DNA from: Bartonella taylorii 8TBB
GTDB taxonomy: Bacteria > Pseudomonadota > Alphaproteobacteria > Rhizobiales > Rhizobiaceae
Direction of reading: 5' to 3'
Assembly: GCF_902825155.1 (NCBI RefSeq)
Contig: NZ_CADEAG010000001.1
Location: 434,001 to 498,000 of the forward strand
DNA length: 64,000 nt
The notes beneath the pieces were generated by a model. It did no database searches. It had not been told where the DNA came from and was given only the letters and a program-made list of their open reading frames with translations. Of this stretch, positions 1-64,000 are shown piece after piece. How positions within the stretch are numbered: the first letter of the stretch is position 1; each line of letters begins with the position of its first letter. The position numbers and the translations under genes were made by a program.

Positions 1-267
<267 letters not shown>

Positions 268-437
268 CTATTTGCGTTTCGTTAAATTACGCTCCCTTTA
301 GCACATGCTTTGAAAAGCGTCATGAGGAAATCCATGTAGCACTACGTTTTTATCTTTGACAAAGACATTATTTTTTGATTAAGCACCATGAAATTTATCT
401 TTTAATGGAATTATAGTTAAGCAAAGAGGCATGGTTC

Positions 438-818
438 ATGGCAAAACAGGATCTTGGAACTAAGCGTGTTGATCCAGAAACGGGAAAGAAATTTTATGAT
501 CTTAATCGCGACCCTATTGTGTCGCCTTATACAGGGATTTCTTATCCGCGTTCTTATTTTGAGGTTGCAGCAGCTGAAGCAAATAGTGAAGAAGAAGTTG
601 ATACGGAAGAGCTTGATACAGCACTTGAAAAATCTGCTTTTATGCTTCTTGAAGAGGATGGTGACGACTCTAAAGATGATGATCTTCCTGATTTGGAGGA
701 TAGTGATGTGGATCTCGGGGATGACGATGATACATTTTTGTCTCACGACGAAGACGATGAGGATGATGACGTTGCTGATATTCTCGGAGGTGGTGTTTCT
801 AACGATGATGATTCTTAA
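438..818 (+). CDS. TIGR02300 family protein, acidic C-terminus
   Basis: A 126-residue cytosolic protein of unknown function that matches the alphaproteobacterial TIGR02300 family. The N-terminus carries the conserved block KRVDPETGKKFYDLNRDPIV (about residues 9-28) followed by SPYTG. From about residue 45 onward the chain is extremely acidic, with long runs of Asp and Glu broken by a few serines, and is probably disordered. The ATG at 438 follows AGAGG at a normal distance. The gene diverges from aroA and tRNA-Ala lies just downstream, an order conserved in rhizobial relatives. No enzymatic motif is visible. The family assignment is secure from the N-terminal block, but no role should be inferred. 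Confidence 0.88.
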   Translation: MAKQDLGTKRVDPETGKKFYDLNRDPIVSPYTGISYPRSYFEVAAAEANSEEEVDTEELDTALEKSAFMLLEEDGDDSKDDDLPDLEDSDVDLGDDDDTFLSHDEDDEDDDVADILGGGVSNDDDS

Positions 819-940
819 AAAGAGCGAGAGGGCATTCTTTTCATTGAATGCAAATTCTTCTTGATCTTCGATTTTTATCGTTCTAAAAACTCCTCTAAGA
901 TTGTTTACTTGTTCTTTTAGGGAAGAATCCATATTTATGT

Positions 941-1016
<76 letters not shown>

Positions 1017-1622
1017 AAAAGGTGAAACATTTGCTTAATAAAGCAGTAGCATTTATAAAAATACTTTATACACTGATCAAGAAGCACGGTGTTCTCCATA
1101 GAGATTGCTTCAATGTAACTTTGCTTTGTATTTTTCAATGATTTTATAAGGCGCTTCTTCAAAATTATTCACTATGTTTGTTCATTTATAGTATTCATAG
1201 GATTCTGCTGTATAAAAAAACGCAAGCTGTTCATCATTTGTGATGAAAATGTAGAAAATAAAAGGCTTCTAGATTAGAAAGTTATCACTGATGAAGGTTG
1301 TGTTATATGATAGACCAACTATTTCTATAATGAGGCAAATACCTGTTTCAACATTACCTCAATCTTAAAGATTTATGCAGCCAAGAGATAGCTATTTGCA
1401 ATTCTATAAATGATAAAGATCATTCTTCTTAAAAACAATATTATTGGAGGGCCTCATTGTATTATGAACAATGGCTCTCAAACGGGCCTATGCGTAGCTT
1501 TAATTTTGTGATTTAAATGTCTCGATAGAAGCATTTTTCTCTTTTTCACGCAAGAGTTCTTGTCTTTAAGACTAGCTTGCGGCACAACAGAGAAAATGGA
1601 ATTATTTGAGGGGAAAAAAATA
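1017..1622. other. Non-coding gap before ilvD
   Basis: About 600 bp with no credible gene. A short imperfect hairpin (CATTGT/ACAATG arms around 1458-1476) lies about 150 bp before ilvD and could be part of its leader. I see no leader peptide rich in branched-chain codons and no recognisable riboswitch. Confidence 0.5.
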
Positions 1623-3461
1623 ATGCCTGCTTACCGTTCAAGAATATCGACTCATGGACGCAATATGGCGGGGGCTCGCGGTCTTTGGCGTGCAACAGGG
1701 ATGAAAGAGACAGATTTTGGTAAACCCATTATTGCGATTGCGAATTCTTTTACACAATTTGTACCAGGGCATGTCCATTTAAAGGATCTTGGGCAACTGG
1801 TAGCACAAGAGATAGCTGTTGCTGGCGGTGTCGCGAAGGAATTTAACACAATTGCTGTAGATGATGGAATTGCCATGGGGCATGATGGAATGCTTTATTC
1901 TTTGCCTTCCCGTGAAATTATTGCTGATTCTGTTGAATATATGGTCAATGCCCATTGTGCTGATGCGCTTGTCTGTATTTCCAATTGTGACAAGATTACG
2001 CCTGGCATGTTAATGGCTTCTTTACGCTTAAATATTCCAACAATTTTTGTTTCAGGTGGCCCTATGGAAGCGGGTAAGATTAAATGGAAAAATCAAGATC
2101 TTACGGTTGACTTAGTTGACGCTATGATTGCAGCGGCTTCAGAGCATAATTCGGAAGAAGAAGTTGCTGAAATGGAACGTGCTGCTTGTCCTACATGTGG
2201 TTCTTGTTCAGGAATGTTTACTGCTAATTCTATGAATTGTCTGACTGAGGCATTAGGGCTTTCTCTTCCAGGCAATGGAACGATGCTAGCAACACATGCA
2301 GATCGTCGGATGCTTTTTGAAGAAGCTGGACGACAGATTGTTACATTAGCCAAGCGTTATTATGAAAAAGGCGATGAAACAGTTTTGCCGCGTTCTATTG
2401 CTTCGCGCAAGGCTTTTGAAAATGCAATGACTGTGGATATTGCTATGGGAGGGTCAACCAATACTGTTTTGCATATTTTAGCTGCAGCGCAAGAAGGTGA
2501 AGTGGATTTTACTATGACGGATATTGATCGCCTTTCGCGTCGTATTCCTGTTTTATGCAAGGTTGCACCTTCTGTAGCGAATGTCCATATGGAAGATGTA
2601 CACCGCGCTGGTGGTATTATGGGACTTTTAGGAGAATTAGATGCGGCTGGACTTATTGATACATCCGCTTATACGGTGCATGCAAAAACGATGAAAGAAG
2701 CCCTTAGTCGTTGGGATGTGAAACAAACCCATGAACCAATAATCCATGAATTTTATCGTGCCGCCCCAGGAGGTATTCCAACACAGACAGCTTTTAGTCA
2801 ATCTTGTCGCTATGAGACTCTAGATCTTGATCGTGAAAAAGGTGTGATTCGCGATAACGAACATGCATATTCGCAAGATGGAGGACTGGCAGTTCTTTAT
2901 GGAAATCTTGCAAAAGATGGCTGTATTGTGAAAACAGCGGGTGTTGATCAATCAATTTTAACTTTTAAAGGACCAGCAAGAATTTTTGAAAGTCAAGATT
3001 CAGCTGTTTCAGCAATTTTGAATAATAAAATTAAATCAGGTGATATTGTTGTAATCCGTTATGAAGGTCCACGTGGTGGGCCTGGAATGCAAGAAATGCT
3101 CTATCCCACGAGCTATCTCAAATCTAAAGGATTGGGAAAAGTTTGTGCGCTTATAACGGATGGTCGTTTTTCAGGGGGAACTTCAGGGCTCTCGATAGGG
3201 CATGTTTCACCAGAAGCTGCTGAAGGAGGAGCAATTGCTTTGGTAGAAGAGGGAGATATTATAGAAATAGATATTCCTAATCGTACCATTCATATGATAG
3301 TCGATGACATTGAGATGATGCATCGTCATGGCAAAATGGAAGCAAAAGAAAAAGCGGCTTGGCAACCGGTTGAGGAGCGTAAGCGTAAAATTTCAAAGGC
3401 TCTCAAGGCATATGCAGCTATGACAACCTCTGCTGCTAAGGGAGCTGTTCGTAATCTTTGA
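1623..3461 (+). CDS. ilvD: Dihydroxy-acid dehydratase
   Basis: IlvD dehydrates 2,3-dihydroxy-isovalerate and -methylvalerate to the keto-acid precursors of valine and isoleucine. It is a cytosolic Fe-S enzyme. The protein has 612 residues, normal for the family. Cluster and substrate motifs are visible: [12 protein letters not shown] near residue 122 and [18 protein letters not shown] near residue 195, plus the C-terminal [20 protein letters not shown] block. The reading frame stays open upstream to a TTG at 1560, but the ATG at 1623 begins the conserved MPAYRSR start and has a purine-rich GAGGGG ahead of it. The gene stands alone with wide gaps on both sides. No other branched-chain gene is in the window. 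Confidence 0.96.
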
Positions 3462-3761
3462 TGAGATGAAGGTTCATCTTGTGAAAGACAGGTTTTCTAG
3501 AGATTTTTGCACTTCAAGCGGGTTTTTCAATGTTCTTAACAGGATATTTTGAATCATTGCGAGTATAATTTTAGGGTTTCTGTAGTTTTCATTTTTTTCA
3601 TATGAGAATAAAGAATTCATCTTAAGAAATATTATATATAGGCTTTGTCTCTCTATGCATTGTATTTATCAAGATACATTTGGTATAAAAAGAAATGATA
3701 ATAGCGTGCATGGTTGCTACGCGTGAAGAATAACCATGAAGAGACACTTTTTTTAATTTGC
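3462..3761. other. Non-coding gap between convergent ilvD and mutS
   Basis: About 300 bp of AT-rich sequence between two convergent genes. I found no gene and no strong terminator hairpin. Confidence 0.5.
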
Positions 3762-6506
3762 CTATAGGGAGGTATTTTTCTCAAGTTGTTTAAGGCGATA
3801 AAGTGCTTCTAAAGCTTGCTTAGGGGAAAGTTCATCGGGATGAATATTCTCTAAAGCTTCATGAAGTATGCAATGTTTGTGTGTTTCTTCATTTATGGGA
3901 GATGCTGTTTTAAGGGAAAACAGCGGTAGATCATCAATTAATTTATGTCCTTTTCCAGCCATTTCACCTTGTTCTAGTTGGTGCAGAACATCTGTAGCAC
4001 GGGTAATAACTGTCGCGGGAAGTCCAGCAAGTTTTGCAACTTGTACGCCGTAGGATCGATCAGCAGCTCCTGGCGCAACTTCGTGAAGAAAAACCACATC
4101 ACCATCCCAATTTTTGACTTTCATGGTTACGTTATGAAGACGATTAAGTTTTTGGGTGAGTGCTGTCATTTCATGAAAATGTGTGGCGAGAATAGCACGA
4201 CAGTGGTTAACTTCATGAAGATATTCAACAGCTGCCCAAGCAATGGAAAGGCCATCAAAAGTTGATGTACCTCGTCCGATTTCATCAAGAATAACAAGGG
4301 AATGGTGACTCGCATGATTAAGAATCGTTGCTGTTTCGACCATTTCCATCATAAAGGTTGAGCGCCCCCGTGCAAGGTCATCAGAAGCACCAACACGACT
4401 AAACAAGCGGTCAACAACGCCAATGTGGGCTGAAGTTGCAGGGACAAAGGAACCCATTTGCGCCATAATAGCGATAAGAGCATTTTGCCGTAAAAAAGTT
4501 GATTTTCCTCCCATATTAGGACCTGTCAAAAGCCAAATTGCTGCATATTGATGATTTTCCTGTGCAGAGAGATCACAATTGTTGGCAACAAAAGGTTCTG
4601 CTGCTTGCTTTCGTAGTGCTTGCTCTACGACAGGATGGCGTCCTGCGGTAATATGAAAGGTAAGTGAATGATCAATTATAGGACGACAATATCCTTGTTC
4701 TTCAGCGAGATGCGCTAACGCCACGGATACATCCAAAATCGCAAGAGCTTCAGCAGCTTTACGGATGAAATCAACCTGTTCAATAATTTCATTGACAAGA
4801 GTATCAAAGATTTCCAATTCAAGTGTCAATGCGTGGTTTGCGGCATGAGAAATACGACTTTCGAGGTCAGCGAGTTCTGTTGTGGTAAAACGCATAGCAT
4901 TTGCCATCGTTTGCCGATGGATAAAACGAGCTTTTGCTTGTGAACTATTTGTAAGCGCGGGTGCTTGTAAGCTAGTTACTTCAATGAAGTAGCCTAGAAT
5001 ATTGTTATGTTTTATTTTAAGCGTTTTAATATCTGTTTCTTGGGCATATTGTGCTTGAAGTTCAGCAATGACACGACGAGATTCATCACGTAGAGCACGC
5101 ATTTCATCCAGTTCTTTATGATACTGAGGACGAATAAAACCACCATCACGTTTAAGCAATGGGAGATCATCGGCTAGTGCTTGTTCTAAATGAAAGTGCA
5201 AAGTAGTAGGTAAGTGTGAGAAAATCTGCTGTACATCACTTATTTCTTGAGGAAGTAACGCATCGTTAAGAAGCTGATGAAGTTCGCGAATGATTTCAAA
5301 GCCGCGTTGGATTGCGGCCATATCACGGGGCCCCCCCCGTCCAAGAGCTAACCGAGAAACTGCGCGTGGCATATCTGGCCCCCCTTTTAAAATGAGCTTT
5401 ATAGCTTCTGCAAGGGATGTATTGCGTAGAAAAAAGGCAATCGAATCGAGACGATGATCAATAGCTGAAGGTGTAGTGAGGGGTGCGATGAGACGATCAA
5501 CAAGAAGGCGTGATCCACCTCCTGTTACGGTACGATCAATAGCTTTTAGTAAGCTTCCATCGCGTTGTCCTGATGTGGTCCGAACAAGCTCAAGGCTCAG
5601 TCTGGTTGCTGCATCAATGAAAAGCGTAGCGCTTTCATTTTGGCGTTCAGGGCGCATAAGAGGAGGGCGATGCGTGATTTGCGTTTTTTCGATATAACGA
5701 ATGGCAGCGGCAATAGCGGAGAGTTCGGTGCGTGAATAATTGGCAACACCTTCAAGGGTTGAGAGTTTAAAATAATTGCAAATATCACGTTCAGCGGTGA
5801 TTGGATCAAAGAGATTAGCGGGTTGAGGTGAAACAACGCGATCGAGAACATTAAAAAGCGGCTTGTGGGATTTATCATAAAAAAAAGAGTCTGCGACGAT
5901 GATTTCTTGTGGATCTATGCGCATAATGTCTGCCAAAAGTTTTTCATGGCGGCTTTCTATTACACGAAATATGCCTGTTGAGATATCAATCCAAGAAAGG
6001 GCAAAATCTTCTCCGTCACTTGTTTTGATACGGGCAAGTGTCATCAGATAATTTGCACGCGTTGGATCAAGAAGTTTTTCTTCTGTTATGGTTCCAGGGG
6101 TGACAAGGCGTACGACATCGCGTTGAACAACGGATTTTGAACCACGTTTTTTTGCTTCTGCGGGATCTTCTGTTTGTTCACAAACAGCAACACGATAACC
6201 GCAGGCGATCAATTTTTGCAAGTAATCATCTGCAGCGTGAACGGGAACACCGCACATAGGAATATCTTCACCCAAGTGTTTGCCACGTGTTGTGAGTGTG
6301 ATTCCTAAAGCTTGAGCCGCTTCAACCGCATCATTAAAAAATAATTCATAAAAATCACCCATCCTGTAAAAGAGAAGGGAATCGCTATTAACTGCTTTGA
6401 TTTCTATATATTGCTCCATCATAGGTGTGAGACGTTTTTGTTGGGGAGCAGATGAGGGCGCAGGTTGTGGGATTAAATCGTTTTTATGGTTAGTTTTCTT
6501 ATCCAT
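3762..6506 (-). CDS. mutS: DNA mismatch repair protein MutS
   Basis: MutS recognises mismatched or looped bases and starts mismatch repair with MutL. The protein has about 914 residues, the usual length. The N-terminal mismatch-binding domain holds the Phe-X-Glu motif within [11 protein letters not shown]. The C-terminal ATPase holds the Walker A motif [14 protein letters not shown], followed by [17 protein letters not shown] and the Walker B/signature region [14 protein letters not shown]. The frame extends to a TTG at 6527, but the ATG at 6506 (MDKKTNHK) is the likelier start. It is a single gene, convergent with ilvD and divergent from maeB. No frameshift or missing motif is visible, so mismatch repair should be intact at this step. 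Confidence 0.97.
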
Positions 6507-6712
6507 TTTACGCGCTCGTTTTTTCAAGTGAGGCTTTGACGCCCTTTTTTGTTTACTTCAATGTTTATCTTCATTATTTCTGGATTGAACGCATGAACAG
6601 GTTCGTTAAAGCAAGCATAGCGATTTATGGCATATGAATCAAATTTTAAAATCGGATAATGACATGCATTATCAAGCAGAATTTACACTGTTTTGGGAGA
6701 AAATTAAGTGAG

Positions 6713-9010
6713 ATGAAAAAAAGTGAGCAGGATCAGAAAATGCCTCAAATGGTTTATAATGCCAGTGAGCGAGAAGCCCTTGATTTTCATAGTCGTGGTC
6801 GGCCTGGAAAGCTTGAAATTATTGCAACAAAGTCTATGGCAACGCAGCATGATTTAGCACTTGCTTATTCGCCAGGTGTTGCTGTTCCGGTTAAGGCAAT
6901 TGCGCAAAATCCAGCGTTAGCTTATGATTATACTGCAAAGGGAAATCTTGTTGCTGTTATCTCAAATGGAACAGCTATCTTGGGTTTAGGCAATTTAGGG
7001 GCGCTTGCATCTAAGCCGGTGATGGAAGGCAAAGCAGTGCTTTTTAAACGCTTTGCAGATATTGATTCTATTGATCTGGAAGTTGATACTAATGATCCAG
7101 AGAGTTTTATCAATTTAGTGCGTCATTTGGAGCCCTCTTTTGGTGGTATCAATCTTGAAGACATTAAAGCACCAGAGTGTTTTATGATTGAAAGTCGCTT
7201 ACGCGAGGTTATGAATATCCCTGTTTTTCATGATGATCAACACGGTACAGCGATTATTGTGGCTGCCGGTGTGCTCAATGCCTTATCTTTAACGGGGCGC
7301 GATATGCAAAATACTCGGTTAGTCTGTAATGGCGCTGGTTCTGCTGGGATTGCTTGTATTGAACTGATTAAGGCGATGGGATTTCGACCTGAAAATATTA
7401 TTTTATGTGATACGAAGGGTGTTGTCTATGAAGGACGTGAAGAGGGAATGAATCAGTGGAAGTCTGCTCATGCCATTCGAACAGATAAGCGTACGCTTGC
7501 TGAGGCAATGGAAGGCGCTGACATGTTTTTCGGGGTTTCTGCTAAAGGTGCCATTACTCCTGAAATGGTAAAGTCGATGGCGCCACAACCGATCATTTTT
7601 GCTATGGCCAATCCTGACCCAGAAATTACGCCAGAAGAAGTTATGCAAGTGCGCGATGATGCCATTGTAGCAACAGGTCGTTCAGATTATCCAAACCAGA
7701 TTAATAATGTTCTTTGTTTTCCTTATATATTTCGTGGTGCGCTTGATGTACGTGCGACGGTTATCAATGAAGATATGAAGATTGCTGCAGCAAGGGCTCT
7801 TGCGGGTCTGGCTCATGAAGAAGTGCCTGACAGTGTTGCGGAAGCTTATCGTGGAAAGCGGTTAAAATTTGGTCCAAATTATATCATCCCCGTTCCTTTT
7901 GATCCGCGTTTGTTCACGGTTGTTTCAATGGCGGTGGCAAAAGCAGCAATGGAAAGCGGTGTTGCGCAAAAACATATTGATGATTTAGAGGCTTATGAGC
8001 GTGATTTGAGGGCAAGACGTGATCCCATTTCCTCTATGATGCGTGGAGTTTATAATCATGTTCGTCAAGCGCCAAAACAAATTGTCTTTGCAGAAGGTGA
8101 AGAAGAGCAGGTAATGCGGGCAGCTGTTTCCTATGTTCATCAAAAACTAGGGCAAGCGGTTTTGATTGGTCGTGAAGAACAAGTGAGAGAAACTGCTGCT
8201 ATTGCTGGCATTGATCTTGAACGTGAAGGTATTTCTATTATGAATGCTAAGCTCTCTTGTCGCACGGATGCTTATGCGAATTATCTTTATAAAAAGATGC
8301 AACGCCAAGGTTGGTTGTTACGCGATTGTCATCGCCGCATCAATAATGATCGCAATTATTTTGCTGCGTGTATGGTGGCATTAGGGGACGTTGATGCGAT
8401 GGTTACAGGGGTGACGCGCAATTATGAAACAGCGTTAATTGATATACGCCGAGTGATTGATGAGAAACCTAAGGAACGGTTGATTGGTATTTCAATGGCT
8501 ATTTGCCGTGGAAGAACGGTGTTTATTGCCGATACAGCTATTTATGAGGCTCCTGACGCTGAAGAACTTGCTGATATAGCAGAACAGACAGCTTCTTTTG
8601 TTAGGGAGTTTGGATATAAACCACGGGTAGCATTTGTAGCATTTTCTACTTTTGGTTACATGAAAGGACAAGTTACGCAGCAAATTCAGGATGCTGTTAA
8701 CATGTTGCATGAACGCAAAGTTGATTTTGAATTTGATGGAGAAATGAGTGCTGATGTGGCACTCAATTTGAAATTGATGCAGCAATATCCCTTTATGGGA
8801 TTAACGGAACCAGCTAATATTTTGGTAATGCCTGGATATCATGCCTCTTCCATTGCGAGCAAGATGTTGCAAGAGCTTGGTGAAGCAACCATTATTGGAC
8901 CTATTTTGATTGGGTTGGAAAAATCTGTCCAAATTGTACCGTTTAGTGGAAACGATACGGATGTTGTCAATATCGCAATGCTAGCAGCTTATCATGCGAA
9001 AAAGTTGTAA
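6713..9010 (+). CDS. maeB: NADP-dependent malic enzyme, MaeB type with phosphotransacetylase-like tail
   Basis: The enzyme oxidatively decarboxylates malate to pyruvate, linking the TCA cycle to gluconeogenesis and NADPH supply. The 765-residue chain is the long MaeB type. Residues about 1-430 form the malic enzyme part, with SPGVAVP, the metal/substrate region FHDDQHGTA and the nucleotide-binding NGAGSAGIACIEL. Residues about 435-765 resemble phosphate acetyltransferase and in this family usually act in regulation rather than catalysis. The frame is open upstream to 6659, but the ATG at 6713 follows AAGTGAG and gives the expected N-terminus. It is a single gene ended by a clear hairpin terminator. 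Confidence 0.95.
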   Translation: MKKSEQDQKMPQMVYNASEREALDFHSRGRPGKLEIIATKSMATQHDLALAYSPGVAVPVKAIAQNPALAYDYTAKGNLVAVISNGTAILGLGNLGALASKPVMEGKAVLFKRFADIDSIDLEVDTNDPESFINLVRHLEPSFGGINLEDIKAPECFMIESRLREVMNIPVFHDDQHGTAIIVAAGVLNALSLTGRDMQNTRLVCNGAGSAGIACIELIKAMGFRPENIILCDTKGVVYEGREEGMNQWKSAHAIRTDKRTLAEAMEGADMFFGVSAKGAITPEMVKSMAPQPIIFAMANPDPEITPEEVMQVRDDAIVATGRSDYPNQINNVLCFPYIFRGALDVRATVINEDMKIAAARALAGLAHEEVPDSVAEAYRGKRLKFGPNYIIPVPFDPRLFTVVSMAVAKAAMESGVAQKHIDDLEAYERDLRARRDPISSMMRGVYNHVRQAPKQIVFAEGEEEQVMRAAVSYVHQKLGQAVLIGREEQVRETAAIAGIDLEREGISIMNAKLSCRTDAYANYLYKKMQRQGWLLRDCHRRINNDRNYFAACMVALGDVDAMVTGVTRNYETALIDIRRVIDEKPKERLIGISMAICRGRTVFIADTAIYEAPDAEELADIAEQTASFVREFGYKPRVAFVAFSTFGYMKGQVTQQIQDAVNMLHERKVDFEFDGEMSADVALNLKLMQQYPFMGLTEPANILVMPGYHASSIASKMLQELGEATIIGPILIGLEKSVQIVPFSGNDTDVVNIAMLAAYHAKKL

Positions 9011-9013
9011 AAA

Positions 9014-9046
9014 ATAAAGGCCTCTGATATTTCAGGGCCTTTTTTA
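9014..9046 (+). terminator. Rho-independent terminator after maeB
   Basis: The inverted repeat AAAGGCC-T-CTGA / TCAG-GGCCTTT with a TATT loop is followed by a T-run. It lies between the convergent maeB and secB genes and can serve both strands, because the left arm is preceded by an A-run. Confidence 0.85.
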
Positions 9047-9061
9047 TAATGAAAAATATTT

Positions 9062-9544
9062 CTAAGAGGGTTGTGCCTGACTCTGATTGTTTTTTTGTTC
9101 TTCAGCAATACGTTTTTGAAACAATGCTGCAAAATCAATCGGATCAATCCACAGAGGTGGAAAACCACCATTTTGGGTGGCATCAGAGATGATTTGCCGA
9201 GCAAATGGAAATAAAAGGCGTGGACATTCAATAAAAACAAGAGGCATAATATGTTCTTGTGGAATGTTTTGAATATGAAAAACACCACCGTAAATCATTT
9301 CTACATGAAACAATATTTCGGTGTCATCATTGGCTTTGACGGAGAGGGATAAAACGACATCATAATTGTCATCACCAATTGGATCAGCGTTGACATTAAT
9401 GTTGATATCAATTTGTGGTGCCTTATCACGTGGATGCAGTGAACGAGGAGCATTTGGGTTCTCAAATGAGAAATCTTTTAAATATTGAGTTAATACAGCA
9501 AAAATTGGCTCTCCACCACTGTTCTTTATTTCACTTTCGGCCAT
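9062..9544 (-). CDS. secB: Protein-export chaperone SecB
   Basis: SecB is a homotetrameric cytosolic chaperone that keeps preproteins unfolded and hands them to SecA. The 160-residue protein shows the family core from about residue 12 ([19 protein letters not shown]) through the INVNAD strand and the [10 protein letters not shown] strand. The conserved [20 protein letters not shown] helix sits near residue 108, followed by [14 protein letters not shown]. The start ATG at 9544 follows GAGAGG on the reverse strand. It lies upstream of the secB/maeB shared terminator. The length and all conserved blocks are normal. Confidence 0.96.
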
Positions 9545-9686
9545 ACTACAAACCTCTCATTATTAATTGTCTATATTTCTTTTTAGATCTAAAAACCAAG
9601 GTGGTTATCATGCCTTGCAAAAGGTTGCAAGAAACGTTTCCCTTGTCTTGATTATTTTTACGTCCGTTACAGATTTTTTTGGCACT

Positions 9687-10193
9687 TCAATGATTGTCAT
9701 TATTTTTACGCCATGGAGATTCTGTGGTATTATGGATTTTGTAATCTTCTGCTTTAAGATCAATTATTTTTTCAGAATCATGCTGATCATTGGTTTTATT
9801 TTTAGTATGCGTGTTTATTTTGTTTTTAAATGATGAAAAGAAAAGCCAGACAATAGAACGGATTGGCCCAATAAGAAGTAATATTCCTAAAATATCGCTT
9901 ACAAAGCCGGGAAGAATAAGTAAAATTGCGCTAAGAATGATGAAAGCATCATTGATAATATTATTCTCTACTGTATGCCTTTGAATAATTTCACGTTGCA
10001 TATTTTTTAAAATGCTAACTCCTTGAATTCGCAGCAAAATGGTTCCAGATATTGTTGTGAGAACAATCAAACTCAGAGTTGCTAGAATTCCAATTTCTTT
10101 CCCGACAAAGATAAAACCAGCGATTTCGATCAAGAGAATGCTGAGGAGGATAATGATAAAAAAGCGAGGATTGATGGGGTAAGACTTTATCAC
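9687..10193 (-). CDS. fxsA: FxsA family inner-membrane protein
   Basis: A 168-residue membrane protein of the FxsA family, named for suppression of F-plasmid exclusion of phage T7 when overexpressed in E. coli. Its physiological role is not known. Hydrophobic segments are visible at about residues 10-30, 32-52 and 75-105, followed by a polar, Asn/Lys-rich cytoplasmic tail. The conserved VGKEIGILATLSLIVLTTISG and LPGFVSDILG blocks support the call. The start is a GTG at 10193 with AAGGA about 8 bases upstream on the reverse strand. It diverges from the Tim44-like gene and lies next to secB, as in other rhizobia. Confidence 0.88.
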   Translation of the reverse strand: MIKSYPINPRFFIIILLSILLIEIAGFIFVGKEIGILATLSLIVLTTISGTILLRIQGVSILKNMQREIIQRHTVENNIINDAFIILSAILLILPGFVSDILGILLLIGPIRSIVWLFFSSFKNKINTHTKNKTNDQHDSEKIIDLKAEDYKIHNTTESPWRKNNDNH

Positions 10194-10397
10194 ATGAAAA
10201 TTCCTTTCTTTAATTTTTGGGGTAGAAAATTATAAGAGCTATCTTTTTAAACATACATGAATAAAGGCTATAAAAATACATGAGAAGTTATAAAAATATT
10301 TGAATAGTAGATTCCCTATTTTACATATTTACTGATAGATGATATTGACAGCAATGTTTATTACAAGTCAGCTTAAGTTTGGAGATTGACAGCACCC

Positions 10398-11090
10398 ATG
10401 GAATTTGACTTTATATTTGTCATAGCTCTTGTTATTATGGTTGTCGTTTTTGTGCAACTCCGTAATGTATTAGGAAAACGGATTGGTTTTGAAAAGCCTC
10501 CCTTTGATCCTTATTCACGTCGTTCTAAAAAACAGGTTGAGACAGAAACGGTTGAAAATATTGTTTCGTTCCCTCATCAAAGCAATTCAAAAAAGAACGA
10601 TTTTAGCGAAATTGACGCTATTTCACCAGAGGGAAGTGCACTGAATGAAGGTTTGCGGGCGCTTCGCAAAATTGATTCTCATTTTTCTCCTCAATTTTTT
10701 ATAAAAGGTGCTCAAGTTGCTTATGAAATGATCGTAACAGCTTTTGCTAAAGGTGATCGCGATCAACTTAAAAAGTTACTTTCTCAAGATGTTTTTGAGA
10801 GTTTTTGTGCTGCCATTGAGAAACGCGAAAACAACAATGAAAGAGTTGAGTTTACTTTTGTTGGAATTAATAAGATCGAGTTTATCTCAGCTGCAATACA
10901 AGACAAGGATGAATTTATAACTGTACGGATTATCAGTGAAATGATTTCTGTAACCTATAACGAGCAGGGAGAGCGCATAGACGGTGATCCTGATGCTATT
11001 GTAGAAATTAGGGATGTTTGGACTTTTGTTCGCAATAGCTTATCGTCGGATCCAAATTGGAAACTTTTTGCAACAGAAGATGCAAATTAA
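10398..11090 (+). CDS. Tim44/TimA family membrane-anchored protein
   Basis: A 230-residue protein with one N-terminal membrane segment (about residues 4-22) and a C-terminal Tim44-like domain (about residues 85-228). That fold is shared with mitochondrial Tim44, and alphaproteobacterial versions are often called TimA. Conserved features are FIKGAQVAYEMIVTAFAKGD near residue 100 and the terminal VEIRDVWTFVRN...DPNWKLFATE pattern. The frame is open from a TTG at 10386, but the ATG at 10398 gives the standard MEFDF start. It is followed 50 bp later by the Smr gene, probably as one transcript. Inference: an envelope-associated role, possibly in protein handling, not shown for Bartonella. Confidence 0.85.
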   Translation: MEFDFIFVIALVIMVVVFVQLRNVLGKRIGFEKPPFDPYSRRSKKQVETETVENIVSFPHQSNSKKNDFSEIDAISPEGSALNEGLRALRKIDSHFSPQFFIKGAQVAYEMIVTAFAKGDRDQLKKLLSQDVFESFCAAIEKRENNNERVEFTFVGINKIEFISAAIQDKDEFITVRIISEMISVTYNEQGERIDGDPDAIVEIRDVWTFVRNSLSSDPNWKLFATEDAN

Positions 11091-11139
11091 GATCTCTTTT
11101 TTTACAAGATCGTATAAATAAGATTTATAAGAGATTGAA

Positions 11140-11718
11140 ATGTCCACGGATAAATGGAGACAAAAAAGGGATTTATTAGCTTCACGAGATCGTCTTTTAT
11201 GGGAGATGGTTTGTCATACTACAATTCCGCTTCATGATAAGCTCCATTCTTCTACTGCAAAAGATGTTGTAAATATCGACAGTAAAAAACAGTACGTAAC
11301 ACCAATCTTTTCATTATTTCAGAGCAACCAACAAGAACCAACCGTTCTTAAAAGAGAAAAGGGAACAGTTGCACAAGCACATAAGATCCGTTTCTTCGAT
11401 CGTATTGTACATCGTAAAATTGCCAAAGGTCTTTATCCACTTGAGGCAAGTCTTGATCTTCATGGGTATGGGCAGGAAGAAGCTTATTTTCTCTTAAAAA
11501 ATTTTCTCCAATCATCTCAGCAGAGTGGATTACGTTATGTGCTTGTGATTACAGGAAAAGGCCAGTCTCTTGGAAGTGATGGTGCTTTGTATAAGTTTGT
11601 CCCTTATTGGTTATCAACCCCAGCTTTTCGGTATTGTGTTCATGCGTTTGAACAAGCGGCTCGCCAGCATGGTGGAGGAGGAGCGCTTTATATTTGGTTG
11701 CGCCGTTTTTTGCCATGA
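11140..11718 (+). CDS. Smr domain protein
   Basis: A 192-residue protein whose C-terminal part (about residues 100-190) is an Smr domain, a nuclease-like fold also found at the end of MutS2. Signature residues are visible: LDLHGYGQEEA near 106, VLVITGKGQS near 139, and the closing GGGGALYIWLRR. The first 95 residues are polar and unrecognised. It follows the Tim44-like gene by 50 bp, presumably co-transcribed. In many rhizobial relatives mltA lies between these two genes; here there is no room for it. The substrate is unknown, but nucleic acid is the usual inference for the domain. Confidence 0.88.
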   Translation: MSTDKWRQKRDLLASRDRLLWEMVCHTTIPLHDKLHSSTAKDVVNIDSKKQYVTPIFSLFQSNQQEPTVLKREKGTVAQAHKIRFFDRIVHRKIAKGLYPLEASLDLHGYGQEEAYFLLKNFLQSSQQSGLRYVLVITGKGQSLGSDGALYKFVPYWLSTPAFRYCVHAFEQAARQHGGGGALYIWLRRFLP

Positions 11719-12285
11719 AAAGGGGGATGATATTGTTTGGGCTATTTCGAATTTAATATTGATTTTATCAGCTATAGTATTTTGCAAGCTATATTTTCTG
11801 GAAAAGTGTGAGAGCGCAAATTTGTATCGTGATATTCGCGCCATTGCGTCCAATTTTTACAGACAGTGCTCTGCTCAAGTCATTTTAGAAGAGGATGGCT
11901 GTTATCAGCAGCATGTTATCAAAATCACAATATTTTGTCTTCGCTTTTTCCCTTGGGGCATGTACGATAATGAAGGTGTATTACTACCATTCTTATGTTT
12001 ATAAAATAACAGACTAGCGTTCTCATTGTATTTACTATCTACATACTGTACTTGTTCTCGCATGAAGATGATTTTATAAGCGCTATTTTTATAAACAGCA
12101 TATGGTATGAATACTGATTTGAACAAGTGTATGATTGTGTAGGCAACAAAAGAGCGGTTAGCTCTAAGGAAACGAGATACACAAAATATTTTAACGGTTG
12201 ATGTTAGCTGTTACTAGGTTTCAGTTACGTAATTAAAAGGGTTTTAGCTGCAATCAACATTTTCCTTTTTGTGAGGAATATTTGG
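11719..12285. other. Non-coding gap between Smr gene and hslO
   Basis: About 570 bp between convergent genes. Open frames here are short, cross the end of the Smr gene out of frame, and match nothing I recognise. No hairpin terminator stands out. Confidence 0.5.
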
Positions 12286-13296
12286 TTACATTTTTGTTTC
12301 AGAAAATTCTTGCGGTTTAAAACGATGCGTTGTTGAACAAAACTCACATTTGACTGAAATATATTTGTTTTGAACCATTTTGTTCCGTTCATCAGTAGGA
12401 AAGCCTTCCAGTATTTCTTTAATTTTTTCGCGCGAACAAGAGCACTGATCTACAAGAGAAAAGGGATTAAAAATTCTAACACCTTGTTCATGAAAAAGAC
12501 GGAACAATAGCTGTTTACTGCCGACTTGAGGATCTGTCAATTCTGCACTCTCAATGGTTACCATCAGTGCTTTGGCTTCTTGCCATTGGTCTTTAAGCCG
12601 ATCATGTGTTCTGATCTCTTCTTGTTTTTTATCGGGTTCATATATTTTATGATGAGACGATTCTTGGGGTAAAAGTTGGGCTAAAATACCTCCTGCTCGC
12701 CAACTTTTCTGTGGTCTTCCGTGTTGGTCTCTGTTGACTAATATAGCAACTGCTAAACGAATATCGGTAGGAATTTGCTCTGATTGATCAAAATAAGTAC
12801 GGGAAGCTTCTTGTAAATTTTCTCCCTCTAATGCAACTATCCCCTGATAGGGCTGTGTGTGTATGCCTTGGTCGATCGTGAAGGCTAAAGTGCCTCTTCC
12901 CAAAAGGGTTGCTGAAGATATTTGTTCATTAGCTGTTGCTTGTTTTAACTGTTCCTTATCAAAACGAGCATAACCGCGTAGACTGGAAGGAGGAGAGAAG
13001 TCGCACACTAACATATTAACCGGCCCATTAGAATGGGTTTGTAAAATAAATTTTCCCTTAAGTTTCAGGGAGGTACCAAGCAGAACAGTTAAGACTAAAG
13101 CCTCTGCTAGAAGGTAAGAAACTGGTTCAGGATATTGATGTCTTGTGAGAATAGAATTTAAAGTTTCTCCAAGTTGTACGGCACGACCACGGATATCAAG
13201 TTCTTCGACTTGAAAGGGAATAACGGTATCATCTGCGTTCCAGCAGATATTATTGAGAGAGTCTTCATTTTTAGTTTGTTTGCTTTCTCCACTCAT
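12286..13296 (-). CDS. hslO: Redox-regulated chaperone Hsp33
   Basis: Hsp33 is a cytosolic holdase activated by oxidation. Reduced protein binds zinc through four cysteines; oxidative stress forms disulfides and unmasks the binding surface. The 336-residue protein has the N-terminal core (about residues 25-260, including GPVNMLVCDF and LRGYARFD) and the C-terminal redox switch with CSCSREK near residue 286 and CEFCSTTHRF near residue 318. All four cysteines are present, so the switch should work. It lies just downstream of argF on the same strand with a 33-bp gap and may be cotranscribed with argD-argF, an order also found in other rhizobia. Confidence 0.95.
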   Translation of the reverse strand: MSGESKQTKNEDSLNNICWNADDTVIPFQVEELDIRGRAVQLGETLNSILTRHQYPEPVSYLLAEALVLTVLLGTSLKLKGKFILQTHSNGPVNMLVCDFSPPSSLRGYARFDKEQLKQATANEQISSATLLGRGTLAFTIDQGIHTQPYQGIVALEGENLQEASRTYFDQSEQIPTDIRLAVAILVNRDQHGRPQKSWRAGGILAQLLPQESSHHKIYEPDKKQEEIRTHDRLKDQWQEAKALMVTIESAELTDPQVGSKQLLFRLFHEQGVRIFNPFSLVDQCSCSREKIKEILEGFPTDERNKMVQNKYISVKCEFCSTTHRFKPQEFSETKM

Positions 13297-13329
13297 ATCT
13301 TTGCCTTGTATATGATTTGTTTTGGCAGG

Positions 13330-14265
13330 TTATTGTGGAGAGAAAAACGCATCTTGTAAACACCAAGAAAGAATTGCTTTTTGAGCATGAAGACGATTTT
13401 CAGCTTCGTCGAAAACAACAGAATGCGGTCCATCGATCACGGAATCTACGACTTCTTCTCCACGATGAGCAGGTAGACAATGCATGAAAAGGGCATTGGG
13501 TTTAGCTAATTTCATCAAAGCTTCATTAACTTGGTAAGGCTTGAAAATAGAATGACTACGGGCGCGAAATTCTTGCCCCATGGAAAACCATGTGTCGGTT
13601 ATAATGCAATCGGCATCTTCGGCAGCTTTTTGAGGATTGTTTGTGAGCATAATATTAGCTCCGCGCTCACGTGCCCAGCTAACGTATTTTTCTTGTGGTT
13701 CATTGCCTTTTGGTGTAGCAAGGCGTAAATGAAAATTAAAGAGAGCTGTTGCTTCGATCAAAGAATGAAGAACATTATTGCCATCTCCCATCCAAGCAAA
13801 TGTTTTGCCAGCGATTGGTCCACGATGTTCTTCATAGGTTAGGACATCTGCTAGAATTTGGCAAGGATGTGTGTCATCTGTGAGGGCGTTAATAATGGGA
13901 ACTTGGGCATATTGTGCCAATTCGAGCATCCGGTGATGTGCTGTTGTGCGTATTATGATAATATCCACAAAACGTGATAATACACGCGCTGTATCGGCGA
14001 TAGTTTCGCTATAACCGAGCTGCATTTCTGAGCCTGTTAACATGATCGTGTTCCCACCAAGCTGACGCATGCCAATATCAAATGAAACACGGGTTCGTGT
14101 AGACGGTTTTTCAAAAATCATCGCGAGTGTTTTGCCAACGAAAGGTTTTGAACTTTTCCCTGTTTTGAAAGATGCTTTGAGGGTTTTAGCATAATCGATA
14201 AGTGCGCGTGCTATTGGTGGGGTTAAAACAGATAAGTCGGTAAAGTGGCGAAGAACATTTGTCAT
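13330..14265 (-). CDS. argF: Ornithine carbamoyltransferase
   Basis: The enzyme condenses carbamoyl phosphate with ornithine to citrulline in arginine synthesis. It has 311 residues, the usual length. The carbamoyl-phosphate loop [10 protein letters not shown] lies near residue 52, with [11 protein letters not shown] near residue 130 and the catalytic [11 protein letters not shown] near residue 264. The start ATG at 14265 lies 2 bp after the argD stop, so the pair is tightly coupled as argD-argF, with hslO behind. No other arginine gene is in the window. The protein looks intact. Confidence 0.96.
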
Positions 14266-14267
14266 GT

Positions 14268-15476
14268 TTATAATATTTGCCTTTTTTTATTTGTTTGCGA
14301 AAGATAAGCAATTGCTTTTTCAATACGCTGCAAGCTTTCATCTATTTCTTCTTCCTTAATAATAAGGGGAGGCAATAAACGCACCACATTGTTGTTGGCA
14401 CTAACGCTTAGAACATATTCATTTTCCAAGGCACTGACGACAACATCTGAGGGAATGACGCACTGAATGCCTACCATAAGGCCCACACCCTGAATTGCAC
14501 AGATAATATCAGGATAGGCATTGAGAATGCTCGAAAGACCACTTTTTAGCTTATTCCCCATATGTTGAACATGGTGGAGGAAGCCTGGTTCTAATATGAT
14601 ATCAAGAACACTGTTGCCTACAGCCATCCCAAGAAGATTACCGCCAAATGTCGAGCCATGTGTTCCTGGTGTCATACTTTTTGCAGCTTTATCTGTTGCA
14701 AGACAAGCTCCCAACGGAAATCCGCCACCTAGTCCTTTTGCGAGGGTAAGAATATCAGGTGTGATATCACTCCACTCATAAGCAAAAAGTTTTCCTGTTC
14801 GTCCAATACCCGTTTGAACTTCATCCAAAATTAATAATAGATTATTATCATCGCATATTTTGCGTAAGAACCTTAAAGTTTCATGAGAGACTGTTCGTAT
14901 TCCTCCTTCGCCCTGAATGGGTTCAATAAGAATAGCTGCGGTGTTTTTATTGAGTGCATTACGTAAAGCGCTTTCATCACAAAAAGGAACTTGAATAAAT
15001 CCACCAGCTTTGGGACCAAAACCCTCAAGATATTTTTCGTGTCCCGTAGCAGCAAGTGTTGCAAGTGTGCGCCCATGAAATGCACCTTCAAAAGTAATAA
15101 TTTCAACGCGTGTTGGTTGACCAGATACATAATGAGTGCGACGAGCAGTTTTGAATGCACATTCTAATGCTTCAGCACCAGAATTGCAGAAAAAGACCTT
15201 ATCAGCAAAGCTGTTTGTACAAAGCCGTGCAGCAAGAGCTTCTTGTTCAGGTGATTGAAAAAGATTGGAAATATGCCAAAGTTTTTCAGCTTGTATTTTG
15301 AGCGTCTCGACCAGTTTTGGATGCGCATACCCTAATGCATTGACAGCAATGCCAGATGCTAAATCAAGATAACGCTCTCCTTTATCAGAAATAAGCCACA
15401 CACCATTGCCTTGTTTAAAATGCAAATTACGTCGAGCAAAACACTTATAAAGTGACTGTACAGTGGTAGCACTCAT
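14268..15476 (-). CDS. argD: Acetylornithine aminotransferase
   Basis: A PLP-dependent class III aminotransferase that converts N-acetylglutamate semialdehyde to N-acetylornithine and may also serve lysine synthesis. The 402-residue chain carries the [18 protein letters not shown] cofactor loop near residue 95, [10 protein letters not shown] near residue 185, the Asp region [15 protein letters not shown] near residue 215, and the Schiff-base lysine in [16 protein letters not shown] near residue 245. It is the first gene of argD-argF(-hslO). A succinyl-diaminopimelate transaminase activity is possible for this family but cannot be told from sequence. Confidence 0.95.
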
Positions 15477-15946
15477 TGCTATTTCCTTTATATTTTAAAT
15501 GGTACCGTACAATAAACAGAACAATGCTGCAAATAAGACAGTATTGTATCTTTAGGTACATCGCGACCAGTGTGTTATCACAAATCCACATAGTAGGTTA
15601 TTACACTGATTGAAAAAAAAGCCAATGAGGGTTCTACAAGAAGCATTTGAAGGAAAAAGTTTTAAGCAAATACGATAATTTGGTTTGTGCTTGATTTGCA
15701 AGTTGGGGAAAACATTCTAAATAGACTCTTCAGGAAGGAAAGACTCTTGTCATAAAGTTAGTGCATATTGTAGTTTGAATCAGTAAATAAAGTTATGTGT
15801 TGGTTTATAAGTTCCGTAGGTTGGGTGAGTTTTTTGTGTTTGAGGTGGGCATAGAATTTTTCATTCGACGAGTTGGAAATATTATTCAAACATTTGAAGA
15901 TGTTAAAGGGTGCGTCTTGGTAAGGTAATCAGAATGGAGTGCTGAT
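15477..15946. promoter_or_regulatory. gcrA upstream region with three GANTC sites
   Basis: A 470-bp gap between divergent argD and gcrA. Three GANTC sites, the CcrM methylation motif, lie within 58 bp: GACTC at 15724 and 15742, and GAATC at 15777. No other GANTC was seen in the gap. In Caulobacter, GcrA acts at promoters carrying methylated GANTC, so autoregulation is a reasonable inference. No gene is seen here. Confidence 0.5.
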
Positions 15947-16474
15947 ATGGGTTGGACATATGAACGCGTTGAACTTCTTAAGAAGTTTTGGAGTGAGGGT
16001 TTAAGTGCAAGTCAGATTGCAACTCAGTTAGGTGGGGTCAGTAGAAATGCGGTAATCGGTAAAGTGCATCGGTTAAAGTTACCGGGACGTGGCAAGACAG
16101 CACAAGGGGGAGCACGTGCGCAAAAGACACCTGTGAACCAATCATCTCCGCGTGTGCGTCGTACACCATCGACGGTATTGCCAACGGATGCTACGTCTTG
16201 CAGTGTTGGAACAACAGCTTTAAAGATGGAGTTTATAGCGGAGAACGTGACAGAAGTTGATGTGCCGGCGAAGTCAAGTGTAGTTGTGCCTATATCACGT
16301 CAGCTTAATCTTTTGCAATTGAGTGAAAATACATGTAGATGGCCAGTTGGTGACCCTTTGGCAGCGGATTTTCATTTTTGTGGTGCTGATTCCGGTGAAA
16401 ATAGTCCTTATTGTGCTTTTCATGCTAAAATAGCATTTCAGCCAATATCTGAAAGACGGCGAATAAGAATATAA
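15947..16474 (+). CDS. gcrA: Cell cycle regulator GcrA
   Basis: GcrA is an alphaproteobacterial transcription factor that works with sigma-70 RNA polymerase at promoters holding CcrM-methylated GANTC sites. The 175-residue protein begins with the highly conserved DNA-binding segment MGWTYERVELLKKFWSEG, then SASQIATQLGGVSRNAVIGK and VHRLKLPGRGK (about residues 1-48). A variable linker follows, then a C-terminal Cys-rich block with CRWPVGDP, FHFCG and YCAFH (about residues 130-160) that contacts the polymerase in the family. It is a single gene. The start ATG at 15947 follows GGAGTG and matches the invariant family N-terminus. Confidence 0.95.
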   Translation: MGWTYERVELLKKFWSEGLSASQIATQLGGVSRNAVIGKVHRLKLPGRGKTAQGGARAQKTPVNQSSPRVRRTPSTVLPTDATSCSVGTTALKMEFIAENVTEVDVPAKSSVVVPISRQLNLLQLSENTCRWPVGDPLAADFHFCGADSGENSPYCAFHAKIAFQPISERRRIRI

Positions 16475-17100
16475 AATTTGCAATGTAATTTCTATTGTCT
16501 TCTCTATCTTAGTCATTAACATATAATTCTTTTATAAGAGAGAAATTTGTGAAGGTGAGGGTTGTCGTGGAATAGAGAGAATCTTTCCGTAAAAAAGTTT
16601 ATTCACGTGTTATTTTTTCGTACTATGTATAGTTATGTGCTGTAGAGATGCAAATAGGTATCCATTTTCCTCATCTCTTTTAATTCAACTTTACAGTTCT
16701 CTAAAGTCTCTACAGCGATATTTTAAAAACAGTGGAGATTGGATAGATGCCTCGTCTTTTTGTCTTTTGTGTTCTGTATTCAAATTGTTCATTGATATAC
16801 TTATTTGAAAGAGATCTCTTTCCTTGCTCCAAATCTTATCACGCGTGAGAATAGCACAATTTAAGATTGATAGGGTAGAAATATTATTATGCTTATGAAA
16901 GTACAAATCAATACTATCCATTATATTTATCAGTTTTCAATGTTGTATCTTCTCTTACATTGAAAGATTTCATAAGAGATATATTCTGCCTTTTCTCAAA
17001 CAGTTTTTATCTATACATCGCTTCTTGCTGTGACACGCAAGTAGTCATTTTTGGGGTTTCATCATAAGACGCGTTGAAGTGAGAAAATTTCACTGTGTTT
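16475..17100. other. Non-coding gap between gcrA and ccmG
   Basis: About 625 bp between convergent genes. The only frame over 60 codons (reverse strand, 16691-16921) has no recognisable features or ribosome-binding site. I see nothing else. Confidence 0.45.
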
Positions 17101-17751
17101 TCATTCAATATGGGAAAATGGTGAATTGTCTTTATGAATTAATGCATTGCCGTTTGATGTTTCTTCTGTCGTGATAGCTTGTTCGATTTTTGGCAGGATT
17201 TTTTTCTGATAAATTTGCCATGTTAAAGGGCCAACATGTTTGGCAATAATAATGCTCTCTTTATTCAAAAGAAAGGTTTCTGGTGGCCCATACACTCCCC
17301 AGTTAATAGCTGTATGTCCTGAAACATCAAAGCCAATAAATTTAAAAGGATTACCAAAACTGTTCAGAAAACGTTGGGCATTCTCTTTGCTATCCTTATA
17401 ATTAATGCCAATAAGATCAAAACGTTGATCTTGTATAATCTTCATAAGAAGCGGATGCTCTTCACGACAGGAGTGGCACCAGGATCCCCAAAAATTAACC
17501 AATGTTACACGCCCTTTAAAGTGTTCTGAGTTGAGAAGATAATTTTCATTACCAAGGAGGGGAAGACTGATTTTGGGGGCGGGTTTTTCAGCGAATGTGT
17601 TTGGGAGCAGAAAAGTATCATTGGGGTGTTTACTGTCCATAAAGTAGAAGAAGAGTATAATGAGAAGAAGAAAAAAAACAAATGGTCCAAAAAGACTAAA
17701 CACGACGGACAAAGATATGTTTTTTTTAGATTTTTGAGGGGCGATTTTCAT
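17101..17751 (-). CDS. ccmG: Thiol:disulfide interchange protein CcmG/DsbE
   Basis: A membrane-anchored periplasmic thioredoxin-like protein that reduces apocytochrome c cysteines before heme attachment. The 216-residue chain has a single N-terminal membrane anchor (about residues 15-38) and a thioredoxin fold from about residue 60. The redox motif is WCHSC in LVNFWGSWCHSCREEHP (about residue 88); the family more often has WCxxC with Pro or Val, and the flanking GSWC and REEHP are typical. The Asp/Glu region INYKDSKENAQRFLN and the cis-Pro segment YGPPETFLLN are also present. It is the last gene of ccmABCDG, 1 bp after ccmD. Confidence 0.93.
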   Translation of the reverse strand: MKIAPQKSKKNISLSVVFSLFGPFVFFLLLIILFFYFMDSKHPNDTFLLPNTFAEKPAPKISLPLLGNENYLLNSEHFKGRVTLVNFWGSWCHSCREEHPLLMKIIQDQRFDLIGINYKDSKENAQRFLNSFGNPFKFIGFDVSGHTAINWGVYGPPETFLLNKESIIIAKHVGPLTWQIYQKKILPKIEQAITTEETSNGNALIHKDNSPFSHIE

Positions 17752-17752
17752 T

Positions 17753-17977
17753 CTATTTTTCTTTTCTAAACAGCTCTTTTTTGTTTAGCTGTTGTAGGAT
17801 TTTTTTTTGGTATACACCTTTGCAAAGTGTGTATCCAATAAAACATAGGAGGGAGATTGCGGAAAGCATGTAGCTTAAAATAACAATTTGCTCGTTGTGA
17901 AGAGTACCAAGGAAAAAATCAATTTGCTGAGAAAGATTTCCTAAAAGTCCACTGTGAGTGCTATTTAAGTCGAGCAT
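17753..17977 (-). CDS. ccmD: Heme exporter protein CcmD
   Basis: CcmD is a small single-span membrane protein that helps release holo-CcmE from the CcmABC complex. The 74-residue chain has one hydrophobic segment at about residues 31-53 and a basic C-terminal tail (KKILQQLNKKELFRKEK), the layout expected of the family. Sequence conservation in CcmD is poor, so the call rests mostly on topology and position: it overlaps the end of ccmC by 13 bp and is followed 1 bp later by ccmG. Confidence 0.85.
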   Translation of the reverse strand: MLDLNSTHSGLLGNLSQQIDFFLGTLHNEQIVILSYMLSAISLLCFIGYTLCKGVYQKKILQQLNKKELFRKEK

Positions 17978-18744
17978 GATGAAGAGTCCTTATGTTGTGC
18001 GCGACGGGCCTTTTTTATCTGAAGTATTTGGATATGACGATTATTGATTTCGTTGCGCATAGCCATCAAATAAAGCAAAATAAACATAAAGCTAAAACAA
18101 AATATCATTGTTATGAGGGGCCATAACATAGCACGGTCGATTGTTGGGCCGCCTAAACGTAAAAGTGATGCTTGTTGGTGCAGTGTATTCCACCAATTAA
18201 CGGAAAATTTGATAATGGGGATATTCACAAGTCCAACGAGTGTGAGAATTGCTGTAGCGCGTGCAGCTTTTTCTTGGTTATCAAAAGCGCGAGCAAGCAT
18301 GACAATGGCAAGGTAAATAAAAAACAAAATCAGAACTGACGTTAGCCGCGCATCCCATACCCACCATGTTCCCCATGTAGGGCGCCCCCAAAGTGCGCCT
18401 GTCACTAGAGATAAGGCTGTAAAAATTGCTCCGATAGGCGCTCCACATTTGAGTGCTACATGAGCAAGATGATATCTCCAAATAAGACTTCCTAAAGCAG
18501 CAGCACTTATTATGATATAACAAAATGTAGAGAGCCACGCGAATGGTACATGAATATACATAATCTTGACGGTGCTACCCTGCTGATAGTCATCGGGAGA
18601 ATGCATAATCAGAATAAGCCCTAAGATAAGAAGACACAATGTTATACCAGTTAACCAAGGCAAAACGGTGCCGCTTATTTTCATGAAACGGGTTAAACCT
18701 GTTGAGAGTGAACTCATTTTATGTATGTGAGATGTTTTATTCAT
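17965..18744 (-). CDS. ccmC: Heme ABC transporter permease CcmC
   Basis: CcmC is a six-span inner-membrane protein that loads heme onto CcmE. The periplasmic tryptophan-rich heme-handling motif is clear as WGRPTWGTWWVWDARLTS, flanked by membrane segments; the conserved His residues flanking it in the family appear in the surrounding loops (for example YIHVPFAW). The frame is open to a TTG at 18780, but ATG codons at 18744 and 18717 are likelier starts; I use 18744 (259 residues). It lies in ccmABCDG, about 46 bp after ccmB with this start, and overlaps ccmD. Function as a heme-loading factor is secure from the motif. Confidence 0.93.
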   Translation of the reverse strand: MNKTSHIHKMSSLSTGLTRFMKISGTVLPWLTGITLCLLILGLILIMHSPDDYQQGSTVKIMYIHVPFAWLSTFCYIIISAAALGSLIWRYHLAHVALKCGAPIGAIFTALSLVTGALWGRPTWGTWWVWDARLTSVLILFFIYLAIVMLARAFDNQEKAARATAILTLVGLVNIPIIKFSVNWWNTLHQQASLLRLGGPTIDRAMLWPLITMIFCFSFMFILLYLMAMRNEINNRHIQILQIKKARRAQHKDSSSCST

Positions 18745-18790
18745 GAGATTTATAATAGGCAGAGTTTTGCTGTGCGGCAATTACCTTTTA

Positions 18791-19456
18791 TTATTCTGAT
18801 AAAAGCTTGAGCGTTATAGCAGCAACAAAAGAGCTAAAAAGACTTAAAAGAAGTGAAAAGGCAATAAGAAAAGTCAAGGAGGTGAAAAAAGAAATGTTTG
18901 GGTTTGTCGGGGCTGTAGCAGCTGAAACACCAAAAATCATGATTGGAATGATCCACGGCAAGATGATGATAAAAACGAGAAGAGTGCTGTGTAACAATGA
19001 CGTTGCGAGAGCTGCTCCTATAGCGCCAATAAAAATAATAGCAGGTGTTCCGCATAAGAGGGTGAGTGTTGTTGTAAAAGTTATCGTTGCATTTAAATGG
19101 AGCATGAACGCTAAAATAGGAGTAGCAAAAATAAGAGGCAGCATTGTTCCTACCCAATGGGCAAGGCATTTGGTAAATACAATCAGTGTGAAACTTTGTC
19201 TTTGTCCAGAAAGGATGAATTGATCAAGATTTCCATCATCACTATCGGTTTGAAAAAGTTTATTGAGATTAAGGAGTCCTGCGAAAAGGGCTCCAAACCA
19301 TAATATGCCTGGGCCTATTTGTACAAGAATTTTAGGATTTGGCCCAATGGCGAAGGGAGTTATCATAATAAAAGCAATGAAAAACAAAAGTCCTGTTAAG
19401 GAAGAAGCTTGTGGTGCTAAGATTAATTTAAGATCACGCCAGAATAGTGCTTTCAT
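18791..19456 (-). CDS. ccmB: Heme exporter permease CcmB
   Basis: CcmB is the membrane partner of the ATPase CcmA. The CcmAB complex uses ATP to release holo-CcmE from CcmC. The 221-residue chain starts with the typical MKALFWRDLKLILAPQASSL and has six hydrophobic segments. Conserved pieces include the GPGILWFGALFAGLL stretch near residue 48 and the LFQTDSDDGNLDQFILSG loop near residue 66. The start overlaps the end of ccmA by 4 bp, so the pair is translationally coupled. Length and topology match the family. Confidence 0.93.
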   Translation of the reverse strand: MKALFWRDLKLILAPQASSLTGLLFFIAFIMITPFAIGPNPKILVQIGPGILWFGALFAGLLNLNKLFQTDSDDGNLDQFILSGQRQSFTLIVFTKCLAHWVGTMLPLIFATPILAFMLHLNATITFTTTLTLLCGTPAIIFIGAIGAALATSLLHSTLLVFIIILPWIIPIMIFGVSAATAPTNPNISFFTSLTFLIAFSLLLSLFSSFVAAITLKLLSE

Positions 19457-20079
19457 TTGTTGATCTCCAAGGGAGGTAAGAATTTTTCCAGAGCGACTTT
19501 ATGGTTTTCTGGAATACCAAGGGGATTATGGGTTGCAGCGATAATCATACCGCCTTGGTTTAGATGATACTGAAAAATATTGGTAAGGAGAGTTTGAGCA
19601 TGGATATCAATTCCTGATATTGGTTCATCTAAAATCCAAATAGGACGATAGGAGAGCAAAAGGCGGGAAATGGCTACACATCTTTTTTGACCTGTTGACA
19701 GAATATTGAAGGGTAAGTGCTCAAGATTAGAAAGACCTACGTCGGCAAGAGCTTCATGGGGATAGCGTAGATGTTGTCCATAAAATGCTGACCAAAATTG
19801 CAGATTATCGATGACAGATAAGAGAGGTTTCATAGCATTTTGGGGACCAAGATAATGACATGCAGTTGCTACAGGATATGTTTGTTCTTTGTCTTTAAGG
19901 CTTACAACACCTTCGGCAGCTTCAAGAAGACCGACAATGATTCGCAGTAATGTAGATTTTCCGATTCCATTTGGGCCTGTGATTGTCATAAGTTGTTGTG
20001 GAAATAAACAAAAAGAAAGACCTTGGAATAAAACTTCTGCGTTTCTATAAGCCGCTAAATCTTTGCCCGATAACACCAT
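19453..20079 (-). CDS. ccmA: Cytochrome c biogenesis ATP-binding protein CcmA
   Basis: CcmA is the ATPase of the CcmAB complex that drives release of heme-loaded CcmE during cytochrome c maturation. The 208-residue protein has a Walker A motif TGPNGIGKSTLLRI near residue 33, an ABC signature in LSTGQKRCVAISRLLL (about residues 126-141), Walker B IWILDEPISGID near residue 147 and the switch His in IIAATHNP near residue 180. In the signature, STGQ replaces the common SxGQ form conservatively. It heads ccmABCDG and is divergent from acnA across a 298-bp region that contains a candidate Irr site. Confidence 0.94.
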   Translation of the reverse strand: MVLSGKDLAAYRNAEVLFQGLSFCLFPQQLMTITGPNGIGKSTLLRIIVGLLEAAEGVVSLKDKEQTYPVATACHYLGPQNAMKPLLSVIDNLQFWSAFYGQHLRYPHEALADVGLSNLEHLPFNILSTGQKRCVAISRLLLSYRPIWILDEPISGIDIHAQTLLTNIFQYHLNQGGMIIAATHNPLGIPENHKVALEKFLPPLEINK

Positions 20080-20377
20080 ATGCTTACCTGTTTTGCTTTT
20101 GTTGCTATAAACTTTATTGCATTATAGGATAAAAAACACGTTTTTTATACAATTGTACCTAGAATAGTTCTAGAAATAGTTCTATAAGGCATGTGTTACA
20201 TCAAGATCTGGTGTAGAATGGTTTTTAGTGCCGATTTCTGAATTTGCTGATGAAAAGGTAGAGGAGGAAATGGAAGGCAGAGGTGATTGCGTCTGCACTC
20301 AAGCTGCGACCTTGACTCGTAGTTTGTGTTGTTTGTTCCGGGAAATTGTATGGTTTGTAGTATGAGGGTAGACAGTC
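20080..20377. promoter_or_regulatory. Intergenic region between ccmA and acnA
   Basis: A 298-bp divergent promoter region. It holds the palindrome listed separately at 20159-20185 and a purine-rich stretch with no open frame. The acnA ATG at 20378 has a weak ribosome-binding site (GAGGGTAGACAGTC). Confidence 0.6.
20159..20185. promoter_or_regulatory. Candidate Irr (iron control element) operator
   Basis: CTAGAATAGTTCTAG (20159-20173) is a perfect palindrome of arms CTAGAA/TTCTAG. It overlaps a second near-copy, TAGAAATAGTTCTA, ending at 20184. The TAGAA...TTCTA core resembles the iron control element bound by Irr in rhizobia. Irr is encoded in this window, and aconitase is an Fe-S enzyme reported as an Irr target in rhizobial relatives. 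The site could act on acnA, the ccm genes or both. Confidence 0.5.
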
Positions 20378-23065
20378 ATGACTCAAATTGATAGCTTTAA
20401 TTGTCGCAAAACTTTAAATGTTGGTGGCAAAGAATATACTTATTATAGTTTGATTGAAGCGGAGAAGAACGGTCTTCAAGGTGTTTCTCGTTTGCCGTTT
20501 TCAATGAAAGTGATTCTTGAAAATTTGCTACGATTTGAAGACGGACGTTCGGTCAAAAAAGGAGATATTCTAAATGTTGCTAAGTGGTTAAATGATAAAG
20601 GCAGCGCTGGCGCAGAAATCGCCTACCGCCCCGCGCGTGTTCTCATGCAAGACTTCACGGGTGTCCCTGCCGTTGTTGATCTCTCTGCGATGCGCGATGC
20701 CATGGTAAAACTTGGAGGAAATGCTGAAAAAATCAACCCTCTTATTCCCGTTGATCTTATCATTGATCACTCGATTATCGTTGATCATTTTGGTAATCCT
20801 ATGGCTTTTAAAGACAACGTTGAGTATGAATATGAACGCAATAGCGAACGTTATCGTTTCCTTAAGTGGGGACAGCAAGCTTTTCAGAATTTTCGCGTTG
20901 TGCCTCCAGGAACGGGAATTTGCCATCAGGTTAATCTGGAATATTTAGCACAATGTGTGTGGTTAAAGAATGAAGGAGGGTATCAGACGGTCTATCCTGA
21001 TACCTGTGTGGGAACTGATTCGCATACAACTATGGTGAATGGTTTAGGCGTTTTAGGCTGGGGTGTTGGCGGTATTGAAGCAGAAGCGGCAATGTTAGGA
21101 CAGCCTGTTTCTATGTTATTGCCTGAAGTGATTGGTTTCCGTTTAACAGGTAAACTTAAAGAAGGTGTGACGGCTACTGATTTAGTGTTGACAGTGACGC
21201 AAATTCTACGCAAGAAGGGTGTTGTTGGTAAGTTTGTTGAGTTTTTTGGTCCAGGTCTGGAGCACATGACGCTTGCTGATCGGGCGACGATTGCGAATAT
21301 GGCACCCGAATATGGTGCAACATGTGGTTTTTTCCCAATTGACAAAGAAACAGTGCGTTATCTCAACATGACAGGGCGTGATGAAAGTCGAATTGCTCTA
21401 GTAGAAGCTTATTCCAAGGCACAAGGGATGTGGCATGACGAAATAATCGTCGATCCTATTTTTACTGATACAATTGAATTAGATATGGAAAGTGTTGTGC
21501 CTTCTATGGCCGGTCCTAAACGTCCTGAGGGGCGTATTGCATTGGAAAGTGTTGGACAGGGTTTTGAAGTGGCATTGTCTGGGGACTATAAGAAGACTGG
21601 TAGTCAAGATGATCGTTATAGAGTTGAGGGTGAGGGATATGATCTTGGCCATGGCGATGTGGTGATTGCTGCGATTACTTCTTGTACGAATACATCCAAT
21701 CCAAGTGTTCTTATTGCTGCAGGTCTTTTGGCACGTAATGCTGTAGCGAAAGGTCTTAAAAGCAAACCGTGGGTTAAGACTTCTCTTGCCCCTGGCTCGC
21801 AAGTTGTTGAAGCTTACCTTATCAATTCCGGTCTTCAAAAAGATTTAAATACATTAGGGTTTAACTTAGTCGGGTTTGGGTGCACGACATGTATTGGAAA
21901 TTCTGGCCCTTTATTGCCTGCTATTTCCAAAACGATTAACGATAATGGTTTAATCGCTGCTGCGGTTCTTTCAGGAAATCGTAATTTTGAAGGGCGTGTA
22001 TCACCTGATGTGCAAGCGAATTATTTAGCTTCCCCACCGCTCGTTGTTGCACACGCTTTGGCAGGAACGGTGCGTAAAGATTTAACCAAGGAGCCTCTTG
22101 GAGAAGGTTCAGACGGACAACCGGTTTATTTGAGAGACATTTGGCCAACTTCTAAAGAAATACAGGAATTTATCGAAAAGAATGTCACACGTAAGATTTT
22201 TGCTGAAAAATATGCAGATGTGTTTAAAGGAGATGAAAATTGGCAAGAAGTCCAAGTCCCGACAGGAGCTACTTATTCTTGGGATGAACAGTCGACATAT
22301 GTGCGTAATCCGCCATATTTTAATAATATGCGGAAGATCCCTGATGTCTTACAAGACATTAAAGATGCACGGATTTTAGGTTTGTTTGGTGATAAAATCA
22401 CAACGGATCATATTTCTCCTGCTGGTTCTATTAAGATTGATTCTCCTGCAGGGAAATATTTGACGGATCATGGGGTTAAAGTAGCTGATTTTAACCAATA
22501 TGGAACGCGTCGTGGAAATCATGAAGTGATGATGCGCGGAACCTTTGCCAATATTCGCATTCGTAATTTCATGCTAGGAGAAAATGGTCGTGAAGGAGGC
22601 TATACGATTCATTATCCGTCAGGAGCAGAGCAGGCAATTTATGATGCAGCAATGGCATATAAACGGGAAGGTGTTCCGCTCGTTGTGTTTGCTGGTATTG
22701 AATATGGTAATGGGTCATCGCGTGATTGGGCAGCTAAGGGTACCAATCTTCTTGGTGTAAAGGCAGTGATTGCTCAGTCTTTTGAAAGGATTCATCGCTC
22801 TAATCTTGTTGGTATGGGAATTGTTCCTTTTGTATTTGAAGAAGGCGAGAGCTGGAGATCTTTGGGTTTAAGGGGGGATGAAAAGGTAACGATTGAAGGA
22901 ATTCATAGCTTGAAACCTCGACAAAAGACTATAGCCACAATCACTTTTTCTGATGGAATGATAAAAACTGTTTCATTATTATGCCGTGTTGATACTGAAG
23001 ACGAGTTAGATTATTTGCATCATGGTGGAATTTTACAATATGTTTTGCGTAATCTTGCAGTTTAA
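20378..23065 (+). CDS. acnA: Aconitate hydratase A
   Basis: Aconitase isomerises citrate to isocitrate in the TCA cycle using a [4Fe-4S] cluster. The 895-residue chain is the AcnA type. Residues include the DSHTTMVNGLGVLGWGVGGI block near residue 211, the first cluster Cys in AITSCTNTSNP (about residue 435), the second and third in VGFGCTTCIGNSGPL (about residues 501-504), and the swivel-domain arginine in GIEYGNGSSRDWAAKGT near residue 775. It is a single gene, probably controlled from the region holding the TAGAA/TTCTA palindrome. The length and all catalytic blocks are normal. Confidence 0.96.
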   Translation: MTQIDSFNCRKTLNVGGKEYTYYSLIEAEKNGLQGVSRLPFSMKVILENLLRFEDGRSVKKGDILNVAKWLNDKGSAGAEIAYRPARVLMQDFTGVPAVVDLSAMRDAMVKLGGNAEKINPLIPVDLIIDHSIIVDHFGNPMAFKDNVEYEYERNSERYRFLKWGQQAFQNFRVVPPGTGICHQVNLEYLAQCVWLKNEGGYQTVYPDTCVGTDSHTTMVNGLGVLGWGVGGIEAEAAMLGQPVSMLLPEVIGFRLTGKLKEGVTATDLVLTVTQILRKKGVVGKFVEFFGPGLEHMTLADRATIANMAPEYGATCGFFPIDKETVRYLNMTGRDESRIALVEAYSKAQGMWHDEIIVDPIFTDTIELDMESVVPSMAGPKRPEGRIALESVGQGFEVALSGDYKKTGSQDDRYRVEGEGYDLGHGDVVIAAITSCTNTSNPSVLIAAGLLARNAVAKGLKSKPWVKTSLAPGSQVVEAYLINSGLQKDLNTLGFNLVGFGCTTCIGNSGPLLPAISKTINDNGLIAAAVLSGNRNFEGRVSPDVQANYLASPPLVVAHALAGTVRKDLTKEPLGEGSDGQPVYLRDIWPTSKEIQEFIEKNVTRKIFAEKYADVFKGDENWQEVQVPTGATYSWDEQSTYVRNPPYFNNMRKIPDVLQDIKDARILGLFGDKITTDHISPAGSIKIDSPAGKYLTDHGVKVADFNQYGTRRGNHEVMMRGTFANIRIRNFMLGENGREGGYTIHYPSGAEQAIYDAAMAYKREGVPLVVFAGIEYGNGSSRDWAAKGTNLLGVKAVIAQSFERIHRSNLVGMGIVPFVFEEGESWRSLGLRGDEKVTIEGIHSLKPRQKTIATITFSDGMIKTVSLLCRVDTEDELDYLHHGGILQYVLRNLAV

Positions 23066-23156
23066 ATGCATTGTTCATTGAGGAATGATTTTAAATTATG
23101 AATGTAGGTTTCAAGGAGTTTGGCTTTGTTTTTTATACCTCTCTTCGAAAATTCGA

Positions 23157-23185
23157 TTGACGTTGGCTTGAGGATTGCGTTATAA
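23157..23185 (+). promoter_or_regulatory. Predicted sigma-70 promoter of rpsT
   Basis: TTGACG, a 17-bp spacer and TTATAA lie about 110 bp before the rpsT start, close to the sigma-70 consensus. Confidence 0.55.
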
Positions 23186-23296
23186 GCCGTACAGTTATCA
23201 GCAGCTTTATAGTTTTGCTTGGCTTGAGTTTATTTGGATTAGAAGGGATATTATTTAGACTCTTCCTATCCTGTGCGTTGAAAGAGAGAGATATTT

Positions 23297-23563
23297 ATGG
23301 CGAATACACCTTCCGCTCGAAAAGCGGTGCGCAAAGTTGTGGCACGTACGCAGGTTAATAAGGCCCGCCGTTCACGTGTTCGTACTTTCGCACGTAAATT
23401 TGATGATGCTTTGGCTGGTGGTGATAAGACATCTGCGGAAATAGCATTTAAGAATTTAGAACCTGAGATTATGCGTGCGGTTTCCAAAGGGGTTTTTCAT
23501 AAGAATACTGCTGCGCGAAAAGTATCGCGTTTAGCGAAACGTTTGAAAGCTCTTAGCGTTTAA
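23297..23563 (+). CDS. rpsT: 30S ribosomal protein S20
   Basis: S20 is a primary 16S rRNA-binding protein of the small subunit. The 88-residue chain is Ala/Lys/Arg-rich and helical. It begins [20 protein letters not shown] and carries the family's [20 protein letters not shown] near the C-terminus. The ATG at 23297 follows GAGAGAGA. It lies directly before the dnaA region, as in many alphaproteobacteria, and ends with a strong terminator. Identity is clear. Confidence 0.97.
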
Positions 23564-23589
23564 GCTTCTTCCATTTTATTAGAATCGGG

Positions 23590-23620
23590 CCAGCATCTAT
23601 GAAAGATGCTGGTTTTTTTT
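23590..23620 (+). terminator. Rho-independent terminator of rpsT
   Basis: CCAGCATCT / AGATGCTGG, a 9-bp perfect stem with a 5-nt loop, is followed by eight T residues. It lies 26 bp after the rpsT stop. Confidence 0.93.
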
Positions 23621-23663
23621 ATTTTTAGAGAATTTTACACTTTTTAGGAGGGGAACTTGCAGC

Positions 23664-24009
23664 GATTCTTTCCATGAAAAGGGAGAGAAGATTTGTAGAA
23701 TTTGTATGGTTATCCACAAGCTTTGTGGATTTTTACAGAGTCTTTTTTGTCAAGCATTTTTATTTTTTTTTTTTAATCTGAAAAGATTCTTTAATTATTG
23801 GTAAATTTATAGAAAAAAAATGAATTGAATCAATTATTTTTCTCATTCCTTATTTATGTGAGCAGATTTATAGCGGCCTTTTAAAGGCTTTTGATTTTAT
23901 TTTGACCCCTTGCATTTTACCTCTGCTGTTTTGTATGGTTCTTATGAAAATTAAAAATGTATAGGGGTCACATCAGCGCATTATCTTATGTTACGTTGAG
24001 TTTAGATTC
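23664..24009. promoter_or_regulatory. dnaA upstream region: paired DnaA boxes and GANTC cluster
   Basis: This is a 714-bp gap without genes. TTATCCACA at 23710-23718 is a consensus DnaA box, and 5 bp later TGTGGATTT (23724-23732) is a one-mismatch box in the opposite orientation. A strongly AT-rich tract with long T-runs follows (about 23750-23850). GANTC sites occur at 23664, 23738, 23785, 23827 and 24005. This is either an autoregulatory dnaA promoter or part of a replication origin. GANTC spacing suggests control by CcrM methylation. Origin function is inference. Confidence 0.5.
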
Positions 24010-24277
24010 TTTTGTTTAGGTTGTTATGAGCTCTTATTTTGGATGGGTTTTCTGACGTATTTTTTAATTTTCTTGATCGGTATGTTTGCCATTTTAGAAG
24101 AATGGGTCGTATCATGAGGGCGAGTAAATCTTATTGGTCATCTTTGTTATGGAGTTGTAATGAAACTATCCCAAGGGGGGGATGAGTGATCTTATTTGGG
24201 GTAGGGCGTTTTGCCTTTGCTAAATCTGTTTTTAGCTGTTTGGCAGGACAAAATTTTTATTTTTATCAGGATGAAAG

Positions 24278-25849
24278 ATGGTGGATAAATTGAACTCTAA
24301 AGCTAGTTCCTATAAAGGAGTTTTGGTGAATGTCCTGTCGACAGAGAAAATAATAAAGAGTAAAATGACGGATAGTGGAGGGGCAGTTGGTGGAAATGCT
24401 TCTATAGAGCATCCTGTTATTTCAGAGGAAGAAGGCACGGCGGCTTTCGCGCGTGTGATGGCGCAATTAAAAGCGCAGGTTGGTATTGAGGCTTATACGA
24501 GTTGGTTTGGTCGTGTGAAGCTTGCTGAATATAGCCGTAGTCTTGTAAAGCTTTCTGTCCCTACAGCATTTTTGCGTTCATGGATTAGTAATCACTATGG
24601 TTCTCTTTTGACAAATTTATGGAAACAAGAGAATTCAGCGATTCTTCGTGTTGAAGTCATTGTTCGCGGTATGAAGCGTGTTTCAGGAGGTGTGATCTGT
24701 AAAACGAGTACAGCTCCTGTTGTTCTGGAAGAGCGGACACCTCCATCTTTTGTTGAGAATTACACAGAACATTCTGTAAAGAATGTTCAAGCGGGTGTTT
24801 TTGGTTCACCACTTGATTCTCGCTATACTTTTGAAAGTTTTGTGGAAGGTTCTTCTAACCGTGTTGCTTTAGCTGCAGCACGTTCGATTGCAGAAGGACA
24901 TAAAAGTGCTTTAAGATTTAATCCTCTTTTTATTCACGCATCTGTTGGTTTAGGGAAAACGCATTTGCTTCAAGCTATTGCAGCTGCAGCACTGAAGCGT
25001 TTGACACCTGCGCGGGTTATTTACTTGACCGCTGAATATTTTATGTGGCGTTTTGCGACGGCTATTCGTGATAATGATGCCCTTTCTTTTAAAGAGCAGC
25101 TTCGTGATATTGATCTTCTCATTATTGATGATATGCAATTTTTGCAGGGAAAGTCGATACAGCATGAATTTTGTCATTTGCTTAATATGTTGCTTGATAG
25201 TGCAAAACAAGTTGTTGTGGCTGCGGATCGTCCACCAGCAGAATTAGAATCGCTTGATCTTCGTGTTCGGTCTCGTCTTCAGGGAGGAGTAGCCCTTGAA
25301 ATTGAAGCACCAGATTATGAAATGCGTTTAAAAATGCTACATCAGCGGTTGAAGGTAGCACAACAAGATGATAATATGCTCTCGATTTCTGATGATATTC
25401 TGGAGTATATTGCGAGAATAGTTTTAGGGTCGGGACGTGATATTGAAGGAGCATTTAATCAGTTATTGTTTCGTCAGTCTTTTGAGTCTGATTTATCGTT
25501 AGAACGGATTGATGAGTTATTAGGTCACTTGACACGTTCTGGTGAGCCTAGGCGCATCCGGATCGAAGAAATTCAGCGCACAGTTGCGCGTCATTATAAT
25601 GTTTCTAAACAGGATTTGTTATCTAATCGTCGAACCCGTACAGTTGTTAAACCGCGACAAGTTGCGATGTATTTGGCAAAAATGTTGACACCTCGCTCGT
25701 TGCCAGAAATTGGGCGTCGTTTTGGTGGGCGTGATCATACAACAGTTTTGCATGCTGTTCGTAAAATTGAAGATTTGGTTTGTGGTGATCAAACTTTGGC
25801 CAAAGAGCTTGAATTGCTTAAGCGGTTGATTGGAGAGCAGGCTGCATAG
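24278..25849 (+). CDS. dnaA: Chromosomal replication initiator DnaA
   Basis: DnaA is the AAA+ initiator that binds DnaA boxes and melts the origin. The 523-residue chain has an extra N-terminal stretch of about 50 residues, as in other rhizobia, then domain I from about residue 60. The AAA+ core (about residues 180-395) has Walker A in [13 protein letters not shown] near residue 224, Walker B in [13 protein letters not shown] near residue 286, and RVRSRLQGG. Domain IV ends with the DNA-binding signature [16 protein letters not shown] near residue 487. An internal ATG (MTDSGGAV, about codon 30) is an alternative start. It is followed by dnaN and recF. Confidence 0.96.
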
Positions 25850-26038
25850 TGTTTGTAGTCTTTCCTCTTTTTGGAGAAATCTTACAGAGGGTTTCATGAA
25901 GAGAGCTTTTTTTTCTTATAAAAGAGTCACTTGCCATTTTAAGAGAGGTTGAATAGAGTTTGGTGGATGATTCTTAAGGGGATAGGTTATTTTTCTAGAG
26001 AGTTTCTATAGTTTTCGGTAAATTATAACGGATATTTT

Positions 26039-27160
26039 ATGCGTATTACAGTTGATCGCAGTCAATTTCTCAAGTCTCTTGGTCGTGTTCACCGTGTGGT
26101 TGAGCGTCGTAATACTGTTCCTATTTTGTCAAATGTGCTGATTGATGCAGAGAATGGGAGTGTGCAATTAAAGGCAACAGATCTTGATTTAGAGATTACA
26201 GAATCTTTTATAGCAAATATTGAACAAGCTGGGGCAATAACTGTTCCAGCACATTTGCTGTATGACATAGTTCGAAAACTTCCTGATGGCAGTGAAATCC
26301 TATTATCGGTTGATGAGAATCAAGCAAATACCATGTCCGTTGTTTCGGGTCGTGCACATTTTCAGCTTCAGTGTCTTCCAAAAATAGATTTTCCAGAGTC
26401 GCTTCCCGGTCAGTTCGGTTATCGTTTCTCTCTGTCAGCATTGAGGTTGAAACATTTACTTGATTGTACGCAATTTGCTATTTCTACTGAAGAAACACGT
26501 TATTATCTTAATGGTATTTATTTTCATGTTGTTAATGACGGTATTTTGAAACTGCGTTTAGTTGCGACCGATGGTCACCGTTTGGCACAAGTTGATATGG
26601 AAGCTCCTTCAGGTGTTGATGGTATGCCAGGTGTCATTATTCCTCGTAAAGCCGTAGGGGAATTACAAAAACTTCTTTCAGAAGAAATTGATGGGGATAT
26701 GTGTGTAGAGCTCTCAGAGACGAAGATTCGTTTTTCTGTAGGTTCTGTAGTTTTTACATCAAAATTAATTGACGGAACATTTCCAGACTATCAACGTGTT
26801 ATCCCTCTTGGAAATGATAAAAAGTTGATTGTCAATAGACAGGATTTTTCTTCTGCGGTTGATCGTGTTTCAACGATTTCGAGTGATCGCGGACGTGCGG
26901 TAAAGTTAACGATTGAGCATGGGCAATTGAAGCTTGTCGTTAATAATCCTGATTCGGGAAGCGCGGAAGACCAATTAGCGGCAGATTACACATCGGATCC
27001 ATTTGAGATAGGGTTTAATTCACGTTATCTTTTGGATATTGCAGGGCAATTTTCGAGTGATGAGATGGTTTTTATGTTGTCTGATGCTGTGGCTCCAGCT
27101 CTGATTCGTGATAATGATGATGCGGACGCACTTTACGTGCTGATGCCCATTCGCGTTTAG
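26039..27160 (+). CDS. dnaN: DNA polymerase III subunit beta (sliding clamp)
   Basis: The beta clamp is a ring-shaped homodimer that tethers polymerase III to DNA. The 373-residue chain has the three-repeat clamp organisation. It starts MRITVDRSQFLKSLGRVHRV, with RRNTVPILSNVLI near residue 23, VATDGHRLAQVDM near residue 180 and the C-terminal VLMPIRV typical of the family. It lies 189 bp after dnaA and 20 bp before recF, so dnaN-recF are probably one transcript. The dnaA-dnaN-recF order is common across bacteria although often broken in alphaproteobacteria. Confidence 0.96.
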   Translation: MRITVDRSQFLKSLGRVHRVVERRNTVPILSNVLIDAENGSVQLKATDLDLEITESFIANIEQAGAITVPAHLLYDIVRKLPDGSEILLSVDENQANTMSVVSGRAHFQLQCLPKIDFPESLPGQFGYRFSLSALRLKHLLDCTQFAISTEETRYYLNGIYFHVVNDGILKLRLVATDGHRLAQVDMEAPSGVDGMPGVIIPRKAVGELQKLLSEEIDGDMCVELSETKIRFSVGSVVFTSKLIDGTFPDYQRVIPLGNDKKLIVNRQDFSSAVDRVSTISSDRGRAVKLTIEHGQLKLVVNNPDSGSAEDQLAADYTSDPFEIGFNSRYLLDIAGQFSSDEMVFMLSDAVAPALIRDNDDADALYVLMPIRV

Positions 27161-27180
27161 GGAAGATTGTTTTGCAATGC

Positions 27181-28314
27181 ATGGCTGGTCATGTGCACAA
27201 AGTGGCAGTGAGACAGCTAAAGCTTTGGCGTTATCGCAATTATCCTTCTTTTAATATTCGTTTTTCAGGTCAGCATGTGGTTCTTACTGGCCATAACGGT
27301 GCTGGTAAGACTAATCTTTTAGAGGCGTTATCTTTTCTTTCTCCTGGTCGTGGTTTGCGGCGTGCGTCCTATTCTGATGTTAGTTTTGCAGATAGTAGAG
27401 GCGAAGGGTTTGTTGTGTTTGCGCGTCTTGAATGTGCTCTTTATGGTGAAGTGAATATCGGTACAGCTTTAGAAATTGATGATAACAGTCGAAAAGTGCA
27501 TATTAATGGTGTGAATGAGACAGGTGATTGTTTAACAGATTATTGTCATATTAGTATCCTGACTCCTTCTATGGACGGGCTTTTTACAGGTTCTGCGCTT
27601 GAACGTCGTCGTTTTTTGGATCGTATGGTTTTGGCTATTGATCCTTTGCATAGTCGCCGCATAGCAGATTATGATAGGGCTATGCGTGCACGTAATCGTT
27701 TGTTTTCGGATGGAAATGATGATTGTGCTTGGTTTGATGCTTTAGAAAAGCAAATGGCAGAACTTGCGACGGCTATTGCTGCGGCGCGTATTGATGTTAT
27801 TCGGCTTTTAAATGAGATATTTTCACAAACGCCATCTCATATACCTTTTCCACGGGCTTTTTTGCAAATTGATGGTTTTTTAGAAACGGCTTTAAGTAAG
27901 ATATCGGCGGTTGAGGTTGAAGAACAATTTTGTGATCGGTTGCAACATAACCGCGCAATAGATCGTGCTGCTGGGCGGACATTAGAGGGACCGCATCGCA
28001 CGGATTTGCAGGTTTTTTATGCTGATAAAAATATACCTGCAGGATCTTGTTCAACAGGTGAACAAAAAGCTCTGCTAACAGGTTTGGTTTTGTGTCACGC
28101 GCGTTTAACAGGGATGATGTCGTATAAGGCTCCCATTCTTCTTCTTGATGAAATGGCTGCGCATCTTGATTCTTATAGGCGTGCTGCTTTATTTGATATT
28201 CTTGATGACCTAGGTGGACAAACATTTATGACAGGAACAGATCGCATTTTATTTGATGCCTTAAAAGGACGAGCAGAATTTTTTGAGATTAAGGATGGAG
28301 CTTTATTGCAGTAA
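27181..28314 (+). CDS. recF: DNA replication and repair protein RecF
   Basis: RecF is an SMC-like ATPase that helps load RecA at gapped DNA. The protein has about 377 residues. Walker A is GHNGAGKTNLLEAL near residue 38, and the signature and Walker B regions are visible as CSTGEQKALLTGLVLCHARL near residue 287 and ILLLDEMAAHLD near residue 319. The frame begins with a TTG at 27172, but the ATG at 27181 is likelier, giving MAGHVHKVAVRQLKLWRYRN. It sits 20 bp after dnaN. The gene appears intact. Confidence 0.94.
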   Translation: MAGHVHKVAVRQLKLWRYRNYPSFNIRFSGQHVVLTGHNGAGKTNLLEALSFLSPGRGLRRASYSDVSFADSRGEGFVVFARLECALYGEVNIGTALEIDDNSRKVHINGVNETGDCLTDYCHISILTPSMDGLFTGSALERRRFLDRMVLAIDPLHSRRIADYDRAMRARNRLFSDGNDDCAWFDALEKQMAELATAIAAARIDVIRLLNEIFSQTPSHIPFPRAFLQIDGFLETALSKISAVEVEEQFCDRLQHNRAIDRAAGRTLEGPHRTDLQVFYADKNIPAGSCSTGEQKALLTGLVLCHARLTGMMSYKAPILLLDEMAAHLDSYRRAALFDILDDLGGQTFMTGTDRILFDALKGRAEFFEIKDGALLQ

Positions 28315-28366
28315 GAAACATGCTAAAATTTTTTTATAAGGTGATGGTCGAGATGAGAGGCTTGCT

Positions 28367-28834
28367 GTGTCTAAAATTATAACGGTTTTAAATGGTCCTA
28401 ATTTAAATTTTCTAGGTCAACGTGAGCCAGAAATTTACGGAACTGAAACCCTAGAAGATATTGAAAAATTTTGTAGGGAATGGGCAACAAGAGCTGGTGT
28501 GATAGTACACTTTCATCAAAGTAACTGTGAGGGTCAATTGATAGAATGGATCCAAGCAGCGATTGGGGTGAGTGCTGGATTGATCATAAATCCAGCTGCT
28601 TATAGTCACACATCTGTTGCAATTCTTGACGCCTTAAAAATGTTTTCAGGGCCAAAAGTAGAGGTCCATTTGTCTCATATTTATCAGCGTGAAGCTTTTC
28701 GCCATCATTCTTATACATCTGCTGGTGTGGATGCGGTTATTGCTGGCTGTGGGAGTGATGGATATCGGTTTGCGCTTGAATATATTGCTAAGAGGCTTAA
28801 ATTTACTCCAGAAGGGATGAAGCTTGTAGAATAA
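28367..28834 (+). CDS. aroQ: Type II 3-dehydroquinate dehydratase
   Basis: The enzyme dehydrates 3-dehydroquinate to 3-dehydroshikimate in the shikimate pathway; the type II form is a dodecamer. The 155-residue chain has the N-terminal LNGPNLNFLGQREPEIYG (about residues 8-25) with the catalytic Tyr, FHQSNCEGQLIEWIQ near residue 47, INPAAYSHTSVAILDAL with the substrate Asn near residue 74, and VEVHLSHIYQREAFRHHSY with the catalytic His near residue 101. The start is GTG at 28367, with GAGAGG 6 bases upstream; the nearby ATG at 28353 is out of frame. In rhizobia accB-accC usually follow; here cyoA does. Confidence 0.95.
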   Translation: MSKIITVLNGPNLNFLGQREPEIYGTETLEDIEKFCREWATRAGVIVHFHQSNCEGQLIEWIQAAIGVSAGLIINPAAYSHTSVAILDALKMFSGPKVEVHLSHIYQREAFRHHSYTSAGVDAVIAGCGSDGYRFALEYIAKRLKFTPEGMKLVE

Positions 28835-28946
28835 TGGTAAGTGCATTTTAATTTACTTGATAATTCTTTTTAAATAGGTAAGCATGTCATGAGGGTTTTG
28901 TTGTTTTTTTATAACAACTTCCGATATATATGATGGGGCAGGTAGA

Positions 28947-29918
28947 ATGAGAAACTTTGTTAAACAAATAAAGATGCTCGTAATTTTAGGGGTGGCGTTG
29001 CTTTTATCTGGTTGTAAAATAGATGTTCTTCAACCGTCGGGTTATGTGGCACGTCAACAGCTCATTTTAATTGTTATTTGTGTAGCTGTTATGCTTTGCG
29101 TTGTGATTCCAGTGATGGTGAGTGTGGTGTTTTTGGCTATTAAATATCGTGCATCGAACACGGCAGAAGAATATTTACCTGATTGGGGACACTCAAATAA
29201 AATTGAAGCATTTATGTGGGGTGTTCCAATTGTTATTGTGTTGGTGTTAGGTTCATTGACAGCTTATTACACCTATAAGCTTGAGCCAGAGAATCCGCTT
29301 CCAGTGGAAGTAGTTGGTGAAGGAAAACCATTGCAAGTAGATGTTGTGGCTCTCGATTGGAAATGGCTCTTTATGTATCCTGAATATGGTGTTGCATCTA
29401 TCAATGAAATTTACGCACCTGCAGGCCGTCAGGTTTTGTTACAATTAACATCGCATAGTTCTATTAATGCCTTTTGGGTACCAAAACTTGGCACGGTTCT
29501 TTACGCTATGCCGCAGATGAATTCTAAGTTGCATTTGATAGCTGATGAGCAGGGGGTATTCAAAGGGACTTCGGCAAATTACAGTGGTGATGGTTTTTCA
29601 GGGATGCGGTTTAAGTGGCATTCTGTTTCTCTACAGGATTTTGATGATTGGATTGCTAAAGCGCGTGCTAATGGCACGGTCCTTGATCGTGCATCTTATC
29701 GTCAGCTTTCCATTGCACCTCGTATGGGTGATATTTCTGCGAAAGAAAAGGATGCTGAAGTGCGTTATTTTGCACCCGTTGAGAAGCGGCTTTATTACCG
29801 GATTGTTAATCGGTGTGTTGATGAAAATACGGTATGTAATGAGGACTTAATGAAGCGTGCTGCGGCTCAGACACTGTGGGGCGCGCTTTGTTCTGTTTTT
29901 GATCCTGATGTTATTTAG
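28947..29918 (+). CDS. cyoA: Cytochrome o ubiquinol oxidase subunit II
   Basis: Subunit II of the cytochrome bo-type terminal quinol oxidase. The 323-residue precursor has a lipoprotein signal ending in LLLSGC, so Cys23 should be lipidated. Two membrane spans follow (about residues 40-65 and 90-110), then a periplasmic cupredoxin-like domain with VDVVALDWKWLFMYPEYG near residue 132. As in quinol oxidases, the Cu-A cysteine ligands of cytochrome c oxidases are not evident. It is the first gene of cyoABCD, and a hairpin lies between it and cyoB. Confidence 0.95.
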   Translation: MRNFVKQIKMLVILGVALLLSGCKIDVLQPSGYVARQQLILIVICVAVMLCVVIPVMVSVVFLAIKYRASNTAEEYLPDWGHSNKIEAFMWGVPIVIVLVLGSLTAYYTYKLEPENPLPVEVVGEGKPLQVDVVALDWKWLFMYPEYGVASINEIYAPAGRQVLLQLTSHSSINAFWVPKLGTVLYAMPQMNSKLHLIADEQGVFKGTSANYSGDGFSGMRFKWHSVSLQDFDDWIAKARANGTVLDRASYRQLSIAPRMGDISAKEKDAEVRYFAPVEKRLYYRIVNRCVDENTVCNEDLMKRAAAQTLWGALCSVFDPDVI

Positions 29919-29951
29919 AGTGTTGCTAGTGTTATTAGAGTATCGATCAAG

Positions 29952-29979
29952 AAAGAGCCTTTTTAAAATAAGGTTCTTT
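29952..29979 (+). other. Hairpin between cyoA and cyoB
   Basis: AAAGAGCCTT / AAGGTTCTTT form a 10-bp stem (one G-U) with an 8-nt loop. No T-run follows, so it is more likely an mRNA processing or stability element than a terminator. Confidence 0.4.
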
Positions 29980-30010
29980 AGAGTGAAATTTATTTGATAC
30001 GGGTTAAGAA

Positions 30011-32029
30011 ATGTTTGGAAGACTTACAGATCCTACTGCTGGTGCTTTTCATGCACTAGCACATGAACCGATTGTTTTATACACATGTATTGCGATTGTT
30101 GTGGGTGGTTTAATTGCTGTTATTGCTTTGACAGCACTTGGCTGGTGGGGCGTTCTGTGGCGAAATTGGATTACAACAGTTGACCATAAACGCATTGGCA
30201 TTATGTATATCGTGCTTGGCATTATCATGCTTGTTCGCGGTTTTGCCGATGCAATTATGATGCGAACGCACCAGGCTTTAGCACTTGGGAGTGAATCGGC
30301 AGGTTATTTGCCCCCCGAGCATTTTGATCAGATTTTTTCAGCGCATGGTACTATTATGATTTTCTTCATGGCTACGCCGATTTTATTTGGTCTGTTCAAC
30401 TATCTTATACCACTTCAGATTGGTGCGCGTGATGTTGCTTTTCCCTTTGCGAATAATCTGGGGTTTTGGATTACAGCTGCAGGGGCGATATTGATTAACA
30501 TATCACTAGGTGTTGGGAATTTTGGTCGTGGTGGTTGGTTGATGTATCCACCTTTTACAGAGTTGCAAAATAGTCCAGATACAGGGGTAGACTATTATTT
30601 ATGGTCACTTCAGCTTTCTGGTATTGCGACGACAATGGGGTCAATCAATTTTGTCGCAACCATGATTAAAATGCGTGCTCCTGGGATGACGATGATGAAA
30701 ATGCCCGTCTTTTGTTGGAGCGCTTTTGTTAGCAATGTTCTTATTTTAGTTATTTATCCTGTTTTGGCTGTAGCATTTGCACTCTTGGCATGTGATCGTT
30801 ATTTAGGTATGAATTTTTTTACCAATGTTGGTGGCGGAAATCCAATGGTATGGGTTAACTATGTTTGGATTTTTGGTCATCCTGAAGTTTATGTTTTGGT
30901 TGTTCCTGCTTTTGGAATTGTTTCTGAAGTTGTCTCAACTTTTTCTTCAAAGCGCCTCTTTGGTTATACTTCAATGGTATGGGCAATGTTGGTTATTTTA
31001 ATTCTTTCTCTTCTTGTTTGGGGACACCATTTCTTTACAATGGGTGGAGGTGAAGCTGTAAATACCTTCTTTGGTATTGCTACGATGATTATCTCGGTTC
31101 CAACAGGTGTAAAAGTTTTTAATTGGTTGCTGACTATGTATAAAGGTCGGATACGCTTTGAGCCTCCAATGCTTTGGTGCATGGGGATGATTTTTACGTT
31201 CGTTGGTGGTGGATTAACAGGCGTTTTGTTATCTATTGTGCCTGCTGATTGGCAGTTTCATAACTCGCTCTTTTTGATAGCGCATTTCCACCATACAATT
31301 ATTGGAGGTGTCGTTTTTGCTTATTTAGCCGGGCTTGCTTTTTGGTTTCCAAAAGTTTTTGGTTATAAACCGAATCGGATGCTAGGCATTGCATCTTTCT
31401 GGTGTTGGTTTATTGGTTTCTATCTTGCTTTTTTCCCAGTTTATGCGCTTGGGCTAATGGGTGCAACGCGCCGTCTTCAACATTATATGGAGCCTAGTTG
31501 GCAGCCAATGTTTATGATTGCTGCATTGGGGGCTTTTATTATCTTGCTGGGCATCCTTTGTTTTGTGCTGCAAGTTGTTTTGGCGATTTGGTATGGTATC
31601 AAACATAAGGGACGCTTACCGATAACGTTAAATGATTCTTGGGGTGATGCACGGACTCTTGAATGGTCTACCTCTTCACCTCCTCCTTCTTACAATTTTG
31701 CGATAATTCCGAGAGTAGAAACTGATGATGCTTATTGGAATATGAAGAAGAATGGTTATCAGCGTCCGACAAGTGGATTTTCAAAAATTCATATGCCGTC
31801 AAATACATCGGCTGGAATTATTGCAGGGTTCTTTTCGTTAGTTGTTGGTTTTGCGCTTGTTTGGCATATTTGGTGGCTCGTTGCGATTGGAATAATCGGC
31901 TTTATTGCAACGATTGTGTGTCATTCGTTAACAGGTGATCATCATGGTTATTATATTCCAGCTGAAGAAGTACAAAAAACTGAAGATGCTTTTACGGCTG
32001 TTCTTAAAGAACAAGGAGCAACAGTATGA
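30011..32029 (+). CDS. cyoB: Cytochrome o ubiquinol oxidase subunit I
   Basis: The catalytic subunit of the heme-copper quinol oxidase, which reduces oxygen to water and pumps protons. The 672-residue membrane protein has about 15 spans. Ligand motifs include FSAHGTIMIFFMATP (low-spin heme His), WIFGHPEVYVLVVPAFG (Cu-B His and the cross-linked Tyr), VWGHHFFTMG (Cu-B His pair) and IAHFHHTIIGG (high-spin and low-spin heme His). The last has HHT where E. coli has HNV. The stop overlaps the cyoC start by 4 bp. No heme O synthase gene (cyoE) is present in this operon. Confidence 0.96.
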   Translation: MFGRLTDPTAGAFHALAHEPIVLYTCIAIVVGGLIAVIALTALGWWGVLWRNWITTVDHKRIGIMYIVLGIIMLVRGFADAIMMRTHQALALGSESAGYLPPEHFDQIFSAHGTIMIFFMATPILFGLFNYLIPLQIGARDVAFPFANNLGFWITAAGAILINISLGVGNFGRGGWLMYPPFTELQNSPDTGVDYYLWSLQLSGIATTMGSINFVATMIKMRAPGMTMMKMPVFCWSAFVSNVLILVIYPVLAVAFALLACDRYLGMNFFTNVGGGNPMVWVNYVWIFGHPEVYVLVVPAFGIVSEVVSTFSSKRLFGYTSMVWAMLVILILSLLVWGHHFFTMGGGEAVNTFFGIATMIISVPTGVKVFNWLLTMYKGRIRFEPPMLWCMGMIFTFVGGGLTGVLLSIVPADWQFHNSLFLIAHFHHTIIGGVVFAYLAGLAFWFPKVFGYKPNRMLGIASFWCWFIGFYLAFFPVYALGLMGATRRLQHYMEPSWQPMFMIAALGAFIILLGILCFVLQVVLAIWYGIKHKGRLPITLNDSWGDARTLEWSTSSPPPSYNFAIIPRVETDDAYWNMKKNGYQRPTSGFSKIHMPSNTSAGIIAGFFSLVVGFALVWHIWWLVAIGIIGFIATIVCHSLTGDHHGYYIPAEEVQKTEDAFTAVLKEQGATV

Positions 32030-32691
32030 GTGCGATAACAATGGATAATGCTCACATTGATGAGCATCATCATGATAGTAGTTCGGTGATGATATTTGGT
32101 TTTTGGGTCTATATTCTTTCGGATTTGATCCTGTTCTCGACGCTTTTTTCAAGTTTTGCTGTTTTTTCTGCTTCTTATGGAGGGGGCAAAGCTGGCAGTG
32201 AGTTTATTGATTTAAAATTTGTTTTGGTTGAAACTGCCATTTTATTGCTATCATCAATTACTTATGGTTTTGTAATGGTACAAGCGCATAAAGGTAACCT
32301 TAGTGGTGTGCGTTTATGGATGGCTGTCACCTTTGTACTTGGATGCTGCTTTATTGGAATGGAAATTTATGAATTTCATGAACTTTTAAGTGAGGTGTTC
32401 TATTACGATCCTAATGCTTATGCTGGTATTGATCCTACAACGGGTTTACAGCTTTTTGGACGAGAAGTATTATCTGCTTATTGGTCAGCATTTTTTGCTT
32501 TGGTTGGCACCCATGGTCTTCACGTAAGTACTGGTCTTCTCTGGATGGTGGTAATGTTTTTTCATCTTCGTCGCCATGGTTTGGATCAGGATAATAAAAC
32601 ACGTTTAGCGTGCCTTTCAATTTTCTGGCATTTACTTGATATTGTGTGGGTTGGTGTTTTCACCATGGTTTATTTGTTAGGAGCACTGTAA
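32026..32691 (+). CDS. cyoC: Cytochrome o ubiquinol oxidase subunit III
   Basis: Subunit III of the cytochrome bo quinol oxidase, a five-span membrane protein needed for a stable complex. The 221-residue chain has spans at about residues 25-48, 65-88, 98-118, 145-168 and 195-218. Typical pieces are FGFWVYILSDLILFSTLFSS near residue 24 and FFALVGTHGLHVSTGLLWM near residue 156. It overlaps cyoB by 4 bp (ATGA) and its stop overlaps the cyoD start (TAATG), so the operon is translationally coupled. Confidence 0.95.
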   Translation: MSAITMDNAHIDEHHHDSSSVMIFGFWVYILSDLILFSTLFSSFAVFSASYGGGKAGSEFIDLKFVLVETAILLLSSITYGFVMVQAHKGNLSGVRLWMAVTFVLGCCFIGMEIYEFHELLSEVFYYDPNAYAGIDPTTGLQLFGREVLSAYWSAFFALVGTHGLHVSTGLLWMVVMFFHLRRHGLDQDNKTRLACLSIFWHLLDIVWVGVFTMVYLLGAL

Positions 32692-33407
32692 TGAGCATGC
32701 ATAACGAAGCACATGGTCCCAGTACTGGTTCCTATTTAGTTGGTTTTATTTTAGCTGTATTTTTCACTTTAGGCTCTTTTATTCCTGTGATGTATGGAAT
32801 GATGGAAAGCTGGGCAATTAGCACGAAGGTTGCATATCTTATTGGGATGGCGATTATTCAAATTATTGTGCAGATTGTTTTCTTTTTACACTTGAATTCC
32901 GGTCCAGATGCTAAATGGAATTTAAGCGCTTTGTGGTTTGCAGTCATTTGCGTTTTTATTATTATTGGAGGTACGTGGTGGGCTATTTCCCATTTGAATT
33001 ATAATATGATGGGTGGTTCAGGACGTATTATTGAGTCGGGAATATTAGAAGGAGATAGTTCTGTATCGGCAGAGAAATTATCAGACATACAAAAGCCAGA
33101 GGGGCATTTATTAGGTGTCCAAGTGTCCTCAGGGCAAGCGCCGAATATGCAACCCTCTGTAGAGCAGGCGCCAGGTGTAGAAATGCCCGTAGGGCAATCG
33201 CCAAATATGCAATCCCCTGTAGAGCAGGCGCCGGGTGTAGAAATGCCTCTAGGGAAATCGCCAAATATGCAATCCCCTGTAGAGCAGGCGCCAGGTGTAG
33301 AAATACCCATAGGGCAATCGCCAAATATGCAACCCCCTGTAGAGCATGCACCAGGTGTAGAAATGCCCATGGAACGAGTGCCAAATGGGCAAGCTCCTGT
33401 AAAGTAG
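32691..33407 (+). CDS. cyoD: Cytochrome o ubiquinol oxidase subunit IV with long repeat tail
   Basis: Subunit IV of the bo quinol oxidase, which assists Cu-B assembly. Residues 1-105 form the usual three-span protein (EAHGPSTGSYLVGFILAVFF, IIQIIVQIVFFLHLNSG and a last span ending WWAISHLNYNMM). Normal CyoD is about 110-130 residues; here the chain goes on to 238. The tail holds a linker and, from about residue 148, four 20-residue repeats of the form GQSPNMQSPVEQAPGVEMPV plus a half copy. The ATG at 32691 overlaps the cyoC stop. The tail follows the last span and, if topology follows the family, faces one side of the membrane as a disordered Pro/Gln/Glu-rich extension. Its role is unknown. 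Confidence 0.9.
   Translation: MSMHNEAHGPSTGSYLVGFILAVFFTLGSFIPVMYGMMESWAISTKVAYLIGMAIIQIIVQIVFFLHLNSGPDAKWNLSALWFAVICVFIIIGGTWWAISHLNYNMMGGSGRIIESGILEGDSSVSAEKLSDIQKPEGHLLGVQVSSGQAPNMQPSVEQAPGVEMPVGQSPNMQSPVEQAPGVEMPLGKSPNMQSPVEQAPGVEIPIGQSPNMQPPVEHAPGVEMPMERVPNGQAPVK
33132..33404 (+). repeat. 60-bp tandem repeats inside cyoD
   Basis: Four copies begin at 33132, 33192, 33252 and 33312, with a diverged partial copy at 33372-33404. The period is exactly 60 bp, so copy-number change would keep the frame. Copies 2 and 3 are the most alike. Confidence 0.93.
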
Positions 33408-33433
33408 TTGCTAAGAATAAAAACAATCTATGA

Positions 33434-33462
33434 AGCCAATGCCAAGTGCATTGGCTCTTTTT
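33434..33462 (+). terminator. Rho-independent terminator of cyoABCD
   Basis: AGCCAATGC / GCATTGGCT, a 9-bp stem with a 5-nt loop, is followed by CTTTTT. It lies 27 bp after the cyoD stop. Confidence 0.92.
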
Positions 33463-33827
33463 GTATGTGTGAGTTACAAAAAAGTTTGTAGGATGTAAGG
33501 TGGGTGGATAGACAGGGCTATAGAAACATCATCACGGTTTTGAATGTGTTTTTGATTATAAAGTCCATGGAGAGTTCAGTGAATCCTTAATTTTGATTTG
33601 AGATGAGCAGTCATTTATAGAATGTACAAAATGACATTGATACAATTCAGTTCAGAGAGCACGAGAATCTTGAAAAGGTTTTATGTTGTGTTAGAATAAA
33701 ACTATACGAGAGTAGTGTTTTCAAAGTGAGTGAATTTGTATTAAAAATATCTCACTTGAAAATATTTACTAGAATAACTTGTAATTAGTAGTGGAAACTA
33801 AAATTTGGAGAATAATCAGAAAACTTA
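33463..33827. other. Non-coding gap before gpsA
   Basis: About 365 bp, AT-rich, with no open frame of note. It presumably holds the gpsA promoter. I cannot name an operator. Confidence 0.45.
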
Positions 33828-34850
33828 ATGAATGCGTTTTCGATGACAGTTATTGGTGCTGGTTCTTTTGGCACTGCATTAGCAGTTGCGCTTGCTCGTA
33901 ACGGTTATCGTGTTTTATTATGGGGACGTGACCTTCAACATATCAGGAAATTACAGGAATATCGCTGTAATCAGGCATTTTTACCTGGTGTTCGATTTCC
34001 TGACAATTTATCGCTTGAAGTTTCACTTGAGGCTGCAATAACCGCAAGTCGCGATGTATTAATCGCTGTTCCGAGTCATGTGTTTCATAAGGTATTATAC
34101 AAAATCAAGCCTTATTTAAATCAACATTCACGTATTATTTGGGCAACAAAAGGCCTAGAACATGGTACAGGACGGCTCTTACAAGAAGTTGCTCGTGAGA
34201 TTTTGGGTGATAAAATCCCTTTAGCTATCTTTTCTGGACCAACTTTTGCTAAAGAATTGGCTATGGGTTTGCCTACGGCAATTACGGTTGCAGCTTCTGA
34301 TGTTAAATTTAGTGAAGAACTACAGAAGCTTTTCCATTGTAGCAAAAATTTTAGAGTTTATAAAAATCCAGATATGATAGGCGTTCAATTAGGTGGAGCT
34401 GTCAAAAATGTCATTGCTATTGGTGCAGGAATATCAGATGGTCTGGGATTTGGAGCAAATGCTCGGGTAGCTCTCATTACGCGGGGGTTAGCTGAAATCA
34501 GTCGGCTAGGTATTGCTATGGGCGCTGAGCTCTCCACATTTATGGGTATGACAGGCTTAGGCGATTTGGTTTTGACATGTACTGATAACCAGTCACGTAA
34601 TCGGCGTTTTGGAATGCTGCTTGGTCAAGGAATGGATACAAAAGAAGCGGAAAAACAGGTTGGTCAAGTTGTTGAAGGTTATTTAAATACTAAAGAAGTG
34701 CATACGTTAGCACAACGTATCGGGGTAGAAATGCCAATTACAGAGCAAATTTATCAAGTCCTATTTCGTGATAAAAGCGTAGTTGAAGCGGCCAATACAT
34801 TACTGAGCCGGTCACTTAAAGATGAAATACATGATACAGTATGCTTTTAA
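33828..34850 (+). CDS. gpsA: Glycerol-3-phosphate dehydrogenase [NAD(P)+]
   Basis: GpsA reduces dihydroxyacetone phosphate to sn-glycerol 3-phosphate, the backbone of phospholipids. The 340-residue chain has an N-terminal Rossmann fold with [19 protein letters not shown] (about residues 8-26), a [11 protein letters not shown] loop near residue 105, [18 protein letters not shown] near residue 140, the catalytic Lys in [20 protein letters not shown] near residue 191, and [20 protein letters not shown] near residue 243. The ATG at 33828 is used; the ATG at 33843 is a possible alternative. It is a single gene. Confidence 0.95.
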
Positions 34851-35139
34851 ATTATTCAAACACATGAGAAATACGGTTATAATTAACGAAACTTTGAGAA
34901 AGATTACGTTGACTATTAGGTAAGATGATAATGCTTTAGCAAATTATAAAGTTATATAAGTTAGTTTTTTCTGGGACATAATTTGGACGTAAGAAATTTA
35001 CTCATTGTTTGAGCTGTATCTTTGAAAATGAGCTATTTTTTTCAATTATAAATATTACACCCTAGAGAAAATAGCCAATACACTTCTAAAATGATTGGCA
35101 CATAATCATTTTTGCACTTTTTAAAAGGACTGTGGCTAG
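34851..35139. other. Gap between convergent gpsA and fabI
   Basis: About 290 bp. A weak stem AATGATT/AATCATT followed by TTTTT at 35090-35113 could stop gpsA transcription. Nothing else is seen. Confidence 0.4.
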
Positions 35140-35958
35140 TTATTCTCCACGAGTTTCTTCACTTTGTTTTAACTCTTCAAGTGTTGGCATAGACATAATG
35201 TTATAACCTGAGTCAACATAATGAATTTCTCCAGTAACACCTGATGATAAATCAGAGAGTAGATAAAGAGCAGATTTTCCTATCTCATTAATGTTTACGG
35301 TGCGGCGCAATGGTGCATTACGGCGTTGATACGAAAAAATTGCACGCGCAGCTGCAATACCATTGCCAGCCAAAGTTCTAACAGGTCCCGCTGAAATTGC
35401 ATTAACGCGAATATTTTGTGGACCAAAATCTGCGGCTAAATAACGCACCATAGCTTCTAAAGCAGCTTTAGCCACACCCATGATATTGTAATTAGGGACA
35501 ACTTGCTGTGAAGCTCCATAGGTGAGTGTTAGAAGTGTACCTCCGTTGGGCATAAGCTTACCGGCACGCTGGGCGATCTCAGTAAAAGAATAAGCTGAAA
35601 TAACCATTGTGCGCTTGAAGTTTTCGCGTGTTGTAACATCAACGTAACGTCCCTTTAATTGAGCTTTATCTGAAAAGCCAATAGCGTGTACAACAAAATC
35701 AATTGTCTTCCATTCTTTTTCAAGTTGTTCAAAGACGCGATCGACATTTTCAATTTTTTCAACATCGCACTCAAGTAATAATTTACAACCAAGCTTTTCT
35801 GCTAGTGGTTGGACCCGTTTTCCGAAAGCATCTCCTTGATAAGTAAAAGCTAATTCAGCTCCTGCTTCTGCTAGTTGGCACGCAATACCCCATGCGATTG
35901 AATGGTCATTTGCAACCCCCATAATAAGGCCACGTTTGCCCTCCATCAAACCTTTCAT
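35140..35958 (-). CDS. fabI: Enoyl-[acyl-carrier-protein] reductase (NADH), FabI
   Basis: FabI carries out the last reduction of each fatty-acid elongation cycle. The 272-residue short-chain dehydrogenase has GVANDHSIAWGIACQLAEAG at the N-terminus and the catalytic Tyr-X6-Lys in YNIMGVAKAALEAMVRYLA, with the upstream YGASQ. The frame is open to 35991, but the ATG at 35958 is preceded by GGAG at the right spacing and gives the standard start. Third in fabA-fabB-fabI on the reverse strand, 51 bp after fabB. FabI is the target class for triclosan and isoniazid-like inhibitors. Confidence 0.94.
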   Translation of the reverse strand: MKGLMEGKRGLIMGVANDHSIAWGIACQLAEAGAELAFTYQGDAFGKRVQPLAEKLGCKLLLECDVEKIENVDRVFEQLEKEWKTIDFVVHAIGFSDKAQLKGRYVDVTTRENFKRTMVISAYSFTEIAQRAGKLMPNGGTLLTLTYGASQQVVPNYNIMGVAKAALEAMVRYLAADFGPQNIRVNAISAGPVRTLAGNGIAAARAIFSYQRRNAPLRRTVNINEIGKSALYLLSDLSSGVTGEIHYVDSGYNIMSMPTLEELKQSEETRGE

Positions 35959-36009
35959 ATTATTCTCCGTAAAAGATCGTGCTTTTTTCAACCAGCTAAG
36001 AATTCCTGT

Positions 36010-37230
36010 TTATGTATAGCGTTGGAAAACGAGCGTTGCATTGGTACCGCCAAAACCGAATGTATTTGACAATACAGTATTAAGTTGTTGATGATCACGA
36101 CGTTCACGAACAATGGGCATATCAGCAAAAATTGGATCAAGCTCTTCAATATGAGCGCTTTCGCAAATAAAATTATGATTCATCATTAACAGTGTATAGA
36201 TTGCTTCTTGAACACCTGCCGCTCCCAAAGAATGACCAGTTAAGGATTTTGTGGCAGAAATTGGAGGGCATTGATCACCTGCTCCAAAGATACGGCGGAT
36301 TGCTTCTATTTCTGGAGGATCACCAACAGGTGTTGCGGTTGCATGGGGATTGATATAATCAATCTTATTATTTACGGTTGCAAGCGCCATACGCATACAC
36401 CGTTCTGCTCCCTCGCCAGATGGAGCGACCATATCATGTCCATCAGATGTAGCGCCATACCCAACAATTTCTCCATAGATTTTCGCACCACGTGCTTTAG
36501 CAAGTTCTAGCTCTTCAAGAACCAAAACACCAGCCCCACCAGCAATAACAAATCCATCACGATTGATATCATAGGCACGTGAAGCTTTTTGAGGTACATC
36601 ATTATATTTGCTGGACATAGCACCCATAGCATCGAACAACACAGATAGTGTCCAATCTAAATCTTCGCAACCACCGGCAAAGATACGGTCCTGCCTGCCG
36701 TATTGTATCAATTCATAAGCATTTCCAATACAATGATTAGAAGTGGCACAAGCCGAAGAGATTGAATAATTCACTCCTTTAATTTTAAAAAAAGTTGCAA
36801 GTGTTGCAGATGCTGTAGAACTCATCGCTTTAGGTACGACAAAAGGACCAACGCGCTTTGGACCTTTTTGGCGTGTAATATCAGCAGCTTCAACAATTGA
36901 TTGAGTTGAAGCCCCTCCAGAGCCCATAATGATACCTGTACGTTCATTTGATACTTCATGAAGTTCTAAACCTGCATCAGCAATTGCTTGATCCATGGCA
37001 ATGTGATTCCAAGCAGTTCCACGTCCATGAAAACGTAAAGCACGTCGATCAACTAATTCTTCTACATTAACATTAGGTTTGCCATAAACTCTGCTACGAA
37101 AGCCCAACTCGGCATACTGGGGCGCATAAGAAATCCCAGATTTCGCTTCATACAAGCTAGTTAAAACAGCTTGAGGGTTATTTCCGATTGCAGAGACAAT
37201 TCCCATTCCAGTTACAACAACTCGACGCAT
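36010..37230 (-). CDS. fabB: Beta-ketoacyl-ACP synthase I
   Basis: FabB condenses malonyl-ACP with acyl-ACP and, with FabA, is needed for unsaturated fatty acid synthesis. The 406-residue thiolase-fold enzyme has the active-site Cys in [19 protein letters not shown] (about residue 163), the first His in [14 protein letters not shown] near residue 298, and the Lys/His block in [18 protein letters not shown] near residue 330. The N-terminal [18 protein letters not shown] is typical. It lies 56 bp after fabA and 51 bp before fabI. The FabA/FabB pairing argues for FabB rather than FabF. Confidence 0.94.
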
Positions 37231-37286
37231 TCATACCTCCTTGTTTCACACAGAATAACAAAATGTCCCTGCTAATGGAAATAATT

Positions 37287-37796
37287 TCAGTCTTCTTTAA
37301 ACAAAGCAACACGTAAATCACTCGCTTTATAGATGGATTCCCCATCTGCTTTTACCCATCCATCGGCTATTCCCAAGACCAAATTCCCACGCCGAATACG
37401 TTTAAAATCTATTCCATATTCAAGAAGTTTGGTTTGCGGAGTTACCATACCTGATAATTTTACTTCACCTGTTGATATAGCTCTTCCTTTGCCTAGTTCA
37501 CCTAACCAACCGAGAAAAAAACCTGTTAATTGCCACATACCATCTAAACCGAGACATCCTGGCATGACCGGATCACCTATAAAGTGACAGTCAAAGAACC
37601 ATAAGTCTGGAGTAATATCAAATTCGGCACGGACCATTCCTTTATTGTATTCACCACCGGTTTCACTAATTTGGGTGATTCGATGAATCATTAACATTGG
37701 TGGTGCAGGTAATTGTGCATTACCCCTACCAAACATTTCGCCGCGCGCGCAGCTTAGAAGCTCTTCATAAGTGTAGCGAGACTTTTGTTCAGTCAT
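37287..37796 (-). CDS. fabA: 3-hydroxydecanoyl-ACP dehydratase/isomerase
   Basis: FabA dehydrates 3-hydroxydecanoyl-ACP and isomerises the trans-2 product to cis-3, starting unsaturated fatty acid synthesis. The 169-residue hot-dog fold protein has the active-site His in [20 protein letters not shown] (about residue 71) and the catalytic Asp shortly after, in GLDGMWQL. It heads fabA-fabB-fabI and diverges from irr, a conserved rhizobial arrangement. Length and motifs are normal. Confidence 0.95.
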
Positions 37797-38027
37797 TGTT
37801 ACTCCATTTATTTGCGTATATTTTTAACTTCTGCGCTTCTCCACAATCTACTTTTAGAGCAAATTTTAAGGAGAGGGAAATGATTTTATATCATTTTTAA
37901 TGACAAATACCCTTTTTTATGTATCCTGCACGGTAGGTTATTTAAAAATGGAATAAAAATTACACCATACTGTCCCCATTTTTATGTTTTAACCTTATTT
38001 GAACAGAAATAAGTTGTGGTCTTTAAC

Positions 38028-38522
38028 ATGTCAGTGAGCGTAGAGAATTTAGGTTTGGATGAAGAAGAACAGTCAACGAAGGATTGTGAAGAGGTTGTGC
38101 ATTATTATTCCATCCCTATGTTAGAAAAACGTTTGCGTCAAAATGGATTGCGGCCAACACGTCAGCGGTTAGAGCTTGCTCATATGATTTTTTCTCAAGG
38201 CAACCGTCATATCGCTGCTGAAGAGCTCTATGAAGAGGCAATAGCGTTAGGTGTGCCTGTGTCTTTAGCAACTGTTTATAATACACTTCATCAATTTACG
38301 GAAGCAGGGTTATTACGGATTATTGCCGTAGAAGGTTCGAAAACTTGGTTTGATACCAATACATCTAATCATTATCATTTTTATATAGAAGGTGAGAATC
38401 GTATTCTTGATATTTCGTGCGATTTGGAAGAAGCTCCTATTATTGGAAATTTGCCTAAACCACCAGAAGGTATGGAAATTTCGCATGTTGATTTGATAGT
38501 TCGGTTAAAACCAAAAACTTAA
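38028..38522 (+). CDS. irr: Iron response regulator Irr (Fur family)
   Basis: Irr is the heme-responsive Fur-family repressor/activator of iron and heme genes in rhizobia. The protein has about 164 residues. The winged-helix domain shows LRQNGLRPTRQRLELAHMIF and the recognition helix VSLATVYNTLHQFTEAGLL (about residues 88-106). The dimer/metal region has SNHYHFYIEGENRILDI. The N-terminal heme regulatory Cys-Pro motif of Bradyrhizobium Irr is not present, as in many other Irr proteins. The frame is open to a GTG at 38016, but the ATG at 38028 is likelier. The divergent fabA and this position favour Irr over Fur. Confidence 0.88.
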   Translation: MSVSVENLGLDEEEQSTKDCEEVVHYYSIPMLEKRLRQNGLRPTRQRLELAHMIFSQGNRHIAAEELYEEAIALGVPVSLATVYNTLHQFTEAGLLRIIAVEGSKTWFDTNTSNHYHFYIEGENRILDISCDLEEAPIIGNLPKPPEGMEISHVDLIVRLKPKT

Positions 38523-38580
38523 TTATAGGATTCGAGGAATTCAATAAGGAATGAAAATTAAACTTTATTGATTTGAAAAT

Positions 38581-39165
38581 TTACCAACCTTTTATTTTTT
38601 CATCAGGATAGATTCCCCATAACTGTGGTTGAGGAAGCCATCCGCGCGTATTGTTAATACTTAATTCGCACCAGTATCCATCGCATTGGCGGATGTTACC
38701 AATGACATTAGGCTCTACTTCTGCCACAAGTTCTGCGTTGTCTGCAGGACTTTTGCGTAGCATCAGCCTTTTTGTTTTATCTTTTTGCCATGGAATAGCT
38801 ATAGCGGTTCGTTTTCCTGATAAAAGCGATTGATATACCCATCCCTCATCGCCTTCGGCATCACGAATTTTGCGCCATTGATCATATTCTTGTATAATTT
38901 CAATAGGCAAGCCCTGTTTTTTGTAGGTGAAAATGATAGAATAATTGCTGCCTGGTCCGATGCGCACATTAACACGGGTAGGTTTAATCGAAGCAAACCG
39001 TGGAAGTGGTAAACCGCTTGGTCCTAAATTTTGCCCTGAGCTTTGCTCTGAATTTTGATTGAGTGTTTGTGCGTGCAAAAAACGAGGTGAGCTGAATACA
39101 AAGGTTCCTGCTATTAGGATACGTAATGCAAGCACTGAGAATCGAAACCAACTAAAATATTGCAC
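38581..39165 (-). CDS. Exported SH3-domain protein
   Basis: A 194-residue protein with an N-terminal signal peptide (hydrophobic about residues 10-30, cleavage probably after FLHA-Q). Two bacterial SH3-like domains follow: about residues 62-118 (RVNVRIGPGSNYSIIF, then WRKIRDAEGDEGWVYQSLL) and about 130-185 (LMLRKSPADNAELVAEVEPN, then CDGYWCELSINNTRGWLPQ). It is probably periplasmic, where such domains often bind peptidoglycan; here that is inference. It lies convergent with irr, 58 bp away, an arrangement shared with relatives. Confidence 0.85.
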   Translation of the reverse strand: MQYFSWFRFSVLALRILIAGTFVFSSPRFLHAQTLNQNSEQSSGQNLGPSGLPLPRFASIKPTRVNVRIGPGSNYSIIFTYKKQGLPIEIIQEYDQWRKIRDAEGDEGWVYQSLLSGKRTAIAIPWQKDKTKRLMLRKSPADNAELVAEVEPNVIGNIRQCDGYWCELSINNTRGWLPQPQLWGIYPDEKIKGW

Positions 39166-40010
39166 ACTTAAACCTTTTATCTATTCGTTTCTATATATTG
39201 GTAATCTAAGATCTGGAAGATAGGATTGAGAACTGATCAAAATTATGGCATACTGCTAGTTAAAGAGATCTAAACAATGAAGAATTTGTTACAAGAATAA
39301 CAGAATAAGTAAAACAAAAGTTTGGACTTCTAATGCTTACATTGTTTATGAGAGTATACCGTTCATCAACATCCAGTTTTCTTTTGCATCAACCAAGTAC
39401 AGAAGTATAAAATTGAACAGAAGATTCAGAGCAAAACTCGTCCAGAGCCTATGCAATGAATCACATAAGTGGTTAGAAAGTGGAGTGTAGTTGACAGAAA
39501 CCGATCTTTAATCAGATTGGTGATGGTTAAGGATTTTCGTTTTTTAAGGTGGGGAGGAAGTCAAGATATGCAAAAAGTTACAAAATTTTATCATCTGATT
39601 AAATTACATGAAGAAGGAGAAGTCATGGTTTGATATAATATTCTTTCCACACACAATTACATATTGTGACAGTGATTTGTATTTGCGATCTGTCGTGATT
39701 CAGGGGATTTGAAAGATGCGGAATGTTTTATACCAGATAAGAAAACCATCACGGAGTTGTATACAAAAAAATTACAGAAAAAGACAAAAAACACTCCATA
39801 CGCATACTCATTTCTTGAAATAGCTAAAAGCAAAACGAAATAAGATTCACAATGCAACTATAAGTGAGAATAAATCATCGCTCTCATAGATACAAAAAAT
39901 AAAGAAATTATACCGACATTATCATAGAAAAGCAAAAAATCAGTGTACTATATCTACACACCTGCCGACGGAAATCTTACAATACAATTACACAGAAGTT
40001 CAATCGTACA
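39166..40010. other. 845-bp non-coding region
   Basis: No frame shows a recognisable protein on either strand, and the longest (reverse, 39657-39857) looks random. It may be a decayed gene, but I could not identify a remnant. It separates the SH3 gene from rpsU. Confidence 0.45.
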
Positions 40011-40244
40011 CTATTTTAATGCAGCGGTCCGACCGTTACTAACAAGGCCTTCTCTTTGCGCACGCTTACGAGCAAGCTTCCGTGTACGGCGAACAGCTTC
40101 AGCTTTCTCACGAGCACGCTTTTCCGATGGCTTTTCATAATAACCACGCATTTTCATTTCACGAAAGATACCTTCACGCTGCATCTTTTTTTTCAACGCG
40201 CGTAGCGCCTGATCAACATTATTATCACGAACGAGTACTTGCAC
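40011..40244 (-). CDS. rpsU: 30S ribosomal protein S21
   Basis: S21 is a small basic protein near the 3' end of 16S rRNA that aids initiation. The 77-residue chain begins [20 protein letters not shown] and contains [20 protein letters not shown], standard for alphaproteobacterial S21, followed by a basic tail. It is a single gene. Its upstream region holds two copies of ATACGTATA (40329-40348), noted separately. Confidence 0.96.
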
Positions 40245-40328
40245 TATTTATCCTGCTTTGTTTCAGTGTCATAAATAATAGGAAAAAACCCAGTCCCTTT
40301 TAAATAAATATCTAAAAGGACACACATC

Positions 40329-40348
40329 ATACGTATACTATACGTATA
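40329..40348. repeat. Paired ATACGTATA palindromes upstream of rpsU
   Basis: ATACGTATA occurs twice, at 40329-40337 and 40340-40348, separated by CT, about 85 bp before the rpsU start. It may overlap the promoter or be an operator. Function unknown. Confidence 0.45.
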
Positions 40349-40463
40349 ATACATACACCCATACCACATAAAGAAGGGGTTTGTCTATATCGCTTTTTAA
40401 AATTCTAAGCTTTTTATTATAGGGTGCTTTTCATAATGAATGATTGATTTTACAAATATAAGC

Positions 40464-42137
40464 TTATGAAAGCCCTTGTATCTGATCATTTTCGTCAAGA
40501 TGAATTTTTTCAGCGATAGGGTAATGCGGTAAGCCGGGCATGGTCATGACATCTCCGCAAATAACAACAATAAAACCCGCACCTGCAGAGAGACGAACTT
40601 CTCGCACAGGAATTTCAAAATCAACAGGAGCGCCGTATTTTGTTGGATCAGAGGAAAAAGAATAAGGTGTTTTTGCCATACAAATAGGGAACGCACCATA
40701 GCCCTCTTTTTCCCAACATTCAAGTTGCTTGAGAATAGGGGTTGCGATTATAGCTCCGCGCCCACCATAGAGATTTGTTATGATACAATTAATTTTCTGA
40801 ACGAGCGGCAGGTTATCTTGATACAGAACTTTGAAATGGGCACTTTTTTCTTCAATTAAGCTAACGAGCTCTTGTGCGAGTTCTATGGCGCCTTTTCCAC
40901 CTTGTTTCCAATGTTTGCAGAGAACAGCTTCGCAGCCAGTTGTCGAAACTATTTTTTGCAATGTACTTATTTCAGCATCGCTATCGGTATCAAAATGATT
41001 GATAGCAACAATACAAGGGATACCGTAGTGTTCCATATTTTTTATATGCCGTAAAAGGTTGTCTGCTCCCTTTTGTAAAGCTGTGATATTTTCTACCGTC
41101 AAATCATTTTTAGCCACTCCACCATTCATTTTTAGTGCGCGAATTGTTGCGACAATCACTGTAGCATTCGGTAGAATATCTGCTTGTCGACATTTAATGT
41201 TGAAAAATTTTTCTGCTCCAAGGTCGGCTCCGAATCCTGCTTCTGTAACAACATAATCCGCAAGTTTTAAAGCGGTTTTTGTTGCTATAACTGAATTACA
41301 GCCATGAGCAATGTTAGCAAAAGGTCCTCCGTGGACAAGAACAGGGTTGTTTTCAATTGTTTGTACAAGATTAGGTTGCAGAGCATCTTTGAGAAGAACT
41401 GTCATTGCACCTTCCGCATTGAGATCAGCAACTGTCACAGGTGTTTTATCGTAACGATAGGCGACAATAATTTTTTTGAGTCTTTGCGTAAGATTTTCTA
41501 AATTTTCAGCAAGACAAAAAATAGCCATAATTTCTGATGCGACAGTAATGTCAAAACCTGTTTGACGTGGAAAACCGTTGGTTACTCCACCCAATGAAAC
41601 AACAATATCACGCAATGCACGGTCGTTCATATCAACGACTCGCTTCCAAACAACGCGGCGTGGATCAATATTCAGAGTATTTCCCCAGTAGATATGATTA
41701 TCGATCATTGCAGCAAGAAGATTATGAGCAGCTGTAATGGCGTGAAAATCACCGGTAAAATGCAAATTAAGATCATCCATTGGTACAACTTGGGCATAAC
41801 CACCTCCAGCAGCACCACCTTTTATACCAAAGCAAGGACCTAAGGACGGTTCTCTCAAGGTAGCTATTGTTTTTTTTCCAATGAGATTGAGAGCGTCATT
41901 GAGTCCAACCGTTGTTGTTGTTTTTCCTTCTCCAGCAGGTGTTGGATTGATAGCCGTGACGAGGATAAGTTTACCATTCGGATTTTTATTGAGCGATTTT
42001 ATGTATGCAGAAGAAATTTTAGCTTTGTCATGTCCATAAGGAATGAGATTTTCATGTGTGATACCAATTTTTTGCGCAATTTCAGTGATGTGTTGCTTGT
42101 GAGCCGTGCGAGCAATTTCAATATCTGTTTTAGGCAT
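40464..42137 (-). CDS. fhs: Formate--tetrahydrofolate ligase
   Basis: The enzyme uses ATP to make 10-formyl-tetrahydrofolate from formate, feeding one-carbon metabolism. The 557-residue chain has the P-loop [20 protein letters not shown] near residue 63, the [20 protein letters not shown] block near residue 95, and [12 protein letters not shown]-like and [10 protein letters not shown]-like regions read here as [12 protein letters not shown] and [10 protein letters not shown]. The start ATG at 42137 is the family start. It is a single gene. All blocks are intact. Confidence 0.96.
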
Positions 42138-42679
42138 GGGAAAGTTCTTTAAATTTAGTTTTGTTGATGTTGAGGGCGTGTACTATAATCGAATGAGAGA
42201 GCCTATAGCACATAGAAAGAAGATAAAACACTATAAAGGTTGATGACATGCTGTGCAAGCAGGAATGCTCTCGTAAAACAAGAAGTATTTATAATTTTCA
42301 TGGGAGTGTTCTGTTGCGCTTTTTGATTTTCCAAATAGCTCATTCTGTTCATGTTTTCTATATCTTACTAAGAAAGAATGTTAAAACTCTAAAAATTTTG
42401 TAGCAAAGTTTTTTGTTAAAATTGTAACGATTCTTCGAACGAAGACAGAATATCTTGTTTTGTATTTTAAGAGATGAAAGAGATCTTAAAAGACTACTAT
42501 TTTTGAAGAGTGAACACACCTTAGATATCTGATACATCTAAACGGAAAGAAGTTCTGATTCCCAATCAGGAAAAGCAGGTACGGTGCAATCTGGCAACAC
42601 TATAATGGAAAGTAACCCAATAAGAGAGGCGCTATTTACAATCCCAAAAATTACTGAAGAAAAACGAAAGCTCACATAA
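42138..42679. other. Non-coding gap between fhs and tRNA-Arg
   Basis: About 540 bp with only short open frames. It should contain the fhs promoter. I recognise no RNA gene here. Confidence 0.45.
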
Positions 42680-42756
42680 TGGCGCACCCGAAGAGATTCG
42701 AACTCCTGACCCCCAGATTCGTAGTCTGGTGCTCTATCCAGCTGAGCTACGGGTGC
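42680..42756 (-). tRNA. tRNA-Arg(ACG)
   Basis: A 77-nt cloverleaf with encoded CCA, read from 42756 to 42680. The acceptor is GCACCCG/CGGGTGC, the anticodon arm CCAGA-CTACGAA-TCTGG gives anticodon ACG, and the T-loop is TTCGAATC. It reads CGU/CGC/CGA arginine codons after A34 deamination. Confidence 0.97.
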
Positions 42757-43137
42757 ATACATTTCCAATTTTTTATCTTATTAAGACAAGGGGTTCCTAA
42801 TCGTTTCATTGAGGAATTGCAAGTGAAACTTGATGGAAATAAAAATTTTATCTCTTTGTTGAGGATATATTTAAAAAAGCTACCGTATATTTTCTGTTTC
42901 ATTTGGATTTTGACATGGTCATTTCTTTGTTCTGTGAACGGTATAGTTCAAGATGAACGATAGTTAACTTGACGTTGTTATTTACGAAAGATAGTCAAGC
43001 AAGAGATGAGATATGTTTTTGCGGTGGAGGGGTAAGATACACTACCTGCAGTTCAGTTTTTGTGTGAAACTTGGATATCACTGTTGGGAGCTTTTTCAGA
43101 TAAATTTATATACTCATGATACAGCAAGGATAGATGT
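42757..43137. other. Gap between tRNA-Arg and the efflux genes
   Basis: About 380 bp. It should hold promoters for tRNA-Arg (reverse) and the RND genes (forward). No local TetR-type regulator gene is present, unlike many RND operons. Confidence 0.45.
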
Positions 43138-44262
43138 ATGAAATTTTTAAAAAAGATCTTTCCATTGGTGTTTTTCGTTGTCGTTTTGATGGTGACCTAT
43201 TGGGCAGGGAAACAGAGTTCAGAACAACGCATTGCTATAGTGGATAAAACAACAAATGCATCGCATAAAACTTCGAAGGTTTCGATAGGAAGCCCCCCAA
43301 CGAATGTTGTTGTTGATCTTGTTAAAGTTCAGGATTTCTACGAACAGTTGAATGTTCTTGGGAGCGGGCGAGCGTCTGTTGCGGTGGAGTTAGCTCCTTG
43401 GTCATCAGGTGTTATTGATAAGATTTTTGTATCAGCTGGCATGAAAGTACAAGTGGGTGATGTGATTGCAAAGCTTGATTCTAAAAAGGAAGAAATAGCG
43501 GCTGCAAAAGCAAAAATACAACGTGATAATAGTGCTTTAACGCTTTCACGTATTCTTAAATTACGTGCCAGTCATACAGCGACAGAGGTTCAGGAAATTA
43601 CTGCACGCTTAGAGCTGGATAATGCAAATTTGGTTTTGCGTAATGCTGAGTTAGATCTTGAACGGCGCACAATTCGTGCACCGATTAGTGGTGTTATTGG
43701 TATTTTACCCATTAATGAGGGCAATGCTGTTACTCCTAATATTATAATAGGCCGTATTGAGAATAGAGAACGCATTTTTGTCGATATATGGGTTCCTGAA
43801 CGATATGTATCGCGAATACATAAAGGAGATGAAGTGACTGCAACATTAACGGCACAGCCGGATAAAGCTTTTGTTGGTCATATTTATGCGATTGATAATG
43901 TTGTTAATACAGAAAGCCGCACACTTCATATTCAAGTTGAAATCAATAATGAAAAAAATACGCTCATGACAGGTATGTCTTTTTCTGTTGCGTTAGAATT
44001 CTATAGTGGTTCTTTTCCTGTCGTTAATCCTCTTGCGGTTCAATGGAATAGTAGAGGATCATTTGTTTGGCGTGAAAGAGAGGGAAAGGTAGAGCCCGTC
44101 CCAGTATCGATTATTCAGCATAAAGCAGATCAAGTATTTGTGAAAGCACCTCTAAAAAGTGGTGAACGAGTTGTCATACAGGGAGTACAGATGCTCCATC
44201 CAGGAAGTAGGGTTACTTTTGATGATCCAAAACCCAATCAACAGCAACTATCAGCCGTTTAG
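43138..44262 (+). CDS. RND efflux periplasmic adaptor subunit
   Basis: A membrane-fusion protein that links an inner-membrane RND pump to an outer-membrane channel. The 374-residue chain has an N-terminal membrane anchor (about residues 5-24) and then the lipoyl and beta-barrel domains. The lipoyl halves are visible as GVIDKIFVSAGMKVQVGDVI (about residues 92-111) and RRTIRAPISGVIGILPINEG (about residues 175-195); the hairpin between them is short. The ATG at 43138 follows AAGGA. It is 15 bp before the pump gene, so the two form one operon. The substrate is unknown. Confidence 0.92.
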   Translation: MKFLKKIFPLVFFVVVLMVTYWAGKQSSEQRIAIVDKTTNASHKTSKVSIGSPPTNVVVDLVKVQDFYEQLNVLGSGRASVAVELAPWSSGVIDKIFVSAGMKVQVGDVIAKLDSKKEEIAAAKAKIQRDNSALTLSRILKLRASHTATEVQEITARLELDNANLVLRNAELDLERRTIRAPISGVIGILPINEGNAVTPNIIIGRIENRERIFVDIWVPERYVSRIHKGDEVTATLTAQPDKAFVGHIYAIDNVVNTESRTLHIQVEINNEKNTLMTGMSFSVALEFYSGSFPVVNPLAVQWNSRGSFVWREREGKVEPVPVSIIQHKADQVFVKAPLKSGERVVIQGVQMLHPGSRVTFDDPKPNQQQLSAV

Positions 44263-44277
44263 GGGTAAGGATGTACA

Positions 44278-47200
44278 ATGAGTCAAGAATTTAGCGCAAA
44301 ACAGCCTATGGTGCAGATGGAGCAGGGCGGTATAATTGCATTATTTATTCGCAGGCCGGTTTTTACCTTTGTTTTGAATGCTATGATTATGATTGCGGGA
44401 TTTGCTGCATGGTTGAATGTTGATGTACGCGAATTACCAGATGTTGATACTCCAGTGACAACGATTATGACGATTTTTGCTGGTGCATCGGCAGAGACAA
44501 TTGATCGTGAAATTACAAGAGTTATAGAAGATACAGTTTCTCGTGTTTCAGGTGTTAAGACAATTTCTTCAACTTCCTCTTTTGGACGTTCCCGTGTGGA
44601 GGTTAGTTTTAATGTTGGTGTTGATTTGAATGTTGCAGCATCTGATATTCGTGATGCTCTGTCTCGTGTTGCCTATTCTTTACCTAAAAACGCGGATTCA
44701 CCTCTGATCATTAAAGCAGATTCAAATGCTGCTGCAATGATGTATTTGGTTGTGACTTCACCAACGATGAGCATTGATGATTTAACAACGGTTGTAGACG
44801 ACCAGATTGTTGATGCGCTTTCTGCTGTTGATGGTGTTGGTGATGTGCAAGTTGATAGTGCGCGCACGAAGATTTTTCAGGTTGATATAGATCAAGCAAA
44901 ACTTGCCAGTTATGGGTTAACAGTAGCAGATATTTCACGTGTTCTTGCTGATATGACAACGGATGTACCTGTTGGGTCGTTACGTAATTCTAAGCAAGCT
45001 TTAATTGTACGCGCTACAGCACGTTTAACAACACCAGAAGCTTTTGAACAAGTTGTCTTAAAACCTCATGTGCATCTTGGTGATGTTGCGCATATTACTT
45101 TGTCACCGGATGTAGAAACGGTCATTCTTCGTATCAACGGAAAGACAGGCATTGGGTTGGGAATTGTGCGCAAAGCACAATCCAATACCCTTAATATTTC
45201 CGAAGGTGTTAGAGCGGTTGTCGATAATCTTAAGAGTGTTATTCCTTCTTCTGTGCATATAAGTGTTATTAGTGATGATGCACTTTTTATTAAAAGCGCG
45301 CTTCATGAGGTTGAGGTTGCATTGGTCATTGCTATCCTTAGCGTTATCTTGGTTATTTTTCTTTTTCTAAGAGATATTCGTGTAACGCTTATTCCCACTT
45401 TATCTCTTCCTGTAGCTTTGATTGGTACAATTGCTGCCATTTATCTTGCAGGATTTTCGTTGAATATTCTCACATTTTTAGGATTGGTTTTGGCAACAGG
45501 GCTTGTTGTGGATGATGCTATTGTTGTTCTGGAAAATATTGTTCGATGGCGCAATATGGGATTAGGCCCTAGAGCAGCAGCGGTGCTAGGAACGCGTGAA
45601 GTATTTTTTGCTGTTTTAGCAACAACATTGACGCTTGTTGCCGTTTTTGTGCCTATTTCTTTTCTTCCTGGACAAGTTGGTGCACTTTTTAGAGAATTTG
45701 GTTTTGTATTGGCAATTTCTATTCTGCTTTCTTCGGTTGTTGCTTTAACTCTTTGTCCTATGTTGGCTTCACGCTTTCTTAAAGAACATGTTGAAGGCAA
45801 TAAAGGAGAGACGCATCATTCTATTTTTCTGTACAAATTAGGCGCTTTCTTGAGCAAGGGATATGCTTATAGTTTGCATAAATGTTTGGGAAAACCTTGG
45901 ACCGTCGTCATTGTATCACTTATTTTTGCGGGTCTTTGTGTTGGAGGCTATATGAAATTACAACAGGAATTAACGCCAGCAGAAGACAGAGCACTTATTT
46001 TTTTAGTCATTAATGGACCACAGGGTATTTCAACACAATATCTGAATGAGCAGGTAGAGCAAATTGAAGCGAGTTTAAAACCGTTACGTGATTCTGGTGA
46101 AATTGCTAACAGTTATTCTATTGCGGGTATTGGCGGTTCGCCCAATACCGCTTTTTTGGTTTTGTTGCTTTCGTCTTGGGATAAGCGTGTGCGTAGTCAG
46201 CAAGAAATCGTGAAAGATGTTAATACAAAGGTTAGACAATTTCCTGCAGTTTTTGTGTTTGCTGCACAGGGAAACTCTTTAGGTGTGAGAGGAACTGGAC
46301 AGGGGTTACAATTTGCAATTCTTGGAAATGATTATACGAAATTACAACCCATTGCTGATAAACTGGTTCGTGCTTTACAAGTTGATTCGCATTTCATTCG
46401 CCCTCGTCTTACTGTTGATGCAACGCAACCGCAATTTTTTATTGAAATTAATCGAGAAAAAGCCTCTGATTTAGGGATTGATATCACCAATTTGGGCAAT
46501 ACATTACAAGCAATGTTGGATGGTAAAAAGATCGGTTCTATTTATGTAGATGATCATTCTTACGATGTTAAATTGACATCGCGTAGGAATCCTATGAAGA
46601 GTCCTAGTGATTTGGAAAATATTTTTTTAAAAACTAAAGGAAATCAATATGTTCCTTTGTCGGTTATTGCAAATTTACATGAAAAAGCTATTGCTCCCCA
46701 ATTAAAACGGGAGAAGCACATGAGTGCTGTTATTTTAAGCGCAAATCTTGCTCCAGGTGTCGTTTTAGGGGAGGCTTATCAAATTGTACAGAAAATTGCT
46801 TCTCCTTTGTTATCGAAAGGAAACTACGTGGTTCCCTTGGGGGAAGCTGCGACACTTGATGAAACATCTTCCAATTTTATGATTGTTTTTGGAATTGCCT
46901 TTGTGATTATTTTATTGGTTTTAGCTGCACAGTTTGAAAGTTTTGTTTCAGGATTTATTATCATGGCTACTGTACCATTAGGGATTGGTTGTGCTGTGAT
47001 TGCGATGCTTTTAAGCGGTGTCAGTCTTAATATTTACAGCCAAATTGGTTTAATTTTGTTGATTGGAGTTATGGCCAAAAATGGTATCCTCATTGTTGAG
47101 TTTGCAGATCAGTTACGTGATCAAGGTAAAGGCGTGCGTGAAGCTGTAGAAGAAGCGGCAAATATTCGTCTTCGTCCAGTTTGTATGACGATGATTTGCG

Positions 47201-47412
47201 CCATTTTAGGGGGTATACCCTTGGTTTTAGCAAAAGGTGCTGGTGCAGAAGCACGTATAGCTTTAGGTTGGGTTATTGTTGGTGGTTTGGGGTTGGCAAC
47301 TATTTTTACGCTTTATGTTACACCGGTTGTTTATCTTTTTCTCGGACGTTTTGTAAGAGCAAAAGCAGAAGAAGCTACACGCTTAACAAGAGAACTCAGC
47401 CAAGTTGAATGA
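44278..47412 (+). CDS. RND family efflux permease
   Basis: A proton-driven inner-membrane pump of the HAE1-type RND family. The 1044-residue chain has the duplicated six-span architecture with two large periplasmic loops. The proton-relay region in the fourth span is GLVLATGLVVDDAIVVLENI (about residues 402-421) with paired Asp residues, and GVMAKNGILIVEFADQLRDQ (about residues 930-949) marks span 10. The N-terminal FIRRPVFTFVLNAMIMIAG is typical. It forms an operon with the adaptor. No outer-membrane factor gene lies nearby, so a TolC-like channel must come from elsewhere. Drug or bile export is plausible but unproven. Confidence 0.93.
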   Translation: MSQEFSAKQPMVQMEQGGIIALFIRRPVFTFVLNAMIMIAGFAAWLNVDVRELPDVDTPVTTIMTIFAGASAETIDREITRVIEDTVSRVSGVKTISSTSSFGRSRVEVSFNVGVDLNVAASDIRDALSRVAYSLPKNADSPLIIKADSNAAAMMYLVVTSPTMSIDDLTTVVDDQIVDALSAVDGVGDVQVDSARTKIFQVDIDQAKLASYGLTVADISRVLADMTTDVPVGSLRNSKQALIVRATARLTTPEAFEQVVLKPHVHLGDVAHITLSPDVETVILRINGKTGIGLGIVRKAQSNTLNISEGVRAVVDNLKSVIPSSVHISVISDDALFIKSALHEVEVALVIAILSVILVIFLFLRDIRVTLIPTLSLPVALIGTIAAIYLAGFSLNILTFLGLVLATGLVVDDAIVVLENIVRWRNMGLGPRAAAVLGTREVFFAVLATTLTLVAVFVPISFLPGQVGALFREFGFVLAISILLSSVVALTLCPMLASRFLKEHVEGNKGETHHSIFLYKLGAFLSKGYAYSLHKCLGKPWTVVIVSLIFAGLCVGGYMKLQQELTPAEDRALIFLVINGPQGISTQYLNEQVEQIEASLKPLRDSGEIANSYSIAGIGGSPNTAFLVLLLSSWDKRVRSQQEIVKDVNTKVRQFPAVFVFAAQGNSLGVRGTGQGLQFAILGNDYTKLQPIADKLVRALQVDSHFIRPRLTVDATQPQFFIEINREKASDLGIDITNLGNTLQAMLDGKKIGSIYVDDHSYDVKLTSRRNPMKSPSDLENIFLKTKGNQYVPLSVIANLHEKAIAPQLKREKHMSAVILSANLAPGVVLGEAYQIVQKIASPLLSKGNYVVPLGEAATLDETSSNFMIVFGIAFVIILLVLAAQFESFVSGFIIMATVPLGIGCAVIAMLLSGVSLNIYSQIGLILLIGVMAKNGILIVEFADQLRDQGKGVREAVEEAANIRLRPVCMTMICAILGGIPLVLAKGAGAEARIALGWVIVGGLGLATIFTLYVTPVVYLFLGRFVRAKAEEATRLTRELSQVE

Positions 47413-47586
47413 TTTATGGGGAAGTTTTAAATTTTTTTATTTGCGTTTAAAAAATGTCGTTTTCGGATTTTATCTTTCCATTTTTGTACCCCTTCATTTT
47501 GTATATGAGCAGTAAAAATGACTGGTAATAAAGGAGACACTCTCTGTTTTATTATTGTTTATGCATAGATTTTATTGGCAATAACC

Positions 47587-49266
47587 GTGCGGGATCAGTT
47601 CATGGAAGATATCTTTTCAATTCGAAACGAAAAAGCTTTTGGGGAAGCTTTGAAAGCGTTAAGAAGACACGCCACAAAGGATGGGGTGAGTGATATCCGT
47701 AGGCATTTCTTAGAAGATCAGCAACGGTTTTCTCATTTTTCTTTAAGACTTGATGATCTCCTTTTCGATTTTTCGAAGTGTGGTGTAACATTTAAAACGT
47801 TGCAACTCCTAGATGATTTGGCTGTCGCAGCAGATGTATTAGGCAGGCGTGAGGCAATGTTTTCCGGTCAGGCCATTAATACAACTGAAAAGCGCTCGGT
47901 TCTTCATATTGCGCTACGTTTACCTGCTGACGAAGTTTTCATGTTGGACGGACATGATCTTGTCCAAGATATTCAGGATGTTCTTAAAGATATGGAAAGA
48001 TTTTCTGAAAGGGTACGTGATGGCAGCTATAAGGGAAACAGTGGCGAAAGAATAAATGATATTGTAAACATTGGTATTGGTGGCTCCGATCTTGGACCTG
48101 CAATGGTCACACGTGCTTTAAAACCATATCATGATGGTCCGCGTTGTCATTTCGTTTCTAATGCTGACAGTACGCATATTTCTGATACTCTCTCGGTTTT
48201 GAATCCAGCAACGACTTTATTTGTCATTGCCTCTAAAACTTTTACAACGGCCGAAACAATGGCAAATGCTCAAATTGCACGTCAATGGATTCACTCACAT
48301 TTGGGGGAAAAGGCTGTTTGCACGCATTTTGTTGCTGTTTCGAGTGCACTTGATAAAGTGGTGGAGTTTGGCATAGATTCTTCAAGAGTTTTTAGATTTT
48401 GGGATTGGGTTGGAGGGCGTTATTCAATTTGGTCAGCCATTGGCCTTGTTGTTATGTTAGCAATAGGGGGGCAGAATTTTCGCCAATTTCTGAAAGGCGC
48501 CTTGCAGATGGATCAACATTTTAAAGCGACGCCTTTGCATAAAAATATCCCTATTCGATTTGCTCTTTTAGGGTTCTGGCATCGTGTTATATGTGGTTAT
48601 TCATCACGTGCTATCATTCCCTATGCACAGCGTTTAGCGTGTTTTCCGGCTTATTTACAACAACTTGATATGGAATCAAACGGTAAGCAGGTTTCTTTGG
48701 ATGGCAAACCATTAACTTTTTCGAGTGGTCCGGTTGTTTGGGGTGATTCAGGGACAAATGGTCAACATGCTTTTTTTCAGCTTTTGCACCAAGGAACAGA
48801 TGTTATTCCTGTAGAATTTATTTTATTTGTAAAAGAACATGAGCAAAATTTACATCCTATGTATGATATGTTGGTAGCGAACTGCTTAGCGCAATCAAAG
48901 GCTCTCATGAAAGGGCGTAGTATTGAAGATACTCGGCGTATCCTAGTAAAAAATGGAATTGATAAATGTGAAACAGACAATTTAGCTCTTCACAGAAGTT
49001 TTGAGGGAAATCGCCCTAGTATTACGTTAGTTCAAGATTTGTTGACACCTTTTGCACTTGGTCGCCTCATTGCACTTTATGAGCATCGTATTTTTGTCGA
49101 AGGCGCTTTGATGAACATTAATTCATTTGATCAATGGGGTGTTGAACTTGGTAAAGAATTGGCAAATGAATTGTTACCAATACTCCGTGGAGAAAACAAG
49201 GCTGATAAACGCGATAGTTCAACATTAGGATTATTGGCACATATTCAGGCGAGACGTGCAAAATAA
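47587..49266 (+). CDS. pgi: Glucose-6-phosphate isomerase
   Basis: Pgi interconverts glucose 6-phosphate and fructose 6-phosphate. The protein has about 559 residues. Motifs are VNIGIGGSDLGPAMVTRALK near residue 160, the signature VGGRYSIWSAIGL near residue 276, the catalytic Glu in VVWGDSGTNGQHAFFQLLHQG-type sequence near residue 380, and the closing FDQWGVELGKELANEL. The start is uncertain: TTG at 47575, GTG at 47587 or ATG at 47602 are all in frame and none has a strong ribosome-binding site; I chose 47587 for length. It is a single gene, 174 bp after the RND pump. Confidence 0.93.
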   Translation: MRDQFMEDIFSIRNEKAFGEALKALRRHATKDGVSDIRRHFLEDQQRFSHFSLRLDDLLFDFSKCGVTFKTLQLLDDLAVAADVLGRREAMFSGQAINTTEKRSVLHIALRLPADEVFMLDGHDLVQDIQDVLKDMERFSERVRDGSYKGNSGERINDIVNIGIGGSDLGPAMVTRALKPYHDGPRCHFVSNADSTHISDTLSVLNPATTLFVIASKTFTTAETMANAQIARQWIHSHLGEKAVCTHFVAVSSALDKVVEFGIDSSRVFRFWDWVGGRYSIWSAIGLVVMLAIGGQNFRQFLKGALQMDQHFKATPLHKNIPIRFALLGFWHRVICGYSSRAIIPYAQRLACFPAYLQQLDMESNGKQVSLDGKPLTFSSGPVVWGDSGTNGQHAFFQLLHQGTDVIPVEFILFVKEHEQNLHPMYDMLVANCLAQSKALMKGRSIEDTRRILVKNGIDKCETDNLALHRSFEGNRPSITLVQDLLTPFALGRLIALYEHRIFVEGALMNINSFDQWGVELGKELANELLPILRGENKADKRDSSTLGLLAHIQARRAK

Positions 49267-49602
49267 GTGTAATTGAGCAGTTTTTTACACAGTGGAAAAG
49301 AAATTTATGAGATAGGAATGTATGATAATCGATTATTTTTATGCATATTTTTATCATTAATCTGCTATTTCTAATATTGGATTGTAACAGCAGAAAATCA
49401 AAAAAAAAGACAAAAAATCACAAAAATAAAAATTTGAAGCACATAATAGAGAAGGGTTTTAAAAACCTTTTAGGATCCTTTGAAATCCTCTTTAAAATTT
49501 TTTTAAAAATGAATTAGAGCAAAATCTGGTGACAAATTATATAAAATCTGTCAACAAGCTGCACTGCACTAAAGACATTTTAAAGAGAACTAGCGAACAC
49601 TT
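49267..49602. other. Gap between pgi and tRNA-Ser(CGA)
   Basis: About 335 bp of very AT-rich sequence with A- and T-runs around 49400-49510. No gene is seen. Confidence 0.45.
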
Positions 49603-49692
49603 TGGCGGAGAGAGAGGGATTTGAACCCCCGATAGAGTTACCCCTATGCCGCATTTCGAGTGCGGTGCTTTCAACCACTCAGCCATCTCTCC
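49603..49692 (-). tRNA. tRNA-Ser(CGA)
   Basis: A 90-nt class II tRNA with encoded CCA, read from 49692 to 49603. The acceptor is GGAGAGA, the anticodon arm CCGCA-CTCGAAA-TGCGG gives anticodon CGA, a long variable arm is present, and the T-loop is TTCAAATC. It reads UCG. Confidence 0.96.
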
Positions 49693-49796
49693 ATATAAAA
49701 GCGCGACAAAACTTTACATTATTTAAGTATATGGCGGGTAGATAACCTCCAATTGCTTTTAGTACAACCACTTTTTTGCTTTTTTGTGGGACTTTA

Positions 49797-49825
49797 TTGA
49801 CAGAGAACAGAAATTCCGTCATATA
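49797..49825 (+). promoter_or_regulatory. Predicted promoter of rplU-rpmA
   Basis: TTGACA, a 17-bp spacer and CATATA lie about 160 bp before rplU. Confidence 0.5.
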
Positions 49826-49982
49826 TGCGGGATGCAAGCGGGGAGAAATCCGTGCATGTTTGCGTTTAGGAAGGTATTTTTATCCTTCTTGAGATCCATT
49901 ACGACTGATAAAAAGCAGCCTATTTTCCTTTATTGACAAGGTGGAAATCAAATAAGAGCTGGAGTGAACGAAAGGATAAAAA

Positions 49983-50474
49983 ATGTTCGCAGTCATTAAA
50001 ACCGGTGGTAAGCAATATCGTGTTGTTGCTGACCAGATGATGAAAGTTGAGAGAATTATTGGAGATGCCGGTGATGTTGTTGAATTCAATGACATATTAA
50101 TGGTTGGGCAAGAAGGTAATGCGGTTATTGGTACGCCTGTTGTCGCTGATGCGTTGGTTACAGCTGAGATTGTAGAGCAAACACGTGGTCGTAAGGTTAT
50201 CGCGTTTAAGAAGCGCCGTCGTCAAAATTCGAAGCGCACGCGTGGTCATCGCCAAGAACTGACAACCCTTCGCATCTTAGAAATTTTAATGGGTGGTGCA
50301 AAGCCTAAAAAAGCAGCGACAAAATCAATTAAAGAGGAAGCTACTGCATTAGAAGAGGCGACAAAGGAAACAAAAGCACCTGCTTCTGTTAAGAAAGCGG
50401 CTAAAAAAACTGCTGAAAAAAAGGCTGCGCCACAGAAGAAAGCAACTGTAGCATCAAAGAGTAAAGAAAATTAA
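49983..50474 (+). CDS. rplU: 50S ribosomal protein L21 with Lys/Ala-rich tail
   Basis: L21 binds 23S rRNA in the large subunit. The first 103 residues are the usual protein, starting [20 protein letters not shown] and including [21 protein letters not shown] tail of about 60 residues rich in Lys, Ala and Glu follows, seen in other rhizobial L21 proteins and probably disordered. The ATG at 49983 follows a GGATAAAA sequence. It is the first gene of rplU-rpmA, with rpmA 11 bp later. Confidence 0.96.
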
Positions 50475-50485
50475 AGGAGAACTCC

Positions 50486-50755
50486 ATGGCACATAAAAAA
50501 GCTGGTGGTTCCTCGCGTAATGGTCGCGATTCAGAATCGAAACGTCTTGGCGTTAAAAAATTTGGTGGTGAAACCGTTATCGCTGGAAATATTATTGTTC
50601 GCCAGCGTGGTACGCGCTGGCACCCTGGTGATAATGTTGGCATTGGAAAAGACCATACCCTTTTTGCATTGTCAAATGGTACGGTTTCTTTTCAAAGAAA
50701 AGTGAATAACCGTTCCTATGTCTCAGTTGTTCCTATGGTAGAGGCAACAGAATAA
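50486..50755 (+). CDS. rpmA: 50S ribosomal protein L27
   Basis: L27 sits near the peptidyl transferase centre. The 89-residue chain begins [20 protein letters not shown] and carries [20 protein letters not shown], the family signature. It lies 11 bp after rplU with AAAGGAGA as ribosome-binding site. In rhizobia obgE and proline genes often follow; here a 1.4-kb non-coding stretch follows instead. Confidence 0.97.
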
Positions 50756-50823
50756 GCTGTATGTTCTTTTCATAAGCCGGTGTTTCGTTGGATTTCGGTT
50801 CTGAGATTATGAATTTTAGAAAG

Positions 50824-50852
50824 GAAAGATAGAGCGCTATCTTTCTTTTTTT
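50824..50852 (+). terminator. Rho-independent terminator of rplU-rpmA
   Basis: GAAAGATAG / CTATCTTTC, a 9-bp perfect stem with loop AGCG, is followed by seven T residues. Confidence 0.92.
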
Positions 50853-52165
50853 ACGTTGATGTCATAATAAAATGTAACAATATACAAAAAACTGAAAAGG
50901 CAAATTTGAGGCAATTATTTTCCTCAAATAACCAAAAGATTAGTGCTCTGTTTGGTATACACTGAGAATATTGACGTGATGATAGAATTTATCGATAAAT
51001 TTGTATGTGATAGTCATGAGAAAAGTTTTTTCTTTATGCACGAAAAAGCGTTAAATAATTTATTTTCGGGGAATTTGAGAGAAATTTGATGGAAGCATTT
51101 GCGCGATCGTTTTGGTAAAGATAAGCCAATTTGTTGGTGTCAATGGTTTTCATAATGTTTTTTAAACGGTTATGCATATTGATTAGGCTCTCTGTTTAGA
51201 AGAAAATAAGTATGTAAGAGAGATTATAAAAACATTGACCAAAGCTGTTTTGCAAATGATATGCGTTTAGGGAGCAATAAATCTAGAGTAAAATGACATT
51301 GCAAAGGATTTGGTTTGAGGCAATCGAAATGTCGGATGTGCAATCAGTAATATCAAGAGTATTTTTGAGTTATCTATTATGGAGCATTGTGAACATAAAC
51401 TCTATCAGTATTTAAAGGAAAAACATTTTTCATTTTGTAACTTTATTGATTTTATTTACCAGAGTATCTAGAAATTAAGGGTATGTGTGGCGTTTGGTTT
51501 GATTTTAGCTGTTTAGCATATGGTTTTTAGGTAGAGACACTTGGGTATGCAGCCAAAGAATATTTTGTGATTGCTATATTTACTTGAGAAAGAGAAAACC
51601 TACAATATCGTTAAGGTTATACCTTTAAGGTTTGATGTTATGAGACATTTAGCTACGTGGAGTTTTAAGAAGGTAGGCTACATGTAGAAATTTGTAATCC
51701 TGTAATAGATCAGAAAGAGGAAAAGGTGGGTTGCTCAGTTTAGGGGGATCAGTTAAAATGTCAGCTGAAGCTAGGGGTAATTGGGGAGGTGCTTTCTTGT
51801 ATGAGGAATAATGACAGGTTATATCAGATAACTTGAAATGATGGGAGCATTTTAAAAATAGCTTTTCAGTTAATTGGGTATGTAAAAAACAGAGTATTTT
51901 TCTTTGTGCAGTAAAGAGTGGGAATCAGATTGGCCTATAATGGTTTTAGGTTACTCGGGGGGCAGCGGTATCCAATTTTTTGATAGTTCATGTTGAGGTG
52001 TTTAAACGCCTTACTTAGATATTCCGTGCAAAAAAAGGAAAAGCATAGTGTTATTTATAGTTTGTATTTTGGGGAACGCTGCTTTGAAATGAAATTTATC
52101 AGACATGTTCATACTCAAATGTGAAGCAGTTTAAATTCATTATGAGATGTGAGGAAGTAGAAGCG
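50853..52165. other. 1.3-kb region without recognisable genes
   Basis: No open frame of useful length on either strand. One 17-codon frame at 51758-51811 (starting MSAEARGNWGG) has a strong AGGGGGA ahead of it but may be chance. The region presumably holds the promoter of the EIIA-HPr-EI gene. It may be an eroded gene block, since obgE often sits here in relatives, but I found no identifiable remnant. Confidence 0.45.
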
Positions 52166-54670
52166 ATGAATACAGATTTTAATGAAAGTGAAATCTTGTC
52201 TATAAGGTCTGTACAACTTGCAGCTGCTTTTGATCATAAAAATGATGCGATTCATGCTGCTGCTGAATTGCTTGTGCAAGTTGGTGCAGTTGATAAATCC
52301 TATCTGGCAAGCATGCTTAAACGTGAGGCAATAACGAATACTTGGCTTGGGAATGGTATAGCAATTCCCCATGGAATGGTTGAGAGTCGTAATTTAATTA
52401 TCAGAGATGCTGTTGCTGTTATACAGATTCCTGCTGGTGTTGAGTGGAGGGAAGGAAATAAAGCGCGTTTAGTTATTGCCATTGCAGCTTGTCCAGATCG
52501 CTATAGAGAGATTTGTAAACAATTGGCGTGTCTTTTGTTTGATAGAGAACGGCTTGAAGCACTTTTGACGACCGCCGATAAACAACAGATTGTTACAACT
52601 CTTTTTGGTCAGGATATGAAAATGGGGAAGACTTTTATAGGTGATCTTTCAGTGTGTCAGGAATGGACTTTAGATTATCCAAGTGGTCTTCATGCACGAC
52701 CAGCTTCTCTTTGGGTTGACTTTGCAAAAAAAGCTCAGAGCTCTATCAGGGTTCGGCATGGTCAGTATGCCGTTGAAATGAAAAATTTGGTTGGTTTATT
52801 GCAATTAGGAGCAAAAAACGGTGATGTTCTCATTTTTTCGACAGATGCTGCAGAAGGTGCGCGACTTCTTAAGGATGCGATTTCTGTTGTGAAGAAAGTA
52901 AGTGTAAGTGAAAAGTGTGTGATGAGAAGAATAGAATCTCAAACAAAGACTTTTCATGGTTGGTATCCGCGTTACAGACAAAAAAGTATTTCTGGTGTTG
53001 GAGCAAGTTCAGGGCTGGCTCTTGGCAAGATTTTTGTTTTAAAGCAAAATAATATTTCCATAATAGACCAGCCAACAGATTTTGCAGTTGGCGCGACATG
53101 TCTTGAAAGCGCTCTTACAAAGACAAAACAGAAAATGGCATTAGTTATTGCTGATATCACAGCGCGTATGGGGGCGGATTCTGCTGCGATTTTTTCTGCG
53201 CAAATGGTTTTGCTTGAAGATGAAGATCTGATAGCTCAAGTTTTTCGTTTTATGGCAGAAGGTCATGGTGTTGCTTGGTCTTGGGATAGGGCAGTTCGGC
53301 AATTTGCAGATATGTTTTCTAAGGTAGATAATCCTTTATTAGCGGCGCGTGCTGTCAATTTAATTGATGTTGGTCGTCGTGTCCTAGGCGAAATCAATCC
53401 ATCGTATAGATCATTCTTTTTAAATGATATTCCGCATGGTATTATTCTTGTTACAGATGATCTATCTCCTTCTGATGTAGCTCAGCTTGATTGTACAAAA
53501 GTGCACGGATTAGCAACGGCATGGGGAGGGCCTCTGTCTCATACAGCTATTCTGGCCCGTACCCTTGGTATTCCAATGGTTGTTGCTACGGGTGTGGATG
53601 TTTTAGCAGTTGAGTGTGATGTTCAAGCTATTATTGATGGCGATAATGGGTACATTTATCTTGATCCTGCTTCTGAAGATATTGAAAATGCCCAAAGGCA
53701 GATAAGTATGGTTGCGCAAAAGCGTAACAGTGAGATACGTATGTGTAGATTACCAGTGCAAACGACAGATGGCCAAAGGATCCGTATCATGGCTAATGTT
53801 AACTACACAAATCAGGTTCCTGTTGCACTAAATTTAGGGGCTGAAGGTATTGGACTCATGCGTACAGAGTTTTTGTTTTTAGATGGTCCACATATTCCAG
53901 ATGAAGAAGCACAATTTGATGTGTACTGCGCGATGATTGCAGCAGTAGGGGGTAAGCCATTAATTATTCGTGCACTTGATATTGGTGGGGATAAACAGGT
54001 TACGCATTTACGGTTATCTAAAGAGGACAATCCTTTTTTAGGCGTTCGAGGAACACGGCTTTTGTTACGTCGACGTGATCTTTTAATTCCTCAGTTGCGT
54101 GCTTTGTATCGAGCAGCAAAAGAGGGTGGAGATTTATGGATTTTGTTTCCAATGATTATGTCTGTTTCAGAGATTTTTGCTGTAAAAAAGATCGCAGAAG
54201 AAATTCGCAACGATATTGATGCGCCAAAATTAAAGCTGGGTATTATGATTGAAGTCCCAGCAGCAGCTATTATGGCAGATGTTTTGAGTGCTTATGTTGA
54301 TTTTTTCTCGATTGGAACCAACGACTTAACACAGTACACAATGGCTGTTGATAGACAAAATCCTTATCTTGTGTCTGAAGCCGATAGCCTTGATCCCGCG
54401 GTTTTGCGTATGATTTATCAGACTATTCAAGGTGCAGAAAAACATAAGTGTTGGGTTAGTGTGTGTGGCGGTATGGCTGGAGATCCTTTTGCAGCAATGA
54501 TTTTGACTGGATTGGGGATTAACGAACTTTCCATGATATCTTGTGACATTTCTTCGGTAAAAGCGTGTTTGCAGGCGCATAGTTTTGAAGACATGAAAAT
54601 TTTAGCAAAAAAAGCATTACAATGTGAAACTGCGCGAGCTGTACGCGCTCTTAGCGATGATATAAAGTGA
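52166..54670 (+). CDS. Fused PTS protein EIIA-HPr-EI (multiphosphoryl transfer protein)
   Basis: The protein should carry a phosphoryl group from PEP through enzyme I and HPr to an EIIA domain of the fructose/mannitol type. It has about 834 residues. EIIA (about 5-145) has the phosphorylated His in GIAIPHGMVE near residue 67. HPr (about 165-255) has SGLHARPASLWVDF with His near residue 178. Enzyme I (about 275-830) has the active His in GGPLSHTAILARTLGIPMV near residue 457 and PEP-binding LMRTEFLFLDGP and CGGMAGDP motifs. The ATG at 52166 follows GAGGAAG; upstream GTG and ATG starts are weaker. The layout matches FruB-type fusions, but no fruA or fruK is adjacent. Confidence 0.9.
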   Translation: MNTDFNESEILSIRSVQLAAAFDHKNDAIHAAAELLVQVGAVDKSYLASMLKREAITNTWLGNGIAIPHGMVESRNLIIRDAVAVIQIPAGVEWREGNKARLVIAIAACPDRYREICKQLACLLFDRERLEALLTTADKQQIVTTLFGQDMKMGKTFIGDLSVCQEWTLDYPSGLHARPASLWVDFAKKAQSSIRVRHGQYAVEMKNLVGLLQLGAKNGDVLIFSTDAAEGARLLKDAISVVKKVSVSEKCVMRRIESQTKTFHGWYPRYRQKSISGVGASSGLALGKIFVLKQNNISIIDQPTDFAVGATCLESALTKTKQKMALVIADITARMGADSAAIFSAQMVLLEDEDLIAQVFRFMAEGHGVAWSWDRAVRQFADMFSKVDNPLLAARAVNLIDVGRRVLGEINPSYRSFFLNDIPHGIILVTDDLSPSDVAQLDCTKVHGLATAWGGPLSHTAILARTLGIPMVVATGVDVLAVECDVQAIIDGDNGYIYLDPASEDIENAQRQISMVAQKRNSEIRMCRLPVQTTDGQRIRIMANVNYTNQVPVALNLGAEGIGLMRTEFLFLDGPHIPDEEAQFDVYCAMIAAVGGKPLIIRALDIGGDKQVTHLRLSKEDNPFLGVRGTRLLLRRRDLLIPQLRALYRAAKEGGDLWILFPMIMSVSEIFAVKKIAEEIRNDIDAPKLKLGIMIEVPAAAIMADVLSAYVDFFSIGTNDLTQYTMAVDRQNPYLVSEADSLDPAVLRMIYQTIQGAEKHKCWVSVCGGMAGDPFAAMILTGLGINELSMISCDISSVKACLQAHSFEDMKILAKKALQCETARAVRALSDDIK

Positions 54671-55119
54671 TATAGAGGCTTTAAGGGGGAAAGAGCTCGT
54701 TAGTCCTGTAATTTGGTAACACAATCACATTATAAATCATTTTTGTTGGAATAAGGTCTATTATCTCAGTAAAGCACGTTTTAATGTTGGTAAACAAGGT
54801 TTTAAGAGTTGCTTGTCCTATTTATTAGATATAATGAATAGTAATGGGTTAGTAGTGATGCTTAATTATCAATTTGAAGATGATGTTATTCATAAAATGT
54901 GAAGGTCTACAAATGGGCTAAGAGAATGGTTGTTTTTGTTGATTTAGTGATTGCATTTTGGATGCCTATCCACGGAAAAATCACTTCTTAAAAGGAGAGG
55001 AAGTGCTTGTTATTCAACGAGTATTACATCTTGTTTTAATAAATGAAGTTGTTTTTTAAATTTTGAATGTATAGTTTAGGCTTGCACGTTATTTCTTTCT
55101 GGGTATAGTGCGCAAATCT
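54671..55119. other. Gap between the PTS gene and tRNA-Ser(GGA)
   Basis: About 450 bp, no gene seen. A promoter for tRNA-Ser, TTGCAC-N16-TATAGT, lies at 55082-55109. Confidence 0.5.
55082..55109 (+). promoter_or_regulatory. Predicted promoter of tRNA-Ser(GGA)
   Basis: TTGCAC, a 16-bp spacer and TATAGT end 10 bp before the tRNA. Confidence 0.55.
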
Positions 55120-55209
55120 GGAGAGGTGGCCGAGTGGTTGAAGGCGCACGCCTGGAACGCGTGTATATGGGAAACCATATCGAGGGTTCGAATCCCTCTC
55201 TCTCCGCCA
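55120..55209 (+). tRNA. tRNA-Ser(GGA), left edge of the accessory region
   Basis: A 90-nt class II tRNA with encoded CCA. The acceptor is GGAGAGG, the anticodon arm CACGC-CTGGAAC-GCGTG gives anticodon GGA, and the T-loop is TTCGAATC. The accessory genes begin just after it, so it may have been an integration site. Confidence 0.96.
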
Positions 55210-55466
55210 GATTTTTTAAGGGTAACTTTTCTCATCGTCACCAAAAGTCATCATGTTGAGGAATCGCAGATGACAAAGCAATCCTGTAAATGGCTATATC
55301 GCCAGGCTCTTTCAGAGCTCGCGATGACGATTGAGAATCGTGCTTCGCTTTCTCGAATTGCGCCATTTTACCCTCTCCTTTTCCAATGCATGCGAACACT
55401 CCGATTGAGGGTACATATGTACTAAAACCATTGATTTACCTGAGTTTTTTGCGATAAGGCTTTTTT

Positions 55467-55847
55467 AACCCCTCATTTTTAGAGAACGAAAACCGGAGTA
55501 TTGCTTTTACGTTGGTGGAATAAACAAAGATTTATTGAGAAATAAAATTAACGATATACTACCAAATTATATGGTTCCTGCTTTTATAATTGCTATTGAT
55601 ATGTAGCCTTTAAACAAAAGTGGAAAAATAGATAAAGATCATTTGATCAGCACCTATAACGCAAAACCGTATTTTTGAAGAGCGAATTATTGCAATATGG
55701 TTTACGATATTGGAGAGTAACAATATCATCCGCGAGGATAAATTTTTTAGTATTGGCAGCGGATTTTTTTACAGCCCCATTATTAAAAGATCAATTAGGA
55801 ATGATGAGCAATTACAAGGAAAAAATGTTAAACAAATCAAAAATTGA
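55467..55847 (+). pseudogene. Remnant of a non-ribosomal peptide synthetase: end of adenylation domain plus carrier domain
   Basis: Not an open frame. From 55469 the frame reads an A-domain C-terminus: KPEYCFYVGG, then LPNYMVPAFIIAIDM, a TAG stop at 55604, then PLNKSGKIDKDHL. This matches the A10 region (LPxYMxP...PLxxxGKxDxxxL) of AMP-binding NRPS domains. After a T5 tract at 55672-55676 the frame shifts and reads EERIIAIWFTILESNNI, then REDKFFSIGSGFF, the outline of a peptidyl carrier domain (DxFFxxGGxS). The phosphopantetheine serine is missing and the frame stops at 55845-55847. Further stops precede the A-domain piece. Hence it is a dead 3' end of an NRPS gene, followed directly by the GNAT gene. 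Confidence 0.7.
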
Positions 55848-56634
55848 CTTATCGTTAGAGAATAACTTTTTTTCAAAGGTACGTTTTTTACCGAAATTAT
55901 GCCCTAAAATGAAGGTTGTTGATTTTCCAAATGGAGTATCTTCTGTTAATTCAACATTTGCTTCAGACACATTCAATATTGTCTCTGCTAAAAATTTACA
56001 AGAAACTATACCTGTAGACCAAGCAAAATCTATAATCGATTCCTTTAATGCACAAAAACTGCCTTTATCTTGGTGGGTTGGACCTCATTCGTCTAATTAC
56101 GAAGTTAATGAAGTTCTCTTATCTATTGGCTTAGAGCGTGTTGAAACAGAGGTAGGAATGGCAGCTTTAGCTCAAGATATAGACTCTCATGTTACTTCTA
56201 TGCTGGATGATTTCAAAATCAAGGAAGTTGAATCACTTCAAGATTTTATAGATTATGGAAATGTTATGGCATCAGTATTCGAGCCTTTTGATGAGGAGGC
56301 GATAATATTTTATGAAACAATAGGTGGCTGTTATAAAAAAGATCCTGATGTAGATATGTTCGTTGGTTATATAAATAACAATCCTGTAGCAATATGTTTT
56401 TGTATTAAAGCGGATGGAGTTGGTGGAGTGTATGATATTGTCACCAATCCAGATTTTCAGAAAAGAGGTGTCGGGACATTAATGACAAAAATGGCTATTG
56501 AGCATTTAAAAAGAAAGAAATGTCATGTTATTGGTATGCAAGCCTCTCACGAGGGAATTGGCATTTATAAAAAATTGGGTTTTATAAACTTTGGTGAATT
56601 CAAAGTTTATTCCAATAAACACATGGTAATTTAG
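55825..56634 (+). CDS. GNAT family N-acetyltransferase
   Basis: A protein of about 269 residues with a C-terminal GNAT domain (about residues 130-265). The acetyl-CoA loop is visible in VTNPDFQKRGVGTLMTKMAI (Q-x-x-G-x-G pattern, about residues 210-229), and YKKLGFINFGEF closes the domain. The first 130 residues form a second, weaker GNAT-like half with LSWWVGPHSSN. The frame is open from a TTG at 55675, but the upstream part overlaps the carrier-domain remnant; the ATG at 55825 has AAGGA 5 bases before it and overlaps the remnant's stop, so I place the start there. It sits between two NRPS fragments. It could tailor or detoxify a lost peptide product; the substrate is unknown. Confidence 0.8.
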   Translation: MLNKSKIDLSLENNFFSKVRFLPKLCPKMKVVDFPNGVSSVNSTFASDTFNIVSAKNLQETIPVDQAKSIIDSFNAQKLPLSWWVGPHSSNYEVNEVLLSIGLERVETEVGMAALAQDIDSHVTSMLDDFKIKEVESLQDFIDYGNVMASVFEPFDEEAIIFYETIGGCYKKDPDVDMFVGYINNNPVAICFCIKADGVGGVYDIVTNPDFQKRGVGTLMTKMAIEHLKRKKCHVIGMQASHEGIGIYKKLGFINFGEFKVYSNKHMVI

Positions 56635-56820
56635 CTATGAACTCTTTTTTGCTAATTTACAAGAGAATTTATTATGTTTAGCAGAACTCAAATATGGTCA
56701 ACCAATCTATAAAATCAAGGAATTTTGACCAATCTCCTTTAATACTGATATAGAAAAGCTAAAATCAGTTATTACAAATATAATTGTATCAAAAAAAGAT
56801 ATCTATCACAGATCCAATTT
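56633..56820 (+). pseudogene. Remnant of an NRPS condensation domain (N-terminal part)
   Basis: Starting over the GNAT stop, one frame reads SYELFFANLQENLLCLAELK, then YGQPIYKIKEF, a TGA at 56726-56728, then PISFNTDIEKLKSVITNIIV and SKKDIYH. This follows the start of NRPS condensation domains: Q-x-x-L-x-x-L-x-E-L, a YxI pair, a D-x-x-x-L-x-x-x-I helix and a (K/R)HxxL-like end. The HHxxxDG motif lies beyond the break, where the end of a reverse-strand gene cuts in. No start codon or ribosome-binding site is needed to explain it as a fragment. Confidence 0.6.
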
Positions 56821-57159
56821 GGACAAGCGAAATTTTTTATTTGATATGACTGACAATTTACAGTCTGTTGTTGGTCTTTCCTCCAGCATAAAAGAGCCAC
56901 TTCCTACAACACGGCATAGCGGTCCTGATTCTGAAGTAGTAACGGCTAGAGTTTCTTCTTTGCATGGGTAGAAACTGCGTAGACACCGTGTTAGATCTAT
57001 AAAATTTGCCTGATCTTTGACAGATATTTTTTGCCTTTTGGCACCATAAAAATAAGTAGATCTAACGGTGCCATATTGCGTTTGTGATCGGAGGTTGAAA
57101 ACTCTAAATTCTAATGAAACCACATAAAACGCTCGTGATAATGATAAATTAATATTCAC
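56806..57159 (-). CDS. Hypothetical protein, coupled to the MFS gene
   Basis: I do not recognise this 117-residue protein. It starts with a GTG at 57159 that overlaps the stop of the upstream MFS gene (GTGA), suggesting coupled translation. The chain is soluble, has four cysteines (including RSFYPCKEE and GPLCRVVGSGSFM) and no signal peptide or membrane span. Its 3' end lies against the condensation-domain remnant. It may be a real small protein of the same locus or a truncated piece of a larger one fused to a new stop by a deletion. Confidence is limited by the absence of any family match. Confidence 0.45.
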   Translation of the reverse strand: MNINLSLSRAFYVVSLEFRVFNLRSQTQYGTVRSTYFYGAKRQKISVKDQANFIDLTRCLRSFYPCKEETLAVTTSESGPLCRVVGSGSFMLEERPTTDCKLSVISNKKFRLSKLDL

Positions 57160-58310
57160 ACTGAGATCTTTTTTAGAGTTTCTTCTAAAAAGAACACTGC
57201 AAACAAGTAAATAAACAAATATATACCAAAAATGTAAATTAATGACAAAAAACCAAACATATTTACCATATACGCACTAAGGTAAAAAAATACCAATAGG
57301 CTCATCCTTCCAACAGTTGACAAGAAAGATTCGTATGTGGCCCTAAGATTATCGCTAATACTATCGTGCAGGACAACTTCTACACGAAGATATGTATACT
57401 TAATGAGATAAAAAATCATACAGACTAAAATAACAGCAATTTCTTTTTTGGGCTCAAAGAAAACAACTGTGAAAATTGTAGCCGCTGAAAGAACCAGCAG
57501 TAAAACAAAATTCATTCCTTCACTTAGTTTTGTAAAGAGAAAACTAGCCAGTAGCTGAGAGAGCAATATAAGAGAAAATGTCACACCAAGATAAAAATAA
57601 GTTACATTGATATCATAATCTTTAAATATCCACTGCCAATACTGCGAAAATATATTGGAAAAAATAAGGGAAAAATAAAAACATAGAGATATGTAAGGAA
57701 CTTTAACAAAAATAGATAACATTTCTCTTGCGTCAGAAATGAAAGAATTCGCTTTTATTGATTTTTTCTCTCCTTTTAGATCATCCAAAAAAAACAAACC
57801 AAAGATTGTTGTAATCATCATTAAAAATGCAGATATATACCATATATATTGGCTAGAATAATCGGCAAAATATGCGCCTATCAAACTAAATATAAACATG
57901 CCAATGTAATTATATTGAGAGCTGGAACCGAGCGCTTTTTTAGTAGATATAAATTTTGTTTTTGCATATTGAACAAGTAAAGCATTATAAGCACCAGCAA
58001 TCAATGTAAGCGATAATGCATTAAAAAGTTCTGCCAAAAGAAAACCATAAAAGCTTGTAGAAACTCCCATGAGAAAGAGCCATGTGGCTGCAAAAGCTGC
58101 TGCTAAAATTATAGATATTTTATAACTTTTTCTATCTGCAAAATATCCAAGAGGAATATCTGTAACCATCATAATAAAAGCTTGAAATGATTTAATTATA
58201 CCGATATCAATAAGAGTTAACCCTTTTTCAAGCATATAAAATACAATAAAGGCGCCTGTTAAAATCCTTATACCATTAAATAAAAATCCAAATGCTAATA
58301 TACTCTTCAT
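57156..58310 (-). CDS. MFS transporter
   Basis: A 384-residue major facilitator with about 12 hydrophobic segments. The cytoplasmic loop between spans 2 and 3 has the MFS motif A as GYFADRKSYK (about residues 55-64). The middle loop near residue 185 is Lys-rich (DDLKGEKKSIKAN). It is AT-rich in codon use compared with the core genes. It lies downstream of a ThiF-like remnant and is followed by the 117-residue gene. In microcin C-type loci an MFS exporter follows a ThiF-like adenylyltransferase, so export of a peptide product is one possible role; this is inference. The protein appears intact. Confidence 0.8.
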   Translation of the reverse strand: MKSILAFGFLFNGIRILTGAFIVFYMLEKGLTLIDIGIIKSFQAFIMMVTDIPLGYFADRKSYKISIILAAAFAATWLFLMGVSTSFYGFLLAELFNALSLTLIAGAYNALLVQYAKTKFISTKKALGSSSQYNYIGMFIFSLIGAYFADYSSQYIWYISAFLMMITTIFGLFFLDDLKGEKKSIKANSFISDAREMLSIFVKVPYISLCFYFSLIFSNIFSQYWQWIFKDYDINVTYFYLGVTFSLILLSQLLASFLFTKLSEGMNFVLLLVLSAATIFTVVFFEPKKEIAVILVCMIFYLIKYTYLRVEVVLHDSISDNLRATYESFLSTVGRMSLLVFFYLSAYMVNMFGFLSLIYIFGIYLFIYLFAVFFLEETLKKISV

Positions 58311-58351
58311 TTACGCACCAATAATACCAATAAAGTAATAAGTAAATTACT

Positions 58352-58528
58352 TTATATGAAGATATATAAATATGAAAAATTATATTTTATTACAAATATG
58401 ACACTAGCGGCTATACGGATCTCCAGTTCTATAATTTGACATTTGTCAAAATCCTTTAAATATTTTACTGCTTCAAGAGCAGCCAAAGAACCAGTAATCG
58501 TATTATATGGATCTATCAAAGTATTCAT
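58352..58528 (-). pseudogene. Possible remnant of a ThiF/E1-like adenylyltransferase (C-terminal end)
   Basis: A 58-codon frame on the reverse strand reads MNTLIDPYNTITGSLAALEA, then VKYLKDFDKCQIIELEI, and ends at a TAA 41 bp before the MFS gene. The GS-x-A-A-L-E-A-(V/I)-K-Y-L pattern is that of the last helix of ThiF/MoeB/E1-like proteins. The rest of the domain, including the ATP-binding loop and catalytic Cys, is absent. A strong AAAGGAGG lies upstream at 58572-58579 without a matching long frame; a TTG-started 11-codon frame (MSLFKILSKTI) ends in ATGA overlap with the remnant's ATG. The family call rests on one short motif. Confidence 0.45.
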
Positions 58529-58735
58529 ATAGTTTTGCTTAATATTTTAAATAAACTCAAACTTATTGATATCCTCCTTTGGTGATAGGTATTGATGACA
58601 AAAGATTGAACAGCGCTAAAATAAGGAATTTTGCTTTCTTAAATCGAATAAACTGAAAAACAAAATTGTAAAAAATATATGTTTTTAAATGCGTTACAAT
58701 ACATGCCAAATGACGTTTGTGCGAGGGGATAATTT

Positions 58736-59947
58736 ATGTTAACTGCAAATTTGAAAGAACGCATTGCTTTATTTGAGAATAGAACTTTTCTCTATTTTAC
58801 ATTGAGCGGCTTATTTGCTACATTTGGTAGTGGGCTGAATTACATCATATTGTCATGGCTCGCCTATAATCAGACAAATTCAATTCGCGGTGTGGCACTG
58901 CTGATGTTTTTTCTTTGGATGCCTAGTGTTGTTTTTGCGCCTGTTTTTGGTGTTTTGGCGGATAAATACGATCGTAAAATACAGATCATCATTTCAAACC
59001 TTGTCAGAGGTCTGGTGATCGTGGGTTGGGTAACACTTGGTCAGTTTGGCATAGAAATTAATTTAATGTTTTTATCTGCTCTCTTGGGTGTTTTTATCTC
59101 TTTTTATATGCCATCAGCTATTCCCTTAATCCAAAGTATTGTTCCGAAAAAACAGCTGATCAATGCGAATGCAACAATTGATATGGTCTATGAACTTGGT
59201 GCTATTATAGGTATGGGGTTAAGTGGATTTATACTTGCCTATGCAGGAACAAAAGGAGCCCTTTTGATAGGCGGCATACTCTTTATTATTGCTGGTTTGT
59301 TTAACTTTGTCATGAAGGTACCTAAAACGCGAGGATCTGAAAGCAAAAACCAGCAAAACTGGTGGGAAAGTTATATATCGTCACTTTGTTATTTTAAGCA
59401 GAATCCAGCTCTTTTTATGCCTTATATGAGCCAGATGATTATTATGGTTCTTTTGATGACTATTCCTGTTATTTTGGTTCCTTATACACAAGAGATTTTG
59501 AATGCGGATAGCTGGACCTTTGCAATATTGGAAGCGCTTTATTCAGCGGGCGTATTTACTGGTGCACTTCTTTCTCCATTTTTTTGTAAAGTTTTATCCA
59601 TAAGGAAAACATTGGCACTTTTATTAGCTGTTATGGCTATTGGTCTCCTCATTTTGTCTGTCAATACACACATTTTCATTGTTTTTCCTGTCTATTTCAT
59701 GATTGGATTTGGACTTTCGAGTTGGGCTCTTTCAATTTCTTTATCTCAACTCTATTGTAATCCTGAATATCAAGGAAGACTACAGGCAAGTTTTAATGGG
59801 ATCTCTGGTTTTTTTATTCTTGTGGTCTATCTATTTATGGCAAGTGATAGCAACGGCATCTCATCTCAGTCTGTATATTTTCTTCAAAGTATCATTGCTG
59901 CTGCTGGAATGCTCATCGTTCTTTTTTATAAAAATAAAAAACAATGA
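58736..59947 (+). CDS. MFS transporter, DHA3/EntS-like
   Basis: A 403-residue 12-span major facilitator. The start is ATG at 58736 with GAGGGG upstream. The spans 2-3 loop has GVLADKYDRKIQI (motif A) near residue 76, and an early Asn/Gln-containing LSWLAYNQTNSIRG loop is typical of the DHA3 branch, which includes macrolide exporters and the enterobactin exporter EntS. It diverges from the ThiF remnant/MFS pair. Several EntS-like proteins export peptides made by NRPSs, which fits the NRPS remnants 2-3 kb away, but drug export is equally possible. The protein looks intact. Confidence 0.82.
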   Translation: MLTANLKERIALFENRTFLYFTLSGLFATFGSGLNYIILSWLAYNQTNSIRGVALLMFFLWMPSVVFAPVFGVLADKYDRKIQIIISNLVRGLVIVGWVTLGQFGIEINLMFLSALLGVFISFYMPSAIPLIQSIVPKKQLINANATIDMVYELGAIIGMGLSGFILAYAGTKGALLIGGILFIIAGLFNFVMKVPKTRGSESKNQQNWWESYISSLCYFKQNPALFMPYMSQMIIMVLLMTIPVILVPYTQEILNADSWTFAILEALYSAGVFTGALLSPFFCKVLSIRKTLALLLAVMAIGLLILSVNTHIFIVFPVYFMIGFGLSSWALSISLSQLYCNPEYQGRLQASFNGISGFFILVVYLFMASDSNGISSQSVYFLQSIIAAAGMLIVLFYKNKKQ

Positions 59948-60101
59948 ATTGTATTTGAGAGCTGTAAACACTCTTCATACTACAAACATTTATGATTTCT
60001 CATCATCTCATATGTTGCTTTTAAAGTGGAGATAAGCAAATATCAAGGTTAAAGCTTTTAAAGAGTAAAGCATAAATCTGATGTGTGCTATAAAATGCTA
60101 G

Positions 60102-60377
60102 TTATTTTGATGAACCACCAAAAAACATTAACATACTTTTCCAATTAACCTCACACTTGTGAGAGCCAATAACACAGCGCTTTGGAACTTCTAAAAGCCC
60201 TTTAGTTTCAAGTTTAAGCAAAGCAATGAGGAGACCTCTCACCCAGCAGGGGGTATTATTTGTGTTCTTCAAAATCCATATGAATAACTGTGCTAGTTTC
60301 ATCTTCAGTGGAATGAAAGCTTTTGCGACGGCGCAAGGTTTGTAAAATTTCTTTTTGTAAAGCTGTATCGGTTTCAC
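60102..60377 (-). CDS. Questionable small ORF
   Basis: A 91-codon frame overlapping the 3' half of the preceding gene by 122 bp in another frame. The last 46 codons, from a possible GTG at 60242, read VRGLLIALLKLETKGLLEVP and look protein-like, but there is no ribosome-binding site. It may be the 3' end of a broken gene. I cannot assign a function. Confidence 0.2.
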   Translation of the reverse strand: MKPIQLYKKKFYKPCAVAKAFIPLKMKLAQLFIWILKNTNNTPCWVRGLLIALLKLETKGLLEVPKRCVIGSHKCEVNWKSMLMFFGGSSK

Positions 60378-60525
60378 TTAAACGGTGAATACTCAGTTCC
60401 AATTCAAGAGATAAAGCCAAATCCACACACGATTTAAGCTCTTCTCCAATATCAAAACCGCGCTGGTAGTCGTCATAAAGACCAACAAGCGTATCGGATA
60501 ATTCTTTATCGCATGAAGAGGTCAT
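60256..60525 (-). CDS. Hypothetical protein, phage-like small gene
   Basis: An 89-residue acidic, helical protein with no family I recognise. The ATG at 60525 overlaps the stop of the upstream gene (ATGA) and has GGAGG 7 bases before it, so this start is favoured over the in-frame codon at 60555. The central part (LYDDYQRGFDIGEELKSCVD) is probably helical, followed by a run of Arg/Lys (LRRRKSF). It forms a pair with the 153-residue gene upstream. Small coupled genes of this sort next to an HTH regulator are common in Bartonella phage-derived regions; that origin is inference. Confidence 0.6.
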   Translation of the reverse strand: MTSSCDKELSDTLVGLYDDYQRGFDIGEELKSCVDLALSLELELSIHRLSETDTALQKEILQTLRRRKSFHSTEDETSTVIHMDFEEHK

Positions 60526-60983
60526 GCACATTCCTCCACATTGCGGTTGTTCCAAGCGGCTTTGATATGTTTAGACATCACTTCACTGTTATCACCAAGC
60601 ATTGCCATGTATATCAACATCCTAGTTTTGTCAATTTTGTGCAAAGCACTAACTTTTAAACCAATGCCTGTCAGAAACTTTATCGTTCTAGGATTTTCAA
60701 TTTCCCAATGACAAATACGTGCGGCAATGCCTTTATAAGGGAATTTGCAGCATTTAAGATACATTGTCAAACAGCTTTTAATTTGTGTGTAAGAGCGGCT
60801 GTTTTGACGATAGGTGAAATGTCCCAAGATTTCATCATTGCTAACCAAAGCCAAATTGGTGCCATTGATATCAACAATAAGCGAGCATGGCTTATAAACG
60901 TTTAGCCTTTGAATAAGAAATGATGACCTTATTTTTTGTAGAACATCAATTATCCTGCCTATTTTGTGTTGATTTTTAGACAT
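60522..60983 (-). CDS. Hypothetical protein, divergent from the HTH regulator region
   Basis: A 153-residue protein I do not recognise. The frame is open from 61061, but the ATG at 60983 (MSKNQHKIGRIIDVLQKIRS) is favoured because the same start region is copied in the downstream duplication. The middle has a beta-rich stretch (PCSLIVDINGTNLALVSNDE) and a basic CRICHWEIE-like region read as AARICHWEIENPRTIKFLTG. The C-terminus is helical. Several cysteines are present but no zinc-finger spacing is evident. It is coupled to the 89-residue gene. The function is unknown. Confidence 0.6.
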   Translation of the reverse strand: MSKNQHKIGRIIDVLQKIRSSFLIQRLNVYKPCSLIVDINGTNLALVSNDEILGHFTYRQNSRSYTQIKSCLTMYLKCCKFPYKGIAARICHWEIENPRTIKFLTGIGLKVSALHKIDKTRMLIYMAMLGDNSEVMSKHIKAAWNNRNVEECA

Positions 60984-61237
60984 TGATAAACCTTTTATCG
61001 TATGTAATATAAAAATGATGGGAAATGCGCTTAATACGCATGTCTTTGCAACGAGATTCAAGCAGCGTTATCGCGCAGTACAGAAGGATGAGAGAAACCG
61101 TATTGGGCTGTATTGCTGTTTTGGAAATGCGACCACGACTTTTAGAGTAGTGGTCGATAAAAATTTATTTGACGAGCAAACCGATAAAATCGGCAATGGC
61201 ACGTTCAGCTTTTTCGTTAAGCTGTGTTCAAATATTT

Positions 61238-61440
61238 TTGACACGGGATAACGGTCTTTAGGAAGCTTTTGCGCGTTTCGTCAAGGTTATATTCCTGTGG
61301 CGGTGCTCGGTAAAATACTATGGCGATCCCATATGTGGGTGATGGTCATAACTTTCGCTCCTGCTTAAACGGATGCTGTAACATCTGCTTTTGGTGGGGT
61401 TATAATGTGATAACCGCCCAATATAACGGGCAGTAACGAT
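61238..61440 (+). ncRNA. Brt-like leader RNA, copy 1
   Basis: About 200 nt of non-coding sequence upstream of an HTH gene that is closely matched by a second copy at 62164. A TTGACA lies at 61238-61243. The core (61310-61400) is nearly identical in both copies, and small stems are visible: CCCATATGTGGG, GGTTAT/ATAACC and GCCC/GGGC. In B. henselae a family of such RNAs (Brt), each directly upstream of an HTH gene (Trp), has been described and linked to badA control. The match of size, position and partner gene is the basis; I could not compare sequences. Exact ends are unknown. Confidence 0.55.
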
Positions 61441-61446
61441 GGATAT

Positions 61447-61485
61447 AAATCAATATAATTACTTAGTCAATAATTATATTGATTT
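61447..61485. promoter_or_regulatory. Perfect 15-bp inverted repeat before HTH gene 1
   Basis: AAATCAATATAATTA (61447-61461) and TAATTATATTGATTT (61471-61485) are exact inverted repeats with a 9-nt spacer. The repeat ends 12 bp before the TTG start. It is a strong candidate for an operator bound by the encoded regulator. Confidence 0.8.
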
Positions 61486-61497
61486 TGGAGTAATTTT

Positions 61498-62028
61498 TTG
61501 GCACGTCGAGAAGCAAAGCCTAAAACCGAGTTGGCAAAACGTTTTCGTGAAGTGCGCCGCGCTCTTGGTTTCACGGAGCGTAAGCAGTTTGCTGAACATC
61601 TTGGTGTAACGGCTGGTTCCATAGGAACTTATGAAACTGGTACAAGTGAACCTACGGCTTCCGCTCTCTCAAAATATCAAGAAATTTGTGGCATTTCATT
61701 AGACTGGCTTGTAACTGGTAATGGTGAAATGTTTATGGATATAGCCAAGGCAAAAACGTGTGGTTTTAAACCGCAAGGGATTCCTGCTGGGTTGATGAAA
61801 AAGCTCGGGTATTTGGTCTATACGGCTTATCATGATGCGCAAAGAGAACTTCCTCCTGAAGATATAGCGGAATTAGCAGCAGAGCTTTATGGCAAGCTGC
61901 AAGAGCTCATTCAAAACATCCACGATATGGAAGAAGTTGAAGCGACCTTTCCGCTTTTAAAATTACATTTAAAACGTCAAATTGAAGCTGAAAAAGCACA
62001 TCGAGCAACTCCACAAGATACGGACTAA
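61498..62028 (+). CDS. HTH (XRE-type) transcriptional regulator, Trp-like, copy 1
   Basis: A 176-residue regulator. The N-terminal helix-turn-helix domain (about residues 10-75) reads FAEHLGVTAGSIGTYETGTS around the recognition helix and ends LDWLVTGNGEMF, typical of phage-repressor-like XRE proteins. The C-terminal part (about 85-176) is helical, has PQGIPAGLMKKLGYLVYTAY, and is not a peptidase. The start is TTG at 61498 with GGAG 8 bases before it. It follows a ~200-nt leader RNA candidate and a perfect palindrome. A paralogue lies 347 bp downstream. In B. henselae the comparable Trp proteins affect badA expression; an adhesin gene lies 1.8 kb downstream here. Confidence 0.85.
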   Translation: MARREAKPKTELAKRFREVRRALGFTERKQFAEHLGVTAGSIGTYETGTSEPTASALSKYQEICGISLDWLVTGNGEMFMDIAKAKTCGFKPQGIPAGLMKKLGYLVYTAYHDAQRELPPEDIAELAAELYGKLQELIQNIHDMEEVEATFPLLKLHLKRQIEAEKAHRATPQDTD

Positions 62029-62163
62029 AAATTCTCTAAAACAAAAATCTTTCTTTTCCACTGAATACGACATCTCATGTTAAACTATACTGATTTTGTA
62101 TGGGTTTTTAGACATTGATAAACCTTTTGCTTTATGTAATGAAAAAACTATGTCCAAATATTT

Positions 62164-62360
62164 TTGACACTGGACGACGGTATTTGATATGCTTTCGCAG
62201 GTTCTGCCAAGGTTATATTCCTTTGGCAGAGCTTGGAAAAATACTATGGCAATCCCATGCGTGGGTGATGGTCATAACTTTCGCTCCTGCTTAAACGGAT
62301 GCTGTAACATCTGCTTTTGGTGGGGTTATGTGGGTAATATATGCCCAATATAATGGGTAG
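62164..62360 (+). ncRNA. Brt-like leader RNA, copy 2
   Basis: Second copy of the leader described at 61238. It starts with TTGACA at 62164-62169 and has a TATGCT about 18 bp later as a possible -10 element. The central part through CTGCTTAAACGGATGCTGTA is unchanged from copy 1. The closing stem differs (GCCC/GGGT, one G-U instead of GCCC/GGGC), a change that keeps pairing. Confidence 0.55.
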
Positions 62361-62371
62361 TAACAAGAGGT

Positions 62372-62414
62372 ATAATGCAAATATTGCATAATGTCAACGC
62401 AATATTTGTATTAT
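62372..62414. promoter_or_regulatory. 16-bp inverted repeat before HTH gene 2
   Basis: ATAATGCAAATATTGC (62372-62387) and GCAATATTTGTATTAT (62399-62414) pair at 15 of 16 positions, the exception being a G-T, with an 11-nt spacer. It lies at the same place as the repeat before copy 1 but differs in sequence. Confidence 0.75.
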
Positions 62415-62422
62415 TGTATAAT

Positions 62423-62950
62423 TTGGCAAAAAAAGAGATTGAACCAAAAACAGAACAGGCGAAGCGGTTACGTTTGATACGAAAAAGCTTACAACTTCAT
62501 CGGGATCAGATAGCTGTTCGTTTGGGTATTAATAAGGCGATTTATGACCACGCTGAAAGAGGCACAACCTTTCCCAATGTGGAATTTTTGGCTGCTTTAT
62601 CACAGAAATTAAAAGTCAATTTAACCTGGCTCATTACGGGTGAAGGTGAAATGTTTACAAATGCGGGAAAGGCGAAAGCGTGTGGTTTTAAACCGCAAGG
62701 GATTCCTGCTGGGTTGATGAAAAAGCTCGGGTGTTTGGTCTATACGGCTTATCATGATGCGCAAAGAGAACTTCCTCCTGAAGATATCGTGGAATTAGCA
62801 GCAGAGCTTTATGGCAAGTTGCAAGATATTGTTCAAAACATTAACGATATAGAAGAGGTTGAAGCAACCTTTTCGCTTTTAAAGTTACATTTAAAACGTC
62901 AAATCGAAGCTGAAAAAGCACATCGAGAAACTTCACAAGATACGGACTAA
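62423..62950 (+). CDS. HTH (XRE-type) transcriptional regulator, Trp-like, copy 2
   Basis: Paralogue of the regulator at 61498, 175 residues from the TTG at 62423, which aligns with the TTG start and length of copy 1 and leaves the palindrome upstream. An ATG at 62375 with AAGAGG before it is also in frame and would add 16 residues; I cannot exclude it. The HTH domain (VRLGINKAIYDHAERGTTF near the recognition helix) differs strongly from copy 1, while the C-terminal ~95 residues are nearly identical (PQGIPAGLMKKLGCLVYTAY). Residues LTWLITGEGEMF close the HTH part. It should act as a DNA-binding regulator of a distinct target site. Confidence 0.83.
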   Translation: MAKKEIEPKTEQAKRLRLIRKSLQLHRDQIAVRLGINKAIYDHAERGTTFPNVEFLAALSQKLKVNLTWLITGEGEMFTNAGKAKACGFKPQGIPAGLMKKLGCLVYTAYHDAQRELPPEDIVELAAELYGKLQDIVQNINDIEEVEATFSLLKLHLKRQIEAEKAHRETSQDTD

Positions 62951-63791
62951 AAGTTCTCTAAAATAAAAATCTTTTTTGTTTTTTTGTCGTAAAAACCCAG
63001 TTTAAAAAACAACCCATTATCACATCTTCTTATTGAATCCTTTCTTTTTCATTGAATACGACATCTCATATTAAGCTGTATTGATTTTTAGAATTGTTAT
63101 AGATCAAAAATAAAAAGCACCGCGCATAAAGGTAAAGAAGAACAAAAGAAAGTTTAAAGAACTTCTATATTTTTCATGAAGCCTATCGAATAAAAAACAA
63201 AACTTTATTCTAGAAAAGTACTTAATTTTATCAAGAAATATTTCTTTTAAATATTCATATCGTATTTTATAGCAGATTATCTCAGTGTAAAGAGTGGGGT
63301 TATCATGATAAGAAATATCGATTACATTATATAAGAAGTCTAAAAAAATCATAAGATTATAATTATAAAAACAGATTGTATAAAAAATATCTTTTTGTGT
63401 TTAATGATAAGTATTTTTTCAAATTAAGAAAAAATTATTTTGCATACTCTTGCCATTCTGCTTATGCGCTTTATCTGAAAGAGATAATTGCTCTTTAAAA
63501 AGCTATTTTTATTATGAGCTAAGTCGCGATATTTTTGAATGGAGATTATGTAATATTCTCAAAAGTTGTATTTTTCTTTATTTTTTAGTTTGAATCCCTC
63601 TAGCTAAAAGGGTTGGGGACTTTTCTAGATTCAATGTCTTTTCAGAGATTTTAGAGTGATGCCGTAATGAATGTCGGCATCTAAGGGGGAGGGGTCTGTC
63701 TTTATTTGTTTGTTTTTTGTGCGCGAACAGGGTTTTGCCATGAGGGTTTTTGCGCGCTGTAATGATATTGTGCTCTGTTGGAGGAGGTTTT
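62951..63791. other. Gap before the adhesin gene
   Basis: About 840 bp. The first part (62950-63100) repeats the tail that follows HTH copy 1, marking the end of the duplication. A very AT-rich stretch follows (63110-63480). At 63588-63601 is GTTTGAATCCCTCT, one mismatch from the T-arm of tRNA-Ser(GGA). A stem GATGCCG/CGGCATC lies at 63658-63681 in what is probably the adhesin leader. No credible gene is seen. Confidence 0.5.
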
Positions 63792-64000
63792 ATGAAAAAG
63801 TTATATTCAAAATCAAGTTTGGTTAGAACGGTTACATTGGGAGCCGCAGTGGCCACACTCTTGTCAAGTGTTTCTCCCGTTGTTTCACCTGTTTTTGCTG
63901 CGAATCTTTCGATAGTAGGAGAGTTAAATAGAAGCACAAATGGTACCAATGTATTGTATCCATGGGGTAGTCATGGCAGTATTGTTTTTTCGGGTGATGA
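63792..64000 (+). CDS. Trimeric autotransporter adhesin (BadA/Vomp-like), N-terminal part
   Basis: The gene starts at ATG 63792 with GGAGGAGG before it and runs off the right edge; 69 codons are visible. The first ~36 residues are a long signal peptide (MKKLYSKSSLVRTVTLGAAV, hydrophobic core, cleavage probably after VFA-A). The mature start NLSIVGELNRSTNG leads to GSHGSIVFSGDD, which closely resembles the head-domain start of Bartonella BadA/Vomp adhesins as I recall it (GSHGSIVLSGDDDF). These are outer-membrane trimers that bind host matrix and drive autoaggregation. The stalk and anchor lie outside the window, so full length and function cannot be judged. Confidence 0.78.
   Translation, partial: MKKLYSKSSLVRTVTLGAAVATLLSSVSPVVSPVFAANLSIVGELNRSTNGTNVLYPWGSHGSIVFSGD

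Follow-up and report, generated by a model that had tools for sequence, protein, structure and literature searches.

The DNA that follows the tRNA-Ser(GGA) gene in this part of the Bartonella taylorii 8TBB genome, analysed here as a window of 64,000 nucleotides, is very probably what remains of a horizontally gained hybrid NRPS-PKS cluster, whose synthetases have decayed and whose GNAT-family acetyltransferase survives in some species as a probable means of self-protection. The intact counterpart was found in Holospora curviuscula NRB217, a symbiont of Paramecium bursaria, on contig NZ_PHHC01000100.1 (21,492 bases). It was discovered through a pattern-based scan derived from an alignment of seven Bartonella copies and applied to one genome per species, covering 84,980 species, which returned 12 loci: 11 in Bartonella and the single H. 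curviuscula contig. According to Pfam, this contig carries, all in open frames, genes for MFS, A-PCP, GNAT, C, KS-AT-KR-ACP, KS-KR-ACP, A-PCP-C-A-PCP, KS-ACP, a thioesterase and a phosphopantetheinyl transferase. Window positions 55498-56874 align to the cluster with 82-83% DNA identity, and the gene order A-PCP, GNAT, C is identical in both, the GNAT reaching 89% in protein. The Holospora cluster, however, is intact and complete, whereas the window keeps only the A-PCP end, the GNAT and the C start.

The left border of the inserted stretch is the tRNA-Ser(GGA) gene (55120-55209, plus strand), as located by ARAGORN. It is followed by a piece called here segment E (55210-55500), which also forms the left-hand piece at the relic locus of six further Bartonella genomes; G034 has its first part only. 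Part of segment E (55364-55501) matches two H. curviuscula contigs, C121 at 75% and C114 at 71% (E 3e-18 and 3e-12 against 13 fetched Holospora pieces), and its first bases, at the tRNA end, recur on C114 and on the cluster contig of Holospora, at its right end. The flanking DNA, beyond the genes alone, is therefore tied to Holospora. Near the E-like flank of C114 (L157), a recombinase-like ORF (3-1090) and what resembles a tryptophan-pathway cassette (3971-9452) were recognized by eye.

To the right of segment E, and all on the plus strand, lie the NRPS relic (55498-55824), the GNAT gene (55825-56634) and the relic of the start of a condensation-domain gene (56645-56878). For the latter, tblastn gave 55% over 96 aa (E 1.7e-19), with the DNA match extending up to 56874. 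The right-hand flank is an MFS transporter gene (58736-59947, plus strand) that is absent from the Holospora cluster, and the Holospora MFS had no tblastn match in the window. Another MFS gene (57156-58310, minus strand) is placed between the relic and the right flank; a close copy of it occurs elsewhere in several genomes of the genus, and both were present in G036 and G065 among the matches listed. Beyond the flank, the C-terminal domain of a Mu B transposition protein was detected at 60522-61061 on the minus strand (31 bits against 25), and two adjoining ORFs, helix-turn-helix-like by eye (61498-62028 and 62375-62950), share near-identical C-terminal parts, which constitutes a local duplication. 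Rfam applied to 54670-58800 returned only tRNA above cut-off, sX4 and Plastid-psbl-rps4 remaining below theirs, and promoter-like sites within 55100-57000 numbered 8 against 7.3 expected, with no excess around the GNAT gene.

The segment 55498-55824 was confirmed as the decayed end of an A-PCP gene, comprising the adenylation end (A10) and the carrier domain. The preliminary description had quoted from it LPNYMVPAFIIAIDM, a stop and PLNKSGKIDKDHL in one frame, and EERIIAIWFTILESNN and REDKFFSIGSGFF in another, and these peptides were all recovered. Its view that an NRPS gene once ended at this site was borne out by the intact Holospora A-PCP homologue, which aligns by tblastn in three pieces (E 1.2e-35) with 67-81% protein identity (81% at residues 389-447), and the DNA is 82% identical across 55498-55775. 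The reading frame of the relic is interrupted by one stop codon (55604-55606) and two frame changes; compared with Holospora, it has lost 14 bp and 68 bp. According to the alignment, the frame change previously ascribed to a slip at a T5 tract is really the 14-bp loss; similarly, the motif 'SIGSGFF' was rightly taken as carrier-domain sequence but is a fusion of two domain ends over the 68-bp loss. With those 68 bp gone and with no PP-binding match, what is left is a relic of a carrier domain and not a working one. In other Bartonella, the loci L083 and L084 keep the second missing stretch, but contain stops themselves.

Profile searches had also been proposed as a check on this assignment, with the absence of a hit above threshold to count against it. 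Since the Pfam results stayed below cut-off, with AMP-binding_C at 16.8 bits against a gathering score of 24.5 (E 0.013) and no match for PP-binding, that check taken by itself would have spoken against an NRPS. The A10 piece nevertheless matched, in phmmer searches of PDB chains, linear gramicidin synthase (E 2.4e-7, two weak stretches summed) and CmnG (E 3e-6), which together with the Holospora match identify an adenylation C-terminal subdomain with its A10 motif. The top NCBIfam model was the AusA NRPS (E 9.7e-8, far under the whole-protein cut-off), and the DltA and acyl-CoA ligase models matched weakly too. The identity of the A10-like piece is settled by the alignment of the intact Holospora homologue. 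As for the rest of its own genome, a profile search found no condensation domain, and the one AMP-binding protein is an acetate-CoA ligase; across the genus, PF00668 gave a single sub-threshold scrap, located within the condensation relic of G040.

In the window, the GNAT gene starts with an ATG after AAGGA and encodes an intact protein of 269 aa (Pfam Acetyltransf_1, 4.1e-10). Its acetyltransferase domain (PF00583, 40.4 bits against 20.7) shows no stop or frame change in relation to Holospora, and the protein is 88.8% identical to the Holospora GNAT over 269 aa (tblastn, E 9.3e-168). It contains the acetyl-CoA loop, QKRGVG. Across the genus, 26 of the 71 genomes examined have a GNAT protein match, which is stop-free over its length in seven (G000, G016, G017, G018, G027, G028 and G054) and broken or partial in the other 19. 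Checked against Holospora, six of the stop-free copies are without frame change; the seventh, that of G016, lacks three bases in all, through two small deletions.

The intact copies are under constraint and at least one broken line is drifting. The 21 pairs formed by the seven intact GNATs gave dN/dS values of 0.135-0.273, and the same copies compared with Holospora gave 0.091-0.151, with dS of 0.57-0.73. By using a stricter codon filter, the median for intact pairs was 0.195 (0.138-0.306), and 136 broken-copy pairs had a median of 0.273 with a range (0.163-0.860) that overlaps that of the intact pairs; G065 and G037, which are fragments only, were left out of this summary and of the GNAT tree. 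When the intact G017 copy was paired with that of its sister G056, which is broken, dN/dS was 0.83. Because the broken copies also show low dN/dS, at least some of the signal, and perhaps much of it, may have arisen before the decay set in, or it may come from an unsampled donor pool. Selection may have acted on the gene during its time in Bartonella.

The role of this enzyme is suggested by its setting. In the proposed mechanism, the A-PCP and ketosynthase modules would build a small peptide-polyketide, possibly an antibiotic, which the thioesterase would free and the MFS protein would export. The GNAT would most likely act within the cell by N-acetylating the product or one of its late precursors, leaving the producer unharmed, in the manner of PamZ and paenilamicin. 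In Bartonella, the assembly-line genes would have been lost or broken, and the GNAT would have stayed intact in some species, probably as an orphan self-protection against the same compound released by neighbours, with the gene itself decaying in most other Bartonella. A different role is possible, if somewhat improbable, namely that of a biosynthetic enzyme which acetylates or loads a building block, its survival then being due only to slower decay or to an unrelated new function. In Holospora the gene is placed between two assembly-line genes, as a tailoring gene could be, and the patchy intactness (7 of 26) and the low median of the broken copies also agree with such a role. However, the Pantoea homologue described below stands beside an exporter and a peptidase, outside the modules, and the intact pairs have the lower median dN/dS, albeit with overlapping ranges, next to the high value of the G017-G056 pair.

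The spread of the relic was assessed by searching 71 Bartonella genomes with the leading 20 kb of the Holospora contig, and 34 of the genomes matched. In 29 of them the pieces fall within Holospora 3204-6337, which covers A, PCP, GNAT, C and the first PKS1 bases, and the other five have only short adenylation stretches (Holospora 13790-17035). The MFS gene, PKS1 past its start, PKS2, the second NRPS and the last KS were not found at the DNA level in the 71 genomes, the exceptions beyond Holospora 6337 being conserved adenylation motifs and one 27-base match. Before Holospora 3204 there was no match in these genomes, and the thioesterase and PPTase genes, which fall largely beyond those 20 kb, had no tblastn match in 27 stretches. 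Because the remaining cluster genes left no trace, transfer of a cluster fragment alone is possible. NRPS genes had been described earlier as atypical for Bartonella; the relic itself is not unusual in the genus, given its pieces in 29 of 71 genomes. Horizontal gain followed by loss, as first suggested, stands as the best reading of the relic, which has an intact homologue in Holospora and is decayed here. Outside the genus, among 385 genomes sampled from the class, the Holospora GNAT found matches in only six besides G000, at 24-29%. A DNA-level plasmid search with window 55300-60100 gave no match, and viral contigs searched with GNAT and PKS1 yielded no relative.

It was also found that the relics occupy more than one genomic site. 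Sites were compared for 25 relic loci available as long oriented stretches, G051 and G067 lying outside this set for both sites and dN/dS. In 11 of the 25 loci, a tRNA-Gly(GCC) gene precedes the carrier-domain end by 0.4-0.9 kb, and the tRNA-Gly insertions are situated about 345 bp past the tRNA. A tRNA-Ser(GGA) gene is close upstream in four of the 25, as well as in the window; tRNA-Ser(CGA) and tRNA-Ser(GCT) account for one locus each, and in the remaining eight the tRNA is absent or distant. In G030 the pieces lie 3.3 to 6.5 kb past tRNA-Ser(GGA), with no GNAT match there. In the locus L083 (557-5762) of G036, the stretch bounded by two tRNA-Ser genes is apparently inverted in comparison with the window, and the relic and segment E are for that reason at tRNA-Ser(CGA).

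Empty sites were recognized for both main locations. There is at least one for tRNA-Ser, in G033, where the distance from the tRNA end (55209) to the MFS flank (58996) is 227 bases, and there are at least two for tRNA-Gly, as the sides of the G040 insertion are 73 bases apart in G070 and 60 in G001. Among the matches listed, many from the genus stop at window position 55209, which supports an insertion right after tRNA-Ser. A duplicated attachment site at the tRNA end was not seen, the 15-bp tRNA end occurring once in the 64-kb window.

The history of the GNAT was compared with that of acs, the sole yardstick gene, checked as an acetate-CoA ligase in G000. In a Mantel-like test with the 18 relic genomes that have an acs locus, the GNAT and acs distances were unrelated (r 0.07, permutation p 0.31), some GNAT distances being inflated by broken copies. 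The same was observed within groups, with r 0.05 for ten genomes of the tRNA-Gly group and r 0.22 (p 0.10) for the other eight. G036 and G054 are only 3.0% apart in GNAT, in comparison with 14.8% in acs, and in ten pairs compared the GNAT dS was 0.23-0.88 of the acs dS. The simplest reading is that the gene passed from one Bartonella species to another or was acquired repeatedly; the GNAT tree is unrooted and does not distinguish donor from recipient. A single old acquisition in a Bartonella ancestor, followed by vertical descent, traceless loss in 42 of 71 genomes and moves by rearrangement, seems unlikely to us. The tRNA-Gly site common to 11 of the 25 long loci and the tRNA-Ser(GGA) site common to four and the window would suit it, as would G036, which indicates that tRNA-Ser genes are able to recombine, but it is opposed by the low correlations, obtained with one yardstick gene, and by the dS ratios.

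The argument relies on the Holospora contig, and it is quite improbable that this contig is a contaminant or a misassembly from an unsampled Bartonella, which would make the intact cluster really a Bartonella one. Its 4-mer signature slightly favours Bartonella (0.832, with 0.794 for Holospora) and falls outside 11 Holospora control pieces (0.863-0.941); however, it is also under the values of ten Bartonella control pieces (0.853-0.961). The contig is moreover tied to its assembly by shared repeats: in a search with the first 20 kb, its first 195 bp were found again at 12 places, distributed over 11 other contigs, with 99-100% identity, the part 195-1362 has paralogues of 82% and 78%, and the right end is 84% identical to C114 over 198 bp (against 13 fetched pieces). 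It contains no N letters. When window 44000-56700 was searched against the Holospora assembly, it matched the cluster and, twice, in segment E; upstream of these, the matches were the tRNA (86%) and stretches of 88-206 bases at 67-77%, with 30- and 39-base matches (93% and 87%) at or just past the tRNA-Ser end. Since the Bartonella DNA ahead of the relic (11 kb) matches this assembly only in short or tRNA-related stretches, bulk contamination is unlikely.

GC content is 33.7% for the contig and 33.0% for the cluster, with sampled-piece means of 37.7% in Holospora and 36.7% in Bartonella, and third-position GC is 0.23-0.28 in the cluster genes, with long-ORF means in sampled pieces of 0.284 and 0.283, respectively. 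These values, together with the 4-mer signature, weakly suggest that the cluster is foreign to Holospora and Bartonella alike. Finally, a chance match or a non-NRPS adenylating enzyme (DltA, acyl-CoA ligase) as the source of the A10-like peptide, to which the sub-threshold Pfam scores and the weak DltA and acyl-CoA ligase matches might point, has a negligible probability and was excluded by the DNA and protein alignment to Holospora, where the 82% identity is to an A-PCP gene that scores 135.7 bits for PF00501 and 31.1 bits for PF00550 and has the same neighbours.

No publication on the relic or on the Holospora cluster was found in a search that most subscription journals fall outside, and the accessible portions of PMC5911502, PMC10132079 and PMC11909080 do not report either of them. 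In the H. curviuscula genome paper, antiSMASH is named in the methods, and the words nonribosomal, non-ribosomal and Bartonella are absent from the main text (PMC5911502). Other possible biosynthetic loci were noted in the genus. One of them (L106 in G032, 3509-17660, minus strand) is a phenazine-like gene set and a possible secondary-metabolite cluster, with the PhzF family above cut-off (163.7 bits), a PhzG-like protein below it (189.8 bits against 270) and, also below their cut-offs, anthranilate/isochorismate-synthase-like, isochorismatase-like and EmrB-like exporter proteins and an amino-acid adenylation protein. Another (L107 in G021, 4196-14287, plus strand) has genes for an SDR, a carrier, a ketosynthase, a methyltransferase, a citrate-synthase-like protein and two AMP-binding-like proteins, one of them below cut-off. 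In G059, one contig has three AMP-binding matches (L104 and L105) that fall within about 20 kb and are perhaps a further biosynthetic cluster.

That the GNAT proteins of a Bartonella and of a bacterium from another order, living in Paramecium nuclei, are 89% identical points to exchange between the lineages, which, to our knowledge, are not known to share a host. A broader scenario can be put forward tentatively, in which bacteria dwelling in protists and arthropods exchange a mobile NRPS-PKS antibiotic cluster, and Bartonella lineages gained it repeatedly, dropped the costly synthesis genes and kept the acetyltransferase as an orphan immunity against producers in shared hosts or vectors. The analysis names an intact Holospora biosynthetic cluster, for which no study was found, and provides a candidate self-protection enzyme, so that it becomes directly testable whether Bartonella has retained immunity to an antibiotic of a symbiont.

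Among known systems, the closest functional precedent is PamZ, which, according to the accessible part of its description, N-acetylates and so protects the paenilamicin producer and is coded in the paenilamicin cluster (PMC9054821). For odilorhabdin, an acetyltransferase self-resistance locus is described in the part of the source available (PMC8749412). The likeness to PamZ consists in a GNAT of about 270 aa within an NRPS-PKS cluster (PMC9054821, as far as accessible), a location observed in both Holospora and Pantoea. In Foldseek, PamZ (7b3a) ranked 12 against the GNAT (E 4.3e-5), one of 116 matches with E <=0.001, but the TM-score was only 0.37 on a poor GNAT model (pLDDT 47.4). PamZ was absent among the sequence matches shown and among the 50 VIA-align entries listed, the latter obtained with the poor model. 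As to the two-domain trait of PamZ, with its inactive first domain, the structure matches listed for the poor model cover mainly residues 100-265. Fold searches with this model indicated the GNAT fold only, and the top sequence matches among solved structures were entries without an assigned function.

Another protist symbiont provides a wider context, as the accessible text of PMC10132079 describes NRPS/PKS systems in Ca. Megaira. A match on a Ca. Megaera plasmid was set aside, as it is a GNAT-like piece in two frames with no other Holospora cluster protein within 20 kb. The plasmid cluster of Pantoea sp. JZ29 and P. ananatis OC5a, in contrast, has the same module order as the Holospora cluster, with KS-AT-KR-ACP and KS-KR-ACP (Pfam), followed by an NRPS, a polyketide synthase and an alpha/beta hydrolase, as well as GNAT, MFS and PPTase genes (annotation and tblastn). 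It differs in its protein identity, which is about 39% at best, in ketosynthase stretches, in its extra M42 peptidase and TauD genes, and in the position of the GNAT beside the exporter: on the Pantoea plasmid, GNAT, M42 peptidase and MFS gene adjoin, and the GNAT is 27-28% identical to the one described here. Because of the PamZ and odilorhabdin precedents and of this Pantoea GNAT beside an exporter, the acetyltransferase of the Bartonella relic probably served, by analogy, to protect the producer through N-acetylation.
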